DNA of 64,000 bases from Notolepis coatsorum (Eukaryota > Chordata > Actinopteri > Aulopiformes > Paralepididae): NCBI GenBank assembly GCA_963971535.1, contig OZ020589.1:74731811-74795810 (forward strand), written 5' to 3'. Position numbers and translations under genes: made by a program. This document shows positions 1 to 64,000 of the stretch, in pieces. The stretch's first letter is position 1. The number at the start of each line of letters is the position of its first letter. The notes beneath the pieces were generated by a model. It had not been told where the DNA came from. It saw nothing but the letters and a program-made list of their open reading frames with translations, and did no database searches.

Positions 1-808
1 CACCGTAACAAACAAACAGTTGATCGGTAGCCCTGAGGTCCTGCGTGCGGCTAAGGTACACCATCAGCGCACGGACAGGACACAACAGGTGAAGTCTCGC
101 CTCCAACTCACTAGCGCGAGGGGGAGGGTGAAACGCCTGGAGCACAATATCCCTGGAGCGATAAAAGCTCTGGATATTCTTTGGCACAAAGGCCGGATTA
201 GGCCTCAAGAGTCGCACTGAATAGCCTGAATAGCAAGTGCCTGAATAGACAGGCACTTGGGCCGCACCGAGAGAGCACACAGCTCACCCACGCGTTTAGC
301 GGAGGTGATGGCCAGAAGGAACGCGGTCTTGAAAGACAGTCGATCCAATGGCGCCCGCTCAAGAGGCTCAAACGGGGCCCCCAACAGCCTTTCCAGAACC
401 AGTTGGAGGTCCCAGCAGGAAACGTCTCACGGGAGGGTGGCTGAACAGCGTTCTGCCCTCAAAGCCCACATGACAAGACGATATAGCTGCGGCGTATACC
501 TTCACTGTCGAGGCCGACAGCCTATCCAGGATAGACTGGAGGAAGGACAGAACCGAGTTCAGGGGGCACGACACCGGGTCCAGGGCCTCAGTCTCACACC
601 ACTCTCGAAACATATGCCACTTCCCTGCGTAAACCGTGGTAGTGGATGGAGCGTGCGCGTTCTGGATGGTGTTAACCACAGTAGAGTTAAGACGCATCCC
701 CTCCAGATTCACCCTTTCAGCAGCCAAGCCATTAGAGGCTGCCCCAGAACAGGAGGCAGAAACAGTGTGCCGCGGTGACCACGGAACAGGCCACGGCGGG
801 GCCACCAA
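1..808 (-). pseudogene. DIRS-type tyrosine recombinase, partial and frameshifted
   Basis: Reading the minus strand from 808 gives an N-terminal tyrosine-recombinase region (STTTVYAGKWHMFREWC, then a helical core-binding segment with HVGFEGRTLFSHP). The frame then shifts near 430 and continues as FKTAFLLAITSAKRVGEL, where the R of AKRVGEL matches the first catalytic arginine position of DIRS recombinases. A further shift near 215 leads to RPNPAFVPKN and AFHPPP, which are conserved in fish DIRS elements. The catalytic H-R-Y end lies beyond base 1. The enzyme would integrate circular DIRS DNA. Frameshifts and missing internal sequence at the 808 end make it non-functional. Confidence 0.8.
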
Positions 809-810
809 GA

Positions 811-857
811 GTTTGTTTGTTTGTTTGTTTGTTTGTTTGTTTGTTTGTTTGTTTATT
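811..857. repeat. (GTTT)n microsatellite
   Basis: Eleven or so GTTT units sit at the junction between the DIRS recombinase and the LINE tail inserted in it. They may derive from the insertion's tail. Confidence 0.9.
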
Positions 858-927
858 TACACATATAAAAACAGTTACATATATAATACAATATAGTCCA
901 CAAGGGATGTGTAGGAGAATATGTGTA

Positions 928-1507
928 TAATGAATGAATGAATGAATGAATTTTTATTCACACACACACACGATACATTTTACATGCGAGTATCCTCATG
1001 TGATAACATGTCGCAAATTGTGTGCATGTGCCAGGTCTCCCAAGAAGCTATTTAAAGCTTTTGGAGGGAGCCTGAACACAGATACAAACAGAATATGAAC
1101 AACAAAATAATAATAAAAAAAAAAAAAAACAATACAACGTGGGTAGGTTTACACACCTACCTACTAACTGACATATAACAGAGATACATAATACAGACAA
1201 TTTTATTCCTAAGTTATAATTTTAATTAGAGATATGATTTTAGCAGTTCCTCTTTCAGTGATTTTTTAAAGGTTTTAAAGGTATTAGTCATTTTTAGATT
1301 TTCATCAAGCTTGTTCCAGATCTGTGGACCCCTGCATGCTATGCTTAGGCTAGCACAATTTAGCCTTCTCCTCTTGCCAGATATAAGATGCTTGTTTCTT
1401 GTGTTGTGGATGTGCAGTGGTTGGCAGACTGGGACAAGCTCAGACAGTCTGTGATTCATGTTGTTGACAACTTGATACATAATTGATGCGTTTTGATGAA
1501 TGTTAAT
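928..1507 (-). mobile_element. 3' end of a non-LTR retrotransposon inserted in the DIRS element
   Basis: The minus strand encodes a LINE C-terminus (HNTRNKHLISG, then GPQIWNKLDENLK, TFKTFKKSLKEELL) that stops at 1226. The HNTRN...WNKL...FKK..K arrangement is typical of the end of CR1/L2/Rex-type ORF2. The 3' UTR runs to lower coordinates and finishes with (CATT)n-like units around 931-953, consistent with a short-tandem LINE tail. The DIRS frame ends here and resumes below 808, so this is an insertion. It is 5' truncated, and no clear target duplication is visible. Confidence 0.7.
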
Positions 1508-1510
1508 GTA

Positions 1511-2390
1511 TAAGGGGGAACGCATACAGAATCCCGGGCGGCCACGGGCACATCGAGAAGGCATCCACTCCCAGAGAGGGGTTGTCCTTCCGACTGACCG
1601 AGAACCACAGAGGGCACTGGTAGGACTGACTGCTTGCAAACAAGTCTACCGTGGCCTCCCCAAATCGTTTCCAGATCTGTCTGACTATGTCTGGACGTAG
1701 TCCCCACTCGTCTAGGTGGGGACTGCCCCGTGACATCACGTCTGCAACCACATTCTCCCTGCCGGGGATGTGGAGAGCCCTCAGGCTACGCAGATTGAGA
1801 GACACCCATGGCCAGAGTTCGACGGGGAGACGGGGGGAGCGTACTCCTCCCGTCTGTTGATATACGACGCCAACGCCGTGCTGTCCGTCCTGATCAGAAC
1901 ATGCTCGCCCACCACATGATGGCCGAGCTGTTTGAGGACTAGAAGCACTGCCTTCAATTCCAACACATTGATATGTAGTGCAGACCGGGCAGGCCAGCTG
2001 CCCCCTATTGCGTCGGTCCGACACGTCCCCCCCCATCCCGTGAGGGAGGCGTCGGTGAAGACCGTGACGTGTGATAGCCTGCTGCCCATGGAGACCCCGC
2101 TGGTGAGGGCCCCAGGCCCCCCCCCAGTGGGCGAGGTCGCCCAGTACTGACGTGGGGACCTTCAGCCGCTTCCACTTGCCTCTCACAGGGTCTATTTTCA
2201 TACTGAAAAACCACCTCTGTATCCTCCTCATGAAGAGGAGGCCAAGTGGGACCACAGTTTGAGCAGATGCCAACATACCGAGCAGGCGCATCACGGACAG
2301 CGCCGTAACCGTCCTGCCAGGACGGAACCTCCCGAGCGTGCCGAGAATATCCTCTCGCCGCCGCTCTGAGAGGGTTGCCCTCATAGACAT
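1511..2390 (-). pseudogene. DIRS RNase H region, frameshifted
   Basis: The minus strand gives the segment after the RT palm (SVMRLLGMLASAQTVVPLG), then in another frame an RNase H fold starting VTVFTDASLTGWGG, with the active-site aspartate in TDAS, VLELKAVLLVL and IRTDSTALASYINRR. A third frame follows with HIPGRENVVADVMSRG and ATVDLFASS. This order is the DIRS1-type RNase H and connection region. At least two frameshifts break it. It ends at YAFP where the LINE tail was inserted. Confidence 0.85.
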
Positions 2391-2402
2391 TGAGCTTAGA
2401 AT

Positions 2403-3011
2403 TTAGCCCAAGTACTCCACCTGTTGACTGGGAAGAGGAGTACTCTTCTCCCAGTTCACAGCAAAACCCAGGCTGGTGAGGTGTTCCACCACCTGCCTGG
2501 TATGAGACCTGGCGATCTCCTCTGACCGGCTGAGGACCAGAATTCCGTCTAGGTAGAATAAAATTTGTATCCCCTGACGACGCAGAGGTCCCAGCGCGGT
2601 CTCCACGCACTTGGTGAAGGTGCGAGGAGCCAGAGAGTAGCCAAACGGCAGCCTCTGGTACTCGTACGCTATTCCCTGAAACAGGAAGTGTAGGTATTTC
2701 CTGTGAGGAGGGAAGATCGGGATGTGAAAATACACATCCTTCAGGTCTATGGAGGTGAACCAGTCTCCCACTCTGACAGCGCATAACAGGTGTTTGACGG
2801 TCAACATTCTGAACCTTCTCGCCACAATCAACCAATTGAACACGGACAGGTCCAGTATGGGTCTGACACCCCGCGATTTTTTGGGCACCAGAAAATATCG
2901 GGAGTAAACGCCACTCATCGCGTCCTCCCATGGGACCACGACGATGGTCTGCTTCGCCAACAGAGATCGGATCTCGTCGGCCAGGGCTGTCACTGCCGCG
3001 GACTCTGACAA
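2403..3011 (-). pseudogene. DIRS reverse transcriptase domain
   Basis: A 202-aa open frame holds most of the RT palm and fingers: SRYFLVPKKSRGVRPILDLS, WFTSIDLKDVYFHIPI (first catalytic Asp in IDLKD), LPFGYSLAPRTFTK, and the catalytic box reading FYLDGILV. Active DIRS elements have YLDD, so the second catalytic Asp is replaced by Gly. The downstream RNase H is in a different frame. The product is therefore predicted inactive even though the frame is open. Confidence 0.85.
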
Positions 3012-3069
3012 TAGTCTGTATCAAACCCAAAAACGGAAAGTGGGGGTGTGCAAACTGTAACACAAGCCC

Positions 3070-4474
3070 CTACACACCGTAGCCCTGTAGTGATATTACT
3101 ACCACCCAAATTACGCATGCCTGACTCACTACCGCTGCTAGGATTGGTAGTCCGGACGAGGGAGGAACCAACGTAATACCCGGCCTGGCGAGGGCGGGGC
3201 TGGGGGAACCCACGCTGCAACCTCCTGGGCCTAGGGTTCCCACTCTGACAAACATTTTTAGATACAGGGAACACCAGGCTCACCAAACGCACATGCTGGA
3301 CATGTGGTGCGGGAGCCTCCTGAAAGTACAGCATTCTCATGGACAGACCCAGGCCTAGCGAGCAGCTGGGTGTCAGCCCCTGTCTTCATGAGAAGCGATA
3401 TGTCGGGCCGCTTGCGCTTCACTGGAAGAACGCGGCCCGCAGCCAGAGGGGACACAACAGAGCCCTGAATCCCGTAGTGTAGCAGGGGGGAATGAATGGA
3501 GAGCGTGCTAGACACAGCTAGATGGCGACGGTTACTCCTTGCGGAGACGTGCCCATCTAATTCAGCCGATCCCTCTGCCGCCGAGGTCTGTCGGCACCGC
3601 GAGAGCCTGTCTCTTTGTTTCCAGGTTATCTCGGGCGGGGGACACATGGCCACCGGTCTGGGGTCTCGCAGCAGCCGCTGGCGAGACCGTGCTCTCACCT
3701 CTGGCTGTGAGGTGTGGGGCCCCGGTTAAAGGCCGCCCGTGCCTCCGCTGACAAACCAAAAAGTCCATCCACGGAGAGGGGGGCCCTGAGGAGGAGAATT
3801 CTCCTCTCCTCCTCCAGGGGAGACTGCTCCAACCACAGATGTCTGTGAATAAGAGTCGACAGCATCCTCACCCTCCCTGTGGTTATAGCTTGCGGCTGGG
3901 TCAAAAGCTGAATAACCTCAAAACCCTGAGCGAGGGTTTTGACGTCGGCCGTCCCTAAGACCCCTTCGCCCGACACCATTTTTGACAGAAAAGCAGCCAA
4001 TTGAGCAATGTTATTAGTTGCTGCTAAATTCTGTACCGTGGCGATATAAGCCTCATCAGCCCATTCAGCCACCTGCCGGGCCGACTCGCCCCTTGACGTT
4101 GGCTTCCGGGCGGGATACCGCTCTACCATGTCAGGGCAAAGGACCGATGCCACCTGCTTCTCTAAGCACGGCACACCTGTCCTGAGCCCCGCCAACAAAC
4201 CGTCCACCCGTGTAAAGGATAGATAAGCCTCAGCCAAACCCGCAACATTAGACACCGTTTGACCTTCAGTAATGTAATGGTTAAGCGGGGGGAAAACTGG
4301 ACGCAGTCCCGGCAGGACACATGGGAGCGGCATCCCGAAAGCAATAGAATTAGCAGTAGCTGCGCGCGCCATGATATTTGGAAAAACATTTAACAACGTT
4401 TCATGTTGACCACATTCACCACATACACAGCCCCCCGCGCTATCACACCGCCCGGTCGTCTCACGCGACAACAA
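3070..4474 (-). pseudogene. DIRS ORF1 (gag-like), frameshifted
   Basis: A 259-aa frame (3695-4474) contains ANSIAFGMPLPC, a long helical stretch (VAEWADEAYIATVQNLAATN) and LIHRHLWLEQSPLEEERR followed by LLRAPLSVDGLFG. These fit the capsid-like ORF1 that precedes RT in fish DIRS elements. The reading continues in two other frames at 3258-3698 and 2990-3340 (MKTGADTQLLARPG, then a Pro/Gly-rich tail) up to the RT start. I assign it mainly from position and order; gag-like DIRS proteins are poorly conserved. Confidence 0.6.
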
Positions 4475-5050
4475 GCGGTAGTGAAAACGCTAGTACTATG
4501 AATTGCCGATGACGGCCCTACCCGTGTGCGGCTCGGCTCGACCGCCGAACGCCGCGCGAACTCCATCGGTCCACTGTCATGTGAGGAAAGTTCGGTATAG
4601 GGACGTCGTTCCGGGGGCTGGAGAAACTCCGGCGAAAGTCCAACATTCCTCAATTTCTCCCTTCGCTTCATAATAACGTTCCACTGGTTGAAAGTGCATA
4701 TGAGCAAGCTCACGCATGGGAAAAGATAAGGAAGGGCGTGAGCGTGACCACACCCTGTGTTTTGTAGGGAAACACGGGAGCAGGCGTGGTCACGTGCAAG
4801 TGACGTGCATGTGTCAGCTTTTTCACGTGCACAATAGATGATATCACAATATGGCTAGAGCGAGACGCGATTGCCAGATGATATATAACCATGTTTCAGA
4901 GCAACTGGGCACTTTATTGCTATCGTGTAAAAGATTAGAAACCATCAACAACCACCGATGTGGTACAGTCAGTGTCTCCATTCCGGTAGGTCCGCTCTTC
5001 CAGTCTCTCATGGTATTCTTCCAGGCAGTCTGTTGACATTGGGAGTATGC
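4475..5050. other. DIRS 5' flank, no gene seen
   Basis: This stretch lies upstream (minus sense) of the DIRS ORF1. It contains GTGGTCACG- and CACGTG-rich words near 4745-4830 that recall the terminal region of the second DIRS-like unit at 10.8 kb, but I cannot align an inverted terminal repeat with confidence. No gene is visible. Confidence 0.4.
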
Positions 5051-5182
5051 ACCGCGCACACACACACCATACGCACGCACACATGCGCACGCAACACACA
5101 CACACATACACATACTGACTGAGTCTTGCACACAATATCCTTCCAGTCATTCTGCTGGCATTGGCGGAGAGGGGGGGGGGGG
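5051..5182. repeat. CA-rich repeat and poly-G tract
   Basis: A degenerate (CA)n stretch with ACGC interruptions runs from about 5051 to 5116, and a G12 run lies at 5171-5182. The short Cys/Val-rich frames across it are repeat translation. Confidence 0.9.
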
Positions 5183-5267
5183 CACCATCCATTGCTTATG
5201 AGCTGGAAGACATTCACCATTCCAGCTGTTAGCACTTCTACATATTATGATGTACTGGTGTACCATG

Positions 5268-5725
5268 TAGGCTAGTAAACACCAGCAGCACATACATCAC
5301 ATAGGAATAAACGGCTAATAAAAAGATCAATACTAACTAAACATTGGTATGAATGAAGTAGCTGCAGCACGTAATTAGAATCCTTGATATATTGCTTGTA
5401 CTGTTAAATGGCACAAGCACAAGATACATCACATACAAAATTTAACAAATGGTAACGGGAGAATGTGGAACTACTAACTTAACACTAGTATGAATGAAGT
5501 AGCTACTGCGACACAAATACAAATGACGTGATACCACATGGACTATCAAATAGTACTAGCAACACATACATAAAATACAGAAGATTAAGATTAACATGTA
5601 ATAATACAACAATAATATAAATACTAGTAGGCGTATGAATGAAGTAGCTACTACAATACAGAAGCAAACTATAACCACCTGCTGTAGATTACAAAATACT
5701 AGCACCAGATCCATCACATACAGAA
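5268..5725. repeat. Degenerate tandem repeat, about 143-bp period
   Basis: The words TATGAATGAAGTAGCT occur at 5348, 5489 and 5634 (spacing 141 and 145). A companion block resembling AGCACA-AGATACATCACATAC recurs between them at about 5280, 5413, 5555 and 5697. Together they show three to four diverged copies of a unit of about 143 bp. No coding potential is seen. Confidence 0.75.
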
Positions 5726-6059
5726 ATGCATGTGATAAAAGCCAGAAACAGAATTCAGTAACATGTTTTCAATGTGGCTCCTGAGTTAGCCTAGTGTGAG
5801 TACCACTGCCCCAGCGTATCCATCCATTATGTTTAGCCTATAAGTGGTGGTATAAAGTGGTGGTATTAGGAGCTGGTGTGTTTGTATGTGCTTCGATGGG
5901 GCGGGGTGCAGGAATATCTGCAGGCTGGTAGTGGTGCCGGTCGGAATCAAAATGTCCCGGGAATTGTTTTGTCCCAGTCTGTCCCTGATTCCACGTCTAT
6001 TTCAAAGAAGCATTTGCACTTAAGTAAAAGTCATGTTATAGATAGCTTTTTCTTTTGTC
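5726..6059. other. No feature recognised
   Basis: Mixed-composition sequence with a 69-codon frame and nothing recognisable in it. Confidence 0.5.
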
Positions 6060-6231
6060 TTTTTTCATATTTGGCATTGAAGTAATCCAAAAGTAACAGA
6101 GTAACCAGATTACATTACTTTAATATGATGATACAGTACTTAGAGTAAGTTAGAGTAAGTTACTGAATACATTTTCCAACAAGTAATTTGTAATTGTAAC
6201 AGAATACATTCATAAAGTAACCTTCCCAACC
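6060..6231 (-). mobile_element. hAT-type element end, truncated
   Basis: Read on the minus strand, this begins CAGGGTTGGGAAGGTTACTTT and continues with repeated GTTACTTT/GTAATCTG-like words, a familiar hAT-type terminus in fish. Only one terminus is visible, so the other end is lost or lies in the unassigned sequence to the left. Confidence 0.5.
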
Positions 6232-6249
6232 CTGTCTATACGTTATGAC

Positions 6250-6623
6250 TAGGGATGTTCGATATTGGCTTTTTTTTTACCAATACCGATATTGTCCAAC
6301 TCTTAATTTCTGATACCGATATCAACCGATACCGATATATGCAGGGTCCCCCCCCCCCCCCCCCCCCCAAAACGGAATAATTCCAGGTAATTAACATTAC
6401 ATATCTCTTGTCATGGAATTAACACAACATTATGCATACTTTTGACAATAAATAAAATCAGAATTTGTTCTTACTTGCTTGCCTGGGTAAATAAAGGTTA
6501 AATAAATGTAAAAAAAATAAAGAAATAATTTTTTTTAAACAGATACTGATCATTTCCGATATCACATTTTAATGCCAATATCGGCCAATAATATCGGTAG
6601 GCCGATAATATCGGACATCCCTA
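6250..6623. mobile_element. hAT MITE with 8-bp target duplication
   Basis: The element starts TAGGGATGTTCGATATT and ends with the complement AATATCGGACATCCCTA. GTTATGAC lies immediately outside both ends (6242-6249 and 6624-6631). The 8-bp duplication and the TAGGGATG terminus place it in the hAT superfamily. The interior is AT-rich with a run of about 21 C at 6348-6368 and no transposase, so it is non-autonomous. Confidence 0.93.
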
Positions 6624-6758
6624 GTTATGACACAATTGTATTAATTGCTAAGAAAACAACTCATGGGAAGGAGCTGGCAAACATCTGTGTGGCTTTCTCC
6701 TGTTACTACAAATTACACAAGTTAGTAACGACTGTAAACTATAATAACTGGGAAGGTG

Positions 6759-7204
6759 CGGGGCACACAGCGGAGTCTACCACCACAGAGACACTGGTAT
6801 CGAATCCGGCTGTCAGCGGTGCCTCTAGCTTAGCCGGTCGTCATACTGGCACAATTGGCAGTGTCAGCGAGAGGGAAGCCGGTGGGTGGTAATCTGGTCG
6901 TTGTAAACAGCGACTCCTACAGGTCGGTCAGGGTGCCTGCACAGCGAGGGAGGGAAATGGTGAAGGTAGTGTGACCTCCCACGCTTCACCAATGAGAGTC
7001 CTCGCTGCCAGGTGAAAAGAGGCTGCTGGCTGTCTCCTATGTATCGGAGGAAGCATGTGATAGACTTCAGGGCTCCCTAGACCGACCAGTGGGGGGCACA
7101 TGCGTGCAATGACCAGGAAGGGGAGGGGGGAATTGGCATAACGACTAAATTGGGATGTGAGGAAAAATACTGAAAAAATAGGAGAAAAAAGTGGATAAAA
7201 GAAA
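6759..7204 (+). mobile_element. tRNA-derived SINE, copy 1
   Basis: Flanked by a 16-bp direct repeat (AATAACTGGGAAGGTG at 6743-6758 and 7205-7220), as expected for LINE-driven insertion. A pol III B box (GGTATCGAATCC) lies at 6796-6807; the A box region is diverged. The body matches the second copy at 26514-26935 almost throughout, including GGTAATCTGGTC, GACCGACCAGTGGGGGGCAC and an A-rich tail with GTGGATAAAA. Confidence 0.9.
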
Positions 7205-7220
7205 AATAACTGGGAAGGTG

Positions 7221-7684
7221 TTCTTTACAGTTATAACAGATGGTCATAATGAATTGATATTCTGGAATTTAACCAAATGCTCATGGTATTTAGGGACATC
7301 AAAGGGCAGATGATTTACAGGGTTTTTTGTAGATACAGTACTGAATTTTGCCAATCCGGACACATGCAATTTAAAATATGAATATAGAATATCAGGCCTT
7401 TAAATTATCTATGGATTGGCTCAAATCTCCTCTTTCCAATCTGGATGTAGTACCACCAGGTGCCCGATATATGGCAGCAAAGACAGTGAATGAAATCTAC
7501 TGTAAGTACAGTTACTTTTGTATAATGTCCATATCTCTGCCATTTTTTACCGGATTGAGACACGTTTTTTTGCTAAACGTTCACAGAAAGGTAAACAAAA
7601 CAATATACGTTGTATTTTATGGCAATAACATTGAGGTTTGTTCAACCTGTGAGATATAAACAAGAAAATCACGTCAATATCACA
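7221..7684. other. No feature recognised
   Basis: AT-rich spacer with a 93-codon plus-strand frame that shows no domain or repeat similarity I recognise. Confidence 0.5.
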
Positions 7685-8735
7685 TCGACTCCTTTTTAAC
7701 CCCGATGTCTTCCACCAAGGGCATGATATCGACTATGTATAATCTCATTCTCTCCTTATGTCCCACCCCAATACACAATATTAAAAGTAAATGGGAGTAG
7801 GATTTAGAGGAGGAGATCTCGGATGACATTTGGGTTGACATTCTACGGCTTGTTCATTCTTCTTCTATTTGTGCAAGACACGGGCTGATACAATGCAAAA
7901 TTGTTCATCGAGTACACCTGACGAAAGTCAGATTAGCCAAAATGTATGAGGATATCGATCCTAAATGTGATAGATGTCATTCGGCTCCAGCCACATATAC
8001 TCACATGTTTTGGACATGCCCCTCCTTGCACAGGTATTGGACAACTATTTTTTAAACCATCTCGGGAAGTATTGAGACAAATCTTGAACCAAATGTATTG
8101 ACAGCGCTTTTTGGATACTCTCCACCTATGTTATCACTTTCAAAGCACAAAGCACACGTTGTGGCATTTACCACTCTACTGGCCAGGCGGCTGATTCTGT
8201 TTAAATGGAAGTCCGCTGCTCCCCCCACTCACCTTCACTGGATTAGAGACATACTATACTTTATCAAACTAGAAAAGATAAGATGTACTCTGAGAGGTTC
8301 TTCATCTATGTTCAAGAAAACGTGGGGTTCATTCCTTGTGCTTGTGGATGATGTACAGTTCCATACTATTCCAGAATAGCAATTCTCATGCTGCTTGCTG
8401 GTATTCATCTGTGTGAACGTTAATTCAACGTGATTTATTTGATATACCGTATATACATTGGAGAAGCATATTTGGGTACTTGAACATGTGCTATATATTT
8501 GATATACTATTATTATATATGTATATATACCGGTATATACTTTTGAGATGACTGTCATGCGACCAAGTCAGTGTTTGTGTTATTATTTACTTTTGAATAT
8601 TTTTTTCTTCTTCTGTTTAATGTTGTTATCTGTTCTATGTGGACAATGACAATACAATAATGCATATATGCAGACATATACTTTGATTTGTATGTCCTCA
8701 AAAAAGTATAATAAACAAAAAAGTTAAAAAAATAT
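7685..8735 (+). mobile_element. 5'-truncated L1-type LINE, ORF2 C-terminus and 3' UTR
   Basis: The plus strand encodes the end of an L1-type ORF2 across several breaks: LEEEISDDIWVDIL, HRVHLTKVRLAKMY, a C-terminal zinc-knuckle CDRCHSAPATYTHMFWTC (C-x2-C-x7-H-x4-C), and after a stop, HKAHVVAFTTLLARRLILFKWK and the terminal tail ending at 8379. A 3' UTR follows to an A-rich tail with AATAAA at about 8709. The arrangement matches the L1s at 31 kb and 57 kb. Truncated at about 7685 and carrying in-frame stops. Confidence 0.8.
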
Positions 8736-8859
8736 TTGGAAGAGAAAAATGGTTAGACTTCCACTGTCGGTGGCTGGTGTGAGCTGGGTAGTGTAGTTTT
8801 ATTTTTTAGATGTCCTGAGTCTCCTCTTTCTTAGAACTACAACGATTTCATGACGGCTT

Positions 8860-9845
8860 CTTTTATTTGCATCTAAATCGTAAAAATCGAGATTTTTATA
8901 AGCTCATATTTCGCTAATAACACAATCATTGACAAAATAACGTAGTGCTGAAGATATACACTTTGACTGCTGTTTTGATAGGGTTACTTAGGGTCTCTAC
9001 TCTGGGATACATTTAAAAAAGAAACAAAACATCACTTAATACGGACTGATAAATTTGTGATGTGAAATGAATCTCCGATCGGGCTTAAGAGGTTAAAAGC
9101 CAGTGGAGATTCCTGGAATGTGTGTGGAATGCCACGGTCGAAAAGATTTACAGAACGAGAAGATGACGACAGCCTCCGTGTGTAAGGGCTGCGTGTGTGT
9201 GTGGGTCACGAGCAGATAATAGGGACTCTCTAAGTTATCTGTGTATGAATAACCACTAAACTGCGTACGCAGACAAACCTGTTAAGCCTTAAGGCCCCCC
9301 TATAGTCCCCCTGCTTTTCTTTATCATAAATCGATCAATAGAGACCGTATTAGATCCCCAATTATCATATCATGGGGTATCATTGGAAAGCCACACTCAT
9401 TGGCTACAACCCTGTGTAAAGATTTTCGAGATCGCCAAATGATTGATGGAGCTAGACCCCCGGGAGTCAGGGGTGGTAATGTGTACTTTTGCGTACTTTG
9501 GGGCACGCCTCACATATCGGCATGTAACTCGAGAACCGCTGAACGGATTTTGTCACCTGAAAGGGAAATCGACAGGCAACAAATAGGGCTTTAATTCTAT
9601 CTATATATTGTATTAAAAGAAATGCACACCGAGCCACTAGAGGTCGGCAAAGAATCGTCCACATGTGGGCCCTTGGATGTTAAGAGGTCAATGTTTTTAA
9701 ATTTTTTTTGTAGCCAAGAGTAAAGACCATAACCCTATCAAAAACAGTAGTAAAAGTGTATATTTTCATTTTTACCGATGTTTTATACAATTTATCGGAA
9801 AATGCTAATTATCGTAAAAACCGCAAGAAATGACTAAATCCAGAT
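8860..9845. mobile_element. Fold-back DNA element with diverged inverted arms
   Basis: The segment at about 8865-9040 (GATATACACTTTGACTGCTG then TTTTGATAGGGTTAC) reappears in reverse complement at about 9690-9840. The arms are roughly 150 bp and imperfect. The centre contains CTCTTAAC/TTAAGAGGTT words at 9088 and 9680. No transposase and no certain outer ends; superfamily unknown. Confidence 0.5.
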
Positions 9846-10732
9846 TCAACCCTGCCATTGGAAAGAGGAGCATTTTCCCTATCCATTGATGTATGATTTG
9901 GCCATAATAAGGTCAAGGTCAAGTTCAAGGTCAAATATGAATTTATAATTAAGTCGATTATCATTAATTACTGTATCTACAAATCCTTCTGTTTAATCAT
10001 CTTCCCGCGGTTCATTTGCTTAGATTTTTTGTACACATGATCTCAATAAGGTGGTGAATGAGCTCAGTGAGCATTTTCTCCTACCTGTATCAATTTTTTA
10101 TCATCATCATCAAAATCATAAATCATAATTAATCATAATTAATTTATTCATTACAATTGAATAATTACTAGTAACAGACACAATATTTCTGACACTGGAA
10201 ATACATACCCCCAGGTCCCTAGATGTTCCTAGATACCAATAACATGCAAATTGACCTTGCAGAAGTGGAGCAATCTTCCATTTACTTAGGCATGTACCTT
10301 TAGGCGAAAACGGTCTACAGATTAACAGGTTAAGGAGAAGGGGAAAAATAAACAACAAAAAACAACCTTTACAGGTGGAAGCCTCAAAGTGAGTATTTAA
10401 GAAAATAGTCCAAGTCCAAAAAACAGGACGACACTCAATAAAGAGGTATTGTAGACAAATAAATAAGCCACAAAGGCAACTCCTAAAAACAGAGTTTATA
10501 TTGAAAACATAAAACAATAAACCTCCACCAAGGGAGTTTATGTGCCGTAATAGGCAAAGGACAGTTCCAAAAGAACACAAGAAAACACTACCATAAAAGG
10601 CTAAGCCTCTATAAAATAAAGTGTAAAATAAGCCAGTAGCCCAAAACAAGGATGGCTACAAAGAAGGCTAAATGCTGAGTAGGGCAGCACTACACTTGCC
10701 TGACCAAAAGGATAGCCAACACAAGGAAATGA
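9846..10732. other. No feature recognised
   Basis: AT-rich spacer. A 177-codon Phe/Leu/Cys-rich minus-strand frame at 10116-10649 has no recognisable domain and looks compositional. Confidence 0.5.
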
Positions 10733-10935
10733 AAAAGCAGTTCTGTTCCGTTAGGGGCTCTGCTTGGCATCACACTGCACTGCACTCCCTCGCGTACGTG
10801 CACGCGCACTGAATAAATTCCACAAATGTACCTTTAATACCAGTATTAGTCTGACCACACCCCTCATCAGCTTACCTTCATAAGCAGGTGTGTGGTCACC
10901 TGCTCTCCTCCTTCTCGCTTTCACCACAAGGAAGT
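10733..10935. repeat. Left inverted terminal segment of a DIRS-like unit
   Basis: This block begins TTCTGTTCCGTTAGGGG and runs through GCTTGGCATCACACTGC to the CCACAAGG words near 10930. It is the reverse complement of 20516-20479 in its outer part and of 20757-20590 in its inner part. The two-part match to a distal terminal plus an adjacent internal region is how DIRS inverted terminal repeats and the internal complementary region relate. I infer one unit from here to 20.8 kb, later invaded by a gypsy element. Confidence 0.6.
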
Positions 10936-11725
10936 GCCTCGGTAGTACCCCACTTGACGTGTTGTTAGTTGACGTGGAGAAAAATATTGTTTACAAGGAA
11001 GGAGATACGTTGACATCATATCTTTATTTTCTCTCTCACTATTTTCGAGAAAATACGGCGATATTGTCTTCGTACTGGAGTGTCTGGAAGATGATGATCA
11101 TTCTAAAAACCCTCCACCGGTTTTCGTATTGGGAGCACGCCGCTGCATGCTTCTCAACTGCAGTTCCTTGCTGTGTTTGTTGGGGTGAAACCTGTCAGGC
11201 CACAGCTGAACTGTCGGACGCGCCGCTGTTGTGAGAAGCGGTGGGTTTCAGGTTGGGTGAGTACTGTTGCTGGCGGGCTTCACTTGTCTGTTAGTGCTAT
11301 GGGGGCTACTTGACAATGTTTATGGAAACCGGCCCCAGGCTAGGGTCCTTTGTTCAGCCACCTAGGCGACAGAAGACCTTGGTCTGAGGACCATTGTAGT
11401 TTAACTAGTGGGCCGCGACCATTAACACTGGTGATCCCTGTGTGTTCTGGACGAGTGGATTTCTCTCTGTCCCGTGTTAAGCCCCTTCTTTCATATCCAA
11501 ATGAGAGTGTTCCTTCACGAGGAGATATGTGCATGGATGTGCGATAGCGGCAGATCCATGTTCAAGTCAGCTACACAGGCCAGTTTGGTATTGTGCTGAT
11601 TCCGTCGGGTGTTGGTAAAATCACCGTTGTAAAGCAGTGTTGACATCTTGTTTCTCTTTTCTCTTAAAAAGTGAGGAGAGGTTCAGAACGGCGGCCTGTC
11701 TGGGTGAGTGTTATGTCATTGTATA
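10936..11725. other. Interior of DIRS-like unit, unassigned
   Basis: Moderately GC-rich sequence between the left terminal segment and the gypsy LTR. Several GGGTGAGTG words resemble splice donors but no supported exon is present. The 114-codon and shorter frames show no family. Confidence 0.4.
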
Positions 11726-11903
11726 TGTTGTAGTTTTGGCTGGGTTCCGTATAGCAATAACTGGACAACACACACAAGCTCAGTTGGTAGCCACAGCAAC
11801 AGGTTTAGTGAGCGTCAGGTCAGGAATGCACTACAGACATCATTAGTCGATCACAACACTCTTCAACACGCTGCTCTTAATCGAACCCGAGTACCATATA
11901 TCA
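11726..11903 (-). mobile_element. 3' LTR of gypsy element 1
   Basis: Read on the minus strand the LTR begins TGATATATGG and ends CTACAACA, giving TG...CA ends and 178 bp. It matches the LTR at 16856-17013 essentially base for base over the shared 158 bp, which implies a young insertion. The polypurine tract abuts it on the upstream (minus-sense) side. Confidence 0.88.
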
Positions 11904-11915
11904 CATCCCCCTTTC
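11904..11915 (-). promoter_or_regulatory. Polypurine tract of gypsy element 1
   Basis: The minus strand reads GAAAGGGGGATG directly before the 3' LTR, the expected plus-strand primer position. The TTAA just beyond (11916-11919) is the insertion point of a MITE. Confidence 0.7.
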
Positions 11916-11919
11916 TTAA

Positions 11920-12486
11920 AGGATAACTCCACTATTTTGGGAAATTAGCTTATTTAACATCTTCCCTGGAGTTAGACAAGAAGATGCATACCTTTTTTGT
12001 CTCTGTGCGTGCATTTTAGCTTTGGGAATAGATGCTCCGTTAGCATAGCTTAGCTTCATCACTGGAAGTGAGGCAGGACAGTAGCCTTACAGTGCCTTAC
12101 AGTGTATTGCAAGGTCTGACATTGACCAAACTTGATATGCATGACCTTGGTGGGCTCTAGGTCAACTCCTGAAAAGGGGGTCAATGTCAGACCTTGCAAT
12201 CAAAAGTTAGGGGCGCACTGAAATTATGGCAAGGGTTATTAGCCCCCTAACTTTTGATTGCAAAGTCTGACATTGACCCCCTTTTCAGGAGTTGACCTAG
12301 AGCCCACCAAGGTCATGCATATCAAGTTTGGTCAATGTCAGACCTTGCAATACACTGTAAGGCACTGTAAGGCTACTGTCCTGCCTCACTTCCAGTGATG
12401 AAGCTAAGCTATGCTAACGGAGCATCTATTCCCAAAGCTAAAATGCACGCACAGACAAAAAAGGTAGAAAAAAAAAGAGTTATCCT
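11920..12486. mobile_element. TTAA-flanked long-armed MITE inside gypsy element 1
   Basis: Termini AGGATAACTC and GAGTTATCCT are flanked by TTAA at 11916-11919 and 12487-12490. The internal arms (about 12013-12205 and 12243-12435) are nearly perfect reverse complements around a spacer of about 40 bp, so the single strand could form a very long hairpin. TTAA targets are used by piggyBac- and Kolobok-type transposases; no transposase is present. A diverged relative is seen at 50.4-50.58 kb. The insertion separates the polypurine tract from the pol 3' end. Confidence 0.88.
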
Positions 12487-12660
12487 TTAAGGAAAAGTTA
12501 TTACTCACCTACTGCAGACCAGAATTAGCAAAATACTTCAATCACTTTTCCCAATAGCTTACCAACAGGAATAATGTAACAAATAATAAATTCATATTGT
12601 CAGTATCAGTTGCTTGGGGCCAGAGGTTCCAGAACATAGCCCACCGGTGGAGCTCAACCT

Positions 12661-13210
12661 TCAGCGTTGGCTCGTGTCATAATCGCTGTCGCTGTATCTC
12701 ACAGGCGGCACGACAGCTCTCCCAGATCTGGTGCGGCATGTAGGGGAGTCGCCCGTGCTGGACTGGGAGGGCTGGTTCTGGGCAGGCGGCTCATCCCGCA
12801 GAGTCCATGGCTCGTCCCGCAGAGCTTCTGGCTCGTCGATAGACTCAGGATCAGCATACTCAGGATCAGCATTCTCAAGCAGACTTGGATGAACCGTCCT
12901 CAGGTGGCATCTGTTTCTCCTGAAGATCACGCCTGCCGGTGATTCCACACTGTAAGAGCGTGGCTCTACTCTCTTGCCCAACACGACAGCAGGCTTCCAG
13001 CCTTGCCTTGTTTTCATGTGTACTGTGGTTCCAGGAGTCAGTACAGATAGTGGTCTGGTTCCCACATTGTAGTACTTCTCCCTTCGTGCCTGCAGGTGTT
13101 GGAGCCTGTTATGTATGTTACTTGGGGTGGATGGCTGCAACACTGCGCTGGTGCACGGCAGCGGGCTCCTCAGGACACGTCCCATCAACATCTGCGCTGG
13201 GGAGACATCT
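12661..13210 (-). pseudogene. Gypsy element 1 integrase C-terminal tail
   Basis: In a frame shifted from the main pol ORF, the minus strand gives MLMGRVLRSPLP, then HLQARREKYYNVGTRPLS and VLGKRVEPRSYSVE, the usual post-catalytic region of a gypsy integrase with a small C-terminal DNA-binding fold, and an acidic, Ser/Pro-rich tail ending at 12661. The frame break lies at about 13211 near TAGGCCC. The tail would be part of the pol polyprotein in an intact copy. Confidence 0.8.
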
Positions 13211-15190
13211 AGGCCCTGTCACTGGTGTATTTCTCAATGACAGCAAAGCCAGATGCGGGTCAGTGCCTGTTTTAGCTGCCTTCTTCAGTGTGCGTTTCAC
13301 CATTTTGACCATACTCTCTGCCAGGCCATTGGACTGTGGGTATCCAGGGCTAGAGTGTGTGATCTTGATGCCCCATTCTGCAGCAAACTTCTGCATCTCA
13401 CAGCTCGCAAAAGGAACATGATCACACACTAGCTCTTTGGGAATCCCATGTCTGGAGAAGACTGACTTCAGCCTTTGTATGACTGAGTGGGCAGTCTTGT
13501 CTGGTAGGTTTAGCACTTCTGGGTACTTGGTCAAGTAGTCAACAATCACTAGATAGGATTGTCCATGCAGCTCAAATATGTCAGTCCCCAGTTTCATCCA
13601 TGGCAGTTCTGGTATCTTATGTGACTGGAGAGGTTCTCTTTGATTTTGTGGCTGCATCTGTTGACATGTGGCACACATTTCCACTTTTTTCTCTATGTCT
13701 TGTGCCATTCCTGGCCAGTATAGGACCTTCCTGGCATGGGCTTTCATTCGCTGGACACCTTGGTGTGCAAGATGCAATTTATCCATGATTACTGCTCTCA
13801 TGCTCTGAGGAATGATGATCTTGTCTTCCGTTATTACTACACCATCTCTGATGCTCACTGTGTGACGCATCGGCCAGTATTGGTGTAATATGCCATCACA
13901 GCGTTGTCTCCTTTCTGGCCAGCCCTTTTGGTGTGCTTGTATCACTGCCTGCAACACTTTGTCTGCTGCAGTTGCTTGCTGGAGTTGCTTGAGCATGTTT
14001 TCACTCAACGCATCTGTGGCCTCCATCGCATACACCACTTTCTCATCAAACAGATTCTCAGTGAGATCTCCAACGTGCCCTTTCACCACTGCACGAGAGA
14101 TAGTATCGGCAACATGCATGTCTTTTCCTGGAGTGTATGTGATTTCAAGATCATAGCACTGCAGCTGGAGAAGCATCCGCTGTAGTCTAGCTGGTGCTTT
14201 GCTCAGATGTTTCTTAAAGATGACTTCCAGAGGTTTATGATCCGACTGCACACTCACTGTCTGCCCATATATGTACTGATGGAACCGCTTGGCTGCAAAC
14301 ACAATCGCCAACAGCTCCTTCTCTATTTGAGCATAGTTTTTCTCTGTGTCTGACAATGCTCGGGAGGCATAGCTCAGCGGGTAGCCTTCCTGTAGAAGAC
14401 ACGCCCCCAATCCATCTTTAGACGCATCCGCTTGGATCGTCAAGGGTTTGTGTTTGTCATAAAACTTGAGACTTGGGGCTTGAATGAGAGCAGCCTTCAG
14501 GCTTTCCAGCGCTGCATCATGTTCATGGGCCCACTGCCATGCTGCATCCTTTCTCAGCAGCTGTCTCAGAGGAGCCGTTATTGTGGCTTCCCCTGGAATG
14601 TATTGGGCCAAGTATCTTGTCATGCCTAACAATCTCTGGAGGCCTTTCTTGTCTTCCGGTGCCGGCATGTTGGCGATGGCTATCACCTTTGCATCATCAG
14701 GTTTAACACCCTCTGGTGTGATGATGTGGCCCATGTATTTCACTGTGTCGACTTTGAACTGGATTTTGTCTTTGTTGAACTTGACATTGGCAGCTTGTGC
14801 CCTCTTCATGACCTGCTGGAGAATTTCAGCGTGCTCTTGGTCTGAGGATGCAGCGATTATCATGTCATCAGCTATGATATGTACACCTTCTATGTCACCG
14901 AAGGTCTCACTGTTCTTCTGCTGAAACACTTCACTGGCTGACTTGATGCCAAATGGCAATCTCTTAAAGCGGTAGCGGCCCCATGGTGTGTTGAATGTAC
15001 ACAGCTCAGATGATGGCTCATCCAGTTTCACTTGCCAATATCCATCCTTCTCATCCAGAATGGTGAAGATAGATTTCCCTGCCAGTTTGCAGCAGACATC
15101 GTCTAGAGTGGGAATGGAGTAATGTTGCCTCTGTATGGCCTTGTTCAGATCACAGGGGTCCAAGCACACCCTGAGTTGAGTATTTTTTTT
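13118..15190 (-). CDS. Gypsy element 1 pol: RT, RNase H, integrase
   Basis: A long minus-strand frame carries RT (LRVCLDPCDLNKAI, FTILDEKDGYWQVKLD, YRFKRLPFGIKSA), a catalytic box HIIADDMII, RNase H (LTIQADASKDGLGACLL, DHKPLEVIF), and integrase with an HHCC finger (HLAHQG ... CATCQQ) and D-D-E residues in GTDIFEL, LVCDHVPF and NGLAESMVKMV. The IADD box and overall order resemble the K02A2.6-like gypsy group. The first RT motifs lie in the gag frame: a run of nine T at 15183-15191 separates them, so the copy is frameshifted here and again at about 13211. Confidence 0.9.
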   Translation of the reverse strand, partial: KKNTQLRVCLDPCDLNKAIQRQHYSIPTLDDVCCKLAGKSIFTILDEKDGYWQVKLDEPSSELCTFNTPWGRYRFKRLPFGIKSASEVFQQKNSETFGDIEGVHIIADDMIIAASSDQEHAEILQQVMKRAQAANVKFNKDKIQFKVDTVKYMGHIITPEGVKPDDAKVIAIANMPAPEDKKGLQRLLGMTRYLAQYIPGEATITAPLRQLLRKDAAWQWAHEHDAALESLKAALIQAPSLKFYDKHKPLTIQADASKDGLGACLLQEGYPLSYASRALSDTEKNYAQIEKELLAIVFAAKRFHQYIYGQTVSVQSDHKPLEVIFKKHLSKAPARLQRMLLQLQCYDLEITYTPGKDMHVADTISRAVVKGHVGDLTENLFDEKVVYAMEATDALSENMLKQLQQATAADKVLQAVIQAHQKGWPERRQRCDGILHQYWPMRHTVSIRDGVVITEDKIIIPQSMRAVIMDKLHLAHQGVQRMKAHARKVLYWPGMAQDIEKKVEMCATCQQMQPQNQREPLQSHKIPELPWMKLGTDIFELHGQSYLVIVDYLTKYPEVLNLPDKTAHSVIQRLKSVFSRHGIPKELVCDHVPFASCEMQKFAAEWGIKITHSSPGYPQSNGLAESMVKMVKRTLKKAAKTGTDPHLALLSLRNTPVTGPRCLPSADVDGTCPEEPAAVHQRSVAAIHPK

Positions 15191-16695
15191 TCTGTGATCA
15201 CCAAACTGCTCACCCATGCTGTTGGGTCATTCACAGGGGTTATTACATCTGCTTCCACAAGGTGGCGCAGTGTGACCTTCAGCCTGTCCAGGACAGCAAG
15301 GGGAATCTTCCTGCACCCATGTACCACAGGTGTAACTGCCGGGTCAATGTGTATGTGATGTACACCCGGGAACTCACCCAGCCCGCAGAAGAGAGATGGG
15401 TACATCTCCAGCAACTCCTCTTTAGTGGCTGGAGGTCTCTTCAGCTTCTCTGTTGTGGCTGGAGGTGTCTTCTCAAGTGCATCAATTCGTTTCACAAGCC
15501 GCAGTACTTCACTTGCCTCTCTGCCCATGATCGGCACGGTTGACTGGTTGATCACATAGAAATCAAGCTTGGCTTTAGCCTTAGCAGTTTCACACATCAG
15601 TGTCACGGTCCCTTCAGGCTTCAGACGGTTCCCTCCATACGCTACCAGCACTGTTCTTGTGGGCTGTAGCTGGATATGACCTGGAAATGTCTTTACAATG
15701 GACATAGGCAGCACGTTTCCATCCGCCCCTGTGTCAATCTTGAATTTGACCGGGACATTCCTCACATTGGCCATAGTGTACCATGCAGTGTCTTTACTTT
15801 TAGTGACTGCATCCACTTCCACACATGACACAGTACCTATAAACAGTGAATCTACATCTACCTCAGTCTCAATGTCGTGGACACCACGTCTTATTACTGT
15901 TCTGTATGGTTGGGTGCCCGTCCTGTCAGCTGGTGTAGAACACATCCTCGCAAAATGGTTTTGCCTGTTACATTTGTGGCATACAGCACCATAAGCCGGA
16001 CACTGGCGTGGTTCATGTGTTCTCCCACACTTGTTGCATTGTGCAATCCACTCTCTGTTTTTCTTTTCTGTCCTCCTGTCTTTGTAGAATCTTCCCCTCT
16101 CTGGTTGAGCTGGAGCTCTACTTATGGCTTGCACATATGATTCCCCCACAGCCTGTGTTGTTTGCATAGCTTGCAACTGGCTCCTCGCAGCTTCTGATGC
16201 TCTGCACACATCTACTGCTTTCTCAAGGGTTAAATTCTTCTCCCTCAGTAGCCTTTCTTTCAGAGCAGCATTATTCAGGCTGAACACCAATTTATCTCTG
16301 ATCATTTCGTTCTCACTTATTTTAAACTCACAGTTTCTGCTCTTCTGGCGCAGTTCCGTGACAAACTTGTCCACTGTCATCCCATCAGCCATAGAATGGG
16401 ACCAGAACTGGTACCGTTCAAAAACAATATTCTTCTGTGGGCTGCAATATGTTTCAAAAGCCTTGAGGATTGCATCCACTTTCTTCTCGTCACCCTCAAC
16501 AAATGTGAACGTGTTGAACACATCCAAAGCATCTTCACCAATTGTGTGTAACAGTATGGCCACTTTAATTTTTTCATCCTTTGCAATTGCTCCAGAGGCT
16601 GTCATATACAGTTGAAAACGCTGCTCCCACCTGCGCCAATTCTCTGCCAGGTTTCCCGTGAGTAGCAGCGAGGACGGTGGTTTGAGCTGCTCCAT
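15145..16695 (-). CDS. Gypsy element 1 gag, protease and start of RT
   Basis: A 516-aa frame starts MEQLKPPSSLLL and holds a capsid region (WRRWEQRFQLYMTASG), two CCHC-like zinc knuckles (CNKCGRTHEPRQC and CHKCNRQNHFARMC, near residues 215-250), a retropepsin motif FKIDTGADGNVLP near residue 320, and the first RT segment (FPGVHHIHIDPAV, VEADVITPVND). Gag, protease and pol were presumably one fused frame. The last residues after VITEKK are out of frame because of the homopolymer at 15183-15191. Gag itself appears intact. Confidence 0.9.
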   Translation of the reverse strand: MEQLKPPSSLLLTGNLAENWRRWEQRFQLYMTASGAIAKDEKIKVAILLHTIGEDALDVFNTFTFVEGDEKKVDAILKAFETYCSPQKNIVFERYQFWSHSMADGMTVDKFVTELRQKSRNCEFKISENEMIRDKLVFSLNNAALKERLLREKNLTLEKAVDVCRASEAARSQLQAMQTTQAVGESYVQAISRAPAQPERGRFYKDRRTEKKNREWIAQCNKCGRTHEPRQCPAYGAVCHKCNRQNHFARMCSTPADRTGTQPYRTVIRRGVHDIETEVDVDSLFIGTVSCVEVDAVTKSKDTAWYTMANVRNVPVKFKIDTGADGNVLPMSIVKTFPGHIQLQPTRTVLVAYGGNRLKPEGTVTLMCETAKAKAKLDFYVINQSTVPIMGREASEVLRLVKRIDALEKTPPATTEKLKRPPATKEELLEMYPSLFCGLGEFPGVHHIHIDPAVTPVVHGCRKIPLAVLDRLKVTLRHLVEADVITPVNDPTAWVSSLVITEKKILNSGCAWTPVI

Positions 16696-16840
16696 CTCCT
16701 CTGTTCTGTGCTCTGCTGCGCCGTCCAGACGCTGTTGCTAGCGTTAGCAACAACTAGCCCAACAAAAGTTCATCACTCACTCCGCAAATCCGCTGGGTTT
16801 TATAATCCGTGAGATCGACGTGCGTAGAGTGAAGATTCAG

Positions 16841-16855
16841 CCTCTTCTGACACCA
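16841..16855 (-). promoter_or_regulatory. tRNA primer-binding site of gypsy element 1
   Basis: The minus strand reads TGGTGTCAGAAGAGG immediately inside the 5' LTR. TGG starting flush with the LTR end is the normal minus-strand primer site. I did not resolve which tRNA it pairs with. Confidence 0.75.
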
Positions 16856-17013
16856 TGTTGTAGTTTTGGCTGGGTTCCGTATAGCAATAACTGGACAACA
16901 CACACAAGCTCAGTTGGTAGCCACAGCAACAGGTTTAGTGAGCGTCAGGTCAGGAATGCACTACAGACATCATTAGTCGATCACAACACTCTTCAACACG
17001 CTGCTCTTAATCG
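16856..17013 (-). mobile_element. 5' LTR of gypsy element 1, U3 end missing
   Basis: The 158 bp from TGTTGTAG to TTAATCG match the left LTR exactly as far as I can read. The first 20 bp of the LTR in minus sense (TGATATATGG...) are absent and replaced by unrelated sequence. No target duplication can be matched, which fits a deletion at this edge. Confidence 0.85.
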
Positions 17014-19092
17014 GGTTGTTGTTACAGATGTGAAAATGATCTGGTTGTTGTGTGAGAAACATCATGGTGTTTATATGTACCGTGTACTCACAACTAAGGT
17101 AACTAACCTATGAAGCTATGCTTGGTGACAAGTGAGTAAAAGAATGTTCTTTTCTCAGCCTGTGATGACAATGAACAGTGTGTTCACATATTAACAGGTT
17201 TTCCTGTTTTAACTGGCCGTATTGAGGGTAAAATAAGAGGATTGTGTTTCCCCCCGGTTCCCTGGGGACTTTTTCATCCTCCTATCAGACATGTTGTGCA
17301 CTAGAATTGTGTCTTTTGTGTGGTAGGGATGCGATGTAACCCTTAGCTTGATTGCTGAGGTTGTGCTAAAACTGCTGGAGAAACTTTATTTTCCTAAAAG
17401 AAAAGATGGTTTGGTCGCTGTCGTGTGTGCTTAGCAAGGCCTGTGGCCGATACTAATCGAGAATTATGTATTCTCTCATTGTGAAAAACGGCGTTCCTCT
17501 GTAGAGTGTTTTTGCCATTTTTTGTAGGTGATGATGGGTTGTGTGTGTCATGTGACCTACAACTGGGTTGGACTGGCCACAGAAGCACATGTGTATGTTG
17601 GACCGGGGCTCTTAGAGCCCTCTCTATTCTGTGTTTTTTCCTTAGTAAAAATCAGATAGCAGGTTAGCTCATGCGCTGTGTGGAGCTGTCAAACGCTTCA
17701 TAGAGCTGACTATGACTGTGTCATATTCTCTTTTTGTCATTACATCGTATCATGGGTGTGGGGTCGTAAAGGGGTGAACTGGTAACCTTTCCTCTCCCCC
17801 TTGTTTCTGTCGGTCAGGGGTACACCCCCTGTCCTTCAAGGTTCCCGTCACGTGGCGGTTCGGCACGTTACGGGGGGGGGGCGGGGGGGGGGAAGTTTCC
17901 TGGTCCCACGGCCTGGTATATTGGGCGTGTGCACCGCAGGAATTCCCCCGCCATAGAGTACGTCACCGTGCGCGTCTCTGTTGGTAGGACTTCCGTGTGC
18001 TGTTCAGGTCCATGTGATGGATCTGTTTCAGGGGGGTGGTCAGGGCTCCTCCTCACCAAGCGCCTATTCGGGCCTTCTGTGAGTTCGGACTCCTTCTTCC
18101 ATGTGAGGGAGCCTCCATCAGAGTACAGAGCCTTCCTCCTCAGATTGTCAAAGTGAGTGGACCCTCTAGAAGGTGTCCTATTCTATTGTATATGTATTCG
18201 ATTCAATTCGATTGTTGAGTGTGTATGGGTTCAGTGCCTCTTCCCCGGGGAGCCCTAAAACCAATTTTTTACATGGCTCAAGGTGCAATATATTCTTTTC
18301 AATCTGTACAGCTCGCGTGGGAAGTCTCTCTGGGGATCCCCGTCTCCTTCCTATGGGAGGGTGGTGGGATGTAAAAATGTGAAATTTTTTTACCCCTGGC
18401 TGTGTAGACTGGGATACATACTGTTGATGCTTCCTTCTTTTCTATTCAAAAAGTGTTGGAGTTAGGAAGTGTCACACCCCTCTTGTCGTTCCCCTGGGCG
18501 CCTTGGGGATTCAATGACAGGTCTAAATAGCCTGTTCATTGATGGGGGTGTGTCCCGACGCACGTATAGTGCTAGCTCGCTGTAAACAGGCGACTGACTG
18601 TCACGCCTTGGTTGCTTGTGGTTGAAACGGCGTTTTTATAAAGCAACTGAGATGGGGGTTTTTCCTCTTCCGACGACCAAATCCCACGACCTGGGTTGGT
18701 TTTTCGACGGATTCTCGTTTATGTCTGGGGGATGATGACGGAATGGATCTGAACATATGTAGAGGGGTCTCACGCCCTTGGGGTGGGCCACCAGGCGCGG
18801 TTCGCCCGAACGTCTGGGTGGCGCCTTCTTTTCATGTTAAGATGACACGCATATCTGCCCTTTCTCCTGGAGTAGGCATGTCGGCGTGGTTAGGGCACGG
18901 GACTGGTTCTGGTCACGCTGGTCCGGATCAGTTGAACCCGTTGTCCGCCGGGGATGCAGATCTGCTGTTCTGGTACCCTGAGGGACTTGGGCTTTTTTCA
19001 GGGGGAAAAATGCCAGGTCGGTCCGGGTGTCACGGGGTTAAGCGCTATGGGGACCCTGGTTGGGTACGTTTTTACTCAGCACTGTCGTAATG
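17014..19092. other. Unassigned interior of the DIRS-like unit
   Basis: Increasingly GC-rich with G runs near 17871-17891. A plus-strand stretch 18016-18149 beginning ATGGATCTG and ending in CAAA followed by GTGAGTGG resembles a short exon with a donor site, but it contains a stop and has no recognisable domain. Phrases such as GGGTTAA recur toward the 5S sequences. No gene is supported. Confidence 0.4.
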
Positions 19093-19211
19093 GCTTGCGG
19101 CCATGCCAACCTGTACACGCTCGATCTCGTCGGATCTCGGCCGCTACACAGGTTGGTCCTGGTTGGTACTTGGTTGGGAGACCGCCTGGGAAGGCCAGGT
19201 GCGGTGTGCTT
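19093..19211 (+). pseudogene. 5S rRNA-like sequence, diverged
   Basis: 119 bp follow the 5S rRNA layout: GCTTGCGGCCATGCCAACCTG, then GATCTCGTCGGATCTCGG, a box A region changed to CCGCTACACAGG, TACTTGG..GGGAGACCGCC, and GGGAAGGCCAGGTGC. It differs from the second copy at many positions including box A. It is probably a pseudogene. No T-rich pol III terminator directly follows. Confidence 0.8.
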
Positions 19212-19872
19212 AGGGGCTGGTTCTCCATTCTTTTTCGCTCCTCTCTCGCGCATGGCGAAGAGGGGCCTGTTGGGGTGGTCTTTGACCTCCTCTGGTGACC
19301 CTGTGCTTCCCGTATCGCCAGGCCCGGTCCGAGGTAATGTTCGTCGACCCGTAGGCCTGGGTTAACCCTTTTTTGAAAACTGAGACACTTGTACTGCGGT
19401 ATAGCCGGTGTATACCCGCAGGTGTGTTTTGGAGTTTTTTCTTGAGGGGTTATAGGAACAACCACCGCATTGGGTAACGCCAAGGTGGTTGATTCCCTGG
19501 TGTGTTGGAGCAGTGTCAACTCTCGGGTTCACCGGTTGAGGGTGCCCCTGCACGTTCATGACGTCTGCCAATCGTGTCAGCCTTCTCTGCCTCAACCCCT
19601 CTGGGTGGGGGTTTTTAAATGGAGGCTTGGTCATTCAACAACGCCAGCATACGCCCCTTCCGCCGGGGCGGCTGTGTTCAGCTGTCCCCTCTGGCGCCTG
19701 TCTCGTCCGCAGTCTCCAGGCTAGGGTTAACAGCCTGTTGCCTGGTTTTTCCCCGGTGCGCTGCCTGCTTCCGTTGGTTAACCTTTTTTGTGTGCTTACG
19801 GCCATGCTGACTGCCTGTTCTGCAGGGTCAGTGTGCCAGGCGGTGTACTATTGGGGGGACAGGTCCCGCTCG

Positions 19873-19991
19873 GCTTACGGCCATACCAACCTGAACACGC
19901 CCGATCTCGTCCGATCTCGGAAGCTAAGCAGGTTCTGGCCAGGTTAGTACTTGGATGGGATACCGCCTGGGAATACCAGGTGCAGTAACTG
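19873..19991 (+). rRNA. 5S rRNA gene or recent copy
   Basis: 119 bp closely fit vertebrate 5S rRNA: GCTTACGGCCATACCA, CTGAACACGCCCGATCTCGT, and all three internal pol III control elements, box A AAGCTAAGCAGG, the intermediate element TTGGATGGGA and box C GGGAATACCAGGTGC. A few changes are seen in the stem after box A (GTTCTGGCCA) and the final bases read GCAGTAACT instead of pairing cleanly with the 5' GCTTACGG. No run of four T follows at once, so transcription termination is doubtful. It starts exactly 780 bp after the diverged copy. Confidence 0.75.
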
Positions 19992-20478
19992 AGGGGCCTT
20001 TGTCCGAATACGCTGGCGATGTGGGGGGCGGGGCACTACGTGCCCACCTGGTGGGGTCTTGATGCTGGCATCATGGACTTCTCCGGGCCCCCATTCCAGG
20101 GAGTCCAGTCCTTTTGGTGGGTCTGGGTCTTCCTTCGCGCTCCGCTGCTACGGCCTTGCCACGGGGTTGGGTTTGCCCTTGACCCCGTGATTCTGGGGGC
20201 AGTAACGAGGTTGTTCCTCCGTTCGTTCCCGGGTGGCATGCGGGTTGTGCGTGTGTGTAGTCGTGGGGTCAAGCCACGGTCTGCTCACCCTGTGCGTTGA
20301 GTTGCTTGAGTGCCTCTTCGCACGGTCGGGTCCGTCGCCCTCCCGTGAAGCCCCTAATAGGGGGGATGCCCTCCATTAGGGAGGGTCGGGGGGGCTCGGC
20401 CCTCCCTGTTCTGATGGTTGTGGGGGGCTGTCAGCGGGGTGTATTTGTCAGCCAGCGGCTCCGCTTGGCCTCCCTTTG

Positions 20479-20812
20479 TGCAGTGTGATGCCAAGCAGAG
20501 CCCCTAACGGAACAGAACGTTAGGTTATGGCTATAACCAAGTTCTGTTAGTTAGGGGTGACGCTTGGCATCAGACGGCCGCTGCAGCCCTTGACCTCACC
20601 TTGTGGTGAAAGCTTGGGAAGGAGGAGAGCAGGTGACCACACACCTGCTTATGAAGGTAAGCTGATGAGGGGTGTGGTCAGACTAATACTGGTATTAAAG
20701 GTACATTTGTGGAATTTATTCAGTGCACGTACGCGAGGGAGTGCAGTGCAGTGTGATGCCAAGCGTCACCCCTAACTAACAGAACTTGGTTATAGCCATA
20801 ACCTAACGTTAA
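20479..20812. repeat. Right terminal repeat and internal complementary region of DIRS-like unit
   Basis: 20479-20516 is the reverse complement of the left terminal segment. 20516-20575 and 20754-20812 are inverted copies of each other (GTTAGGTTATGGCTATAACC ... GCTTGGCATC) around about 180 bp. That 180-bp core is the reverse complement of 10743-10915. Juxtaposed outer edges within an internal complementary block are a hallmark of DIRS elements, which replicate through a circle. An alternative is a separate short inverted-repeat element nested at the end. Confidence 0.6.
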
Positions 20813-20816
20813 CACT

Positions 20817-22726
20817 GCAAGATTCAAACTTAAATACTCAGCTTTGCCATAGGCACAGCTGCACTGAATCAGGTGCAATCATGCCCACACACCTGCCAAC
20901 CCATGAGGCAATTAACCACAGAGGCCAGTGATTGACAGCTATCTGTAAAGTGTCACAGCCAACTAAGTGACACTGGTTAGTATGACATCCTGTTCTTATA
21001 TATGATTATGAGGAATGTCTGTAGATTCTTCCTCCCACTTGTGAAAAAAACTGTGAGAACTGTGGACTCTGGAACCGTAACTTGTGTACACTACAATATC
21101 TTGCATGATCTTGGAGAGTGGAGTCAATGGAATCAATACAAAAGGTTTATTGTATATATTTGCTATCATCTAGGCATATGTTACTATAGGTGTCTAGATG
21201 TGATATGTATTATGGCTGGTAATGCCCCGTCAGAAAGGAAACACGTTATGTGTAAACGAGTGACACTTTGTATAATATTCTTATGTTTATTATATATGAT
21301 TGGAGCTATGTATATGACCTGTATATTCTTTATACACTTTAAAACCAAACTCTGGTTGGAAGACAGTGATTGTGTGAATCTAACCTCTTCTGCTTAAGAA
21401 TGAATTGCCTGGTCTGCATAGAGGTGTCTGTAAGAGCAAGCCTACAGTAGGGAGTTAACCATAAGAATGTGACCTTGCCAGGCAGGGCCCCTTCCCTGAG
21501 CTCTCCGGCCGGCAGACGCATGGTTAACAGGCTAACCCTTTGTATGTTCTGAATAAAGATGAAAAGTGGAGGGACTTTCTCATACTTAAAAAAAAACTAG
21601 GTAACTGACGCAAGTAAAAGAAGGCGGGGAGTCCATCCTTACTACGTATTGTACGTTGGTTGGCTAGTTAAATGACATCCCTGTGACATCACTGTTTTTA
21701 GACCAATCGAAATATAATACAGGATCAATATAAAAATGACTGTTGCGCCTTCGAGAGCCAGATTTTTGAGAGATTTTATGGAGATGACTGAATTCTGATA
21801 TATTGTGAGCAGAAACCTTTGTACTTATAAACATGAAACTGTGCCTTTAATGTAATCTTGTACTTTTAAAAAATAAAACACCCTTCTTTTGGAACACACC
21901 TTTTTGCTTCCATTCTTCTAACTGAAAGACGACGGGTAAGCATTGAAATGTTTTTTTGCATTGTAACTTTACCCATTGCTTCGTAATGTTCCTGATTTAT
22001 GATGTAAAAACTTTAGAAGTGTGGCTTTATCCAGACGGAGACCTAAGGAGAGAAATATATATATATGTATATAGATTAAAAGTGGGTTCTGTATAATGGG
22101 ATTATCAAGTAAAGCCATACAGTGATAATACGTGTAAACGGATAAGGGAAATGGACCTCATCTGAATAAAAAAAGTCCTTCCCAGTGCAAATAAAATAAA
22201 AAGATTCCGCAACCCCAATCAATCGACCTAAGGTCGATGACTGGGTGGGGTCGGAACAGTGCATTCGCTATATCTTGTCGGTCAGTGAGTAACAACGACA
22301 GTTTGTAGACTCATTTGGTCCTGCATGTCAACCACTTCGCAGGACGCTGTTTGATGTCAAGATGAGCAGACCAATGAGTTATGAAGTTATTGATCTGACC
22401 TAAGACCTAGCGTGGGCACTTATTACTATCCCTCACAGGAGACGAAATAGACAGCTGTCCCTCACAGAAAGGAAAAATAAAGCAAAACCATGACACCGTA
22501 GGTATGTCTCTCCCCCCTCAACAGCTTCCACTCTCCAGCTGGTCACCACTCCCCAGGGCTGGCCAATATAAGGACTGAGTGTAATATTTAGTGGTGCCAT
22601 GGTCAAACAGGTTTTGTATTGCCCAGCGGTATTGTTATTTTGACGTGTTTTAAATTATTGTAATACACTCTTATCTTTTGATAAAGTCATGGTCCTGCTT
22701 GTCATGTTGCTTCAGGGATCTGAGAA
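20817..22726. other. Unassigned sequence, possible tropomodulin intron
   Basis: No gene recognised. Two polyadenylation-like signals are present (AATAAAG at 21551 followed by an A-rich stretch, and AATAAAA near 21877), and 21700-21900 has an LTR-like feel, but no paired repeat or domain supports a call. It would lie in the intron downstream (minus sense) of the tropomodulin exon if that gene is intact. Confidence 0.4.
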
Positions 22727-22761
22727 ATAACTTGTCTGGAGCTTTTCTCCAGACAAGTTAT
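22727..22761. repeat. Perfect 15-bp hairpin
   Basis: ATAACTTGTCTGGAG and its exact complement CTCCAGACAAGTTAT surround the 5-base loop CTTTT. No T-run follows and no gene context suggests a function. Confidence 0.85.
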
Positions 22762-23061
22762 GACAATAACATATAACACAATAATAATACATAAAAATAG
22801 TAATAATAAATTAAAGTACAACTTCCTTCGAGTGATATACTGTATCGCATTCACACAGAGTGATTTGGATTGATTTGACCACTGCAAATACAGTAGATGG
22901 ACTGTCAAACCTTTTAGCTGCAACCCATAGGTCGCTCTGTCAGTCCACAATAATTTCCCCACCCTCTAGTGGCCACAGGTTTCACCCTAAGAGGCTATAA
23001 TTGGGCATGGAGGTCAAGTGTGTGTGTGTGTTCATGGCAATTGGCTAAATGAGGGGTTCAA

Positions 23062-23138
23062 TTCAGGGTTCTAATAAGGGCACTAAAATAGTTATTATAT
23101 TTCATCCTCTAGATTATGTAGCTCTTCCTCTGTAAATG
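23062..23138 (-). pseudogene. Decayed partial copy of the tropomodulin exon
   Basis: This segment repeats 23197-23290 about 140 bp away: TAGGGTTCTAATAAGGGCAC, ATTTCATCCTCTAGA and GTAGCTCTTCCTCTGT. It covers intron sequence just past the donor and the 3' half of the exon, but the donor and the last coding bases (LEELDPD region) are replaced by TAGTTATTATA. It cannot encode the exon product. Confidence 0.75.
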
Positions 23139-23231
23139 TTCTATCCCTACTGGATTCCTAAAACCTCCAGTCCTCCCTCGTCTGCTCAGTGTACATTTAG
23201 GGTTCTAATAAGGGCACTAAAATGTACTCAC

Positions 23232-23368
23232 GTCAGGGTCCAACTCTTCTAATTCATCCTCTAGTCTCTGTAGCTCTTCGTCTGTCAGTTTATTCAGCAG
23301 TTCGTCCTCGTCGATGTCCCTGTACTTGTCCATCTCCTTCATCAGTGTCGACATGGTGGACAGCGTGC
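23232..23368 (-). CDS. tmod: Tropomodulin first coding exon
   Basis: The minus strand from the ATG at 23354 encodes 41 residues including KYRDIDEDELLNKLTDEELQ and LEDELEELDPD. This is the N-terminal tropomyosin-binding segment of tropomodulins, which cap actin filament pointed ends in sarcomeres and membrane skeletons. The exon ends cleanly in phase 0 with donor GTGAGTAC (minus sense) at 23231-23226. A candidate acceptor, ATCTCCAG, lies just upstream of 14 non-coding bases. Tropomodulin genes split after this LDPD/LDPE point, which supports a real exon. Paralogue not determined (tmod1-like at a glance). I found no further tmod exon in the window. Confidence 0.85.
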
Positions 23369-23813
23369 CTGGAGATACCATTAATGACACAAATAAGCCT
23401 AAAAAAGATAGGACATTCAAATAACCACTCCAAAGCCCAGACGTCAGCTGTTCACTGAAATCTGCAAAACGGTAGATAAGTAAGTCAGGTCAGAACTTGA
23501 CATTTCTTTTTATAATTTCAACTTGGTTTGTTTTTCAATGCATATAAAACATGGACATGGATATTTTGACACTCAAGACATACTCAAACATCTTTTCTAT
23601 ACATATCTGCATTGGAAAATAATAAATTATTTAATTACATTTGTATTTGTTCTGTTCATTGGAATGCACAGCTCTACAACGGCATAATTTCATAATAAAA
23701 ATCACCTCCCAATTTGTACATTCCATGAGTGAAAAGGAGCAGGGAGAAAAAAATCATATTTTTTATTCATACTTACTCAAAACAATAAATAAACAATAGA
23801 AATAGATGGTCTG
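23369..23813. other. Unassigned, presumed intron
   Basis: AT-rich sequence with no recognised element, upstream (minus sense) of the tropomodulin exon. Confidence 0.4.
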
Positions 23814-25440
23814 TCAATTATGCAAATTTAACAAGCAATACTTACAATAACATGAGAAAGAATTGTCATAGGCAAAGCTATTACCCCTCAACTTCATAAA
23901 GTCTTGTGAACATGTTCTTTCTTTATACATTTTCTTGAACTGAAAGATATTTGTACAACTCTTTAAATCATTCTGTAGAGAATTCCATAGTTTTACGCCA
24001 CATACTGAAATACACATCAGCTTTAAAGTAGTCTGCATACTGATGCTTAAAATTAAATTTCCTTCTATGGTTCTCGTCCTCAGAACTAGAAACAAACAAC
24101 ATAATATCTGTAACTCAACTATAGCTTTACGTTTCATAATTCCTGACTTAATAAACAGACTGTTGGTGTGTTCTCTTGAATCCACGTTTTGAACAATTCT
24201 TCATATTCTGCTTTTTTATGTTTATGTGTGTGTTGCCCCACACTTCTACACAGTAACTATATAATAAGTGAACAATACAGAATTCGCATTGCCTTGTATA
24301 GTCTAACACATCATTTGCTTTGTTCAAAACATAAATATTCTTAGACACCTTTGTTTTTACATATGTTATGTGAGATTTCCATGACTAATTGGTATCCATT
24401 ATTACACCCAAAAATCTAAATTCAAATACTCTTACCTATATCAATTCCATCTATACACAGTGAAACATTTTCATCCTTTTTTTGTATTTGTTTCATCTGC
24501 AAACAAAACAAACTGCAATATATTTGACACTTCACAAAATAAATAGTTTAGGGCCCAAAACCGAGCCTTGTGGGACTCCACATTCAATCTTCATACACTC
24601 AGATATATTAGCAGCAAACGGTATTGTTGTCTATTATAGCCACGTAACAAGTTTAGGACTACTCCTACTACTACTAGTATGTATATAATTTTTTTATTCT
24701 AATTGTTAAAGTTGTGATCTATGGTATGAAAAGCTTTTTTCAAATAAATAAATACCCATATTGTGTATTTCTTACCATATATTGCTGTTGTGATTTCTTC
24801 AATGATGTTTGTTAATGCTAAAGCTGTAGATCGGTTTGTCCGAAAGCCATATTGACTCTCACTCAACAAGCTATTCTTTTCAATAAAAATAAATGTTTCT
24901 ACAAACAGTTTTTCAAGCACTGTTTATCTTCAGTTTTAAGAAGTGGGTGGAATAACCTTTGCTATTTTCATTTAAAGTCTGAAAAGAAAGATTGAAAATA
25001 TAGCATAGAGGTTTAATTATACAATCGATAGTTTGTTTCACTATAATCATGTCAATCCCATCACTATAGTTGATTTTGCTACAATGGATCTAATTTCATT
25101 TTCACTCACCTCTCCACGAAACATAGACTGCAACACTTTACTTCCGCTATTCCAGCCTCCCTCTGTTTGGCCATCATTGTGTAAGATTAGGCCCAACATT
25201 TACAAAAAAGGAATTCAATTCATTCATGTTTTTAATAATCTTATTACTGTCATTAATTAAATGGTTTGGCATTTCCTATTATACTGTATTGTTCAGTATT
25301 TTCCAATTCCATTTGACATTGTTTTTATTTTATTTTAACATTTTATTATAATATTCTTTCTTGGCTTGTCTCATAAGTCCATTTATTTTTGTAAACGTTG
25401 TATTGCTTTTCAGCTGTCTTTGTTCCGAATTTTATGAAAT
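23814..25440 (-). mobile_element. Degenerate CR1/L2-type LINE ORF2
   Basis: Minus-strand fragments in ORF2 order: a linker (INGLMRQAKKEYYNKML near 25380; FVNVGPNLTQ near 25190), RT (LSESQYGFRTNRSTALAL; FIYLKKAFHTIDH; GVPQGSVLGPKLF near 24560; FADETN near 24490), then YCVEVWGNTH and a C-terminus with CGVKLWNSLQND and IFQFKKMYKER. The catalytic FADD reads FADE and the first catalytic Asp is replaced in YLKKAF. Many frameshifts. The C-terminal part matches the fragment at 30350-30945, so both are one family. Confidence 0.8.
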
Positions 25441-25591
25441 AATGAAATGTTGTTCAAATGAAAATAAATATATATTTATTAATTTATTAAATGTATTTTA
25501 CAGCTAATTAAGTAAACCTGAATACAAGCTTTTTTTTTGTGTAGAGCTTATTGAAATAAGCCTGAATTGTAGAGCTCAGATGAAGAACCTG

Positions 25592-26096
25592 TTACCTTCT
25601 GGTGAGGTGTAGAGCGGAGTGTGTGGGGGGTAGGACCCAAACACTGGACAATGATGAGTGAGAGAGACGAAGGGGTGAGGATCAATAATGCTTTTACTAG
25701 CAAGTGTAACGGGGAAGCCCGTGAGTATATCCACAGTCACAGAAACAGGGGTGTTGACAAGTGACTGTGGCATTACGGGCTGGTAAGTTAAACTCACTTC
25801 CTCATAACAGGGTTAATAGACGCATAGGTACGGTACATAGCAGTGGATTCACTTCTTAGTGCAGCGGCCTATGTCGTCGGCCGCGGCGCGGGAGCTCCCC
25901 TGTTCGACTCCCCCTCGGGACATTAGCATTTAACATCAACGCAGAGTGAACCAATACGATCCGTCACACAAGGCACAAACAAAGGAACATTAAACGGCAC
26001 AAACAAAAGCGAACTTCAAAACACGGAAACAAAACCTCTATGCTGGAAAATGGGACTGGATTTACAGGAACGGACTCATGGGGAAATACTGGATAC
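25592..26096 (-). mobile_element. LTR-like repeat, part split off by the 17-kb insertion
   Basis: Read on the minus strand this continues from 43128-43579 after removal of the 17-kb hAT unit: CCTGTATCCAG at the break, then TATTTCCCCATGAGTCC, CAGTCCCATTTTCCAGC and so on. It looks like part of a gypsy-type LTR family common in fish. A tRNA-like block with GTTCGACTCCC at about 25905 lies inside. The outer left limit is uncertain. Confidence 0.55.
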
Positions 26097-26513
26097 TAGG
26101 GATGGGCATTTTTAAGAAAAATCCAGATCGATTGATCGCATGATATACGCGAGTGATCGTGCATTCCTCGTGGAGGAAAACGCTGTACAAAATAAACGTC
26201 TTTTCCGGTGTTTTAGACTTTGCTCTTTTATTTTTAAACCCCCCGACCACCGGAAGTATTGTTGTTATTATCGCTAGCGGAACCTATCTATCTATGAGCG
26301 GACAACTTGTGTCGTCCGGTTCTGTGTTTTTGAATAAAACATTTTTTATAAATGTTTTTATTATATTTTCTTTTCAAACATAGAACAAAATATTACAATA
26401 TAATAACAATGACATTGACAACATTGACAATACCAACACTAGCAATAACAAGAACAATAATGACAGTAAGAATAATAAAAAAGGAATATAGACTATACAA
26501 AACATTAACACAG

Positions 26514-26935
26514 GGGCGGCTGGGTGGCGCAGCGGTCTAAGCGCTCGTCACCAACACGTGAGACACCGGTATCGAATCCGGCTGTCAGCGTCATACTGAC
26601 TCAATTGGCAGAGTCAGCGGTGGTAATCTGGTCATTGTAAACAGCGAATCCTACAGGTCGGTCAGGGCGCCTGCACAGCAAGGACAGGAGATGTCGAGGG
26701 TAGTGTGAGCCTCCCACACGTTACACCTCGCCAATGAGAGTCCGCGCTGGCAGGTGAAAAGAAGTGGCTGGCTGACTCCGCATGTATCGGAGGGGACATG
26801 CGATATATTCTTCAACCCTCCCTACGACCGACCAGTGGGGGGCACATGCGAGCAACGATCAAGACAGGGGAGGGGGGAATCGGCATGACTAAATTTGGAT
26901 TGCAGAAAAACAGAAAAAGTGGATAAAAAAAATAA
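26514..26935 (+). mobile_element. tRNA-derived SINE, copy 2
   Basis: A full copy: A box GGGTGGCGCAGCGG at 26522-26535, B box GGTATCGAATCC at 26578-26589, tRNA-unrelated body, and an A-rich 3' end. A 15-bp duplication (AAAACATTAACACAG) lies at 26499-26513 and 26936-26950. Same family as 6759-7204. Confidence 0.92.
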
Positions 26936-27038
26936 AAAACATTAACACAGACTTGACAAGAAACAAACAAACAAAGAATATGGCTCAAGTACATGTTGGT
27001 TAGAACATGTATAATGGGACTATGGGAGTGGCCGTTAA

Positions 27039-28377
27039 CTCATTCAGCGCCGGAGCTATATGTGTCATAATCACGGCGAGAGCCTTCTTCACCCTTCCAC
27101 ACCCTTATATGGGCAGCATCCGACCCCTGCATTCCCATGCTGCCAGAGGGGGATCAATCAGCGCGGCTGTGAGGGATTCCCTCATCATCAAACCCCTACT
27201 TCAGCCCACGGATCCTGCTCACCCTCGTCGCAGTGTTAACCTAACAACCTAGGACCACCTCTCCCGAGACACCACCCACCTGGACGCTCCTGCGCTGCAC
27301 GAGGAGTGCACCTACTCGCATCTACTTGCACATTCCTGTACAATAATACCTGTCTGCTTGGTGCCTACATTAAACCAACCTAAAACGCTCCATTCTCTCT
27401 CCTCCTGTGTTCTGCTATTGGGCTCCGCCACTGCTGCCCTAACAATATGCCCGATATAGGTCTAGATGGCCACCGCTTTAATCAATGGGAGGAGTGGGGG
27501 ATTTGCAAGTGCTTAATATATATCGTAAATTATGGCTATGGGTCTAATACACTCGTCGATTATCAGTGAGTTGCTTGCAGTCAACATGTATGAAACGGAT
27601 TGTTTTTTCATCGGTACGTTTCCGTTTTATACCGTTTTGAATACGAGTATAGTTTTGGTGATTTCTAGTAATTCCAGAGAAAGACGCGATAATAGCCCTT
27701 TAGTGGAATACACAAAACACGTTGTAATTTTTCGGCTGATTATCGAATCTTCCTGAAATCAACGCTAGATCATAATTATTATCCTTCCTCATGCACGCAT
27801 GCAATGTTGTTTAGACCGGCGTGCCGCTCCCCCCCCTCCTCCCACCCAACGGAAAACAGCCACACATACACACACATATACAGTGTCAATCGGGGTAGAA
27901 ATACATATCAGATCAAAGATCAAATTTACATATGATGTTCTTACCTTGTATCTGATGTAATACAAAAGAGATAATCCAATTATCTGATCGCCATTTGAAG
28001 TACTGGGCGCGGAGGTCTGTGCCACGTTCAACAGCATTGCATATGAGGGGGGGGGGGACAGCCTCGCAGATCTATCGTTGAAATCAGGTTACCTCGCCCG
28101 ATTATTTAAACCACGCCCGCATGGCTTGGATCGTCCCAGAAAAAAAACGATACCATTCCCAGTGGAGTGCAATACCAGCCGGAAGGCGTAGGGGGCGGTA
28201 TTTGCCCTTTTGCGAGCTCAGACCCATTCCCAACGATAACATCAGGCTGGATGGATGAAAATGAATGGATATCGCTAATAAAATAAATAACGATTAAAAC
28301 CCGACTACTATACTCATGATTGGCGCTCAAGCGATGGCGAGTTAACCCGACTATCATCGGGTCTGGCGTTCAATGAG
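27039..28377. mobile_element. TTAA-flanked element A (piggyBac/Kolobok-like)
   Basis: Ends CTCATTCAGCGCC and its approximate complement GGCGTTCAATGAG are flanked by TTAA at 27035-27038 and 28378-28381. The right part (from about 27900) is homologous to 44879-45798, e.g. CCAATTATCTGATCGCCATT versus CCAATTGTCTGATCCCGATT, and shares an AAATACCGCC/AATACCGGCC block. No transposase. A 27060-27450 stretch looks unlike the rest and may be a further insertion. Confidence 0.65.
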
Positions 28378-28428
28378 TTAAGGAGTCGGCTCCCGGCCAG
28401 TGTTAGGACCATTGGACTGAAATAGACT

Positions 28429-28650
28429 GTGTGTGTGCGGTGTGTGTGTATGTGTGCTTTATATATGTGTTTTACCTATGTGTGTGTGTATGATCTATGT
28501 GTGTTTTATGTGTGTGTGTTTAGTATGCCTGTGTATTTTATGCGTGCATGTTTCATATGTGTGCGAGTGCATGTGTGTTCTGTGTGTGTATGTGTATGTG
28601 CGTGTTGTGTGGATGTGTGCTTGTACATGTATGCACCTTTACATTCATTA
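28429..28650. repeat. Degenerate TG-rich repeat
   Basis: About 220 bp of TGTG/TATGTG words. The overlapping Cys/Val/Met-rich frames are translation of this repeat. Confidence 0.9.
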
Positions 28651-28711
28651 TGATACCCTCAGCAACGATACAAGCACCGACAAAACAGAACAGGGCAGTA
28701 TTCGTCTATAG

Positions 28712-29535
28712 CAGGGGTCTCAAACTCAATTTACCTGGGGGCCGCTGGAGGTAGAGTCTGGGTGAGGCTGGGCCTATCAAATATTCCACAAAAAAGGGGT
28801 TTCAAGTATTAAAAAAAAAGTACAACTGATCCAATCTTCTCAATCTTTAGCAATAACATTTCAGAACATGGACAGTTCTTCAGAACATGAACGGTTCTTC
28901 AGAACATAGGCTTCTCAGTGGTTCTTTTACTGGCCATCTTTGAACATGCCACATTTTTCTACTAGCTGCTTGCTGGCGAAACTAGGCTACTAGCTACATT
29001 TATCTCACGGAGATAAAACTGGGAACGAGGTTACTAGCTACAATACCTGCAGATTAGACTACCTGTAGATGCGCTGTCAACTCTCGCTCTGACTCGAACC
29101 GTTGAAAGAGACTCTGCCTCTGATTCGCAGACTGTGGGTGGGGGGGGGGGGGGGGGGGGGAAGGCTGACGGGATGCTGAATGTGATTGGACCAGAGTAGA
29201 CAGACACAGACAGTGGAGCAGTGCTTGCAGAGGAGATAGCGGAGAATTTTGAGGATGCCTGCCATACGCACTGGGTGACAGGATATATTTTCCTTCCACT
29301 TTACTTGGTATCACTCCGGAATCACATTTCAACCAAGTCACTAACGTAACGTTGCTGTCATGAGCCTGCGCTGTGGTAGCCTACAAGTGATCAAATAAAT
29401 AAAACTTCCAACTTGCGCAACGACTCGGCAAAACGTTGTGCCCGGTGCGCACTAACACTTAACTTTGATGTCAAGTAGGGGGCCGCAAAATATCATCCAG
29501 CGGGCCGCAATTGGCCCGCGAGTTTGAGACCCCTG
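28712..29535. mobile_element. hAT MITE with 8-bp target duplication
   Basis: Inverted ends CAGGGGTCTCAAACTC and GAGTTTGAGACCCCTG are flanked by GTCTATAG at 28704-28711 and 29536-29543. The CAGGGG terminus and 8-bp duplication indicate hAT. A run of about 20 G lies at 29141-29160 and no transposase is present. Confidence 0.93.
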
Positions 29536-29555
29536 GTCTATAGGGAGGCTATGGG

Positions 29556-29700
29556 CAGGGGTGTAGCTCCAGATTCTGGGCCCCATGAAAGAATGTATTT
29601 GTAGGCCCCCCGTGAATGCGAGCGCGCGTAAGCGCGCAAGCGGAAATTTTTTATTGGCCATTTTTGTATTGATGAAAACGCATAATATGGTTTTTACCTA
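29556..29700 (+). mobile_element. Possible hAT terminus
   Basis: CAGGGGTGTAGCTCCAG followed by TTCTGGGCCCC looks like a hAT left end. I cannot find the matching right end. Confidence 0.35.
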
Positions 29701-29833
29701 TACATTCTGATCAGCAGTTCAGCACCTGCACTGTTGGTGGGTGAGCCTAGTAAAGGATGTCGCATTGCGTTCATCTTCAATGAATGGACCAATGCAATAG
29801 TCTACCAAAGCCCCCCCTCTCTCTATATATATC

Positions 29834-30245
<412 letters not shown>

Positions 30246-30349
30246 TGCTAGATACCAATAAACAAACAAACAAAAATAACCTGCGTCACGAGCCTCAGAC
30301 GCATGGAAAAGAGAACAAAACTAAAAAATTTATAAAATCGGATACAGAG

Positions 30350-30945
30350 AAATTTATACCTGCTGTCCATATGTTCTCATTGTTCTGTCTTTAACGGTAT
30401 TTTTTAGTTGGAAAATATTTTTACAGTACTTCAACTCATTATAAAGAGAATTCCAGAGTTTGACTCCCACCACTGATATACACATCTGTTTTAGGGTTGT
30501 CCGTGCACACTTTAAAATGACCTTCCCTTCTATGCTCTCCATTCTGTGATATGAGGACAAACCTGTTTTGTAGATTGGCTGGTAATGCTTTACTTTTGGC
30601 CTTGTGCATAACTACTAATGTCTGTAACTTAACTAGCTCTAGCAATTTCAATAATCCAGAATTAATAAATATGTTTGTGTTCTCGATAGTCTGCTTTACA
30701 AATAATCCTAATAGCTCTCTTCTGTAGGAGATACAGTGGTTTTATATTACTCTTATAGGTGTTACCCCATACTTCCACACAGTAATTAAGATAAGGCAAT
30801 ATGAGTGCACAGTACAGTGTTCGCATTGCTTTGTTATCTAAAACATATTTAACTTTATTCACAATAAAAATACTCAGAAATTTGTTTCCTTACGTGTGCA
30901 ATATGAGGTTTCCAGGTCAAACCTTCACATGCACATGCATGTGAT
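30350..30945 (-). mobile_element. CR1/L2-type LINE C-terminal fragment
   Basis: Minus-strand reading: LTWKPHIAHVRKQIS, NKAMRTLYCALILPYLNYC, VEVWGNTYKSN, LQKRAIRIICK, then after frameshifts VGVKLWNSLYNELK and NIFQLKNTVKDR. Same family as 23814-25440. It abuts the L1 at about 30946, so one was inserted into or joined to the other. Confidence 0.8.
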
Positions 30946-32801
30946 GTATTCACAGGGAATGCAGTCCATGATAATATTGTGCCATGATCTCTTTGATGGG
31001 ACCTCATCCTTGATCCAGAATAAAATAATGTTTTTTCTGGCAGCAAATGTCAACAGATTGAACAGTCTCCTATGTTTGAAGTTGGCAATATGAATATCTG
31101 GGAGGCCTAGTAAGAGGCACAGGGGATCCAGTTTGATGGGGATCTGGAGTATATCAGAAAGTTCCTCTACAATGTCAATAGCTCTGGAGCTTTACACAGG
31201 ACCAAAAGCAGTGGACGTGGTTTCCAATCTCTATCTTGCATTTAAAGCAGAGTGGGGACGCATTGGCATCCATTTTACCTTTGAGGCCAGGGGTTATATG
31301 TATGCAGTGTAAGATTCTGAATTGAATAGATTTAGTGTGGTTGCAAACCGAGATTTTTTTTGCATAGGTCCACGTTTCCTGCCAGTTCTCGTCCGTAATC
31401 TCTGTGTCTAAATGTTTTTTCCAAGACTGTTTGGTGACAAGGGTGGATAAAGATGAATTGAGATTTAGCGTGCTATAGAAAATAGAGATTTGTCTTTTGG
31501 AGAGATGTAAGGAGAGGGCTTTCTCTACCTGCGAGGTGGAGCTATTGGTTAACAGTGAGGCGTCCTTGGTGATAAACTGTCTAATTTGTAAATATTTGAA
31601 AAATTCCGTTTTCAGTAAGCCATAGCGCTGCTGAAGCTGTAAGAAGGACATCAAGGTCTGGCCATCAAATAAATCACCAAGATTGGTTATGCCCTGCGTA
31701 TGCCAGATCCTGAAGCCACCGCCAATATGGCCCGGCTTAAAGTCAGCGTTGCCTACAATCGGGGTAAGAGGAGAAGTTAACTTAGCTCGGTTCTCCACCT
31801 TACGGACGGACCTCCAGGGGCTTGAATGAGCATAGCGTGATGGGGTTGGAACATAGTTTCCTAACAGACTTAAAGTCTTTGATAAATAGTAGGTTCCACA
31901 AGGTGGATTTAGATTGTGAAGATTCAATGTCTAGCCAGATTGAGAGTGGGTCTAGTTTGAGCCAGCCAACAAGCACCCTAAGGTGCGCTGCTAGTTGGTA
32001 ATGTCTTATATTAGGCAGGTCCAGACCTCCATCAACGCTATCCATCTGTAATTTGGCCATTTTCAGACGTGGTTTCTTCCCATTCCAGATGAACAAGCTT
32101 AGCCAGCCTTCTAGGACCTTGATAACCTTATTTGTTAACAGCACCGGAATCATTTGAAGAGGATATAACAGTCTAGGGAGTACATTCATCTTAATTAGAG
32201 CTATCCTACCCAGCCAGGAGATTGGTAAGGAGGCCCATCTAATTAAGTCTGCCCTTATAGTGTCTAAGAGAGGGGGGAAGTTGTCAAAAGTGGGTGTTAT
32301 AAACACTCCTAGGTATACAAAACCGGAGGGTGGCCAGCGAAATGGGAAGGGCTCAGGCAGGATCGGAATGGATTTCAGCGTCCCAAGTGGCATTGCTTCG
32401 GATTTGGTGAAGTTAATTTTGTACCCCGAGAAGGTTCCAAATGTGGAAATCATCCGGGTTAGACAGGGAATAGAAGAGTCGGGTTTGGATATGAAGATTA
32501 GTACGTCGTCTGCGTAAAGAGTAATTTTGTGCTCCCTTTCACCAACCCTGATGCCTGAGATCATGGCCGACTGCCTTATAGCCTGAGCAAGTGGTTCTAT
32601 GGCTATGTCAAAAAGCAAAGGGCTAAGAGGGTCCCCCTGGGGGTTCCCCTGTTGTAGGGGAAAGTTACTAGACCTAAGTCCGTTAGTCAAGAACGCAGCC
32701 ATCCGTGAGTTGTAAATAACCCTGACCCAGTCGATAAAGGTGCTTCCTAGGCCAAATTCTGCAAGGGTTAAAAATAGATACGGCCATTCTATACAGTTGA
32801 A
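30946..32801 (-). pseudogene. L1-type ORF2, C-terminal part of a split element
   Basis: Minus-strand frames give the RT (FNCIEWPYLFLTLAEFG; GNPQGDPLSPLLFD; ITLYADDVLIFIS, with the YADD box intact), the thumb (KMNVLPRLLYPLQMIP), a WLSLFIWNGKKPRLK motif typical of L1, a zinc-knuckle-like CFKCKIEIGNHVHCFWSC, and the tail LFNLLTFAARKNIILFWIK. At 32801 it breaks in mid RT, and the preceding residues (LSLDAEKA) are found at 41881 beyond the 9-kb insertion. One frameshift near 31850. Confidence 0.88.
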
Positions 32802-32810
32802 TGCTTTCTC

Positions 32811-34600
32811 AGTAGGAGTTAGATCATTTTGTGTACTGTACTGTGTAGGGACTGTCCTGCTCCACTAGGGGCAGGCTTTTCTCATTCACTAGGCTGGGGG
32901 CGGGGCTGGCTTTTCTAATTCACAGGAGCGATCTTTTCTACTCTACGTTGGCTTTGAGAGTTGTGAATGAATGAATGAATGAAAACTTTATTTAACAGAT
33001 TGCAGAATGGGTACAATACAGTACGGCTCAATACATACAATTGTTAAGGGGATGCAGACCTGAGAAAGACGTTTGTCTTGTTTCCATCAGGGTCCCCCAT
33101 TTTCAATTCATATAGACATTTATGACATACACAACATACATGACATTTATGGCATAGGGTATTAGGGACATATAGGTATTTAGTACTGATACATTTGTAA
33201 ATTGTGACATAACCGGTATTCAAATATACAGTACTGTTACCCCTAGATCCTGACAGAGTATATACATATGATGGGGAGGGGACTGTACATTAGGAGGGGG
33301 TGGGTGGGTGGGAGAGAAATATACATACGGCGGGGAGGGAATATATACATGTTTGATTGATTGAATTGATTGAAAACTTTATTAACAGATTGCAGAATGG
33401 GTACAGTACAGTACATAGATGTAGCAGTAGGCCTACTGTCTATCTGTATGTCATGTATGGGGACCCTGATGTAAACAAGACGAAAGTCTTTCTCTGGTCT
33501 GCATCCCCTTAACAATTGTGTGTATTGAGCTGTACTGTACCCATTCTGCAATCTGTTAATAAAGTTTTCAATCAATCAATCAAAACAGCTCAATACATAC
33601 AATTGTTAAGGGGATGCAGACCAGAGAAAGACGTTTGTCTTGTTTACATCAGGGTCCCCCATTTTCAATTCATCATAAACTGTACTGTGCAGGACAGTGA
33701 TGCAACAGTAGCAGGACAGTACATCACAGTGATGTAGCAGGACAGTGATGCAACAGTAGCAGGACAGTACATCACAGTGATGTAGCAGGACAGTGATGTA
33801 GCAGGAGTCAGGACATTGGATCACAGTGATGTAGCAAGACAGTGGATCACAGTGATCATTTTGTGTAGTGTACTGTGTATGGACTGTCCTGCTCCACTAG
33901 GGGCAGGCTTTTCTCATTCACTAGGCTGGGGGCGGGGCTTGCTTTTCAATTCACAGGAGCGATCTTTTCTACCACATTGTACAACAGAACTGCAGAGTCC
34001 CGAGGCTGGTAAGTGCTAGTTAAAATGTACAGTAGTGCACAAACTCTACGTTGGCTTTGAGAGTTGTATTATACTGATATAAAAGTTATGCTGTAGGTTG
34101 TATGTGGGAGGGGGGCGGGGGGCTGCGTCGCCCACAGTATTTGGTTAACGTTACTGTGGGAAGTTATGCTGTAGGTTGTGTATGGGGGCGGGGGGGGGTG
34201 GGTACGTCGTCCACGGTCTATTTAACGTTATGTACAGTAGTTGTGTTTGATTGATTGAAAACTTTATTAACAGATTGCAGAATGGGTACAGTACAGTACA
34301 TAGATGTAGCAGTACTGTCTATCTGTATGTCATGTATGTCTGTCCTGATGAATTGAAAATGGGGGACCCTGATGTAAACAAGACGAAAGTATTTCTCTGG
34401 TCTGCATCCCCTTAACAATTGTGTGTATTGAGCTGTACTATATTGTACCCATTCTGCAATCTGTTAATAAAGTTTTCAATCAATCAATCAAAACAGCTCA
34501 ATACATACAATTGTTAAGGGGATGCAGACCAGAGAAAGACGTTTGTCTTGTTTACATCAGGGTCCCCCATTTTCAATTCATCATAAACAGGGGTGTAAAA
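32811..34600. repeat. Duplicated left arm of the 9-kb element
   Basis: The terminal block (GATCATTTTGTGTA through GACTGTCCTGCTCCACTAGG and AGGAGCGATCTTTTCTA) at 32822-32945 recurs at 33856-33975, and CTCTACGTTGGCTTTGAGAG recurs at 32940 and 34045. A second block at 33350-33680 recurs at 34240-34590; each is partly palindromic, with TTGATTGAAAACTTTATTAACAG opposite CTGTTAATAAAGTTTTCAATCAA. The AATAAAGTTTTCAATCAATCA words look like the 3' tail of the LINE at 34740-35735. Confidence 0.75.
33690..33852 (-). repeat. Minisatellite, inverted copy of the right-arm array
   Basis: Units of GTGATGTAGCAGGACA and GTGATGCAACAGTAGCAGGACA, the reverse complement of the TGTCCTGCTACATCAC units at 40840-41830. 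About six units. Confidence 0.88.
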
Positions 34601-34739
34601 AGTACCCAGAAATTATACTTTACTACTACTATTATACTAAGTACACTGTACAACTGTACAAGCAAAACTGTACATTGGAATATTGACGAAACCATACTTG
34701 GTCATTTACTGTACATTGGAGGGGGTTGGGTTAGGACAT

Positions 34740-35735
34740 TTACAGGGTCCAGTTTCGAATTGCAGTCTCCCGTAGTTGCTCTTTGAGAGTGGTTTTGAAA
34801 GTGGGTAGTGATTCACATTCCTTTACAGCAGGGATCAGCAACCTTTTTGATACGAAGTGCCATTTTAAAATGTTCTTGTTAACCAGTGTGCCATATCAAT
34901 GTTAAGGTTAATTATGAAACCACATCACAATGTAAATCTCCAACAGATCTGTAATTCTATTCCATCCATATAGGCAACGTGCATAGCAATAGTTTTAATA
35001 ACCATTTTCCTCTCATAAATATATAAGAGAATGCTGCCGTCTTTATGAGATGCTTGCTTGCCATACCTGGACACATTCAGCCTTGTCTGCCTCATCCTTT
35101 AAAGTTCTCATGTTTGGTCTCAAAATGGCGTTTAACACTCAATGTTCGGCAAACAACAACAGACTGACCCTTCTCATTGGCTCTGACCATGAAATATCCC
35201 TGGTATATCAGTCAACCTACAGTACCATAAATAACAGGCTGTGCAACTGCCAATGGCTGTGAAAGAGGTAACTGCATGGGGAGGTAACTCAACATTTCCA
35301 AAAAGGTTCCTCTTACACATTTGCTAGTGTGCCATGTTGGTTTAGATAATGTGTACCAATGGTGGCACTCGTGCCTAAGGTTGCTGACCCCTGCTTTACA
35401 GCTTTGGGTAGGGCGTTCCACATCGATGTGGCATAATTGCGAACCGTGTTTAGTCCCTTGTTTGAGCCGAATCTGGGTTTAACATGATTTGTGGAGCTCC
35501 CTCTGGTGTTGTGATCGTGGTATTCACTGACCTTTGGGAAGTATTTTGACATGTACATGGGTACCTTAGTCGTATAGTGTATCTTGTTGACCAGGCCCAT
35601 TGCAAGTGGCTGTACTCTGTCATCTACTCTAAGCCATCCTAGGTTGTCAAAGTGGGCAGGGGTGAGGTGGGTTCTAGGAGTAAGGTCAAGCAGTAGTCTG
35701 ACCAGTTTGTTTTGAGATCTGCCAGGTTATGACAT
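34740..35735 (-). pseudogene. CR1/Rex-type LINE C-terminus, split by a hAT
   Basis: Minus strand: a C-terminus with YFPKVSEYHDHNTRGSS, FGSNKGLNTVRNYATSMWN and ALPKAVK up to 35402, continuing after the hAT at 34829-35393 with ECESLPTFKTTLKEQLRE, AIRNWTL and a stop at 34740-34742. The exact continuation confirms that the hAT is a later insertion. Different family from the 30-kb LINE. Confidence 0.82.
34829..35393. mobile_element. hAT MITE with 8-bp target duplication
   Basis: Ends CAGGGATCAGCAACCTT and AAGGTTGCTGACCCCTG are flanked by CTTTACAG at 34821-34828 and 35394-35401. 565 bp, no transposase. It interrupts the LINE C-terminus. Confidence 0.93.
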
Positions 35736-36599
35736 TTATGCTTCTACCTAAAACCAGGTTATGTGAGTAGCTGGGATTGGTTCAGGTTCTGATATTGCTG
35801 TACAGGCCAAGATTTCACTGATCGCTTTAGTACTTAGACACATAGCACTATGTTGTATCCTCTCACCAGGCTCCAATGCAATGGGGCACATTTTCACATG
35901 ATGTTGCTGTCAATGACGCATTATACAAAATGGTCATCAGTAGTGGCCACAGAAATAAACCCATATTCCATAATGGGACTTGAGTATACTGAATATTTGA
36001 CCATACCAAATATCTCATATAAAAGGCCTTCTAGTAGGCCAGTTGACTAACTCACATAATTAGCATCATATAGCCACAATACTAACTAACAATGCTTTAC
36101 TTTTTCTCTTTCCTTGGCATGTCTCCCAGGGGGCCCGGAATCACTACTTACTGGTCTGTTTAGTCCTATCTCATTCCTCATCTCTCCTGCTCCATCCCTC
36201 ATCTGCTGACTGTGGTCATCCTGTCCTGGGTGTGTTTGGTCTCCTGCTCCACTCTTCTTCAGGCTCTGTGATCCTGCACCTTTTTAGGGTGGAGGATATC
36301 GGCAGCCATTGGACGTGGTTGGCTGCCTGAATTTAGCTTAAGTCTATTGCTCTTTTTGCCCAACAAAGTAACTGCAATTTTTTTGAGGACCAGCACCATG
36401 AAAGGACAAGACAATCTGAATGTGTGCACATAACCTCACCATGCTCACTGAGAACACCTGCACAATGAGGATTACAGTTGATCACAAATGATGTGCTTGT
36501 TTATGTGTTGTGCTTGTAGTAGTAGTGTTAGCTTGTGTGCTATTTGATTGTTATTATTTACACTGTTTCTAAACAACTCCTAACTGATCAGAAAAAGAT
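35736..36599. other. No feature recognised
   Basis: Interior of the 9-kb element. A CT-rich stretch at 36120-36280 and nothing coding that I recognise. Confidence 0.45.
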
Positions 36600-36724
36600 A
36601 CTGGAATATGTTGTTTCTTTACACATATGTTGGATTATGTAATTGGTTTGTCTTTTTTATTGGTTTGTCATGACAAACCAATTACATAATCCAACATATG
36701 TGTAAAGAAACAACATATTCCAGT
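36600..36724. repeat. Perfect 53-bp palindrome
   Basis: 36600-36652 (ACTGGAATATGTTG... to GGTTTGTC) and 36672-36724 are exact reverse complements around the 19-base spacer 36653-36671. The spacer ends ATTGGTTTGTCAT, which also pairs with the start of the right arm. The lack of any mismatch in the arms suggests recent origin. Confidence 0.95.
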
Positions 36725-37799
36725 TAACGGTATATTTTTTTAATGATTCGTTACGGCGAAATCAATACTTCCATTTGTATAAATTGCATTAAGCGGACCT
36801 TAGTATTGCTGCCTGGCTGAGGGGCTTGTTGCGGCTCATGTGCATGCGCACGCTCGGCCAATCAGAGCAACACGGAAGGGCTTGTTGCTTACTGAAAGTA
36901 TTCACGCGGTTGGGGCTCCTTTTGCACAAATTACTGCATCAATACAGCTAAATATATACTTTTCCACGATATTCTAATTTATTGAGCTGCACCTGTACAT
37001 CACTGTGCTCAGGAGGCAAAACGATGTCTAACATGCCTGCCATGTATCACAAACAGTACTGTATTTGCAAATCTGGTATGTCATAAATGTATAGATGTAG
37101 CTGTACTGTCTATCTGTATGTCATGTATCAAGTTTCAAGTTCAAGTTTCTTTAATAGTTGTCATACAGAAGTACAGAATACTTTTGCTAGACAAAAGATA
37201 AGTGAAATAAAATAGTATAGCATGTAAAAAAAATAGAAGTAAAAATAGAAGTCACGTACGTAGACACAGTGTAAGGGCCATATGAGTGTTTTGATTATGT
37301 CGGTAGCTTCTCCGATATATATATATATATTTTGTAATTGTGTTTAGTTTAAGGCACAATTAGGCGCCGGTGTGTAGAGGCCAAGGCCAACTTGTTGGAT
37401 TTGTATTGCTAGAATATTAGAATGAATTTTGTCTAGAATAGTGTCTTATTTATGTTTGAACACTAGAGGGCTCACCGCCTCCATTATAGCCAGCTGGAAG
37501 TCATGAGATTACTTGAATGTAATTCAAGCATATATACCTTTAGGAGTTGAACATGAAGTAGTATTTTAACTTTGGGTGGAATAAAGTTTTAGAAACATTT
37601 GGGATGAATACACCTTTAAAGCTATTTGTGGGAATACACATACAAAAATAAAAACGAAAGAATGGAAAAACATGCAGAACTGATCGCTAATGCTGTCACG
37701 TCCCTGATGAAGATGAACAGGAGCACTTGGATTGGCAAGGTATTGTATTGGAGCGGACCCACGACAGGATGAAGGATGACAGGATGGGTCAAGCGCAGA
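36725..37799. other. Unassigned interior of the 9-kb element
   Basis: No gene. Holds a fragment at 37085-37125 shared with the left-arm repeats (AGATGTAG, TACTGTCTATCTGTATGTCA), a short (TA)n at 37315-37330 and TTTGGGTGGAATAAAG at 37571, a relative of the minisatellite word TTTGGGTGGAATACACC. Confidence 0.5.
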
Positions 37800-39614
37800 T
37801 GACATTTCAATGGCGCCGGGTGTGGGAGGGGATTAAAGCCATCACTGACTATAAGGGGACAACATCACCCATAAATAGCTCTGTCACATTAACCGAGGAG
37901 TTGAACCATTTCTATGCCCGGTTCGACAGAGCAAACAGGGACCAAATAGTACAGCCCCTCCCCCCCAGCGGCACAGCCCCCGTCCTGAGCCACCATGAAG
38001 TCAGGTGTTGCCTCCGGAATACCAACCCAAGGAAGGCAGCAGGACCTGATGGAGTGGTGGGCCGCATACTGAAGGAGTGTGCGGACCAGTTGACGGAGGT
38101 CTTCACAGATATATTTAATCTTTCCCTGCTACTATCATATGTCCCAGCATGCTTCAAAACATCCACAATTATTCCAGTACCCAAGCAGTCAGTTGTCACG
38201 TGCCTGAATGATTACAGACCCGTGGCACTCACCCCCCCCCCCTGCTAAATGTCTAGAGAAACTGGTCAGGAAACACATTACATCCATCATTCCGGCCTCC
38301 TTTGACCAATACCAGTTTGCTTACAGGCAGAACAGATCAACTGAAGATGCTATAGCCATTGTGCTTCATACCGCCCTAGAACACCTAGAGAAGAAAAACA
38401 CCTACGTAAGAATGCTCTTTGTCGACTATAGCTCTGCCTTCAACACCATACTCCCCCGTAAACTCATCAGTAAACTCCAAACCCTGGGTCTGTGTAATAC
38501 ACTGTGTAACTGGGTGCTGGACTTCCTCACAAACCGCACACAAGCCGTCAGACTGGGCAACTACACCTCGTCCACCCTGTCTCTCAGCACCGGCGCCCCG
38601 CAGGGTTGCGTACTCAGCCCACTACTGTACACCCTGCTCACACATGACTGTTCCCCCTCCTACCCCTCCAATTACATCATCAAGTTCGCAGACGATACCA
38701 CAGTTGTGGGTCTCATAACAAACAACAATGAGTCTGCCTACAGGAGGGAGGTGGAGGACCTTATAGTCTGGTGTGATAATAACAACCTGGCGCTCAATAT
38801 AAAGAAAACAAGAGAGATTATAGTGGATTTTAGAAGATCAAGGCCTGACCACTCCCCTCTGCTCATCAACAACGAAGTAGTGGAGAGGGTCACTGAGTTC
38901 AAGTTCCTGGGTCTCAGTGTGAGTGAGACCCTGTCTTGGAGCACCAACACCGCCTCAGTGATCGGAAAAGCTCAGCAACGCCTATACTACCTAAGGAAGC
39001 TGAAGCAGGCTGGCCTGCCACGAAATCTCCTTGTCAACTTTTACCATTGTGCGGTTGAGAGTGTGCTGACCTACGGTGTGTCTGTGTGGTTCTCCAGCTG
39101 CACAAAGGCAGAGCAAGAGGCTCTACAGAGGGTGGTGAAGGCGGCAGGCAGGATCATCGGGACTCCTCTACCAAACATCACCTCCGTCTTCACCTCCCGC
39201 TGCCTCCACCGCTCCAAATGTATCATCAAGGACCAGTCGCACCCAGCACATCACCTCTTTCAGCTCCTTCCCTCAGGGAGGAGATACCGGTCAATACATG
39301 CTAAGAGTACACGATTTAAGAACAGCTTTTTCCCCCAAGCAGTTAGACTGTTAAACACTCATTGACTGTCCCCTCACGTGCACCATGCACTTACCACTGC
39401 ACTTGATAATCTCTGATTACCACCCATTATGCACTTTATTATTTAAAATATTCTGTTATGTACAGTGTTATGTGTTATGTGTTCATGTATGTATTATGTA
39501 CTACGGTCTGTGGGAGCTCCCCTGAAATTTCGTTGTATACTGTGCAATGACAATTAAAAGTCTATTCTATTCTATTCTATTCTATTCTATTCTATTCTAT
39601 TCTATTCTATTCTA
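37800..39614 (+). mobile_element. L2-type LINE ORF2, nearly intact RT
   Basis: A plus-strand frame from about 37812 (FQWRRVWEGIKAITDYK) through RT motifs [51 protein letters not shown] (first catalytic Asp), [15 protein letters not shown] and [12 protein letters not shown] (both Asp present) to the C-terminus [16 protein letters not shown] with a stop at 39365. The only break I see is a frameshift in an 11-C run at 38232-38242 after VALT. The 5' part, including endonuclease, is missing. The element ends with the (TTCTA)n tail at 39561-39614, typical of fish L2. Confidence 0.9.
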
Positions 39615-39739
39615 ACCCCCCCAAAGGAATGCGTGTGTGCTGCCCATCTCACATGTGTTACAAATAAAGACTTCATAGTCCCATTTCATTCATTTATTCA
39701 TTCAAACGATTTGGGGTTATAAGCTTTAAAAGGATTTGG

Positions 39740-40209
39740 GGAAGACACCATAACACAATTGGGTATTCGAACCTTTAAAACCATTTGGGTGGAATACACC
39801 TTTAAAATTATTCGGGAAGACACATTTGGGTATTAGAACCTTTAAGACCATTTGGGTGGAATACACCTTTAAAATGATTCGGGAAGACACATTTGGGTAT
39901 TAGAACCTTTAAAACCATTTGGGTGGAATACACCTTTAAAATGATTCGGGAAGACACATTTGGGTATTAGAACCTTTAAAACCATTTGGGTGGAATACAC
40001 CTTTAAAATTATTCGGGAAGACACATTTGGGTATTAGAACCTTTAAGACCATTTGGGTGGAATACACCTTTAAAATGATTCGGGAAGACACATTTGGGTA
40101 TTAGAACCTTTAAAACCATTTGGGTGGAATACACCTTTAAAATGATTCGGGAAGACACATTTGGGTATTAGAACCTTTAAAACCATTTGGGTGGAATACA
40201 CCTTTAACT
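39740..40209. repeat. 67-bp minisatellite, about seven copies
   Basis: CACATTTGGGTATTAGAACC recurs at 39821, 39888, 39955, 40022, 40089 and 40156, an exact 67-bp period. Each unit also contains TTTGGGTGGAATACACC and ATTCGGGAAGACA. Copies differ at only a few bases (AAAATT/AAAATG, AAGACC/AAAACC). Confidence 0.95.
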
Positions 40210-40246
40210 GTCCTGCTAGTGTTGCATCACTGTGATGTACTGTCCT

Positions 40247-40800
40247 GCTAACCATTTGGGTGGAATACACCTTTAACTGTCCTGCGACTGTACACCTACT
40301 GTACTGCTACTGTACACATACTGTACTGCTACTGTACACCTACTGTACTGCTACTGTACACCTACTGTACTGCTACTGTACACACCTCCTGCACATTGTG
40401 ATGGGGCTGTCCTGCTAACCATTTGGGTGGAATACACCTTTAACTGTCCTGCTACTGTTGCATCACTGTGATGTACTGTCCTGCTAACCATTTGGGTGGA
40501 ATACACCTTTAACTGTCCTGCGACTGTACACCTACTGTACTGCTACTGTACACCTACTGTACTGCTATTGTACACCTACTGTACTGCTACTGTACACACC
40601 TCCTGCACATTGTGATGGGGCTGTCCTGCTAACCATTTGGGTGGAATACACCTTTAACTGTCCTGCTACTGTTGCATCACTGTGATCCACTGTACTGCTA
40701 CTGTATTATAACCTTTAAAACAATTTGGGTGGAATACACCTTTAAAATCATTCGATTTGGGTTATAACCTTTAACACTATTTGGGTGGAATACACCTTTA
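40247..40800. repeat. Higher-order repeat mixing two minisatellite units
   Basis: Blocks starting ACCATTTGGGTGGAATACACC at 40251, 40418, 40487 and 40632 alternate with TGTCCTGC and 22-bp CTACTGTACTGCTACTGTAC units. The composite block from 40251 repeats at 40487 (236 bp), the second copy having one 22-bp unit fewer. Confidence 0.85.
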
Positions 40801-40839
40801 ACTGTCCTGCAGCCATTTTACCACTGTCCACTGTACTGT

Positions 40840-41830
40840 ACAGTCCTGCTACATCACTGTCCTGCTAACCATTTGGGTGGAATACACCTTTAACTGTCCT
40901 GCTACATCACTGTGATGTACTGTCCTGCTACATCACTGTAATGTACTGTCCTGCTACATCACTGTCCTGCTACATCACTGTCCTGCTACATCACTGTCCT
41001 GCTACATCACTGTCCTGCTACATCACTGTAATGTACTGTCCTGCTACATCACTGTCCTGCTACATCACTGTCTTGCTACATCACTGTCCTGCTACATCAC
41101 TGTGATGTACTGTCCTGCTACATCACTGTCCTGCTACATCACTGTGATGTACTGTCCTGCTACATCACTGTCCTGCTACATCACTGTGATGTACTGTCCT
41201 GCTACATCACTGTCCTGCTACATCACTGTCCTGCTACATCACTGTCCTGCTACATCACTGTGATGTACTGTCCTGCTACATCACTGTCCTGCTACATCAC
41301 TGTGATGTACTGTCCTGCTACATCACTGTCCTGCTACATCACTGTGATGTATTGTCCTGCTACATCACTGTGATGCTACATCACTGTCCTGCTACATCAC
41401 TGTGATGTACTGTCCTGCTACATCACTGTCCTGCTACATCACTGTCCTGCTACATCACTGTGATGTATTGTCCTGCTACATCACTGTGATGCTACATCAC
41501 TGTCCTGCTACATCACTGTCCTGCTACATCACTGTGATGTATTGTCCTGCTACATCACTGTCCTGCTACATCACTGTGATGTACTGTCCTGCTACATCAC
41601 TGTCCTGCTACATCACTGTCCTGCTACATCACTGTCCTGCTACATCACTGTGATGTATTGTCCTGCTACATCACTGTGATGCTACATCACTGTCCTGCTA
41701 CATCACTGTCCTGCTACATCACTGTGATGTATTGTCCTGCTACATCACTGTGATGCTACATCACTGTCCTGCTACATCACTGTCCTGCTACATCACTGTG
41801 ATCCACTGTCCTGCTACTGTTGCATCACTG
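40840..41830. repeat. 16/26-bp minisatellite (TGTCCTGCTACATCAC)
   Basis: About 1 kb of TGTCCTGCTACATCAC units with an optional 10-bp TGTGATGTAC insert, giving alternating 16- and 26-bp steps. Same sequence in reverse complement near the left end (33690-33852). The plus-strand 83-codon Cys/Ser/Thr-rich frame at 41402 is repeat translation. Confidence 0.95.
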
Positions 41831-41871
41831 TCCTGCACAGTACAGGACACAAAATGATTTAACTGCCTCTC

Positions 41872-42000
41872 TGCTTTCTCCGCATCGAGAGACAGCACCA
41901 CAGCGGGGTGGTCCATTTTGTAAGTCATTTGGATAACATTAAGGAGCCTTCTCATGTTGTCGGTAGAGTTCCTACCCTTAATAAAATCATCATCTTTTGT
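41872..42000 (-). pseudogene. L1-type ORF2, upstream part of the split element
   Basis: Minus strand: DFIKGRNSTDNMRRLLNVIQ, then AVVLSLDAEKA, the L1 RT segment that normally precedes FDRIEWPYLF. The continuation is at 32801 across the 9-kb insertion. Similarity to L1 stops upstream of DDDFIKGR, so the element is 5' truncated. Confidence 0.85.
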
Positions 42001-42498
42001 GGTCTCGTTCCTTAGAGTTTGCGTAGCCATCATGCTTTTTATAGCCAAATAAGATAGGTAGAAATAAAGGTAAAGTATGGCAATGGTTTAATTAACTTGA
42101 AATTATAAAAAGAGGCTTTTTGGCGTAAACATTTAAGTTCCGGAGTCACATCATGGCACATACCCCATCCTCGACCCGGAACCGGAACCCTTTAATACAA
42201 ATGTTGAGATTGTTGGTGAACAACTAATTTTTGGTTAGTTTTAACGTTAGCTAACGTTAGATGCAGCTACAGGCAATCGATGAGGAGGAATTTCTTAAAT
42301 CGGCAGCGCGTCAGAGCCGTATATAATAGAATAGCCCTGTGGTACGTAGGCACGACCGCGCAGATCGAAACTACCTGTTGTATTAAATGAATTGATGTTT
42401 AACTTGTCCCTGTGTCCAATCATTTTGGTCACTAGCCCCACCCGTTCATTGTAAACAATGATGCATGTAATTGTATTAACGTTATTGTGTGTTGTAGC
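42001..42498. other. Unassigned, probable interior of the 17-kb hAT unit
   Basis: Contains TTAGCTAACGTTAG words but no domain that I recognise. Confidence 0.4.
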
Positions 42499-42788
42499 TA
42501 GGGATGGGTACCTTTCACATTTGAACCAATACGGTACCGGTACCTGTGAATCGATACCAGTAACCAACGGTACCTTTTTTCGGTACTTTAGTCTCAAGAA
42601 ATGTTATTTACCTACCTCAGTCGTGAAAAAAAATCCAAACTTCAAATAACTACAATTTCGACAGTTTTCGGCTTGCCATTGCTCCGACTGCTTTGTTGTT
42701 GAATCAAGTAAAATCCTAGGTAAGCATATATTGTGCGTCTGAACGTTGACATGAAAATAAAAAAGGTAAAAAAAAATAAAGAAATTGT

Positions 42789-42838
<50 letters not shown>

Positions 42839-42923
42839 GGTATCTCACTTGAATCGATACTCGGTAGTACCGACGTGTTTCGGTTCGGTACCTCAAAAGT
42901 ACAGAATTCGGTACCCATCCCTA
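42499..42923. mobile_element. hAT MITE with 8-bp target duplication
   Basis: TAGGGATGGGTACC and GGTACCCATCCCTA are flanked by GTTGTAGC at 42491-42498 and 42924-42931. Interior holds (TA)16 with a T run at 42791-42838. No transposase. Confidence 0.93.
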
Positions 42924-43127
42924 GTTGTAGCTATGTTATACATTCTGAATGGCATTAATGTTAGTTGGTTAACTATTTAGCTAATGTTGATAGCATTGAA
43001 TAGCATCAACGCTAGCTGGCTACAACAAATTCTCACAAGCTGGTTCGAGTTTTCTCATAGCCGCGAGTATTCTCATAGCCGCGAGTAATCGATTAATCGA
43101 TTACTCACGCCCATCCCTACTGGATAC

Positions 43128-43579
43128 AGGGCAATTCCGTGAACGGCAGGAATAGCAGGAACGCGACAGGATAACGGCAGACAGGGTTTACGGAACACAA
43201 GGTACAGGATACACAGAGCAGGACAGACGGGGAGCTTCACACAGGCAAGACACGGGGCAAGGAAAATTACGCAACACCGGAAACAAGGGAGAGGCAGGTA
43301 TATACTGTATACAGGAGGTAATGATAATGAGCCACAGCTGTGGAACAACACAGACTAAAACATGACCTGACTAAATTACAGAACACGACAGAGTACAGAG
43401 TAATGAACATAGACAGATTGAACATGAGTACATGCAGAAGCGGCACTAGCAGCGATTGTCCACTAGATGGCAGCAGAGAACAGTTTATGAACGGGAGACA
43501 GTTCATGAGCAGAGGACAGTTCATGAGCAGGGGACAGTTTATGAGGGGACTTTGGATGGGGGCGAGGAACGGATTGTGA
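43128..43579 (-). mobile_element. LTR-like repeat, other part
   Basis: On the minus strand it begins TGTCACAATCCGTTCC at about 43579 and runs through CAGCTGTGGCTCATTATC and ACCTGCCTCTCCCTTG to CCCTGTATCCAG, where the 17-kb unit is inserted; it resumes at 26096. Short GACAGTTCATGAGCAGG repeats at 43480-43540. No coding region attached, so probably a solo LTR. Confidence 0.55.
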
Positions 43580-43830
43580 CAGAAGCGCAAACGTCCGTTA
43601 ATACATAATCATCCAAAGATGGTAAGTTGGGAGTGTTGTGTTCATTTTAGGCCTGTCCCCGACTAAGGATTTGTATAGTCGACTATGATTGGCCAAAATG
43701 TGCCAATAGTCGACTGAATTTTTTTTTTCTTTTTAACTTCAGATTCAGATTCAGATGACTTTATTCACCATATTGCAGTACAAATGGAACGTGATTTGAC
43801 GTTTACAGTGCATGCTTTTATCCACATTAA

Positions 43831-44777
43831 CCCTTTCTCCGCCGGAAACGGCTTACGACGTGTTTCGTGTTCATGCGAATTCTGCCAGATCACGGCGTAC
43901 AACGTTATTCTGATCATATTTCATATTTTCGCCATGGTATTCATATTTCCATCACGGAGGCTGGTCTGATGCTGTCTGAGCCAGCACAACTCTGCAACGC
44001 TTCAATACTGCCACCTGGTGGCTGATCGGCGAGTTGCAACCGGAAGTGGATCTCTTGTGATCCCGGTGCGTCTCCCTATTCCGTCCGGCCACTCGTATAT
44101 CAGGACTTAATACACACACCGTGGATATGGATCGTTGCCATAACTCAATAAACAACATGATTTGGGCGTGTATTCGTATTATACAAACCGGAAATAGATC
44201 GCCTCGATCCCCATCACATAACTGGGATCTGTTTGCTCCAGTATCATCGCCCAACGCTAAGAGGAGGATGCTGTGAGTTTCAGCGTGAGTGTTTATCATT
44301 ATCGATACAAACTGCTCTGATCAATATATCACCCATACTACATGAAGCATCTAACGACTATCACGGAATTATAAACGACCCCCCCCCCCCCCTCCGTTCA
44401 CCCGCACATGATCAGTCATAATGTTTAGGACCATGTACAGTTGACATTTTTAATATAGCGTCGATCGGTATCAAACTGCATTTGATGATCTAATATATGC
44501 ATTTGTGCCTATATCTCACGTTCTGGGAAATACTGCAGAAAACGATAAAAACATATTTATACTCTAGACGGTATTTTCATATGAATGTGTGAATGAAAAA
44601 GTAAAACGTTCCTACATCCTGAACGATAGATAATCGATATTGAATGGGCCATAGTAATGTCAATTTAGCAATACAATTTAAAAAGTTATAGCCCTGCAAA
44701 GAAGGTGAACATCTCCATAGACTTACAGTGCTGGCAGAGATCAAACAGCGATGGATATAAGCGTGGCAGAGAATGTG
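43831..44777. mobile_element. TTAA-flanked element B1
   Basis: Ends CCCTTTCTCCGCC and GGCAGAGAATGTG (complement CACATTCTCTGCC) are flanked by TTAA at 43827-43830 and 44778-44781. 947 bp without coding. A poly-C stretch at 44378-44392. Confidence 0.7.
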
Positions 44778-44878
44778 TTAAGAACAAAGCAGTAAATAAA
44801 TTATTATAAGTAAAGTGCAAGACAGGACAGAACAGTGAGACAACAATAGACTGTAAAAAGTGCAGAATCAGATATTAA

Positions 44879-45798
44879 CACTTTGAGTGCCAATATATTT
44901 TCCCGTCTTTGTACTTAGTGTGCAGGTGCTGTAAAGTATAGGGAATTTCAATGTGCGTTGCGGTCTTTGCAGGGCTATATCTATATTCTATATTATAGCT
45001 ATGGAGACAATACTATGGCTCATTTGACATTAACAATCCATCGTTCAACATGTGAAAAAGAATAAATGTGTTCATGTATACGTTTGCGTGTTATATCGTG
45101 GTGAATATTGGATAGTTTCAGAGTGATCCTGGCTAATTCCTGAAAACGGTGCTATGGAGCAATACGTGCATTTTGCTAAAAGCGTTGGCGTTGCTCGCCT
45201 GTACACGCTACTATTTCCAATTCAAAGGTATATAATAGGTATTATGTTTCATCATGAATGCATGGAAGGGGGGGGGGGGGGCGTTTTTTTAATGCTTTGA
45301 TCGCCAGTAACGGCATTCGTTTTAAATACTACATGCGTTGATCGGCCGGATCGATATGAAATCATTGTAGGATCAAGGTGGAATTGATGTCATATAGTCC
45401 TTACCTTTACTAGGAGGTATCCCAAAAAGAATATTCCAATTGTCTGATCCCGATTTCCAGTATTGGTGTCCATTGGGTCCCCGACATAATCCGGCACAAC
45501 ACCTATCGAGGGGCATTGGACGTGTTTCAATGTGATCAGGTGAACCGCTAGACTTGCCTGAAGCAAAATACTGCGCCCGGAGGGAATTGGATGTAACACC
45601 TAGTGTGAAAAAAGGTTTCAAAGGGTGGGCGATACTGCCACCTAGCAGGATGTGGCCGGTATTGCGCTTTTGGGATTTCAGAATGATTTCCTATGGTAAC
45701 ACGAGGTCCGTGAAGATATAATGAATAAAAAAATCGAATAAAAGAAAAAACGACCAAAACCCGAGAAATCTTGGGTCTGGCACTCAACGCATGGCGAG
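44879..45798. mobile_element. TTAA-flanked element B2
   Basis: Left end CACTTTGAGTGCC and right end GGCACTCAACGC..GAG share inverted GAGTGCCA words and are flanked by TTAA at 44875-44878 and 45799-45802. The right half is homologous to element A (27.9-28.3 kb). Confidence 0.68.
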
Positions 45799-45903
45799 TT
45801 AACCCCCCAGCACCGCCCACAGCCCAAATGGAATGATAAAAAGAAAAGTCAGGTCGAGGTCAGCCCTAGTTCATTTATAGTTTGAAAACCGTAGAGGCTG
45901 AGT

Positions 45904-46709
45904 CAGGGTTAGAAATAAACATTTTTTTTCAAGGGCTTTTTTTGCCCCCCTTAATTGATTTTCGGGTATTTTTTTTTGTATTTCGGGGGCACTGAATTTT
46001 TATGATAAACGGTAGGGGTGGGACGGTTCACAAAATGGACGGTTTGGTTCGTATCACGATTTTGGGGTCACGGTTTTCAGTTCGATATACATACATTTTT
46101 ATTAAAAAAAAATTTAACACTCAAATCTAAACATGCTTCTCATTTATTAAAAATAAAATAAAAGGTTTACAGTGTTTACAGCCTTAAATAATGTTTGGCA
46201 CACAAAGACCGAACTGACTGAAAAATATATTGTCAAAGTATTAACTTAGTGCAAACAAACAATATGCTCAGCCAGCACTAGACTTTCCTTTCTTTAATAT
46301 AAACACACCAAAAACAATGTCAACCATGTTTAAATTCCCTGATTGTCAGTTCTTAATGGAAAGATTCGTTTTCTGCTTGAAATTATTATGTTTCTGTCTA
46401 CATTTATTTAGACTAACATTATTTAAATATTGAGTGCAACTGTGGTGGATTACGTAATTCGGTGAGTTGGAACTATCTATGGGTTGGCGCGGGTCCCCAC
46501 GGACATTTTAGCGTGAAAAAAAAATGAATTTTTTTATTTGCGCGTCATCTGAACCGTACGATACACAGACGCTCCATTACCGGATAAATATATATATATA
46601 ATTAGTAAACTGTCGGGGGCATTAAGTGCCCCCCTTAACTGATTTTCGAGGGCATTTTGTCCATTTTCAAGGGCATTATGCCCCAAGCCCCCGTTAATTT
46701 CGAACCCTG
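45904..46709. mobile_element. hAT MITE with 8-bp target duplication
   Basis: CAGGGTTAGAAAT and ATTTCGAACCCTG are flanked by GGCTGAGT at 45896-45903 and 46710-46717. A further hAT-like left end (TAGGGGTGGGACGGTTC, 46012) sits inside without a matching partner. Confidence 0.88.
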
Positions 46710-46935
46710 GGCTGAGTACTTTATTATCTAAAGATGGTAAGTTAGAGTGTTATGTTCATTTATAGTTTAAAAAAAGTAGAGGCTGAATACTTTATTATCT
46801 AAATATGGTAAGTTAGAGTGTTATGTTCATTCATAGTTTAAAAACAGTAGAGGCTGAGTACTTTATTATCTAAAGGTGGTAAGTTGGAGTGTTGTGTTCT
46901 TTCACAGTTTAAAAACAGTAGAGGCTGAGTACTTT

Positions 46936-47444
46936 TGGATGATGTATCACATTCACACCACAAGGGATTTGGATTGACGTTTGGTGTTTTTTGGTGTTTT
47001 ATGCTCCTGCATACCTGGTTAAACTCCAGGGACATTCTCGATGAAAGCATTTGACAAAGCGAAAGTAACCGAACACATGTACAGGTAGTCGGACATCCCA
47101 TGGTTTCACCCAGACTGTCCCTGGAGACTTCTAGAACCAAAACGTCATCATTGTTTACAAACAGAACAGTGTCTATGCGCAAATCAGTTTGCTTTGCTTA
47201 TAAAAAAAACACACATATATACTGTATATATATATATATATATATTTGAGCATGTTATCATTTATAGTTATATAGATTGCTCTATTTTTTCATAATAATC
47301 ACTTTGATTTTGAAATATAGCCTATCCAAATCTTAATTCCGATTGGGAGTAATTTATTAAGCTCCGTTTGACTTCTGGACTTTTGGGTCAATTGTTTTTT
47401 AGTTGTTTTACTGTGCCATTACGTGTTTTGTGAGGCTCTGAAAT
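46936..47444. other. No feature recognised
   Basis: A short (TA)n at 47224-47246. No gene or paired repeat seen. Confidence 0.45.
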
Positions 47445-47638
47445 GGTTCTATGACCACACATTCACCTCCCGGACCCCCTCCCCACAGGAACAGGTTCTA
47501 TGACCACACATTCACCTCCCGGACCCCCTCCCCACAGGAACAGGTTCTCTGACCACACATTCACCTCCGGGACCCCCTCCCCACAGGAACAGGTTCTCTG
47601 ACCACATTCACCTCCAGGACCCCCTCCCCACAGGAACA
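47445..47638. repeat. 49-bp tandem repeat, four copies
   Basis: GGTTCT(A/C)TGACCACA..CCCCCTCCCCACAGGAACA starts at 47445, 47494, 47543 and 47592, exactly 49 bp apart, with a 4-bp loss in the last copy. Confidence 0.95.
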
Positions 47639-47983
47639 ATAACAGAGTAAATTAGCCTGGAAAGCCCCCCGGTAATGAGAGAAACCTGTGGACAGAACCA
47701 GCAATGAATAAAGATATGACTTGGATGACAGAATGCTATTACTGTATATGATGGAGCTGAGAGTGATTTGGAGAGATTGGAGCTTAAAGCAGAGCGTGCT
47801 GCTGTATCGGTTGAATGTCAAAGGTACAATTACCATGTATTTCTCTTTCCTAACCTCCCTTTTTAAGGGTTGAAACCAACTGCAGAGACAGTGACAGAGC
47901 AGTAGGCTGCAGGGCTCTACTCACCTCGAGAACCCTCTCCCCACGGGACTAACAAAGCGAAACCAGCCAAGTGCTTGGAGAAC

Positions 47984-48026
<43 letters not shown>

Positions 48027-48326
48027 GGAAGGAAAGAGAATGACAGGTTGAAGAGGGATTAATAGCACTCTAGATTGGAGCAGATAAGGGACAGCTATGG
48101 TTAGGTCCTGAAAATAGAATATCCAGAAATGTTTCCCCTCCTACTTTTTCTCCTGTTGTATACGCTTTCCAAGACAGTGACTCAGTTTTCCTCTTTGACT
48201 ATATGGGTCAATATTGCTGTAGGGTGCCTTTTGGTGTACTGTACATGAATAATTAATTTGCCACTTAACTTAAAGGAAGTTTTGAGGTGATGCATGAAAT
48301 CACTTCGCCCAGGCAGCAGTGGTTCT
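47639..48326. repeat. Old duplication and (GA)n
   Basis: The block at 47610-47690 (ACCTCC..CCCCTCCCCACAGGAAC, AATTAGCCTGGAAAGCCCC, GAGAAACCTGTGGA) is echoed at 47923-48035 (ACCTCGAGAACCCTCTCCCC, ACCAGCCAAGTGCTTGGAG, AGAGACCTGTGGA), about 310 bp away. (GA)14 lies at 47993-48021 in the second copy. The rest is unassigned. Confidence 0.6.
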
Positions 48327-50256
48327 GCCAGTATCACCTCGTCACCTGTGTTCGTGAAGTTTCTGCGTTGTGTTTATCTCTTACTCCGAAGTCGACCTTC
48401 TCATACTGGCTGTACAACTGTTTCATCCCTGTTAATGCCATCCGACTCAAAGATAATTAACGAGACACGGGAAGCAGGATACCTCTCCTGGTGTTGATTA
48501 GGGATGTCCCGATCCGATCACGTGATCGGAATCGGCGTCGATCACGTGCTTTTCAGAGGATCGGGGATCGGGAAAACATAATAATAAAAATCGGCAGTCA
48601 AAAAAAGAAAAATTTTATTCAACAAACATGACCATGTCCACGTCTTAAACTCATACGGAGGCCTTAGTTTTGGTTTTAAATTACATATAATATATCATCT
48701 TTAATGTATTTATTGTCACACAGAGCAGAATAATTGTCCACAACAATCACATTCCCCTTTAATTTTCACCGTTGCAACAAACACCCCTTTAATTTAGACG
48801 CTACGCGCTACACGCTACACGCTCCACATCACAACAACAGTACAACACGTCGCTCCCGAAACACGGTTAATATCCACTGACTTGAGCAGCTAGACTTAAT
48901 GTCAGAGGTTTGGAACTAAGCATTTTAAAATAGAAAGTCAAGCCAGTTGCAATGTTTGCAAGGACAGGCTGGAGGCGAAGTTTTCAGACAAACTTTTCAC
49001 CTGGAGGATAACGTTACGTGACTGAGGATTATCGTCGGCGTTTCAGACCAGAATGGACCATTACGTAAGTCGAACACTGAATGTATACTAATGTGCAAAC
49101 ATATATTGAAACTTTTAATATTTCTCATATGAAGCAGAAGCACATTTCTCAGGGTGAATGTAATAACAAACGCCTCCGCGCTCGCGCCCCCGGACTATAG
49201 GCAACAGATGGGCTTGTCTCGCTCTGCCAGTTTCTGACAAAAATGCGTCAAAATTTATTACTAATGTGAAAGATCGGATCGGAAACGATCGGATCGATAG
49301 ATATTTAAAATCACATGATCAGGATCGGATCGGAAGCAAAAAAAGGCAATCGGGACATCCCTAGTGTTGATGTTTATTCTCATAAACATACTCTGCACAA
49401 GATGGAAACACAGTTCTGTAATGTCCTTGAACAGTCTTTGAAGAAAAACTAAATTCATTATTCTCCACCGTCTCTTCTCTCATTAGTCCAATGGTTCTGA
49501 GGCCTCGTCGTAGCCAACAACCATTCCCTGTTAGCCGAAGCTAGCGATGATGTGGCACTTCCCCTCCCCCACCCAGCGAGGGTGAGGAGGGATTTCAAAG
49601 TCTCTGATCAGCGCGTCTGCTCGATTCCACGTTGTGCCTTAATCTAACTTACCCCGGAAGGAACTCACATCTCATAACGTCTCCCCCTAGCAACGGGCCC
49701 CGCCCCCTCTTCTCGTTACTACGTGACACGCTACCATGGCAACGGCTGGTCACCTTTAACACACTAAACGTCCGTTTCTATCTATGTCAAACTCTCCCCG
49801 TAGCTCTGACCAAACACACCCCACTAGTGCATATCATTGTTTTTGTTAACAACCTGCCAACCTCGGAGCCCATCGTTCTATGTAACGAGAAGAGGGGGCG
49901 GGCCCGTTGCTAGGGGGAGACGTTATGGAATGGTTGTTGGCTACAACGAGGCCTCAGAACCATTGGACTAATGAGAGAAGAGACGGTGGAGAATAATGAA
50001 TTTAGTTTTTCTTCAAAGACTGTTCAAGGACATTACAGAACTGTGTTTCCATCTTGTGCAGAGTATGTTTATGAGAATAAACATCAACACGAGGAGAGGT
50101 ATCCTGCTTCCCGTATCTCGTTAATTATCTTTTTGAGTTGGATGGCATTAACGGGGATGAAACAGTTGTACAGCCAGTATGAGAAGGTCGACTTCGGAGT
50201 AAGAGATAAACACAACGCAGAAACTTCACGAACACAGGTGACGAGGTGATACTGGC
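48327..50256. repeat. Large imperfect palindrome, about 380-bp arms
   Basis: The right arm 49880-50256 is the reverse complement of a left arm made of 48327-48498, 49372-49536 and 49674-49720. The left arm is interrupted by the hAT at 48499-49363 and by about 137 extra bases (49537-49673). The spacer is 49721-49879. Arms begin GCCAGTATCACCTCGTCACC. It may be a fold-back element or a segmental inverted duplication. Confidence 0.88.
48499..49363. mobile_element. hAT MITE with 8-bp target duplication
   Basis: TAGGGATGTCCCGATCCGAT and the complement ending CGGGACATCCCTA are flanked by GTGTTGAT at 48491-48498 and 49364-49371. Removing it restores the palindrome's left arm, so it is younger than the palindrome. 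Confidence 0.94.
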
Positions 50257-50389
50257 TGATTATGACCGAAATCTATCAATATATAGAGTATATCTGCTTA
50301 AAAAACTGCTTAAAAAATTTAAATGTAAATTATTTTTCTTTCTCCATGTGGTAAATACACAGGTCACAACATGTTCACAGGAAAGAGTG

Positions 50390-50578
50390 TATTTCGTGAC
50401 TGTTGGGAAATAGTCTACACTGGCACACCTACTTCCAGTGAATGACGCTAAGCTAGGCTAACGGTGTGGCTGTTCCCTAAGCCTAATGCATACAGAGAAG
50501 AAAATGGTATGTATCTGCTTGTCTAACTCCTGGGTAGATGACAAATAAGCTAACTTCCCCAAAAGTTGGTGCGTTCCA
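50390..50578. mobile_element. Fragment of the long-armed MITE family
   Basis: CTTCCAGTGAATGACGCTAAGCTAGGCTAACGG and ACAGAGAAGAAAATGGTATG echo the arm of the MITE at 11.92-12.49 kb (split here for length: ACTTCCAGTGATGAAGCTAA in that copy). Diverged and without a certain left end. Confidence 0.5.
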
Positions 50579-50582
50579 TTAA

Positions 50583-50850
50583 CTCATTGGGCGCCATACC
50601 AGAGTATAGTCGGGGTTTCGCCGCCATGCGTTGAGTGCCAAAACCTGAGTATACTCTGGTTTTGATCCTTTGATCTTTTTCCTTTGATCCCCGTTCTATA
50701 CGGCCAGCCGGAGCCCTCTAGGTCTCCCTGGCTCATCTGCCTACGTTAGAATTGCAATGACAATCGAATCTCACCAGATGGCAGTATCGTCTACCTTTTG
50801 AACTGGAATAGTTTGGTGTGGATACACCTTTAAAAAAGATTATTGCAAGG
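50583..50850. mobile_element. TTAA-family element end (related to element A)
   Basis: After TTAA at 50579-50582 comes CTCATTGGGCGCCATACC, then CGCCATGCGTTGAGTGCCA, matching the A and B2 right ends in reverse complement. An AGATGGCAGTATCGTC word also recurs in B2. The other end is not visible. Confidence 0.6.
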
Positions 50851-51697
50851 GCTCCTCCTCCTCAGTTTTTTTTTTTATTAATTCTGTTTAAACCAATGGG
50901 GTTTTTCTTCACAGTTGCAGATAAAGATTAGGCTACACTAATATTATAGTATTAAAAGAAACTGATATAGTTATATTCATTAAAGAAAGTTGATTTAATT
51001 GGGCTGGGGCTTCTCCCTGGGCTGGGTCTGGGTCTGGAAAGTTGATTTAATTAAAAAAAAGACAAATTTAATTAGATTAATCACTTTATTCAAATTGAGG
51101 ATTTAGTTTGAGGATATTTATAGAAAAAATAAGTTTAAAAAAAAGTATCCTTTTTATATATTTTTTTAATTTAAATTTTATTTTATTAAAACCGAAGATT
51201 CGAACGTTCGTTCGGAAAAACCCTGACGAAGTTCGAATCCCAAAAACAGGCTTCGGGAACAGCCTTAGTTAAGATACCACAAAAGGAACTGTACAATTCC
51301 TGTACAATTCCTGACAAGAGTCCAAGTCTGTCGACAAAGAACAGTGAATTGACTAATCTGTAACCAACCGCGAAATTCACCGGCTAAAACATCCAATTGT
51401 GCCTCGAAACTAACCATACCATTCGTAACAACAATATCGAGTTAACATTAATCATTTGTTAACATTCAAGTCTTATTCGGAATATATATACAACATAATA
51501 ATACATAAAGTGCTGCACTTAAACAGACAACGTACCTTTCAGTTTTGCGCGGACTGAATCCAAACCGGAAAGTTAAACTCTAGACAGTGCGATATCCAAG
51601 TGAACCGGAAGGCAAAGCTCTTGACAGTGAACTCTCTTAAAGTGACGGTTCATGTAATGAGTGTTCGGTATAAAGAAATTATAAAACAAATGCAAAA
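50851..51697. other. AT-rich, partly 3' region of gypsy element 2
   Basis: 50870-51180 is AT-rich with T and A runs. From about 51190 to 51697 the sequence is continuous with 59404-59754 once the hAT is removed, so it may include the 3' UTR or LTR of gypsy element 2. I cannot define an LTR because its partner is not in view. Confidence 0.4.
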
Positions 51698-52043
51698 CAG
51701 TATTCTAGGGCTGTGTGATTAATCGTAAAAAGACCGTGATCTCGATTCATAGACCTATGCGATCTCATTTCTGACGGCGATTCTGATGTATTTGCATTTG
51801 CGTCACAATGGAGATCAATTGCATTAAAAACACTTGCTCCTATTATCCTCTCTTCCTCACTCACACAGCGCTCACTGCCGCTGCCCTCCCCACAATGCAT
51901 CTCCCCCAGGCTACTCAGCTGAGTAAACAGCTGAGCTCACACATAACACGGCACGTGTCGAACGAGCAAGACAAAACATTTTCAAGCTAAAGAAAAAAGA
52001 AAGAAATTAGCGACACTGAAGAAAATCCCGGTGGTGAGGGAGA

Positions 52044-52283
52044 GTGATGTATCCACTACTGTTCTTATACCGAAAAAAGGAGCACATTCCAGTGTATGGA
52101 ACTTTTTCGGGTTTAATTAAACCCGACGATGATGTACAAGGAGGAGTCCTACTTTGCAAGCAATGCTTTGGCACCATCGCAGCAACGCAAGGTAACACGA
52201 CCAACCTCTACAACCACAATGTCACCATAAAGTCGAATATGATTTAGCAGTGAAGGACAACCACATCACAAAATCCCAGCCGT
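52044..52283 (+). pseudogene. hAT transposase zBED finger remnant
   Basis: Across two frames: SVWNFFG or GTFSG, DDDVQGGVLLCKQCFGTI and GNTTNLYNHN. The C-x2-C, TTNL and H spacing is the BED finger of hAT transposases. Frameshifted, and it ends where the L1 inserted. Confidence 0.78.
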
Positions 52284-52457
52284 GGACTTCCGGTTTGAAC
52301 GCAATGTGAAGCGATACGCGTTTGGTTACAGCTCCGCTCCCGTCAACGTTAATTTCGTTTAAAAACCTTATTTGAACAATACCAAAAGAGATGAAACCAC
52401 ATTGTATGTATTGATAAGACCTTCTACTAACTATATCAAAAGACATAAAGACTCAAC

Positions 52458-53633
52458 ATGGATATTAAGGATAAGAAAAAGGGTGGAAAGAGATTCGGCA
52501 CAGATACTCCAACGGCGGCGATTTTGACACGGTCAAAAAATACAACAGGCGAGGCAGCGGCGGTACCGTTGTTGACTAGCCCCGATGGGGGGACTATAGT
52601 GGAGAATATACCGGGACCAACGACGACTGGCCCCGAGAGGGAGACAGCAGTTGACAACACAACGGTAACAACGTGTAAAAATACCGTAAGAGATAAAGCA
52701 GGGGAATTTGAGAAGATAATCTCCAACAAACCCATCGGGTCCATCATTGCACCCACAACATCAACTGACACAAGCAGTGCAATTTCACAACCAGACTTCA
52801 ACTCTCTGACTATCCTGATGAAGGAACAGATGGTCGCTTTCAAATTACACATCGAGGAACTCAAAGATGAATTCAAAGCACACGTCGATGCTAAATTCGA
52901 AGAGGTTATGGAAGCAGCCGCTGCACAGGCCGGGCGAATCACGGCAGTGGAGAATACGGTGATAGAAATTACACAGATGGTCCAAGAGAACGAGAAGAAC
53001 GTCAACGATGGATTAACAGAGTTATCGAAGGAGATAAAACAGGTGGAAGAAGAGTGTCGGAAGAAAATACAAGAAGTCGAAGAGGAAGCAAGGGAGAGGC
53101 AGCTCGAGACCCAACGTTACTACAGGCGAAATAATATCCGCATTGTGGGACTGGATGAATCAGTCAATTGCACAGACGACAGCTTTCCAACAGTGTTAGT
53201 AGATATTTTAGGTAATAACACCCTTCCCACAGCGCCGACAGTGGACCAATGTTACAGAGTCGGTACACGAGGCCAAAGAGTTAACGGTCCGAGAGTTATC
53301 ATTGTTACCCTGCGCAAGACGGTAATAAGAGACGCCATCATTAGAGGAGCGCGCAATCAAAGGGGGAAACTGAAATATGGTGAAAATTCAATATCTATCT
53401 ACGAAGATCTATGCAAGGAGGCCATCGCTCAGCGTTTCCCCTACAAGGATGTGATGCAGAGAATGTTTAAGAGTAGTCTCAGGCCAATCCTTAACTACCC
53501 GGCACTATTATCGATCTTGGGAAAAGACGATATTAGGCAGGGAATACGCACGCCTAAAGCCGCCGAAGATTACATGAAGCAACATGGATCTGGTCCCCCC
53601 GGGCAGGACGCAACACTGGCTCAGAACAGATAA
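52458..53633 (+). CDS. L1 ORF1 protein (RNA-binding, coiled coil)
   Basis: 391 aa, uninterrupted. The N-terminal 110 residues are Thr/Pro-rich and low complexity. A coiled coil spans roughly residues 115-225 (EEVMEAAAAQAGRITAVENT, EKNVNDGLTELSKEIKQVEE). An RRM-like region follows (NNIRIVGLDESVN, NGPRVIIVTLRKTVIRDAII), then a C-terminal domain (ISIYEDLCKEAIAQRF). This is the standard L1 ORF1p order; the protein trimerises and coats the L1 RNA. ATG at 52458 follows the 5' UTR directly. Confidence 0.88.
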   Translation: MDIKDKKKGGKRFGTDTPTAAILTRSKNTTGEAAAVPLLTSPDGGTIVENIPGPTTTGPERETAVDNTTVTTCKNTVRDKAGEFEKIISNKPIGSIIAPTTSTDTSSAISQPDFNSLTILMKEQMVAFKLHIEELKDEFKAHVDAKFEEVMEAAAAQAGRITAVENTVIEITQMVQENEKNVNDGLTELSKEIKQVEEECRKKIQEVEEEARERQLETQRYYRRNNIRIVGLDESVNCTDDSFPTVLVDILGNNTLPTAPTVDQCYRVGTRGQRVNGPRVIIVTLRKTVIRDAIIRGARNQRGKLKYGENSISIYEDLCKEAIAQRFPYKDVMQRMFKSSLRPILNYPALLSILGKDDIRQGIRTPKAAEDYMKQHGSGPPGQDATLAQNR

Positions 53634-54791
53634 GCCTATTCATCTCTCTCTTTCTCTTTGTATTTTAGTAATTTTATTAGAATGACTTTACCACAGCTCA
53701 ACAAAAGTAACAGATGATATGCACGCTGACAACAATAAGGCACAAGATGTTTAATATGGCTCGTAAGGCATTATATTTACAGTATTCTGGTCTCTGTGGA
53801 GACAATAATCCAACATTGACATTATGAACATTCTGGAACATTCTGGGCTCCTCTCTCGACTGCTCAGGGACACAAAGGAATATCCCGGAAAATACTAGTA
53901 GGTCATGACCCCTGGGTAGGAAGATCATTCTGGAACATAACAGCAGTGTTTACATATTTACCAGGGTATTCTACAACCTTCTAGAATATAATGCACCCCT
54001 TCAACGAAGGCCTGTAAATTTAACATTAACATCCGGTGCGAATAAGCATATGATCTAAGAACTGAAGTTTAATTAGGCTTTAATAAGGCTTAAAAAAAAA
54101 AAAAAAAAAAGATATTAGCCACATCTAAATGTATAAGCACGACACGATTATTCGAATATTTTAAATAATTACTCCACTGATTTAGAGATTTGCACAATGT
54201 AGCTCTAAAAGTCTCTGTTTTTCTCTTTTTTCTCTTTACTCAATTTTATTTTCTCTGTTTTTCTCTGATGAGTTTTATTTTAGTTCTCACTCCTTTTTTT
54301 ATTTTTATCTTTCATTGTTATTTTTTTTCATTTTAAGGTGTTAGTATTTATCTCCACTCTTTTCCTTTTTTCTGATGTTTCCTACATAAGTTAGTAGAAG
54401 GTTCAAATGAATATATCAACGAAGGTATATTTTTCATTTTTCACACTATTGTTAGTACATTAATGGGAAGGCGCAAGACCAAAAGCGACATTCTATTGAA
54501 TTAGAATGAAAGTTTTAGATCCTATGGCAATTAGCATAGGAAGAGTAGGATTACAAAGCTCCATTTGGGTAATCCGGTGGCCTAAGGGAGGGAGTCATAC
54601 GTGTAGGATGTGTCTATGGGACACAATCCTGTATGACTCTCGGTGGGAGGGGGGGAAAGGGGATTTTTATTTGTATATATGTATGTTTTTAAGCTCGGCT
54701 CTCAACGGGACCTCACTAGTTGGATGTATATCTATTGTAGCCTCGCACTCCAGAAGCATTACCAACAACTACACAACAACATGTATAGATT
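53634..54791. promoter_or_regulatory. L1 inter-ORF spacer with a heat-shock-element cluster
   Basis: A long 1.16-kb spacer. At 53826-53843 GAA-CA-TTC-TG-GAA-CA-TTC gives four perfectly spaced alternating pentamers, the HSF-binding pattern. Further TTCnnGAA sites lie at 53928-53935 and 53979-53986 (TTCTAGAA, with another TTC ten bases before). 53685-54000 differs in composition from the T-rich sequence after it and could be an insertion. Function is inferred from motif spacing only. Confidence 0.5.
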
Positions 54792-55724
54792 ATGGCTAGT
54801 TTGAATATAATGATCTGGAACACTGGGGGAATAAATAACCAACACAAACGCAAAAGCGTGCTCACACTGATGAAAAAAGAACAGGTGGACGTGGCTCTGC
54901 TAAGCGAAACGCACATTCTAGAGAAAGACAAAGATACGTTAGCGGACAACACATATCATAGCATTAGTCACTCTTCTTTTGGTACGAGAACTCGGGGTGT
55001 AGCCATAGTCGTTAGACGGAAGTTGAATATTGAATTAAAGGGAGTATGGTCTGATGTAGATGGTCGGATAACTATAGCTAAGATTGTACACAAGAACAGG
55101 AAAATAGCGTTGGTAGCGGTATACGCCCCAAATTTGTAGGAAGTGGGTTTCTTCACTACACTAACCAAAGCAATGTTAGACCTTCCCGATTACTCATTTA
55201 TAATAGGTGCGGATTTTAATGCCATTTGGAATCCAAGGATGGACAAATCTTACCTCGCCTTTTCCAGCGAACAAAATAATTCATCTAATGCATTAAAGGA
55301 TTGGTCGAAGATTACAGGTGTAAATGACTTATGGCGATCACTTAACCCCACGACCCGAAAGTCCCCGAGACTATTTGATAACTATGAAGTGGAAATGATA
55401 CCCAATGCACTATCAGATCACTGTTTTTCAGATTTACTCCTAAAAGGAACATTTGGTATACTATCTTCCCGAGCCCCAAGATGGCGATTTAACTCGATGC
55501 TGCTTAATAACAAGGAATTCATTACACAACTCAAAGAAGCTCTTACAGTATTCCTACAAGAGAATGCAAACTCGGTGCAGGACCCCAGAATAATATGGAT
55601 GTCGGTAAAGGGAACAATCAAGGATTTCACTGATAGCTTTTCCTCCAAAATGCGCAAGAATCGATGCACAAAACTGGCTGAACTGGAAACGCTTTACTCA
55701 ACGTTATTTAATTCTTTACAATAA
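54792..55724 (+). pseudogene. L1 ORF2 endonuclease domain, with a stop
   Basis: Starts MASLNIMIWNTGGINNQHKR, with ALLSETHI (catalytic Glu), FGTRTRGVAIVV and ALVAVYAPN, then an in-frame TAG at 55137-55139. The same frame resumes with FIIGADFNAIWNP (catalytic Asp/Asn) and ALSDHC (catalytic Asp-His). The segment between RSLNPTTRK and NALSDHC is shorter than usual, so part of the fold is probably deleted. It ends at a stop at 55722-55724. Confidence 0.85.
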
Positions 55725-55924
55725 AATCAAGTTAATGCACTAAAAAAAGAGATCAATGCCATATACAGACAACAATCGGAAATACAAATACGTAGCACAA
55801 GACAACAGCAGTACTCCCAAGGTTCTAAACCTAGTCACCTATTAGCCATGCGATTAAGAATTAATGCAAAATTTGCAGATATAACTACCATTAGAGCACA
55901 ACAAGTACTTGTTACAGACCCTGA

Positions 55925-58456
55925 AAAAATAAAGTGACATTCAAAGAATTCTACTCCAACTTATATAAATCAGAAACGACCTTCGATCAAAACAAAATGG
56001 ACACATATCTTAATCAAATTATTCTCCCTAAAGAAGATGACGCTAAACAGTTAGAAACACCGATCACACTAGAGGAACTCAAGAAGGCCATATCCGAAAT
56101 GCAAAGTGGTAAGGCTCCTGGAAGAGACGGTATCCCACCAGAAATGTACCTCTCTTGTTGGGACATAATTGGACCCTTATTACTAAATATGATCTTATAC
56201 TCAGTCAAGGAGGGGAACTTCCATAAGAACGACAATATTGCACTCATAACAGTCCTTCTCAAAAAAGACAAAGACCCCACCGAGTGCGGTAGTTACAGAC
56301 CCTTAAGCCTCCTCGGAACCGATATCAAACTGTACTCTAAGGTATTAGCCATCAGATTACAAAAGCATATGACGTCTTTAGTTCATCCGGACCAAACTGG
56401 CTTCATAAGAGGCCGCCTGATCACTGATAACATAAGACGATTACTGCATGTACTAGATGCCGACAAGGACGACACCATACCTAAGGCGATGCTGTCCCTG
56501 GATGCAATGAAAGCTTTTGACAGGCTGGAATGGTCGTATCTATGGGCAGTACTAGAGAAGATGGGGTTAGGTAAAGGTTTCATTGATATGATTAAAGTAG
56601 TATACAAAGACCCATCGGCCATGATTACAACAGGTATAATCACCTCCGGAATCTTTCCGGTATCACGCACAGCTAGACAGGGTTGCCCTCTTAGTCCCGG
56701 ACTATTCGATCTATCATTAGAGCCTTTAGCACAATATATAAGACAATCCCAATCCATAGAACCAATCGTAATCAAGGGCACACAACATAAAATTAGTTTA
56801 TATGCGGACAACGTAATACTGTTCATGCAAAACCCCAACACCACACTGCCTCATCTGCTCAAGTTGATTGAGAACTTTGGAGATTTATCGGGATTCAAGA
56901 TAAATTGATAAAGATAATGGGATAAAAAAGATATAACCCTCCCAGGAGAGATACCTATGGTAAAACACTTTAGATGTTTGGGAGTGGAAATATTCCCCAC
57001 CATAAGACAAACGGTGAAGCACAATTACACAAAAATCCAAAACAAAATCAAAGACGACCTTGATAGGTGGGCAAAACTTAAAAACTCAGTACAGGCACGG
57101 ATATCAATAGTTAAGATGGACGTACTACCTAGAATCAACTTCTTCAGCTCAATGCTACCGTTACCCCCTCCAGAGGGTTACTGGAAAAAATTACACTCCT
57201 CCACATACAAATTTATTTGGAATAACAAACCACCACGTATAAAAAGATCCACCGCACAGAGAAATAAAGCAGACGGTGGCATGGCATTTCCAGATTTTTT
57301 CCACTATTTTAAGGCGTACACTTTAAGACCATTGACAACATGGTTTGATCCCCAAGCATTAGTATCCTGGAGAAAATTAGAAGAAAACATAGTAGCCCCA
57401 CATAGACTGAAGGACATAGCATACACTAAACTATCAATTAAGCATTGCGAACGGAAATTTGGCCCCATAATTACTCATGCGATCCGGATATGGCGTGAAA
57501 CACAAAAAAAATATCCTAACCCACATAAATGCAACAATCATACTCCCTTATTCAATAACAATGCACTCTTGATTGGAAAACGACCTATAAGATTCCCTAT
57601 ATGGGAAAAGCAAGACATACACTCATTAGGGGATGTTTTTAACAAACAGGGTTTTTGTAGTTATGAAGAAATACGCAAAAAATTTAATCTCACCAAGTCC
57701 ACACATCTTTTTTACATACAGTTATTGTTATGTTTGAAGACTCAAGGTGTTCCATTAAAGAAACCAATTGAACACCACAGATACCACAAATTCTTCTATG
57801 AAAGAGAGACATCGAGAGGTTTTGTTTCAGATTTTTACCATCAATTACTAACGTCCTCGTATGAAACCCTCCACCTAGACTCCGTCTGGAGGAGGGATAT
57901 ACCAGACCTGGAAACTGATTTTGATTGGCAAGAAGCCTGGGCAAATGTTCGACTCACATCAAGGAACCCGGACCATCAACAAATCAATCTTAACTATATT
58001 CACAGGACATACTTGACTCCTATAAGACTGAAAAAAATGGGTCTTATACAAGACTCCAAATGCTCCTTATGTACAAATGGGGACGAGGGGACATTTATGC
58101 ACATGTACTGGGACTACCCACCAGTTAAGATATTCTGGAAAGAGGTGACCCAGCAATTATCAAATCTCTTAACTTGGAATATACCTGTACACCCCTCTGT
58201 ATTACTGCTGAATGATGTGTTTGAGTGTGCAGTACATCCACAGCTAAAGAGATTGGTTTTATCGGGTATCACAGTGGCTAAAAAGCTGATAGCATCACGA
58301 TGGTTCCAACCGGAAAAAATTAGCCGAAAGGTCTGGATTATTACATATCTCGATGTGATCTATCAAGAAATATCTACAGCAAGAATTTTGGGTCTCAATG
58401 AATCCAAAATGACATTGTGGTTAGAAGTGGTGGAGAAAATAAAAGCTAGCATATAA
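55925..58456 (+). pseudogene. L1 ORF2 reverse transcriptase and C-terminus
   Basis: In a different frame from the endonuclease: GKAPGRDGIPPEMY, SYRPLSLLGTDIKLYSKVL, QTGFIRGRLITDNIRRLL, MLSLDAMKAFDRLEW, RTARQGCPLSPGLFDLSL and the catalytic box LYADNVILF, where the second Asp is Asn. Stops at about 56907-56935 separate this from KHFRCLGVEIFP..., KFIWNNKPPRIK and a C-terminal knuckle CSLCTNGDEGTFMHMYWDY, in which the last Cys is Tyr. Predicted inactive. Confidence 0.88.
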
Positions 58457-58732
58457 TGGTAATGTCTGGTTAGGAGCGAGGGAAAATGGATGGATTATCC
58501 AATGGGGGGTCCGGGAGGGGGGGGGTACGAGCTAGAGCATATGTGTGTAGGTTTTTAGATAACAGGTATTAAGGGTATATCCTATATAAGACAGATTAAC
58601 TAAAATGTGATTTCATTGGATGTGCACTGTCAACTAATGCTTGTATATCTTATCGTGTGTTGTCATGTTTGTTTATGTTTGTTTAAAAAATAATAAAAAA
58701 ATTAAATACAAAAAAAACAAAATCCCAGCCGT

Positions 58733-58870
58733 CAGACCACACAAGCCTCAATAACGCAAATGTTATACAGTACATCGTCATATCCATCAAGTCAATCAAC
58801 ACCGTTCAAAACGAGGGGTTTAAGAAAATTATCAAGACGCTAGACAAGTGCTACTTAATACTTTTCAAAT
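58733..58870 (+). pseudogene. hAT transposase internal/C-terminal remnant
   Basis: SINTVQNEGFKKIIKTLDKCY matches the segment of ZBED-type hAT transposases usually seen as F.V.E.EGF..L...L.P.Y (motif is given here in full at 21 residues minus its first: INTVQNEGF, KKIIKTLDKCY). It directly follows the L1 duplication, so the L1 was inserted within transposase sequence. Confidence 0.65.
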
Positions 58871-59403
58871 GTTGCATTGTCTGCTCTGTACACCCAGTGT
58901 CGAACGACAGTCGAGACAGAACTGCGTGATGATGTGATGAGGTTTTATTTGTATTATTATTTATTCTAAAGCTGTAACTGAACATTCTATTTCAGGTTAA
59001 AACCATAATTGAACATTCTAAAGCCCTAAGCGAACATCCTATTTCACTCTGAACATTCTAAAGCCATAATCGAACATTCATTACTGATGAAGCAATCACA
59101 CCTAAGTTTATTTATACATTTTACATTCTAGTTTTTTTTATGTTCAGCAGCATTTAAGTGAATCACTTTGATTAAGTGTTCTAAAATAAGAGAGGAAAAG
59201 AGAGTAGTTATTTTGTATTACAAGAGACTTTTAAGTTTAAGTCAAGCACTTTGTTATAAGTTAAGATATAAGTTATGTAAGTGCAATAAATGTTTTTATA
59301 AAATTAAAATAAAAAATAATCGTGAGAGAATCGTGATCTCAATTCTTAGGGAGGAAAATCGTGATTCACATTTTAGCAAGAATCGCCCAGCCCTACAGTA
59401 TTC

Positions 59404-59754
59404 ATAAACTAGGATTTGGTGACATTTCAATCCTACAAAAATAATAAACAATGTTCATTTGACACCTCCTGAAATTCACCAACATCCTGATAGCAGGGCA
59501 AGAGAAAAGAAATAGATAGTCTACCACTGACCTAAACCGGCACAAGAGGAAATAAGGACCTAGTCCTCCAGTCAACTTAAAAGTCACCCCACATAAGAGG
59601 TTCAGAGAACAACAAATATTGATCAGATCTCAAAATTCCCTTAGAGCTGTCTGATAGACTCAACTCAGCAAAAACAAGAGAAAAAACTGACTCAGTGAAC
59701 CCTAACCTCCACCAAAGCTCAACCCCTCACACCCCTCAGAAATGGCATCTGAAC
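59404..59754 (-). mobile_element. 3' end region of gypsy element 2
   Basis: Non-coding continuation downstream of the integrase tail (minus sense), bounded by hAT insertions on both sides. No LTR partner visible. Confidence 0.45.
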
Positions 59755-60633
59755 TAGTGCACTGCAACCTTGCCCAGGCCCGACGGGGCCCGGCCCGGCC
59801 CGGCGGGTTCGGGCTGGGTAGGGCTTTTTTTTTAATAAATAATTCGGGCTCGGCCGGGCCCGGGCACCACTTTTTTTTTTTTTGCGTTTTCTTTTTTTTT
59901 TTGTTTTTTTTATAACTAGGGTTATAGGATAACCTTCGTTTTAAGATTCACTTTCTCTTTTGCGCCAGAGAAACATTTGGATGTAATTACCGCAGCGCGC
60001 AGGGAGAACTCAGGGGACAAGTTCAACTCGATTGGTTGTGTTGGAATATAGCCAGTTGGCGAATGTTTTAATTTGTTCTTGGGATGTATGTAGCCGGTTG
60101 GCGGAGTTTTGTCAACGGTGTTCAGCGCGTTGCTGACGTCGTGGTGAGTGATGTTTATTATTTGCTGGGTCGACTCGCTACCTGTTTTGTTGTGCTTTTC
60201 ATTACGTTTCTCTGCTCGAAATCTGATTTCTGTTTTCTGTTTGTTTGTTTGACTGAGTAGGCTATTGTGTGTCGTGTGTGTGTGTGTGTGTGTGTGTCAA
60301 AGAAGATTCTATAGCCTTCAATACGTTTTACGAGGCTGATGTGTGAGTCAGTCTATAAGCGAGCACTGGGAGAGACGGCATTGCGAAACAGGCTATGTAA
60401 ATGCTTCTTAGTTTTGTTTATTTATTACGTTCATATAAAACCGTGTTTCGAATATTTAAAACAAATAATTTTTTTTTTATATTTTAATAATAATAATAAT
60501 AATTTTTTTCTGGTTTTCACGCGGGTTAGGGCTTAAAATATTATTTACAGTCGGGCTTATTTTCGGGCAGGGCCTGAAGTTCACGGGCTCGGGCAGGGCT
60601 CGGGCTTTATTTCAAGGCCCTTGCAGACCACTA
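59755..60633. mobile_element. hAT element with GC-rich ends
   Basis: TAGTGCACTGCAACCTTG and the complement ending TGCAGACCACTA are flanked by ATCTGAAC at 59747-59754 and 60634-60641. Subterminal CGGGCCCGG/GGGCTCGGGC words face each other at the two ends. It interrupts the gypsy integrase tail just after SMVQ. Confidence 0.88.
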
Positions 60634-60641
60634 ATCTGAAC

Positions 60642-61400
60642 CATAGATTCTATCAACCTGTTCACTGATCTCACTACTCTCCCTGTACGTGTCCTCACCT
60701 GACCATCACTCCCTGCGTGAGGGTGTAAATCAGTGTGAACTGCAACATCTATATCAGGTGAGTGTGAAGCCTCTGCGTCTGAATCAGTGTGAGCTGTGAC
60801 ATCTATATCAGGTGAGTGTGAAGCCTCTGTGTGCTGTGCCTGTGTGTCGGATGGACATTGGGCAGTGGCCCCTGCAGGACTGGCTACTGGACTAGACTGA
60901 GCGAACCCATCTATTACAGCCAACACAGATTCAAGAGAGTCTGTAAGTGATGAGACCACAGGCCCCTCTACCTCCACAGAGTCTGTCAGGTCATGTGCAA
61001 CACCGCCCTCAGACCAAACTCCAGACACAGAAGCCATACCATCACCACTATCACAGTCCTCCTCATCGGACTCTCCACCATCAAATGTCTGACCAATTGC
61101 ACTGGCATTCTCACCCTGATCTAACTCAGGAAAAGGCAAGAAGTTGACCTCCAGCAATCGATTCCTGTGCACTACCCTTGTGTGCCCCCCTGTATCCTGA
61201 ATCTTATAGACATGGATACTGGGGTTGACACCAACAACCGTATACACAGCCAACTTCCTTTTTCCCCGCTCTCCCTGATTTGCTTCCAGAACACGATCCC
61301 CCACAGACAGGTAAGTACCCTTGACACGCCTGTTGTACTGTCGGTCTGGTGCTGTTGCTCAACGGTGGAGTGCTTCTGAGCGATCTCCATGGCACTCTTC
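60642..61400 (-). pseudogene. Gypsy element 2 integrase C-terminal region
   Basis: Minus strand: KSAMEIAQKHSTVEQQHQ, then in the next frame GDRVLEANQGERGKRKLA, SIHVYKIQDTGGHTRVVHRN and LLEVNFLPFPEL, the chromodomain-free GPY-like end of a fish gypsy integrase. An acidic Ser/Asp-rich tail follows, with a 23-residue repeat carrying EASHSPDIDV twice. A short deletion after KRKLA removes the usual DRWE segment. Confidence 0.8.
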
Positions 61401-63607
61401 AGACAGGAAAGCACAAGTTGCTCTCGAAGTTGGCGCCCTGGTCAGAGTGTATCCTCTCGGGGAACCCGTAAACACAAAACACGTTGTCCCAGAGCTTTCT
61501 GGCAACTTGTTTCGCTGTCTGATTAGCGCATGGGAACGCGTGCGCCAGCTTGGTGAAATGGTCAGTCACCACTAAAACGTCCACTGACCGCTGGTTGCTG
61601 TCCTCTGTGAACAAGAAATCCATCCACACTAATTGCATCTGCGCGGAGCTCTTGATACTTTCAAGGGGCGCACGAGCAGCAGGTTCCGGGGACTTCCCAT
61701 ACACACATCTGTGACAGCATCTGACATATGCCCTGACATCCCTCTCCATATCAGGCCAATACAAGTGTTGCCTGGCAAGAGAAAGAGTACGATCTTGGCC
61801 CTGATGACCTGCCAGATCATAGATGCCAGATAATGCTTTGTCCTTCAGACTCAGAGGCAGCACATACTGAGTTCTCCTCTGCTTGGACACTGGGTCCCTT
61901 GTCACTCGGTACAAGACGCCATCACGGACCTCCAGCTTGTCCCACTGTTTCAACAGCCTGAGAACCTTCTGGTCAGCGTCGTGCCTCTCCCATCTAGATG
62001 GTCGCTTCCGAACAGCGACAAAGGGTAACACCCTAGAGATGCAGGGGTCCCACTCCTGACTTAATCTAAGCTCCTCAGCAGAGAACATCGGTAAAGCATC
62101 CTGGCCCTTGGACAGATGCTGGACGTTCTGGACTAAACCTAGCGCTCTGGACTCTGCAGCACCAATCCAGTCGCATTTAGACTGACAAAGGGCTCTGATC
62201 TCAGCTTTCTCACAAGCCATCCCAAATCGTGAGCTACTCACCATCTGGAACTGACAGCTGATCCTGAAAACATCCTGCACAGAGTCCCCCTCAACTGCCT
62301 TTGCTTCCAGTACAAGGGCCGGGTATGGCTCCCTCAATAACCTCTGACTAACATGCTTAGCAAAAGGGTCACGACTCAAAGCATCCGCTACCACATTCTT
62401 CTTCCCTGGCAGGTGTTTGAGATCAAAATCGAAAGACGCAAGCTTAGACACCCAGCGGGTCTCACATGCGTCAAGCTTTGGCTTCGTAAGCAGATATGTC
62501 AGCGGATTATTATCCATCCAAACTGTGAATCTCTGACCCTTCAGCCAATGGCTGAACTTCTCACATATGCTCCACTTCAGGGCCATGAACTCCAGTCTAT
62601 AAGCTGGATACTTACGCTGTGAGGCACTGAGGGTCTTGCTTGCAAAAGCGACAGGTCTGGCCTTGGACTCACCTCGAGGCCCCTGTGACAGCACAGCGTC
62701 AAGTCTGTCCAATGACTCATCAACCGAAAGGACAAAAGGCTTCTCAAAATCTGGATGGGCGAGCACAACACATTCCAGTAACATAGTCTTCAGCTTATCG
62801 AGAGCTTCCCCACATTCCACTGTCCAGTCGGCAGGGGTAAGTCTACGAAAGCTGCCATGTGGTTTCTTGTCTTTAGGGGACCTCCCTCTCCTCTTTTGTC
62901 CAGCCGTAAGGGCAAACAATGGCTTCGCAACAGCAGAGCAGTTTGGGAGGAAATGCTGGTAGTAAAATACCATGCCAAGAAATGACATGATCCTACGGAC
63001 AGAGGGTGTGCACCCATCAACCTCCATGAGATCCTGTACTGTCATGTTGGAGATAACCTCCACCTTAGAGGGATCAACAGATATGCCCCCACCACCGACC
63101 ACATGGCCCAAGAACCTAACTTGCTGCTGCAGCAGGTGGCACTTCTTGGGAGCCAGTTTCAGGTTGTTCTCTCTCAACCTCTGAAACACGGTGTGGAGCC
63201 TAGACAGGGCCTCATCTTCTGACGGCGCGAAGACCAGGAGATCGTCAGGATAAGACAACAGTTTCGTAAAGTTCATGTCTCCGAAAATTCCAGTCATCAT
63301 TCTCATAAAGGCTGCAGGACTATTACATAGCCCCTGTGGCATGCGATTGTATTCATGCAACCCGAGGGGGGTTGTGAAAGATGTGTACTTCTTGTCATCC
63401 TCATGCATTGGAATGTTGAAGAAGCCAGAGGTGAGATCCATCGTACTAAAGAGGCAATTGCCCCCAAGAGCGGCAAGACAATCAGACTGGTGTGGAAAGG
63501 GGTGAGCGTCTTTCAAGGTGTGCACATTCAACCATCTGAAATCAGTGCAGATCCAAACCCCCCTGTCCTTTTTCCAAACCATTACAAGTGGTGAAGCGTA
63601 CTTGTTG
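61399..63607 (-). pseudogene. Gypsy element 2 pol: RT, RNase H, integrase (truncated)
   Basis: A 727-aa frame from KYASPLVMVWKKDRGVW through the RT (CLFSTMDLTSGFFNIPM; YNRMPQGLCNSPAAF; SYPDDLLVF), RNase H (VLSVDESLDRLDAVLSQ; VWMDNNPLTYLL; LPGKKNVVADALSRDP), and integrase (HQGQDRTLSLARQHLYWP ... CCHRCVYGKS; WMDFLFTE; HSDQGANFES). YLDD is altered to YPDD and the RNase H DAS to DES. After ANFES a deletion of roughly 100 residues removes the catalytic Glu of the D-D-E triad. Upstream of 63607 the element stops in the RT, with gag and protease missing. Confidence 0.9.
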
Positions 63608-63619
63608 TGAAGGGCCAGA

Positions 63620-64000
63620 TTAAACTGAGAGTCTACCTTTATTGTTTGATATACTTTGTATATTATTTATATATATACACGGAATATCCCTTTACCTGCG
63701 TTCAGACCAGAGTAATATTCGCTCTCCTATTGGACAGCGCCCCCAGGCGCCAGCGCGCAAGCCCCCAACGGCAAGTTCAAAGACAACTGCAGGCATGTCG
63801 GAACATGCCCGGAGTCAGCATAGTGATACCAGACAAGGACTGAGGTTGGGACTAGATATTCACTTAAGTATAAATACAGTGCAAGGTGCGCACACCAGTA
63901 ATTCAGCTTAGTTCAATTCAGTTACGTTCAGTACCTTACCCACCTTCACCACGAGTCAACATGCAGTGAAGTGAGCAACCTTGCGTCTAACAGAGCATTG
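63620..64000 (+). promoter_or_regulatory. Promoter-like segment with TATA box and p53-type site
   Basis: TATAAATA lies at 63869-63876, an inverted CCAAT (ATTGG) at 63729-63733 in a GC-rich block, and AGGCATGTCG-GAACATGCCC at 63791-63810, two abutting p53 half-sites with one mismatch in 20. Transcription would start near 63900. The first ATG (63961) reads Met-Gln-stop. It could be the promoter of a host gene or an LTR beyond the window edge. Confidence 0.45.

Follow-up and report, generated by a model that had tools for sequence, protein, structure and literature searches.

An insertion with a one-sided minisatellite array in an L1 element of Notolepis coatsorum and the high-copy transposon family that shares its ends

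A gene for an L1-type reverse transcriptase of Notolepis coatsorum is split by a bounded insertion of 9062 bp, located on the plus strand at positions 32810-41871 of the window (the whole 64,000-nucleotide stretch of contig OZ020589.1 that was analysed). Its ends recur in a family that is hundreds strong. The copy displays the features of a non-autonomous DNA transposon with terminal inverted repeats (TIRs): shared ends, a target site duplication (TSD) of fixed length, presence at many loci and no transposase found in the scans. It is quite probable that we are dealing with a young, high-copy, non-autonomous family of DNA transposons which is laden with cargo and mobilized in trans, with hAT as a possible source of the transposase.

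The interrupted gene and the boundaries of the insertion

The host gene lies on the minus strand. Its 3′ part (31803-32801) has an RVT_1 match and aligns with ORF2p, and the 5′ part of this truncated copy (41880-42020, with an approximate outer limit) is recognized by the same alignment and by the rejoined frame. When the flanks are joined through a single copy of the duplication, an open frame is obtained (...LSLDAEKAFNCIEWPYLF...) that aligns with human L1 ORF2p (query 7-318, E 6e-62) with no gap at the junction; the junction is also ungapped in the alignment with the other L1 of the window (55925-56908). A preliminary description had read the region as an L1 reverse transcriptase split by a single transposon unit with TIRs, and this reading is upheld by the shared ends, the TSDs and the continuity of the L1.

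The TIRs (32810-32845, plus strand, and 41836-41871, minus strand) are identical at 30 of 36 positions without a gap, in agreement with the inverted terminal sequence of about 33 bp initially noticed. In local alignments, their similarity score (for the ends as first delimited) was matched by none of 5000 mononucleotide shuffles and by none of 3625 random pairs of window stretches. The TIR pattern occurs twice in the window, both times at an end of the element, and was not found in 100 shuffles. The tip sequences are CAGTAGG on the left and GAGAGGC on the right. The left 132 bp (32810-32941, plus strand, with a GC box at 32897) are identical in 18 of 20 copies fetched from the genome, and the right terminal 60 bp are the same in all 12 complete copies.

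The duplication had been described as 9 bp long. The 9-mer TGCTTTCTC is found at both 32802-32810 and 41872-41880, and is the sole identical 9-mer pair at that spacing when 54,921 window positions are compared. However, a 9-bp duplication was discarded upon examination of other copies, which carry 8 bp. A C lies directly outside the left boundary first drawn (that is, before AGTAGG) in 20/20 fetched copies of the same 3.4-Gb genome, and the true element starts at 32810. The TSD of the window copy is therefore the 8-bp sequence TGCTTTCT (32802-32809 and 41872-41879), and a ninth base appears to be duplicated because the first base of the element, C, matches the right flank base by chance. Among the 22 copies read at both ends, 18 have a perfect 8-bp TSD (9 of the 12 complete copies that were fetched and 9 of the 10 longest pairs), and a 9-bp match at the former boundary was detected in none (0/12 and 0/10). 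The imperfect cases are L018 and C4:192.99, which have no TSD; L019, with 7 bp or a shifted duplication; and L021, with 7/8. Hence, one chance base can make an 8-bp duplication look like a misleading 9-bp one. The mobile unit would be defined by the invariant ends (about 132 bp on the left and at least 60 bp on the right) and the 8-bp TSD, and its insertion into the L1 may have been carried out by a transposase acting in trans.

Copy number and length of the family

Whether other copies share these ends received a strongly positive answer: genome-wide, exact 25-bp tips were found 299 times (left) and 302 times (right), and a control with reversed patterns gave none. For 64 of the 88 left tips on contigs C1, C4 and C6, a partner right tip lies within 70 kb; the other 24, and 18 of the 82 right tips there, are partnerless. 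The distance between paired tips ranges from 286 bp to 57.7 kb, with a median of 9.2 kb, and 11 of the 64 paired copies exceed 20 kb. The family looks young, in a sample where youth is over-represented because the 20 fetched copies are those ranked highest by identity and come from C4 and C1 alone. Two 26.56-kb copies on C1 were considered as one element and rejected as such: one slice aligns only in fragments of 91-97%, and the second gave no megablast match.

A span of up to tens of thousands of bases is large for passenger elements that lack an enzyme. According to a review on giant transposons (PMC6431247), the efficiency of DNA transposition falls over a cargo of about 6 kb, artificial constructs have moved 100-200 kb, and a survey cited there contains no Pack-MULE above 7 kb. 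Giant transposons such as Teratorn, as presented in that review, also have tens of kb between short TIRs; they differ in that Teratorn combines piggyBac and herpesvirus genes and has its own transposase, whereas the elements described here contain a mosaic of retroelements and their helper gene was not found. That elements of 20-58 kb moved as whole units is unproven. A natural family with a 9.2-kb median and intact 8-bp TSDs in 9 of its 10 longest pairs provides a test of the conditions under which a transposase tolerates large cargo.

A composite interior and its minisatellites

The interior of the window copy may be regarded as passenger DNA, in which nested retroelements and a hAT MITE are combined with minisatellites and duplicated fragments of the ends. 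Next to the left end, repeats at 32963-33679 (minus strand) appear as nested, partly inverted 3′ ends of a non-LTR retroelement with GAAT/GATT tails; their retroelement origin is suggested by the ORF at 35316-35726 and by RT-like frames, recognized by eye, of the 26.6-kb copy. They are followed by an inverted copy of the right end without the outer tip (33680-33853, minus strand; 164 of 204 columns identical), which harbors five inverted TCCTGCTAC motifs, and by a second left end that lacks the tip (33854-34241, plus strand; where the two can be compared, 116 of 120 columns are identical), which harbors three GC boxes and, at 34009, the sole GTAAGT of the element. In L019 the left end is single, and its terminus continues straight into sequence of the 33854-34241 type.

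Beyond the duplicated ends lies a 5′-truncated non-LTR retroelement with a C-terminal frame and a 3′ UTR (34242-35725, minus strand), named by eye and without a Pfam match. Nested in it is a hAT-like MITE of 565 bp (34829-35393) with its own 8-bp TSD, CTTTACAG (34821-34828 and 35394-35401), whose flanks rejoin into an open frame. A unique core (35726-37129) contains a perfect 53-bp hairpin (36600-36724), and another non-LTR retroelement with an RT domain (RVT_1) and a TTCTA tail is inserted at 37815-39613 (plus strand). A search for TSDs of the nested retroelements in the window copy gave none that was convincing, and dating of the nested pieces by TIR divergence was dropped as there was no consensus for comparison.

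A mosaic of this kind might be built in situ: a MITE-like element would have inserted at less than 1 kb and grown by insertions and minisatellite expansion, the large form never being mobile. Tip pairs of 286, 439 and 846 bp do exist, and the retroelement at 37815-39613 is missing at that position from the other copies compared (in L012, positions 15849 and 15850 adjoin where the window copy has its positions 5006-6804). However, the MITE insertion recurs in 9 of the 20 fetched copies with 99.3-100% identity, the retroelement piece at 34242-35725 is common to seven other copies of the same type at 95-100%, and the core is found at 98-100% in L009, L011, L012, L015, L019, L023 and L024. Such pieces are shared by unrelated loci with different TSDs. 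Furthermore, collinear blocks of 9.9-11.4 kb are common pairwise to three loci (L013, L014 and the 26.6-kb copy). Because unrelated loci share the same MITE, retroelement piece, core and collinear blocks, growth at a single locus is excluded for units of about 6-11 kb, and we consider it very improbable that the large form was never mobile. Much of the mosaic predates the dispersal of the copies, and the reading that we favor is therefore that mosaics about 6-11 kb in size were each mobile as a single unit; part of the length is due to post-insertional growth, as indicated by the absence of the 1.8-kb retroelement from the other copies compared.

The right arm is made of 2 kb of minisatellite. 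It includes a 67-bp minisatellite with 6.8 copies (39753-40207), a mixed array of 67-bp, 22-bp and 16-bp units (40208-40892) and an array of 16/10-bp units (ACTGTCCTGCTACATC, ACTGTGATGT; 40893-41836), all on the plus strand; 65 tokens of the 16-bp unit were counted at 40893-41845. All 12 complete copies have the latter array immediately inward of the 3′ TIR. The preliminary description had both subterminal regions carrying the same minisatellite in opposite orientation. The right array and an inverted 16-bp array on the left (33689-33844) are indeed real, but the left one is internal, 0.87 kb inside the left end and within duplicated end sequence, and it is not constitutive, as only 12 of the 20 fetched copies have inverted units in their first 1.7 kb. 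Exact scans for the minisatellite gave no match in viral and genome contig collections, a result of little weight as both are without vertebrates, and a full-text literature search retrieved no published mention of two of its 16-mers. Probably, the 16-bp array just inside the right tip provides many copies of a putative site for transposase binding or bending, and it would grow by slippage or gap repair.

Candidate transposases and known relatives

Six-frame Pfam scans, which included MULE DDE, P-type and hAT domains, detected no transposase domain in the window copy, in line with the initial view of the unit. A helper with these ends was not detected either: among the best-scoring matches listed on C1, C4 and C6 (35 hAT, 2 MULE, 2 Merlin-type and 1 P), none falls inside an element.

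An element of the Mutator/foldback or Rehavkus type, with ends built from minisatellites and a MULE transposase acting in trans, had been the initial proposal, and we now find it unlikely. Its assignment to Mutator rested on a 9-bp TSD, and this argument fails because the true TSD is 8 bp, although 8 bp is still inside the range of 8-11 bp given for MULEs (PMC6446971). Three MULE domains of good quality, with open frames, are present in the genome; however, the search for an autonomous relative was unsuccessful on C1 and C4, where neither of the 2 MULE matches is inside an element (the other 12 are on contigs outside the tip listing). The foldback reading is weakened by the inconstant left array (inverted units are absent near the left end in 8 of 20 copies, and the array of the window copy is internal and tip-less), and long inverted repeats built of tandem repeats are not found at both ends. 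A full-text search found no publication on foldback elements in teleosts.

Muta1 and other Aedes MULEs (type 2 foldback), as described in PMC5225508, have TIRs with subterminal tandem repeats and many non-autonomous copies with common ends and heterogeneous interiors; they differ in having TSDs of 8 or 9 bp, repeats in both TIRs and a 3.2-kb autonomous copy, whereas here the TSD is 8 bp, the array is constant at the right only and no autonomous copy is among the matches listed. The Mutator-related Rehavkus carries a minisatellite directly inside its 3′ TIR, a feature shared by the complete copies; its 9-bp TSD, PHD-finger transposase and arthropod and annelid hosts, as reported in PMC6446971, set it apart from an element with 8 bp and no transposase found. 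The Tetris foldback of Drosophila virilis, in the account of PMC4079207, also lacks coding capacity and has tandem repeats in its ends and TSDs of 8-10 bp, but its repeats are of about 220 bp and lie in both long TIRs, while the TIR is short and the units are of 16 bp in our case. Extra internal TIRs are known in MULEs (PMC3310237); in plant MULEs, as in the window copy, an extra internal end copy has no TSD of its own, but the families described there are about 1-1.4 kb long.

Twelve P-transposase matches were found genome-wide, 11 of them with stop codons, and the sole P match on C1, C4 or C6 falls outside the paired elements, among the best-scoring matches listed. P elements produce 8-bp TSDs, with which the TSD observed here is compatible. 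Galileo, a member of the P superfamily, has variable, recombining, repeat-bearing ends similar to those seen here, but its TSDs are of 7 bp and its TIRs of 18 bp to 1.25 kb, as described in PMC3573991. A Galileo-like element with an 8-bp TSD and tandem repeats that bind the transposase seems, on balance, improbable.

Zisupton/KDZ is a fourth candidate, which we consider highly improbable. Elements of this kind are long in fish. No KDZ match was found in the genome, a weak argument as the search was silent in controls too, and Zisupton TSDs are 8 bp (PMC12730594).

Coding sequence of the hAT type is abundant, with 10,698 first-look candidates genome-wide; the best 150 were scored, and nearly all are stop-free. 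The TIRs of hAT elements begin with C/T-A-G, and their TSDs usually have T at position 2 and A at position 7. The 8-bp TSD, the left tip CAG and the abundance of hAT coding sequence point toward a hAT enzyme, while the right tip (GAG instead of CAG) and the base counts of the TSDs (T at position 2 in 8/19, A at position 7 in 6/19) point away from it. We thus give a hAT-type enzyme a little less than an even chance of having moved the family, the remainder being shared by P, Mutator, Merlin, KDZ or another enzyme.

The family also permits one to test whether subterminal minisatellites act as enhancers. A tentative and rather doubtful extension is that invariant short ends plus a one-sided enhancer array of minisatellites might allow non-autonomous cargo, from ten to several tens of kb in length, to be moved routinely by some transposase. 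If true, such a system would be, in a vertebrate, an open-ended vehicle that gathers and spreads other mobile DNA.

Insertion site and element ends

A minus-strand reverse transcriptase of the L1 type is split in the window by a foreign block of 9062 bp (32810–41871). When the L1 flanks are joined with a single copy of the duplicated bases, one open frame is obtained (...VVLSLDAEKAFNCIEWPYLF...), and residues 7–318 of the rejoined protein align with human L1 ORF2p (E 6e-62) without a gap at the junction. The placement of the block inside an L1 reverse transcriptase, proposed in the preliminary description, is confirmed by this open frame and gap-free junction. The RVT_1 score is 87.4 bits for the rejoined frame and 73.1 bits for the left part by itself, and the junction is also ungapped in the alignment with a second L1 of the window. 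This second L1-type element (52449–58456), part of which served as control, has an ORF1-like frame of 394 aa and RT ORFs, and shows no interruption at the position corresponding to the split in the focal L1.

Other loci were detected in the window. Two 5S rRNA gene copies (19093–19210 and 19873–19991; 68 and 97 bits) lie about 0.8 kb apart, and long minus-strand frames at 12661–16737, 60612–63666 and 1503–4489 look retroelement gag/pol-like by eye.

The ends of the focal element resemble each other in inverted orientation with a score reached by none of 5000 shuffles and none of 3625 random pairs, and their pattern is absent from the rest of the window. TGCTTTCTC flanks the element on both sides and is the sole identical 9-mer pair at that spacing (54,921 window positions). 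It had been read as a 9-bp duplication, with the left boundary at 32811. That reading was rejected because the base preceding this boundary is C in all 20 copies fetched from the same genome, and the copies give 8 bp. With the element start set at that C, the terminal inverted repeats (TIRs) are ungapped and identical at 30 of 36 positions. The shared inverted ends originally described are upheld.

The fetched copies are the first 20 of 40 listed left-end loci (14 on contig C4, six on C1), chosen by top identity, a sampling biased toward young copies. Nine of the 12 with the right end in hand show perfect 8-bp duplications when the element starts at C; the exceptions are L021 (7 of 8 bases), L019 (7 bp or shifted) and L018 (none). 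Among the ten longest pairs of left and right tips (the outermost exact 25 bp) on contigs C1, C4 and C6, spanning 23.7–57.7 kb, nine have a perfect 8-bp duplication and one, C4:192.99, lacks it. As these 22 copies are all distinct, the pooled count is 18/22, while a 9-bp match at the earlier boundary is found in 0/12 complete copies and 0/10 longest pairs. The first position is C in 13 of 19 duplications (the 18 perfect ones and that of the window).

Copies in the genome

The genome searched comprises 3.42 Gb in 4787 contigs. The left 90 bp yielded 617 first-look candidates and the right 112 bp yielded 634; in each case 40 were scored, and all were identical over the full query. Another 25 weaker, partial matches of the right query were to array units. 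The expectation that other copies share these ends was borne out by exact tips, 299 left and 302 right, compared with 0 matches in the genome for the reversed pattern. On C1, C4 and C6, 88 left and 82 right tips form 64 pairs in correct orientation and at most 70 kb apart (chance expectation below 1, by rough arithmetic), leaving 24 left and 18 right tips partnerless. Spacing in the 64 pairs has a median of 9.2 kb, the shortest being 286 bp and the longest 57.7 kb; 27 pairs fall at 7–10 kb, 29 exceed 10 kb and 11 exceed 20 kb. The left-most 132 bp are identical in 18/20 copies, and the right-most 60 bp in 12/12.

Internal segments are also shared. Eight copies (that of the window, L009, L011, L012, L015, L019, L023 and L024) have a core mosaic in common, most of its non-repetitive segments being 95–100% identical, with lower values in the minisatellites and a microsatellite-rich stretch. 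A hAT-like MITE nested in the focal element, flanked by its own 8-bp duplication (CTTTACAG), recurs at 99.3–100% in 9/20 fetched copies. L013, L014 and a 26.6-kb copy have pairwise 9.9, 11.1 and 11.4 kb in common, in collinear blocks at 96–97%, one of them 5.5 kb long. Judging from these shared segments, mosaics of about 6–11 kb transposed as units, and larger ones of 20–58 kb may have done so. The 1.8-kb non-LTR insertion of the window copy (37815–39613) is absent from the other copies compared; hence, larger totals may partly reflect growth after insertion. In a 22.4-kb copy (L014+L039+L040), the stretch at about 14.5–17.2 kb is a simple repeat of about 2.7 kb with SIYL in frame, far shorter in a 16.3-kb copy.

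Internal anatomy of the focal element

Tandem repeats make up nearly the whole of the right 2.1 kb (39753–41836): an array with a 67-bp unit is followed by a mixed stretch and then by units of 16 and 10 bp, counted as 65 tokens, of which 37 are ACTGTCCTGCTACATC. This one-sided array probably multiplies a transposase-binding or bending site; repeats within the ends have precedents in Galileo (PMC3573991) and Muta1 (PMC5225508). Alternatively, slippage or gap repair may have generated it as a neutral by-product.

A GC box is present in the left end. An inverted right-end copy without tip (33680–33853) lies about 0.87 kb inside it, followed by a second left-end copy, also without tip (33854–34241), identical to the outer left end at 116/120 columns of the part in common. 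Aberrant repair or recombination seems to have generated this arrangement; extra internal TIRs have a precedent in plant MULEs (PMC3310237). The second copy carries three GC boxes and the element's only GTAAGT, which together may be a remnant promoter and first exon. The stretch 33973–34042 of the inner copy, which the outer left end lacks, contains the GTAAGT (34009), downstream of a GC box, and may represent a relic first exon from a lost autonomous element. Farther inside come a 5′-truncated retroelement, the hAT-like MITE, a unique core and the non-LTR insertion; the core contains a perfect hairpin of 53 bp (36600–36724; 19-nt loop, z −16.6).

Transposase and relationship to known elements

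In agreement with the preliminary description, six-frame Pfam scans of the focal element gave no transposase: they detected the RT of the non-LTR insertion, the adjoining ALKBH8_N, and one fungal domain under its cut-off. ALKBH8_N (E 1e-15) directly follows RVT_1 in the non-LTR RT (38208–39362), and this Pfam label probably misleads when applied to retroelements. Pfam scans of left-end loci L039 (1–5.2 kb) and L012 (1.2–9.6 kb), six frames each, and of L025 in two frames only, gave one zinc knuckle. By eye, a weak test, frames of at least 110 aa in the 16–22 kb copies and of at least 100 aa in 12 further copies or part-copies were retroelement-like, simple-repeat or unplaced, with no transposase look.

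Genome-wide, KDZ gave 0 matches (its controls were silent too), P transposase 12 (11 of them interrupted), MULE 14, Merlin-type 4, and hAT 10,698 candidates, the best 150 of which were scored. Among the transposase matches listed on C1, C4 and C6, 0/40 fall within any of the 64 elements paired on these contigs. Of the 12 P-transposase fragments, 10 contain a single TGA and a single TAA apiece (contigs C6, C8, C9, C23, C24, C45 and C3831), which suggests amplification of an already broken P piece.

The copies occupy many loci, with ends that do not vary, duplications of fixed length and mosaics in common, and no enzyme was found in the sequence scanned. We infer that a transposase made elsewhere would bind both ends and cut and paste the DNA lying between them. 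The acting superfamily is tentatively taken to be hAT, a choice rated slightly below an even chance. It is favored by a duplication length of 8 bp, by the CAG at the left tip and by the abundance of hAT genes in the genome, but neither the right tip nor the consensus of the duplications fits it well.

Among known kinds, Rehavkus (PMC6446971) also has a minisatellite ahead of its 3′ TIR; however, its duplications are 9 bp, against 8 bp in this family. The foldback comparison initially envisaged is weak: the right minisatellite array is real, but foldback elements need repeat-built arms at both ends, approached by only 12/20 copies. Altogether, the family belongs to a known kind of element, the non-autonomous TIR transposon, and looks unusual in combining its size and copy number with ends that do not vary and a minisatellite on one side.
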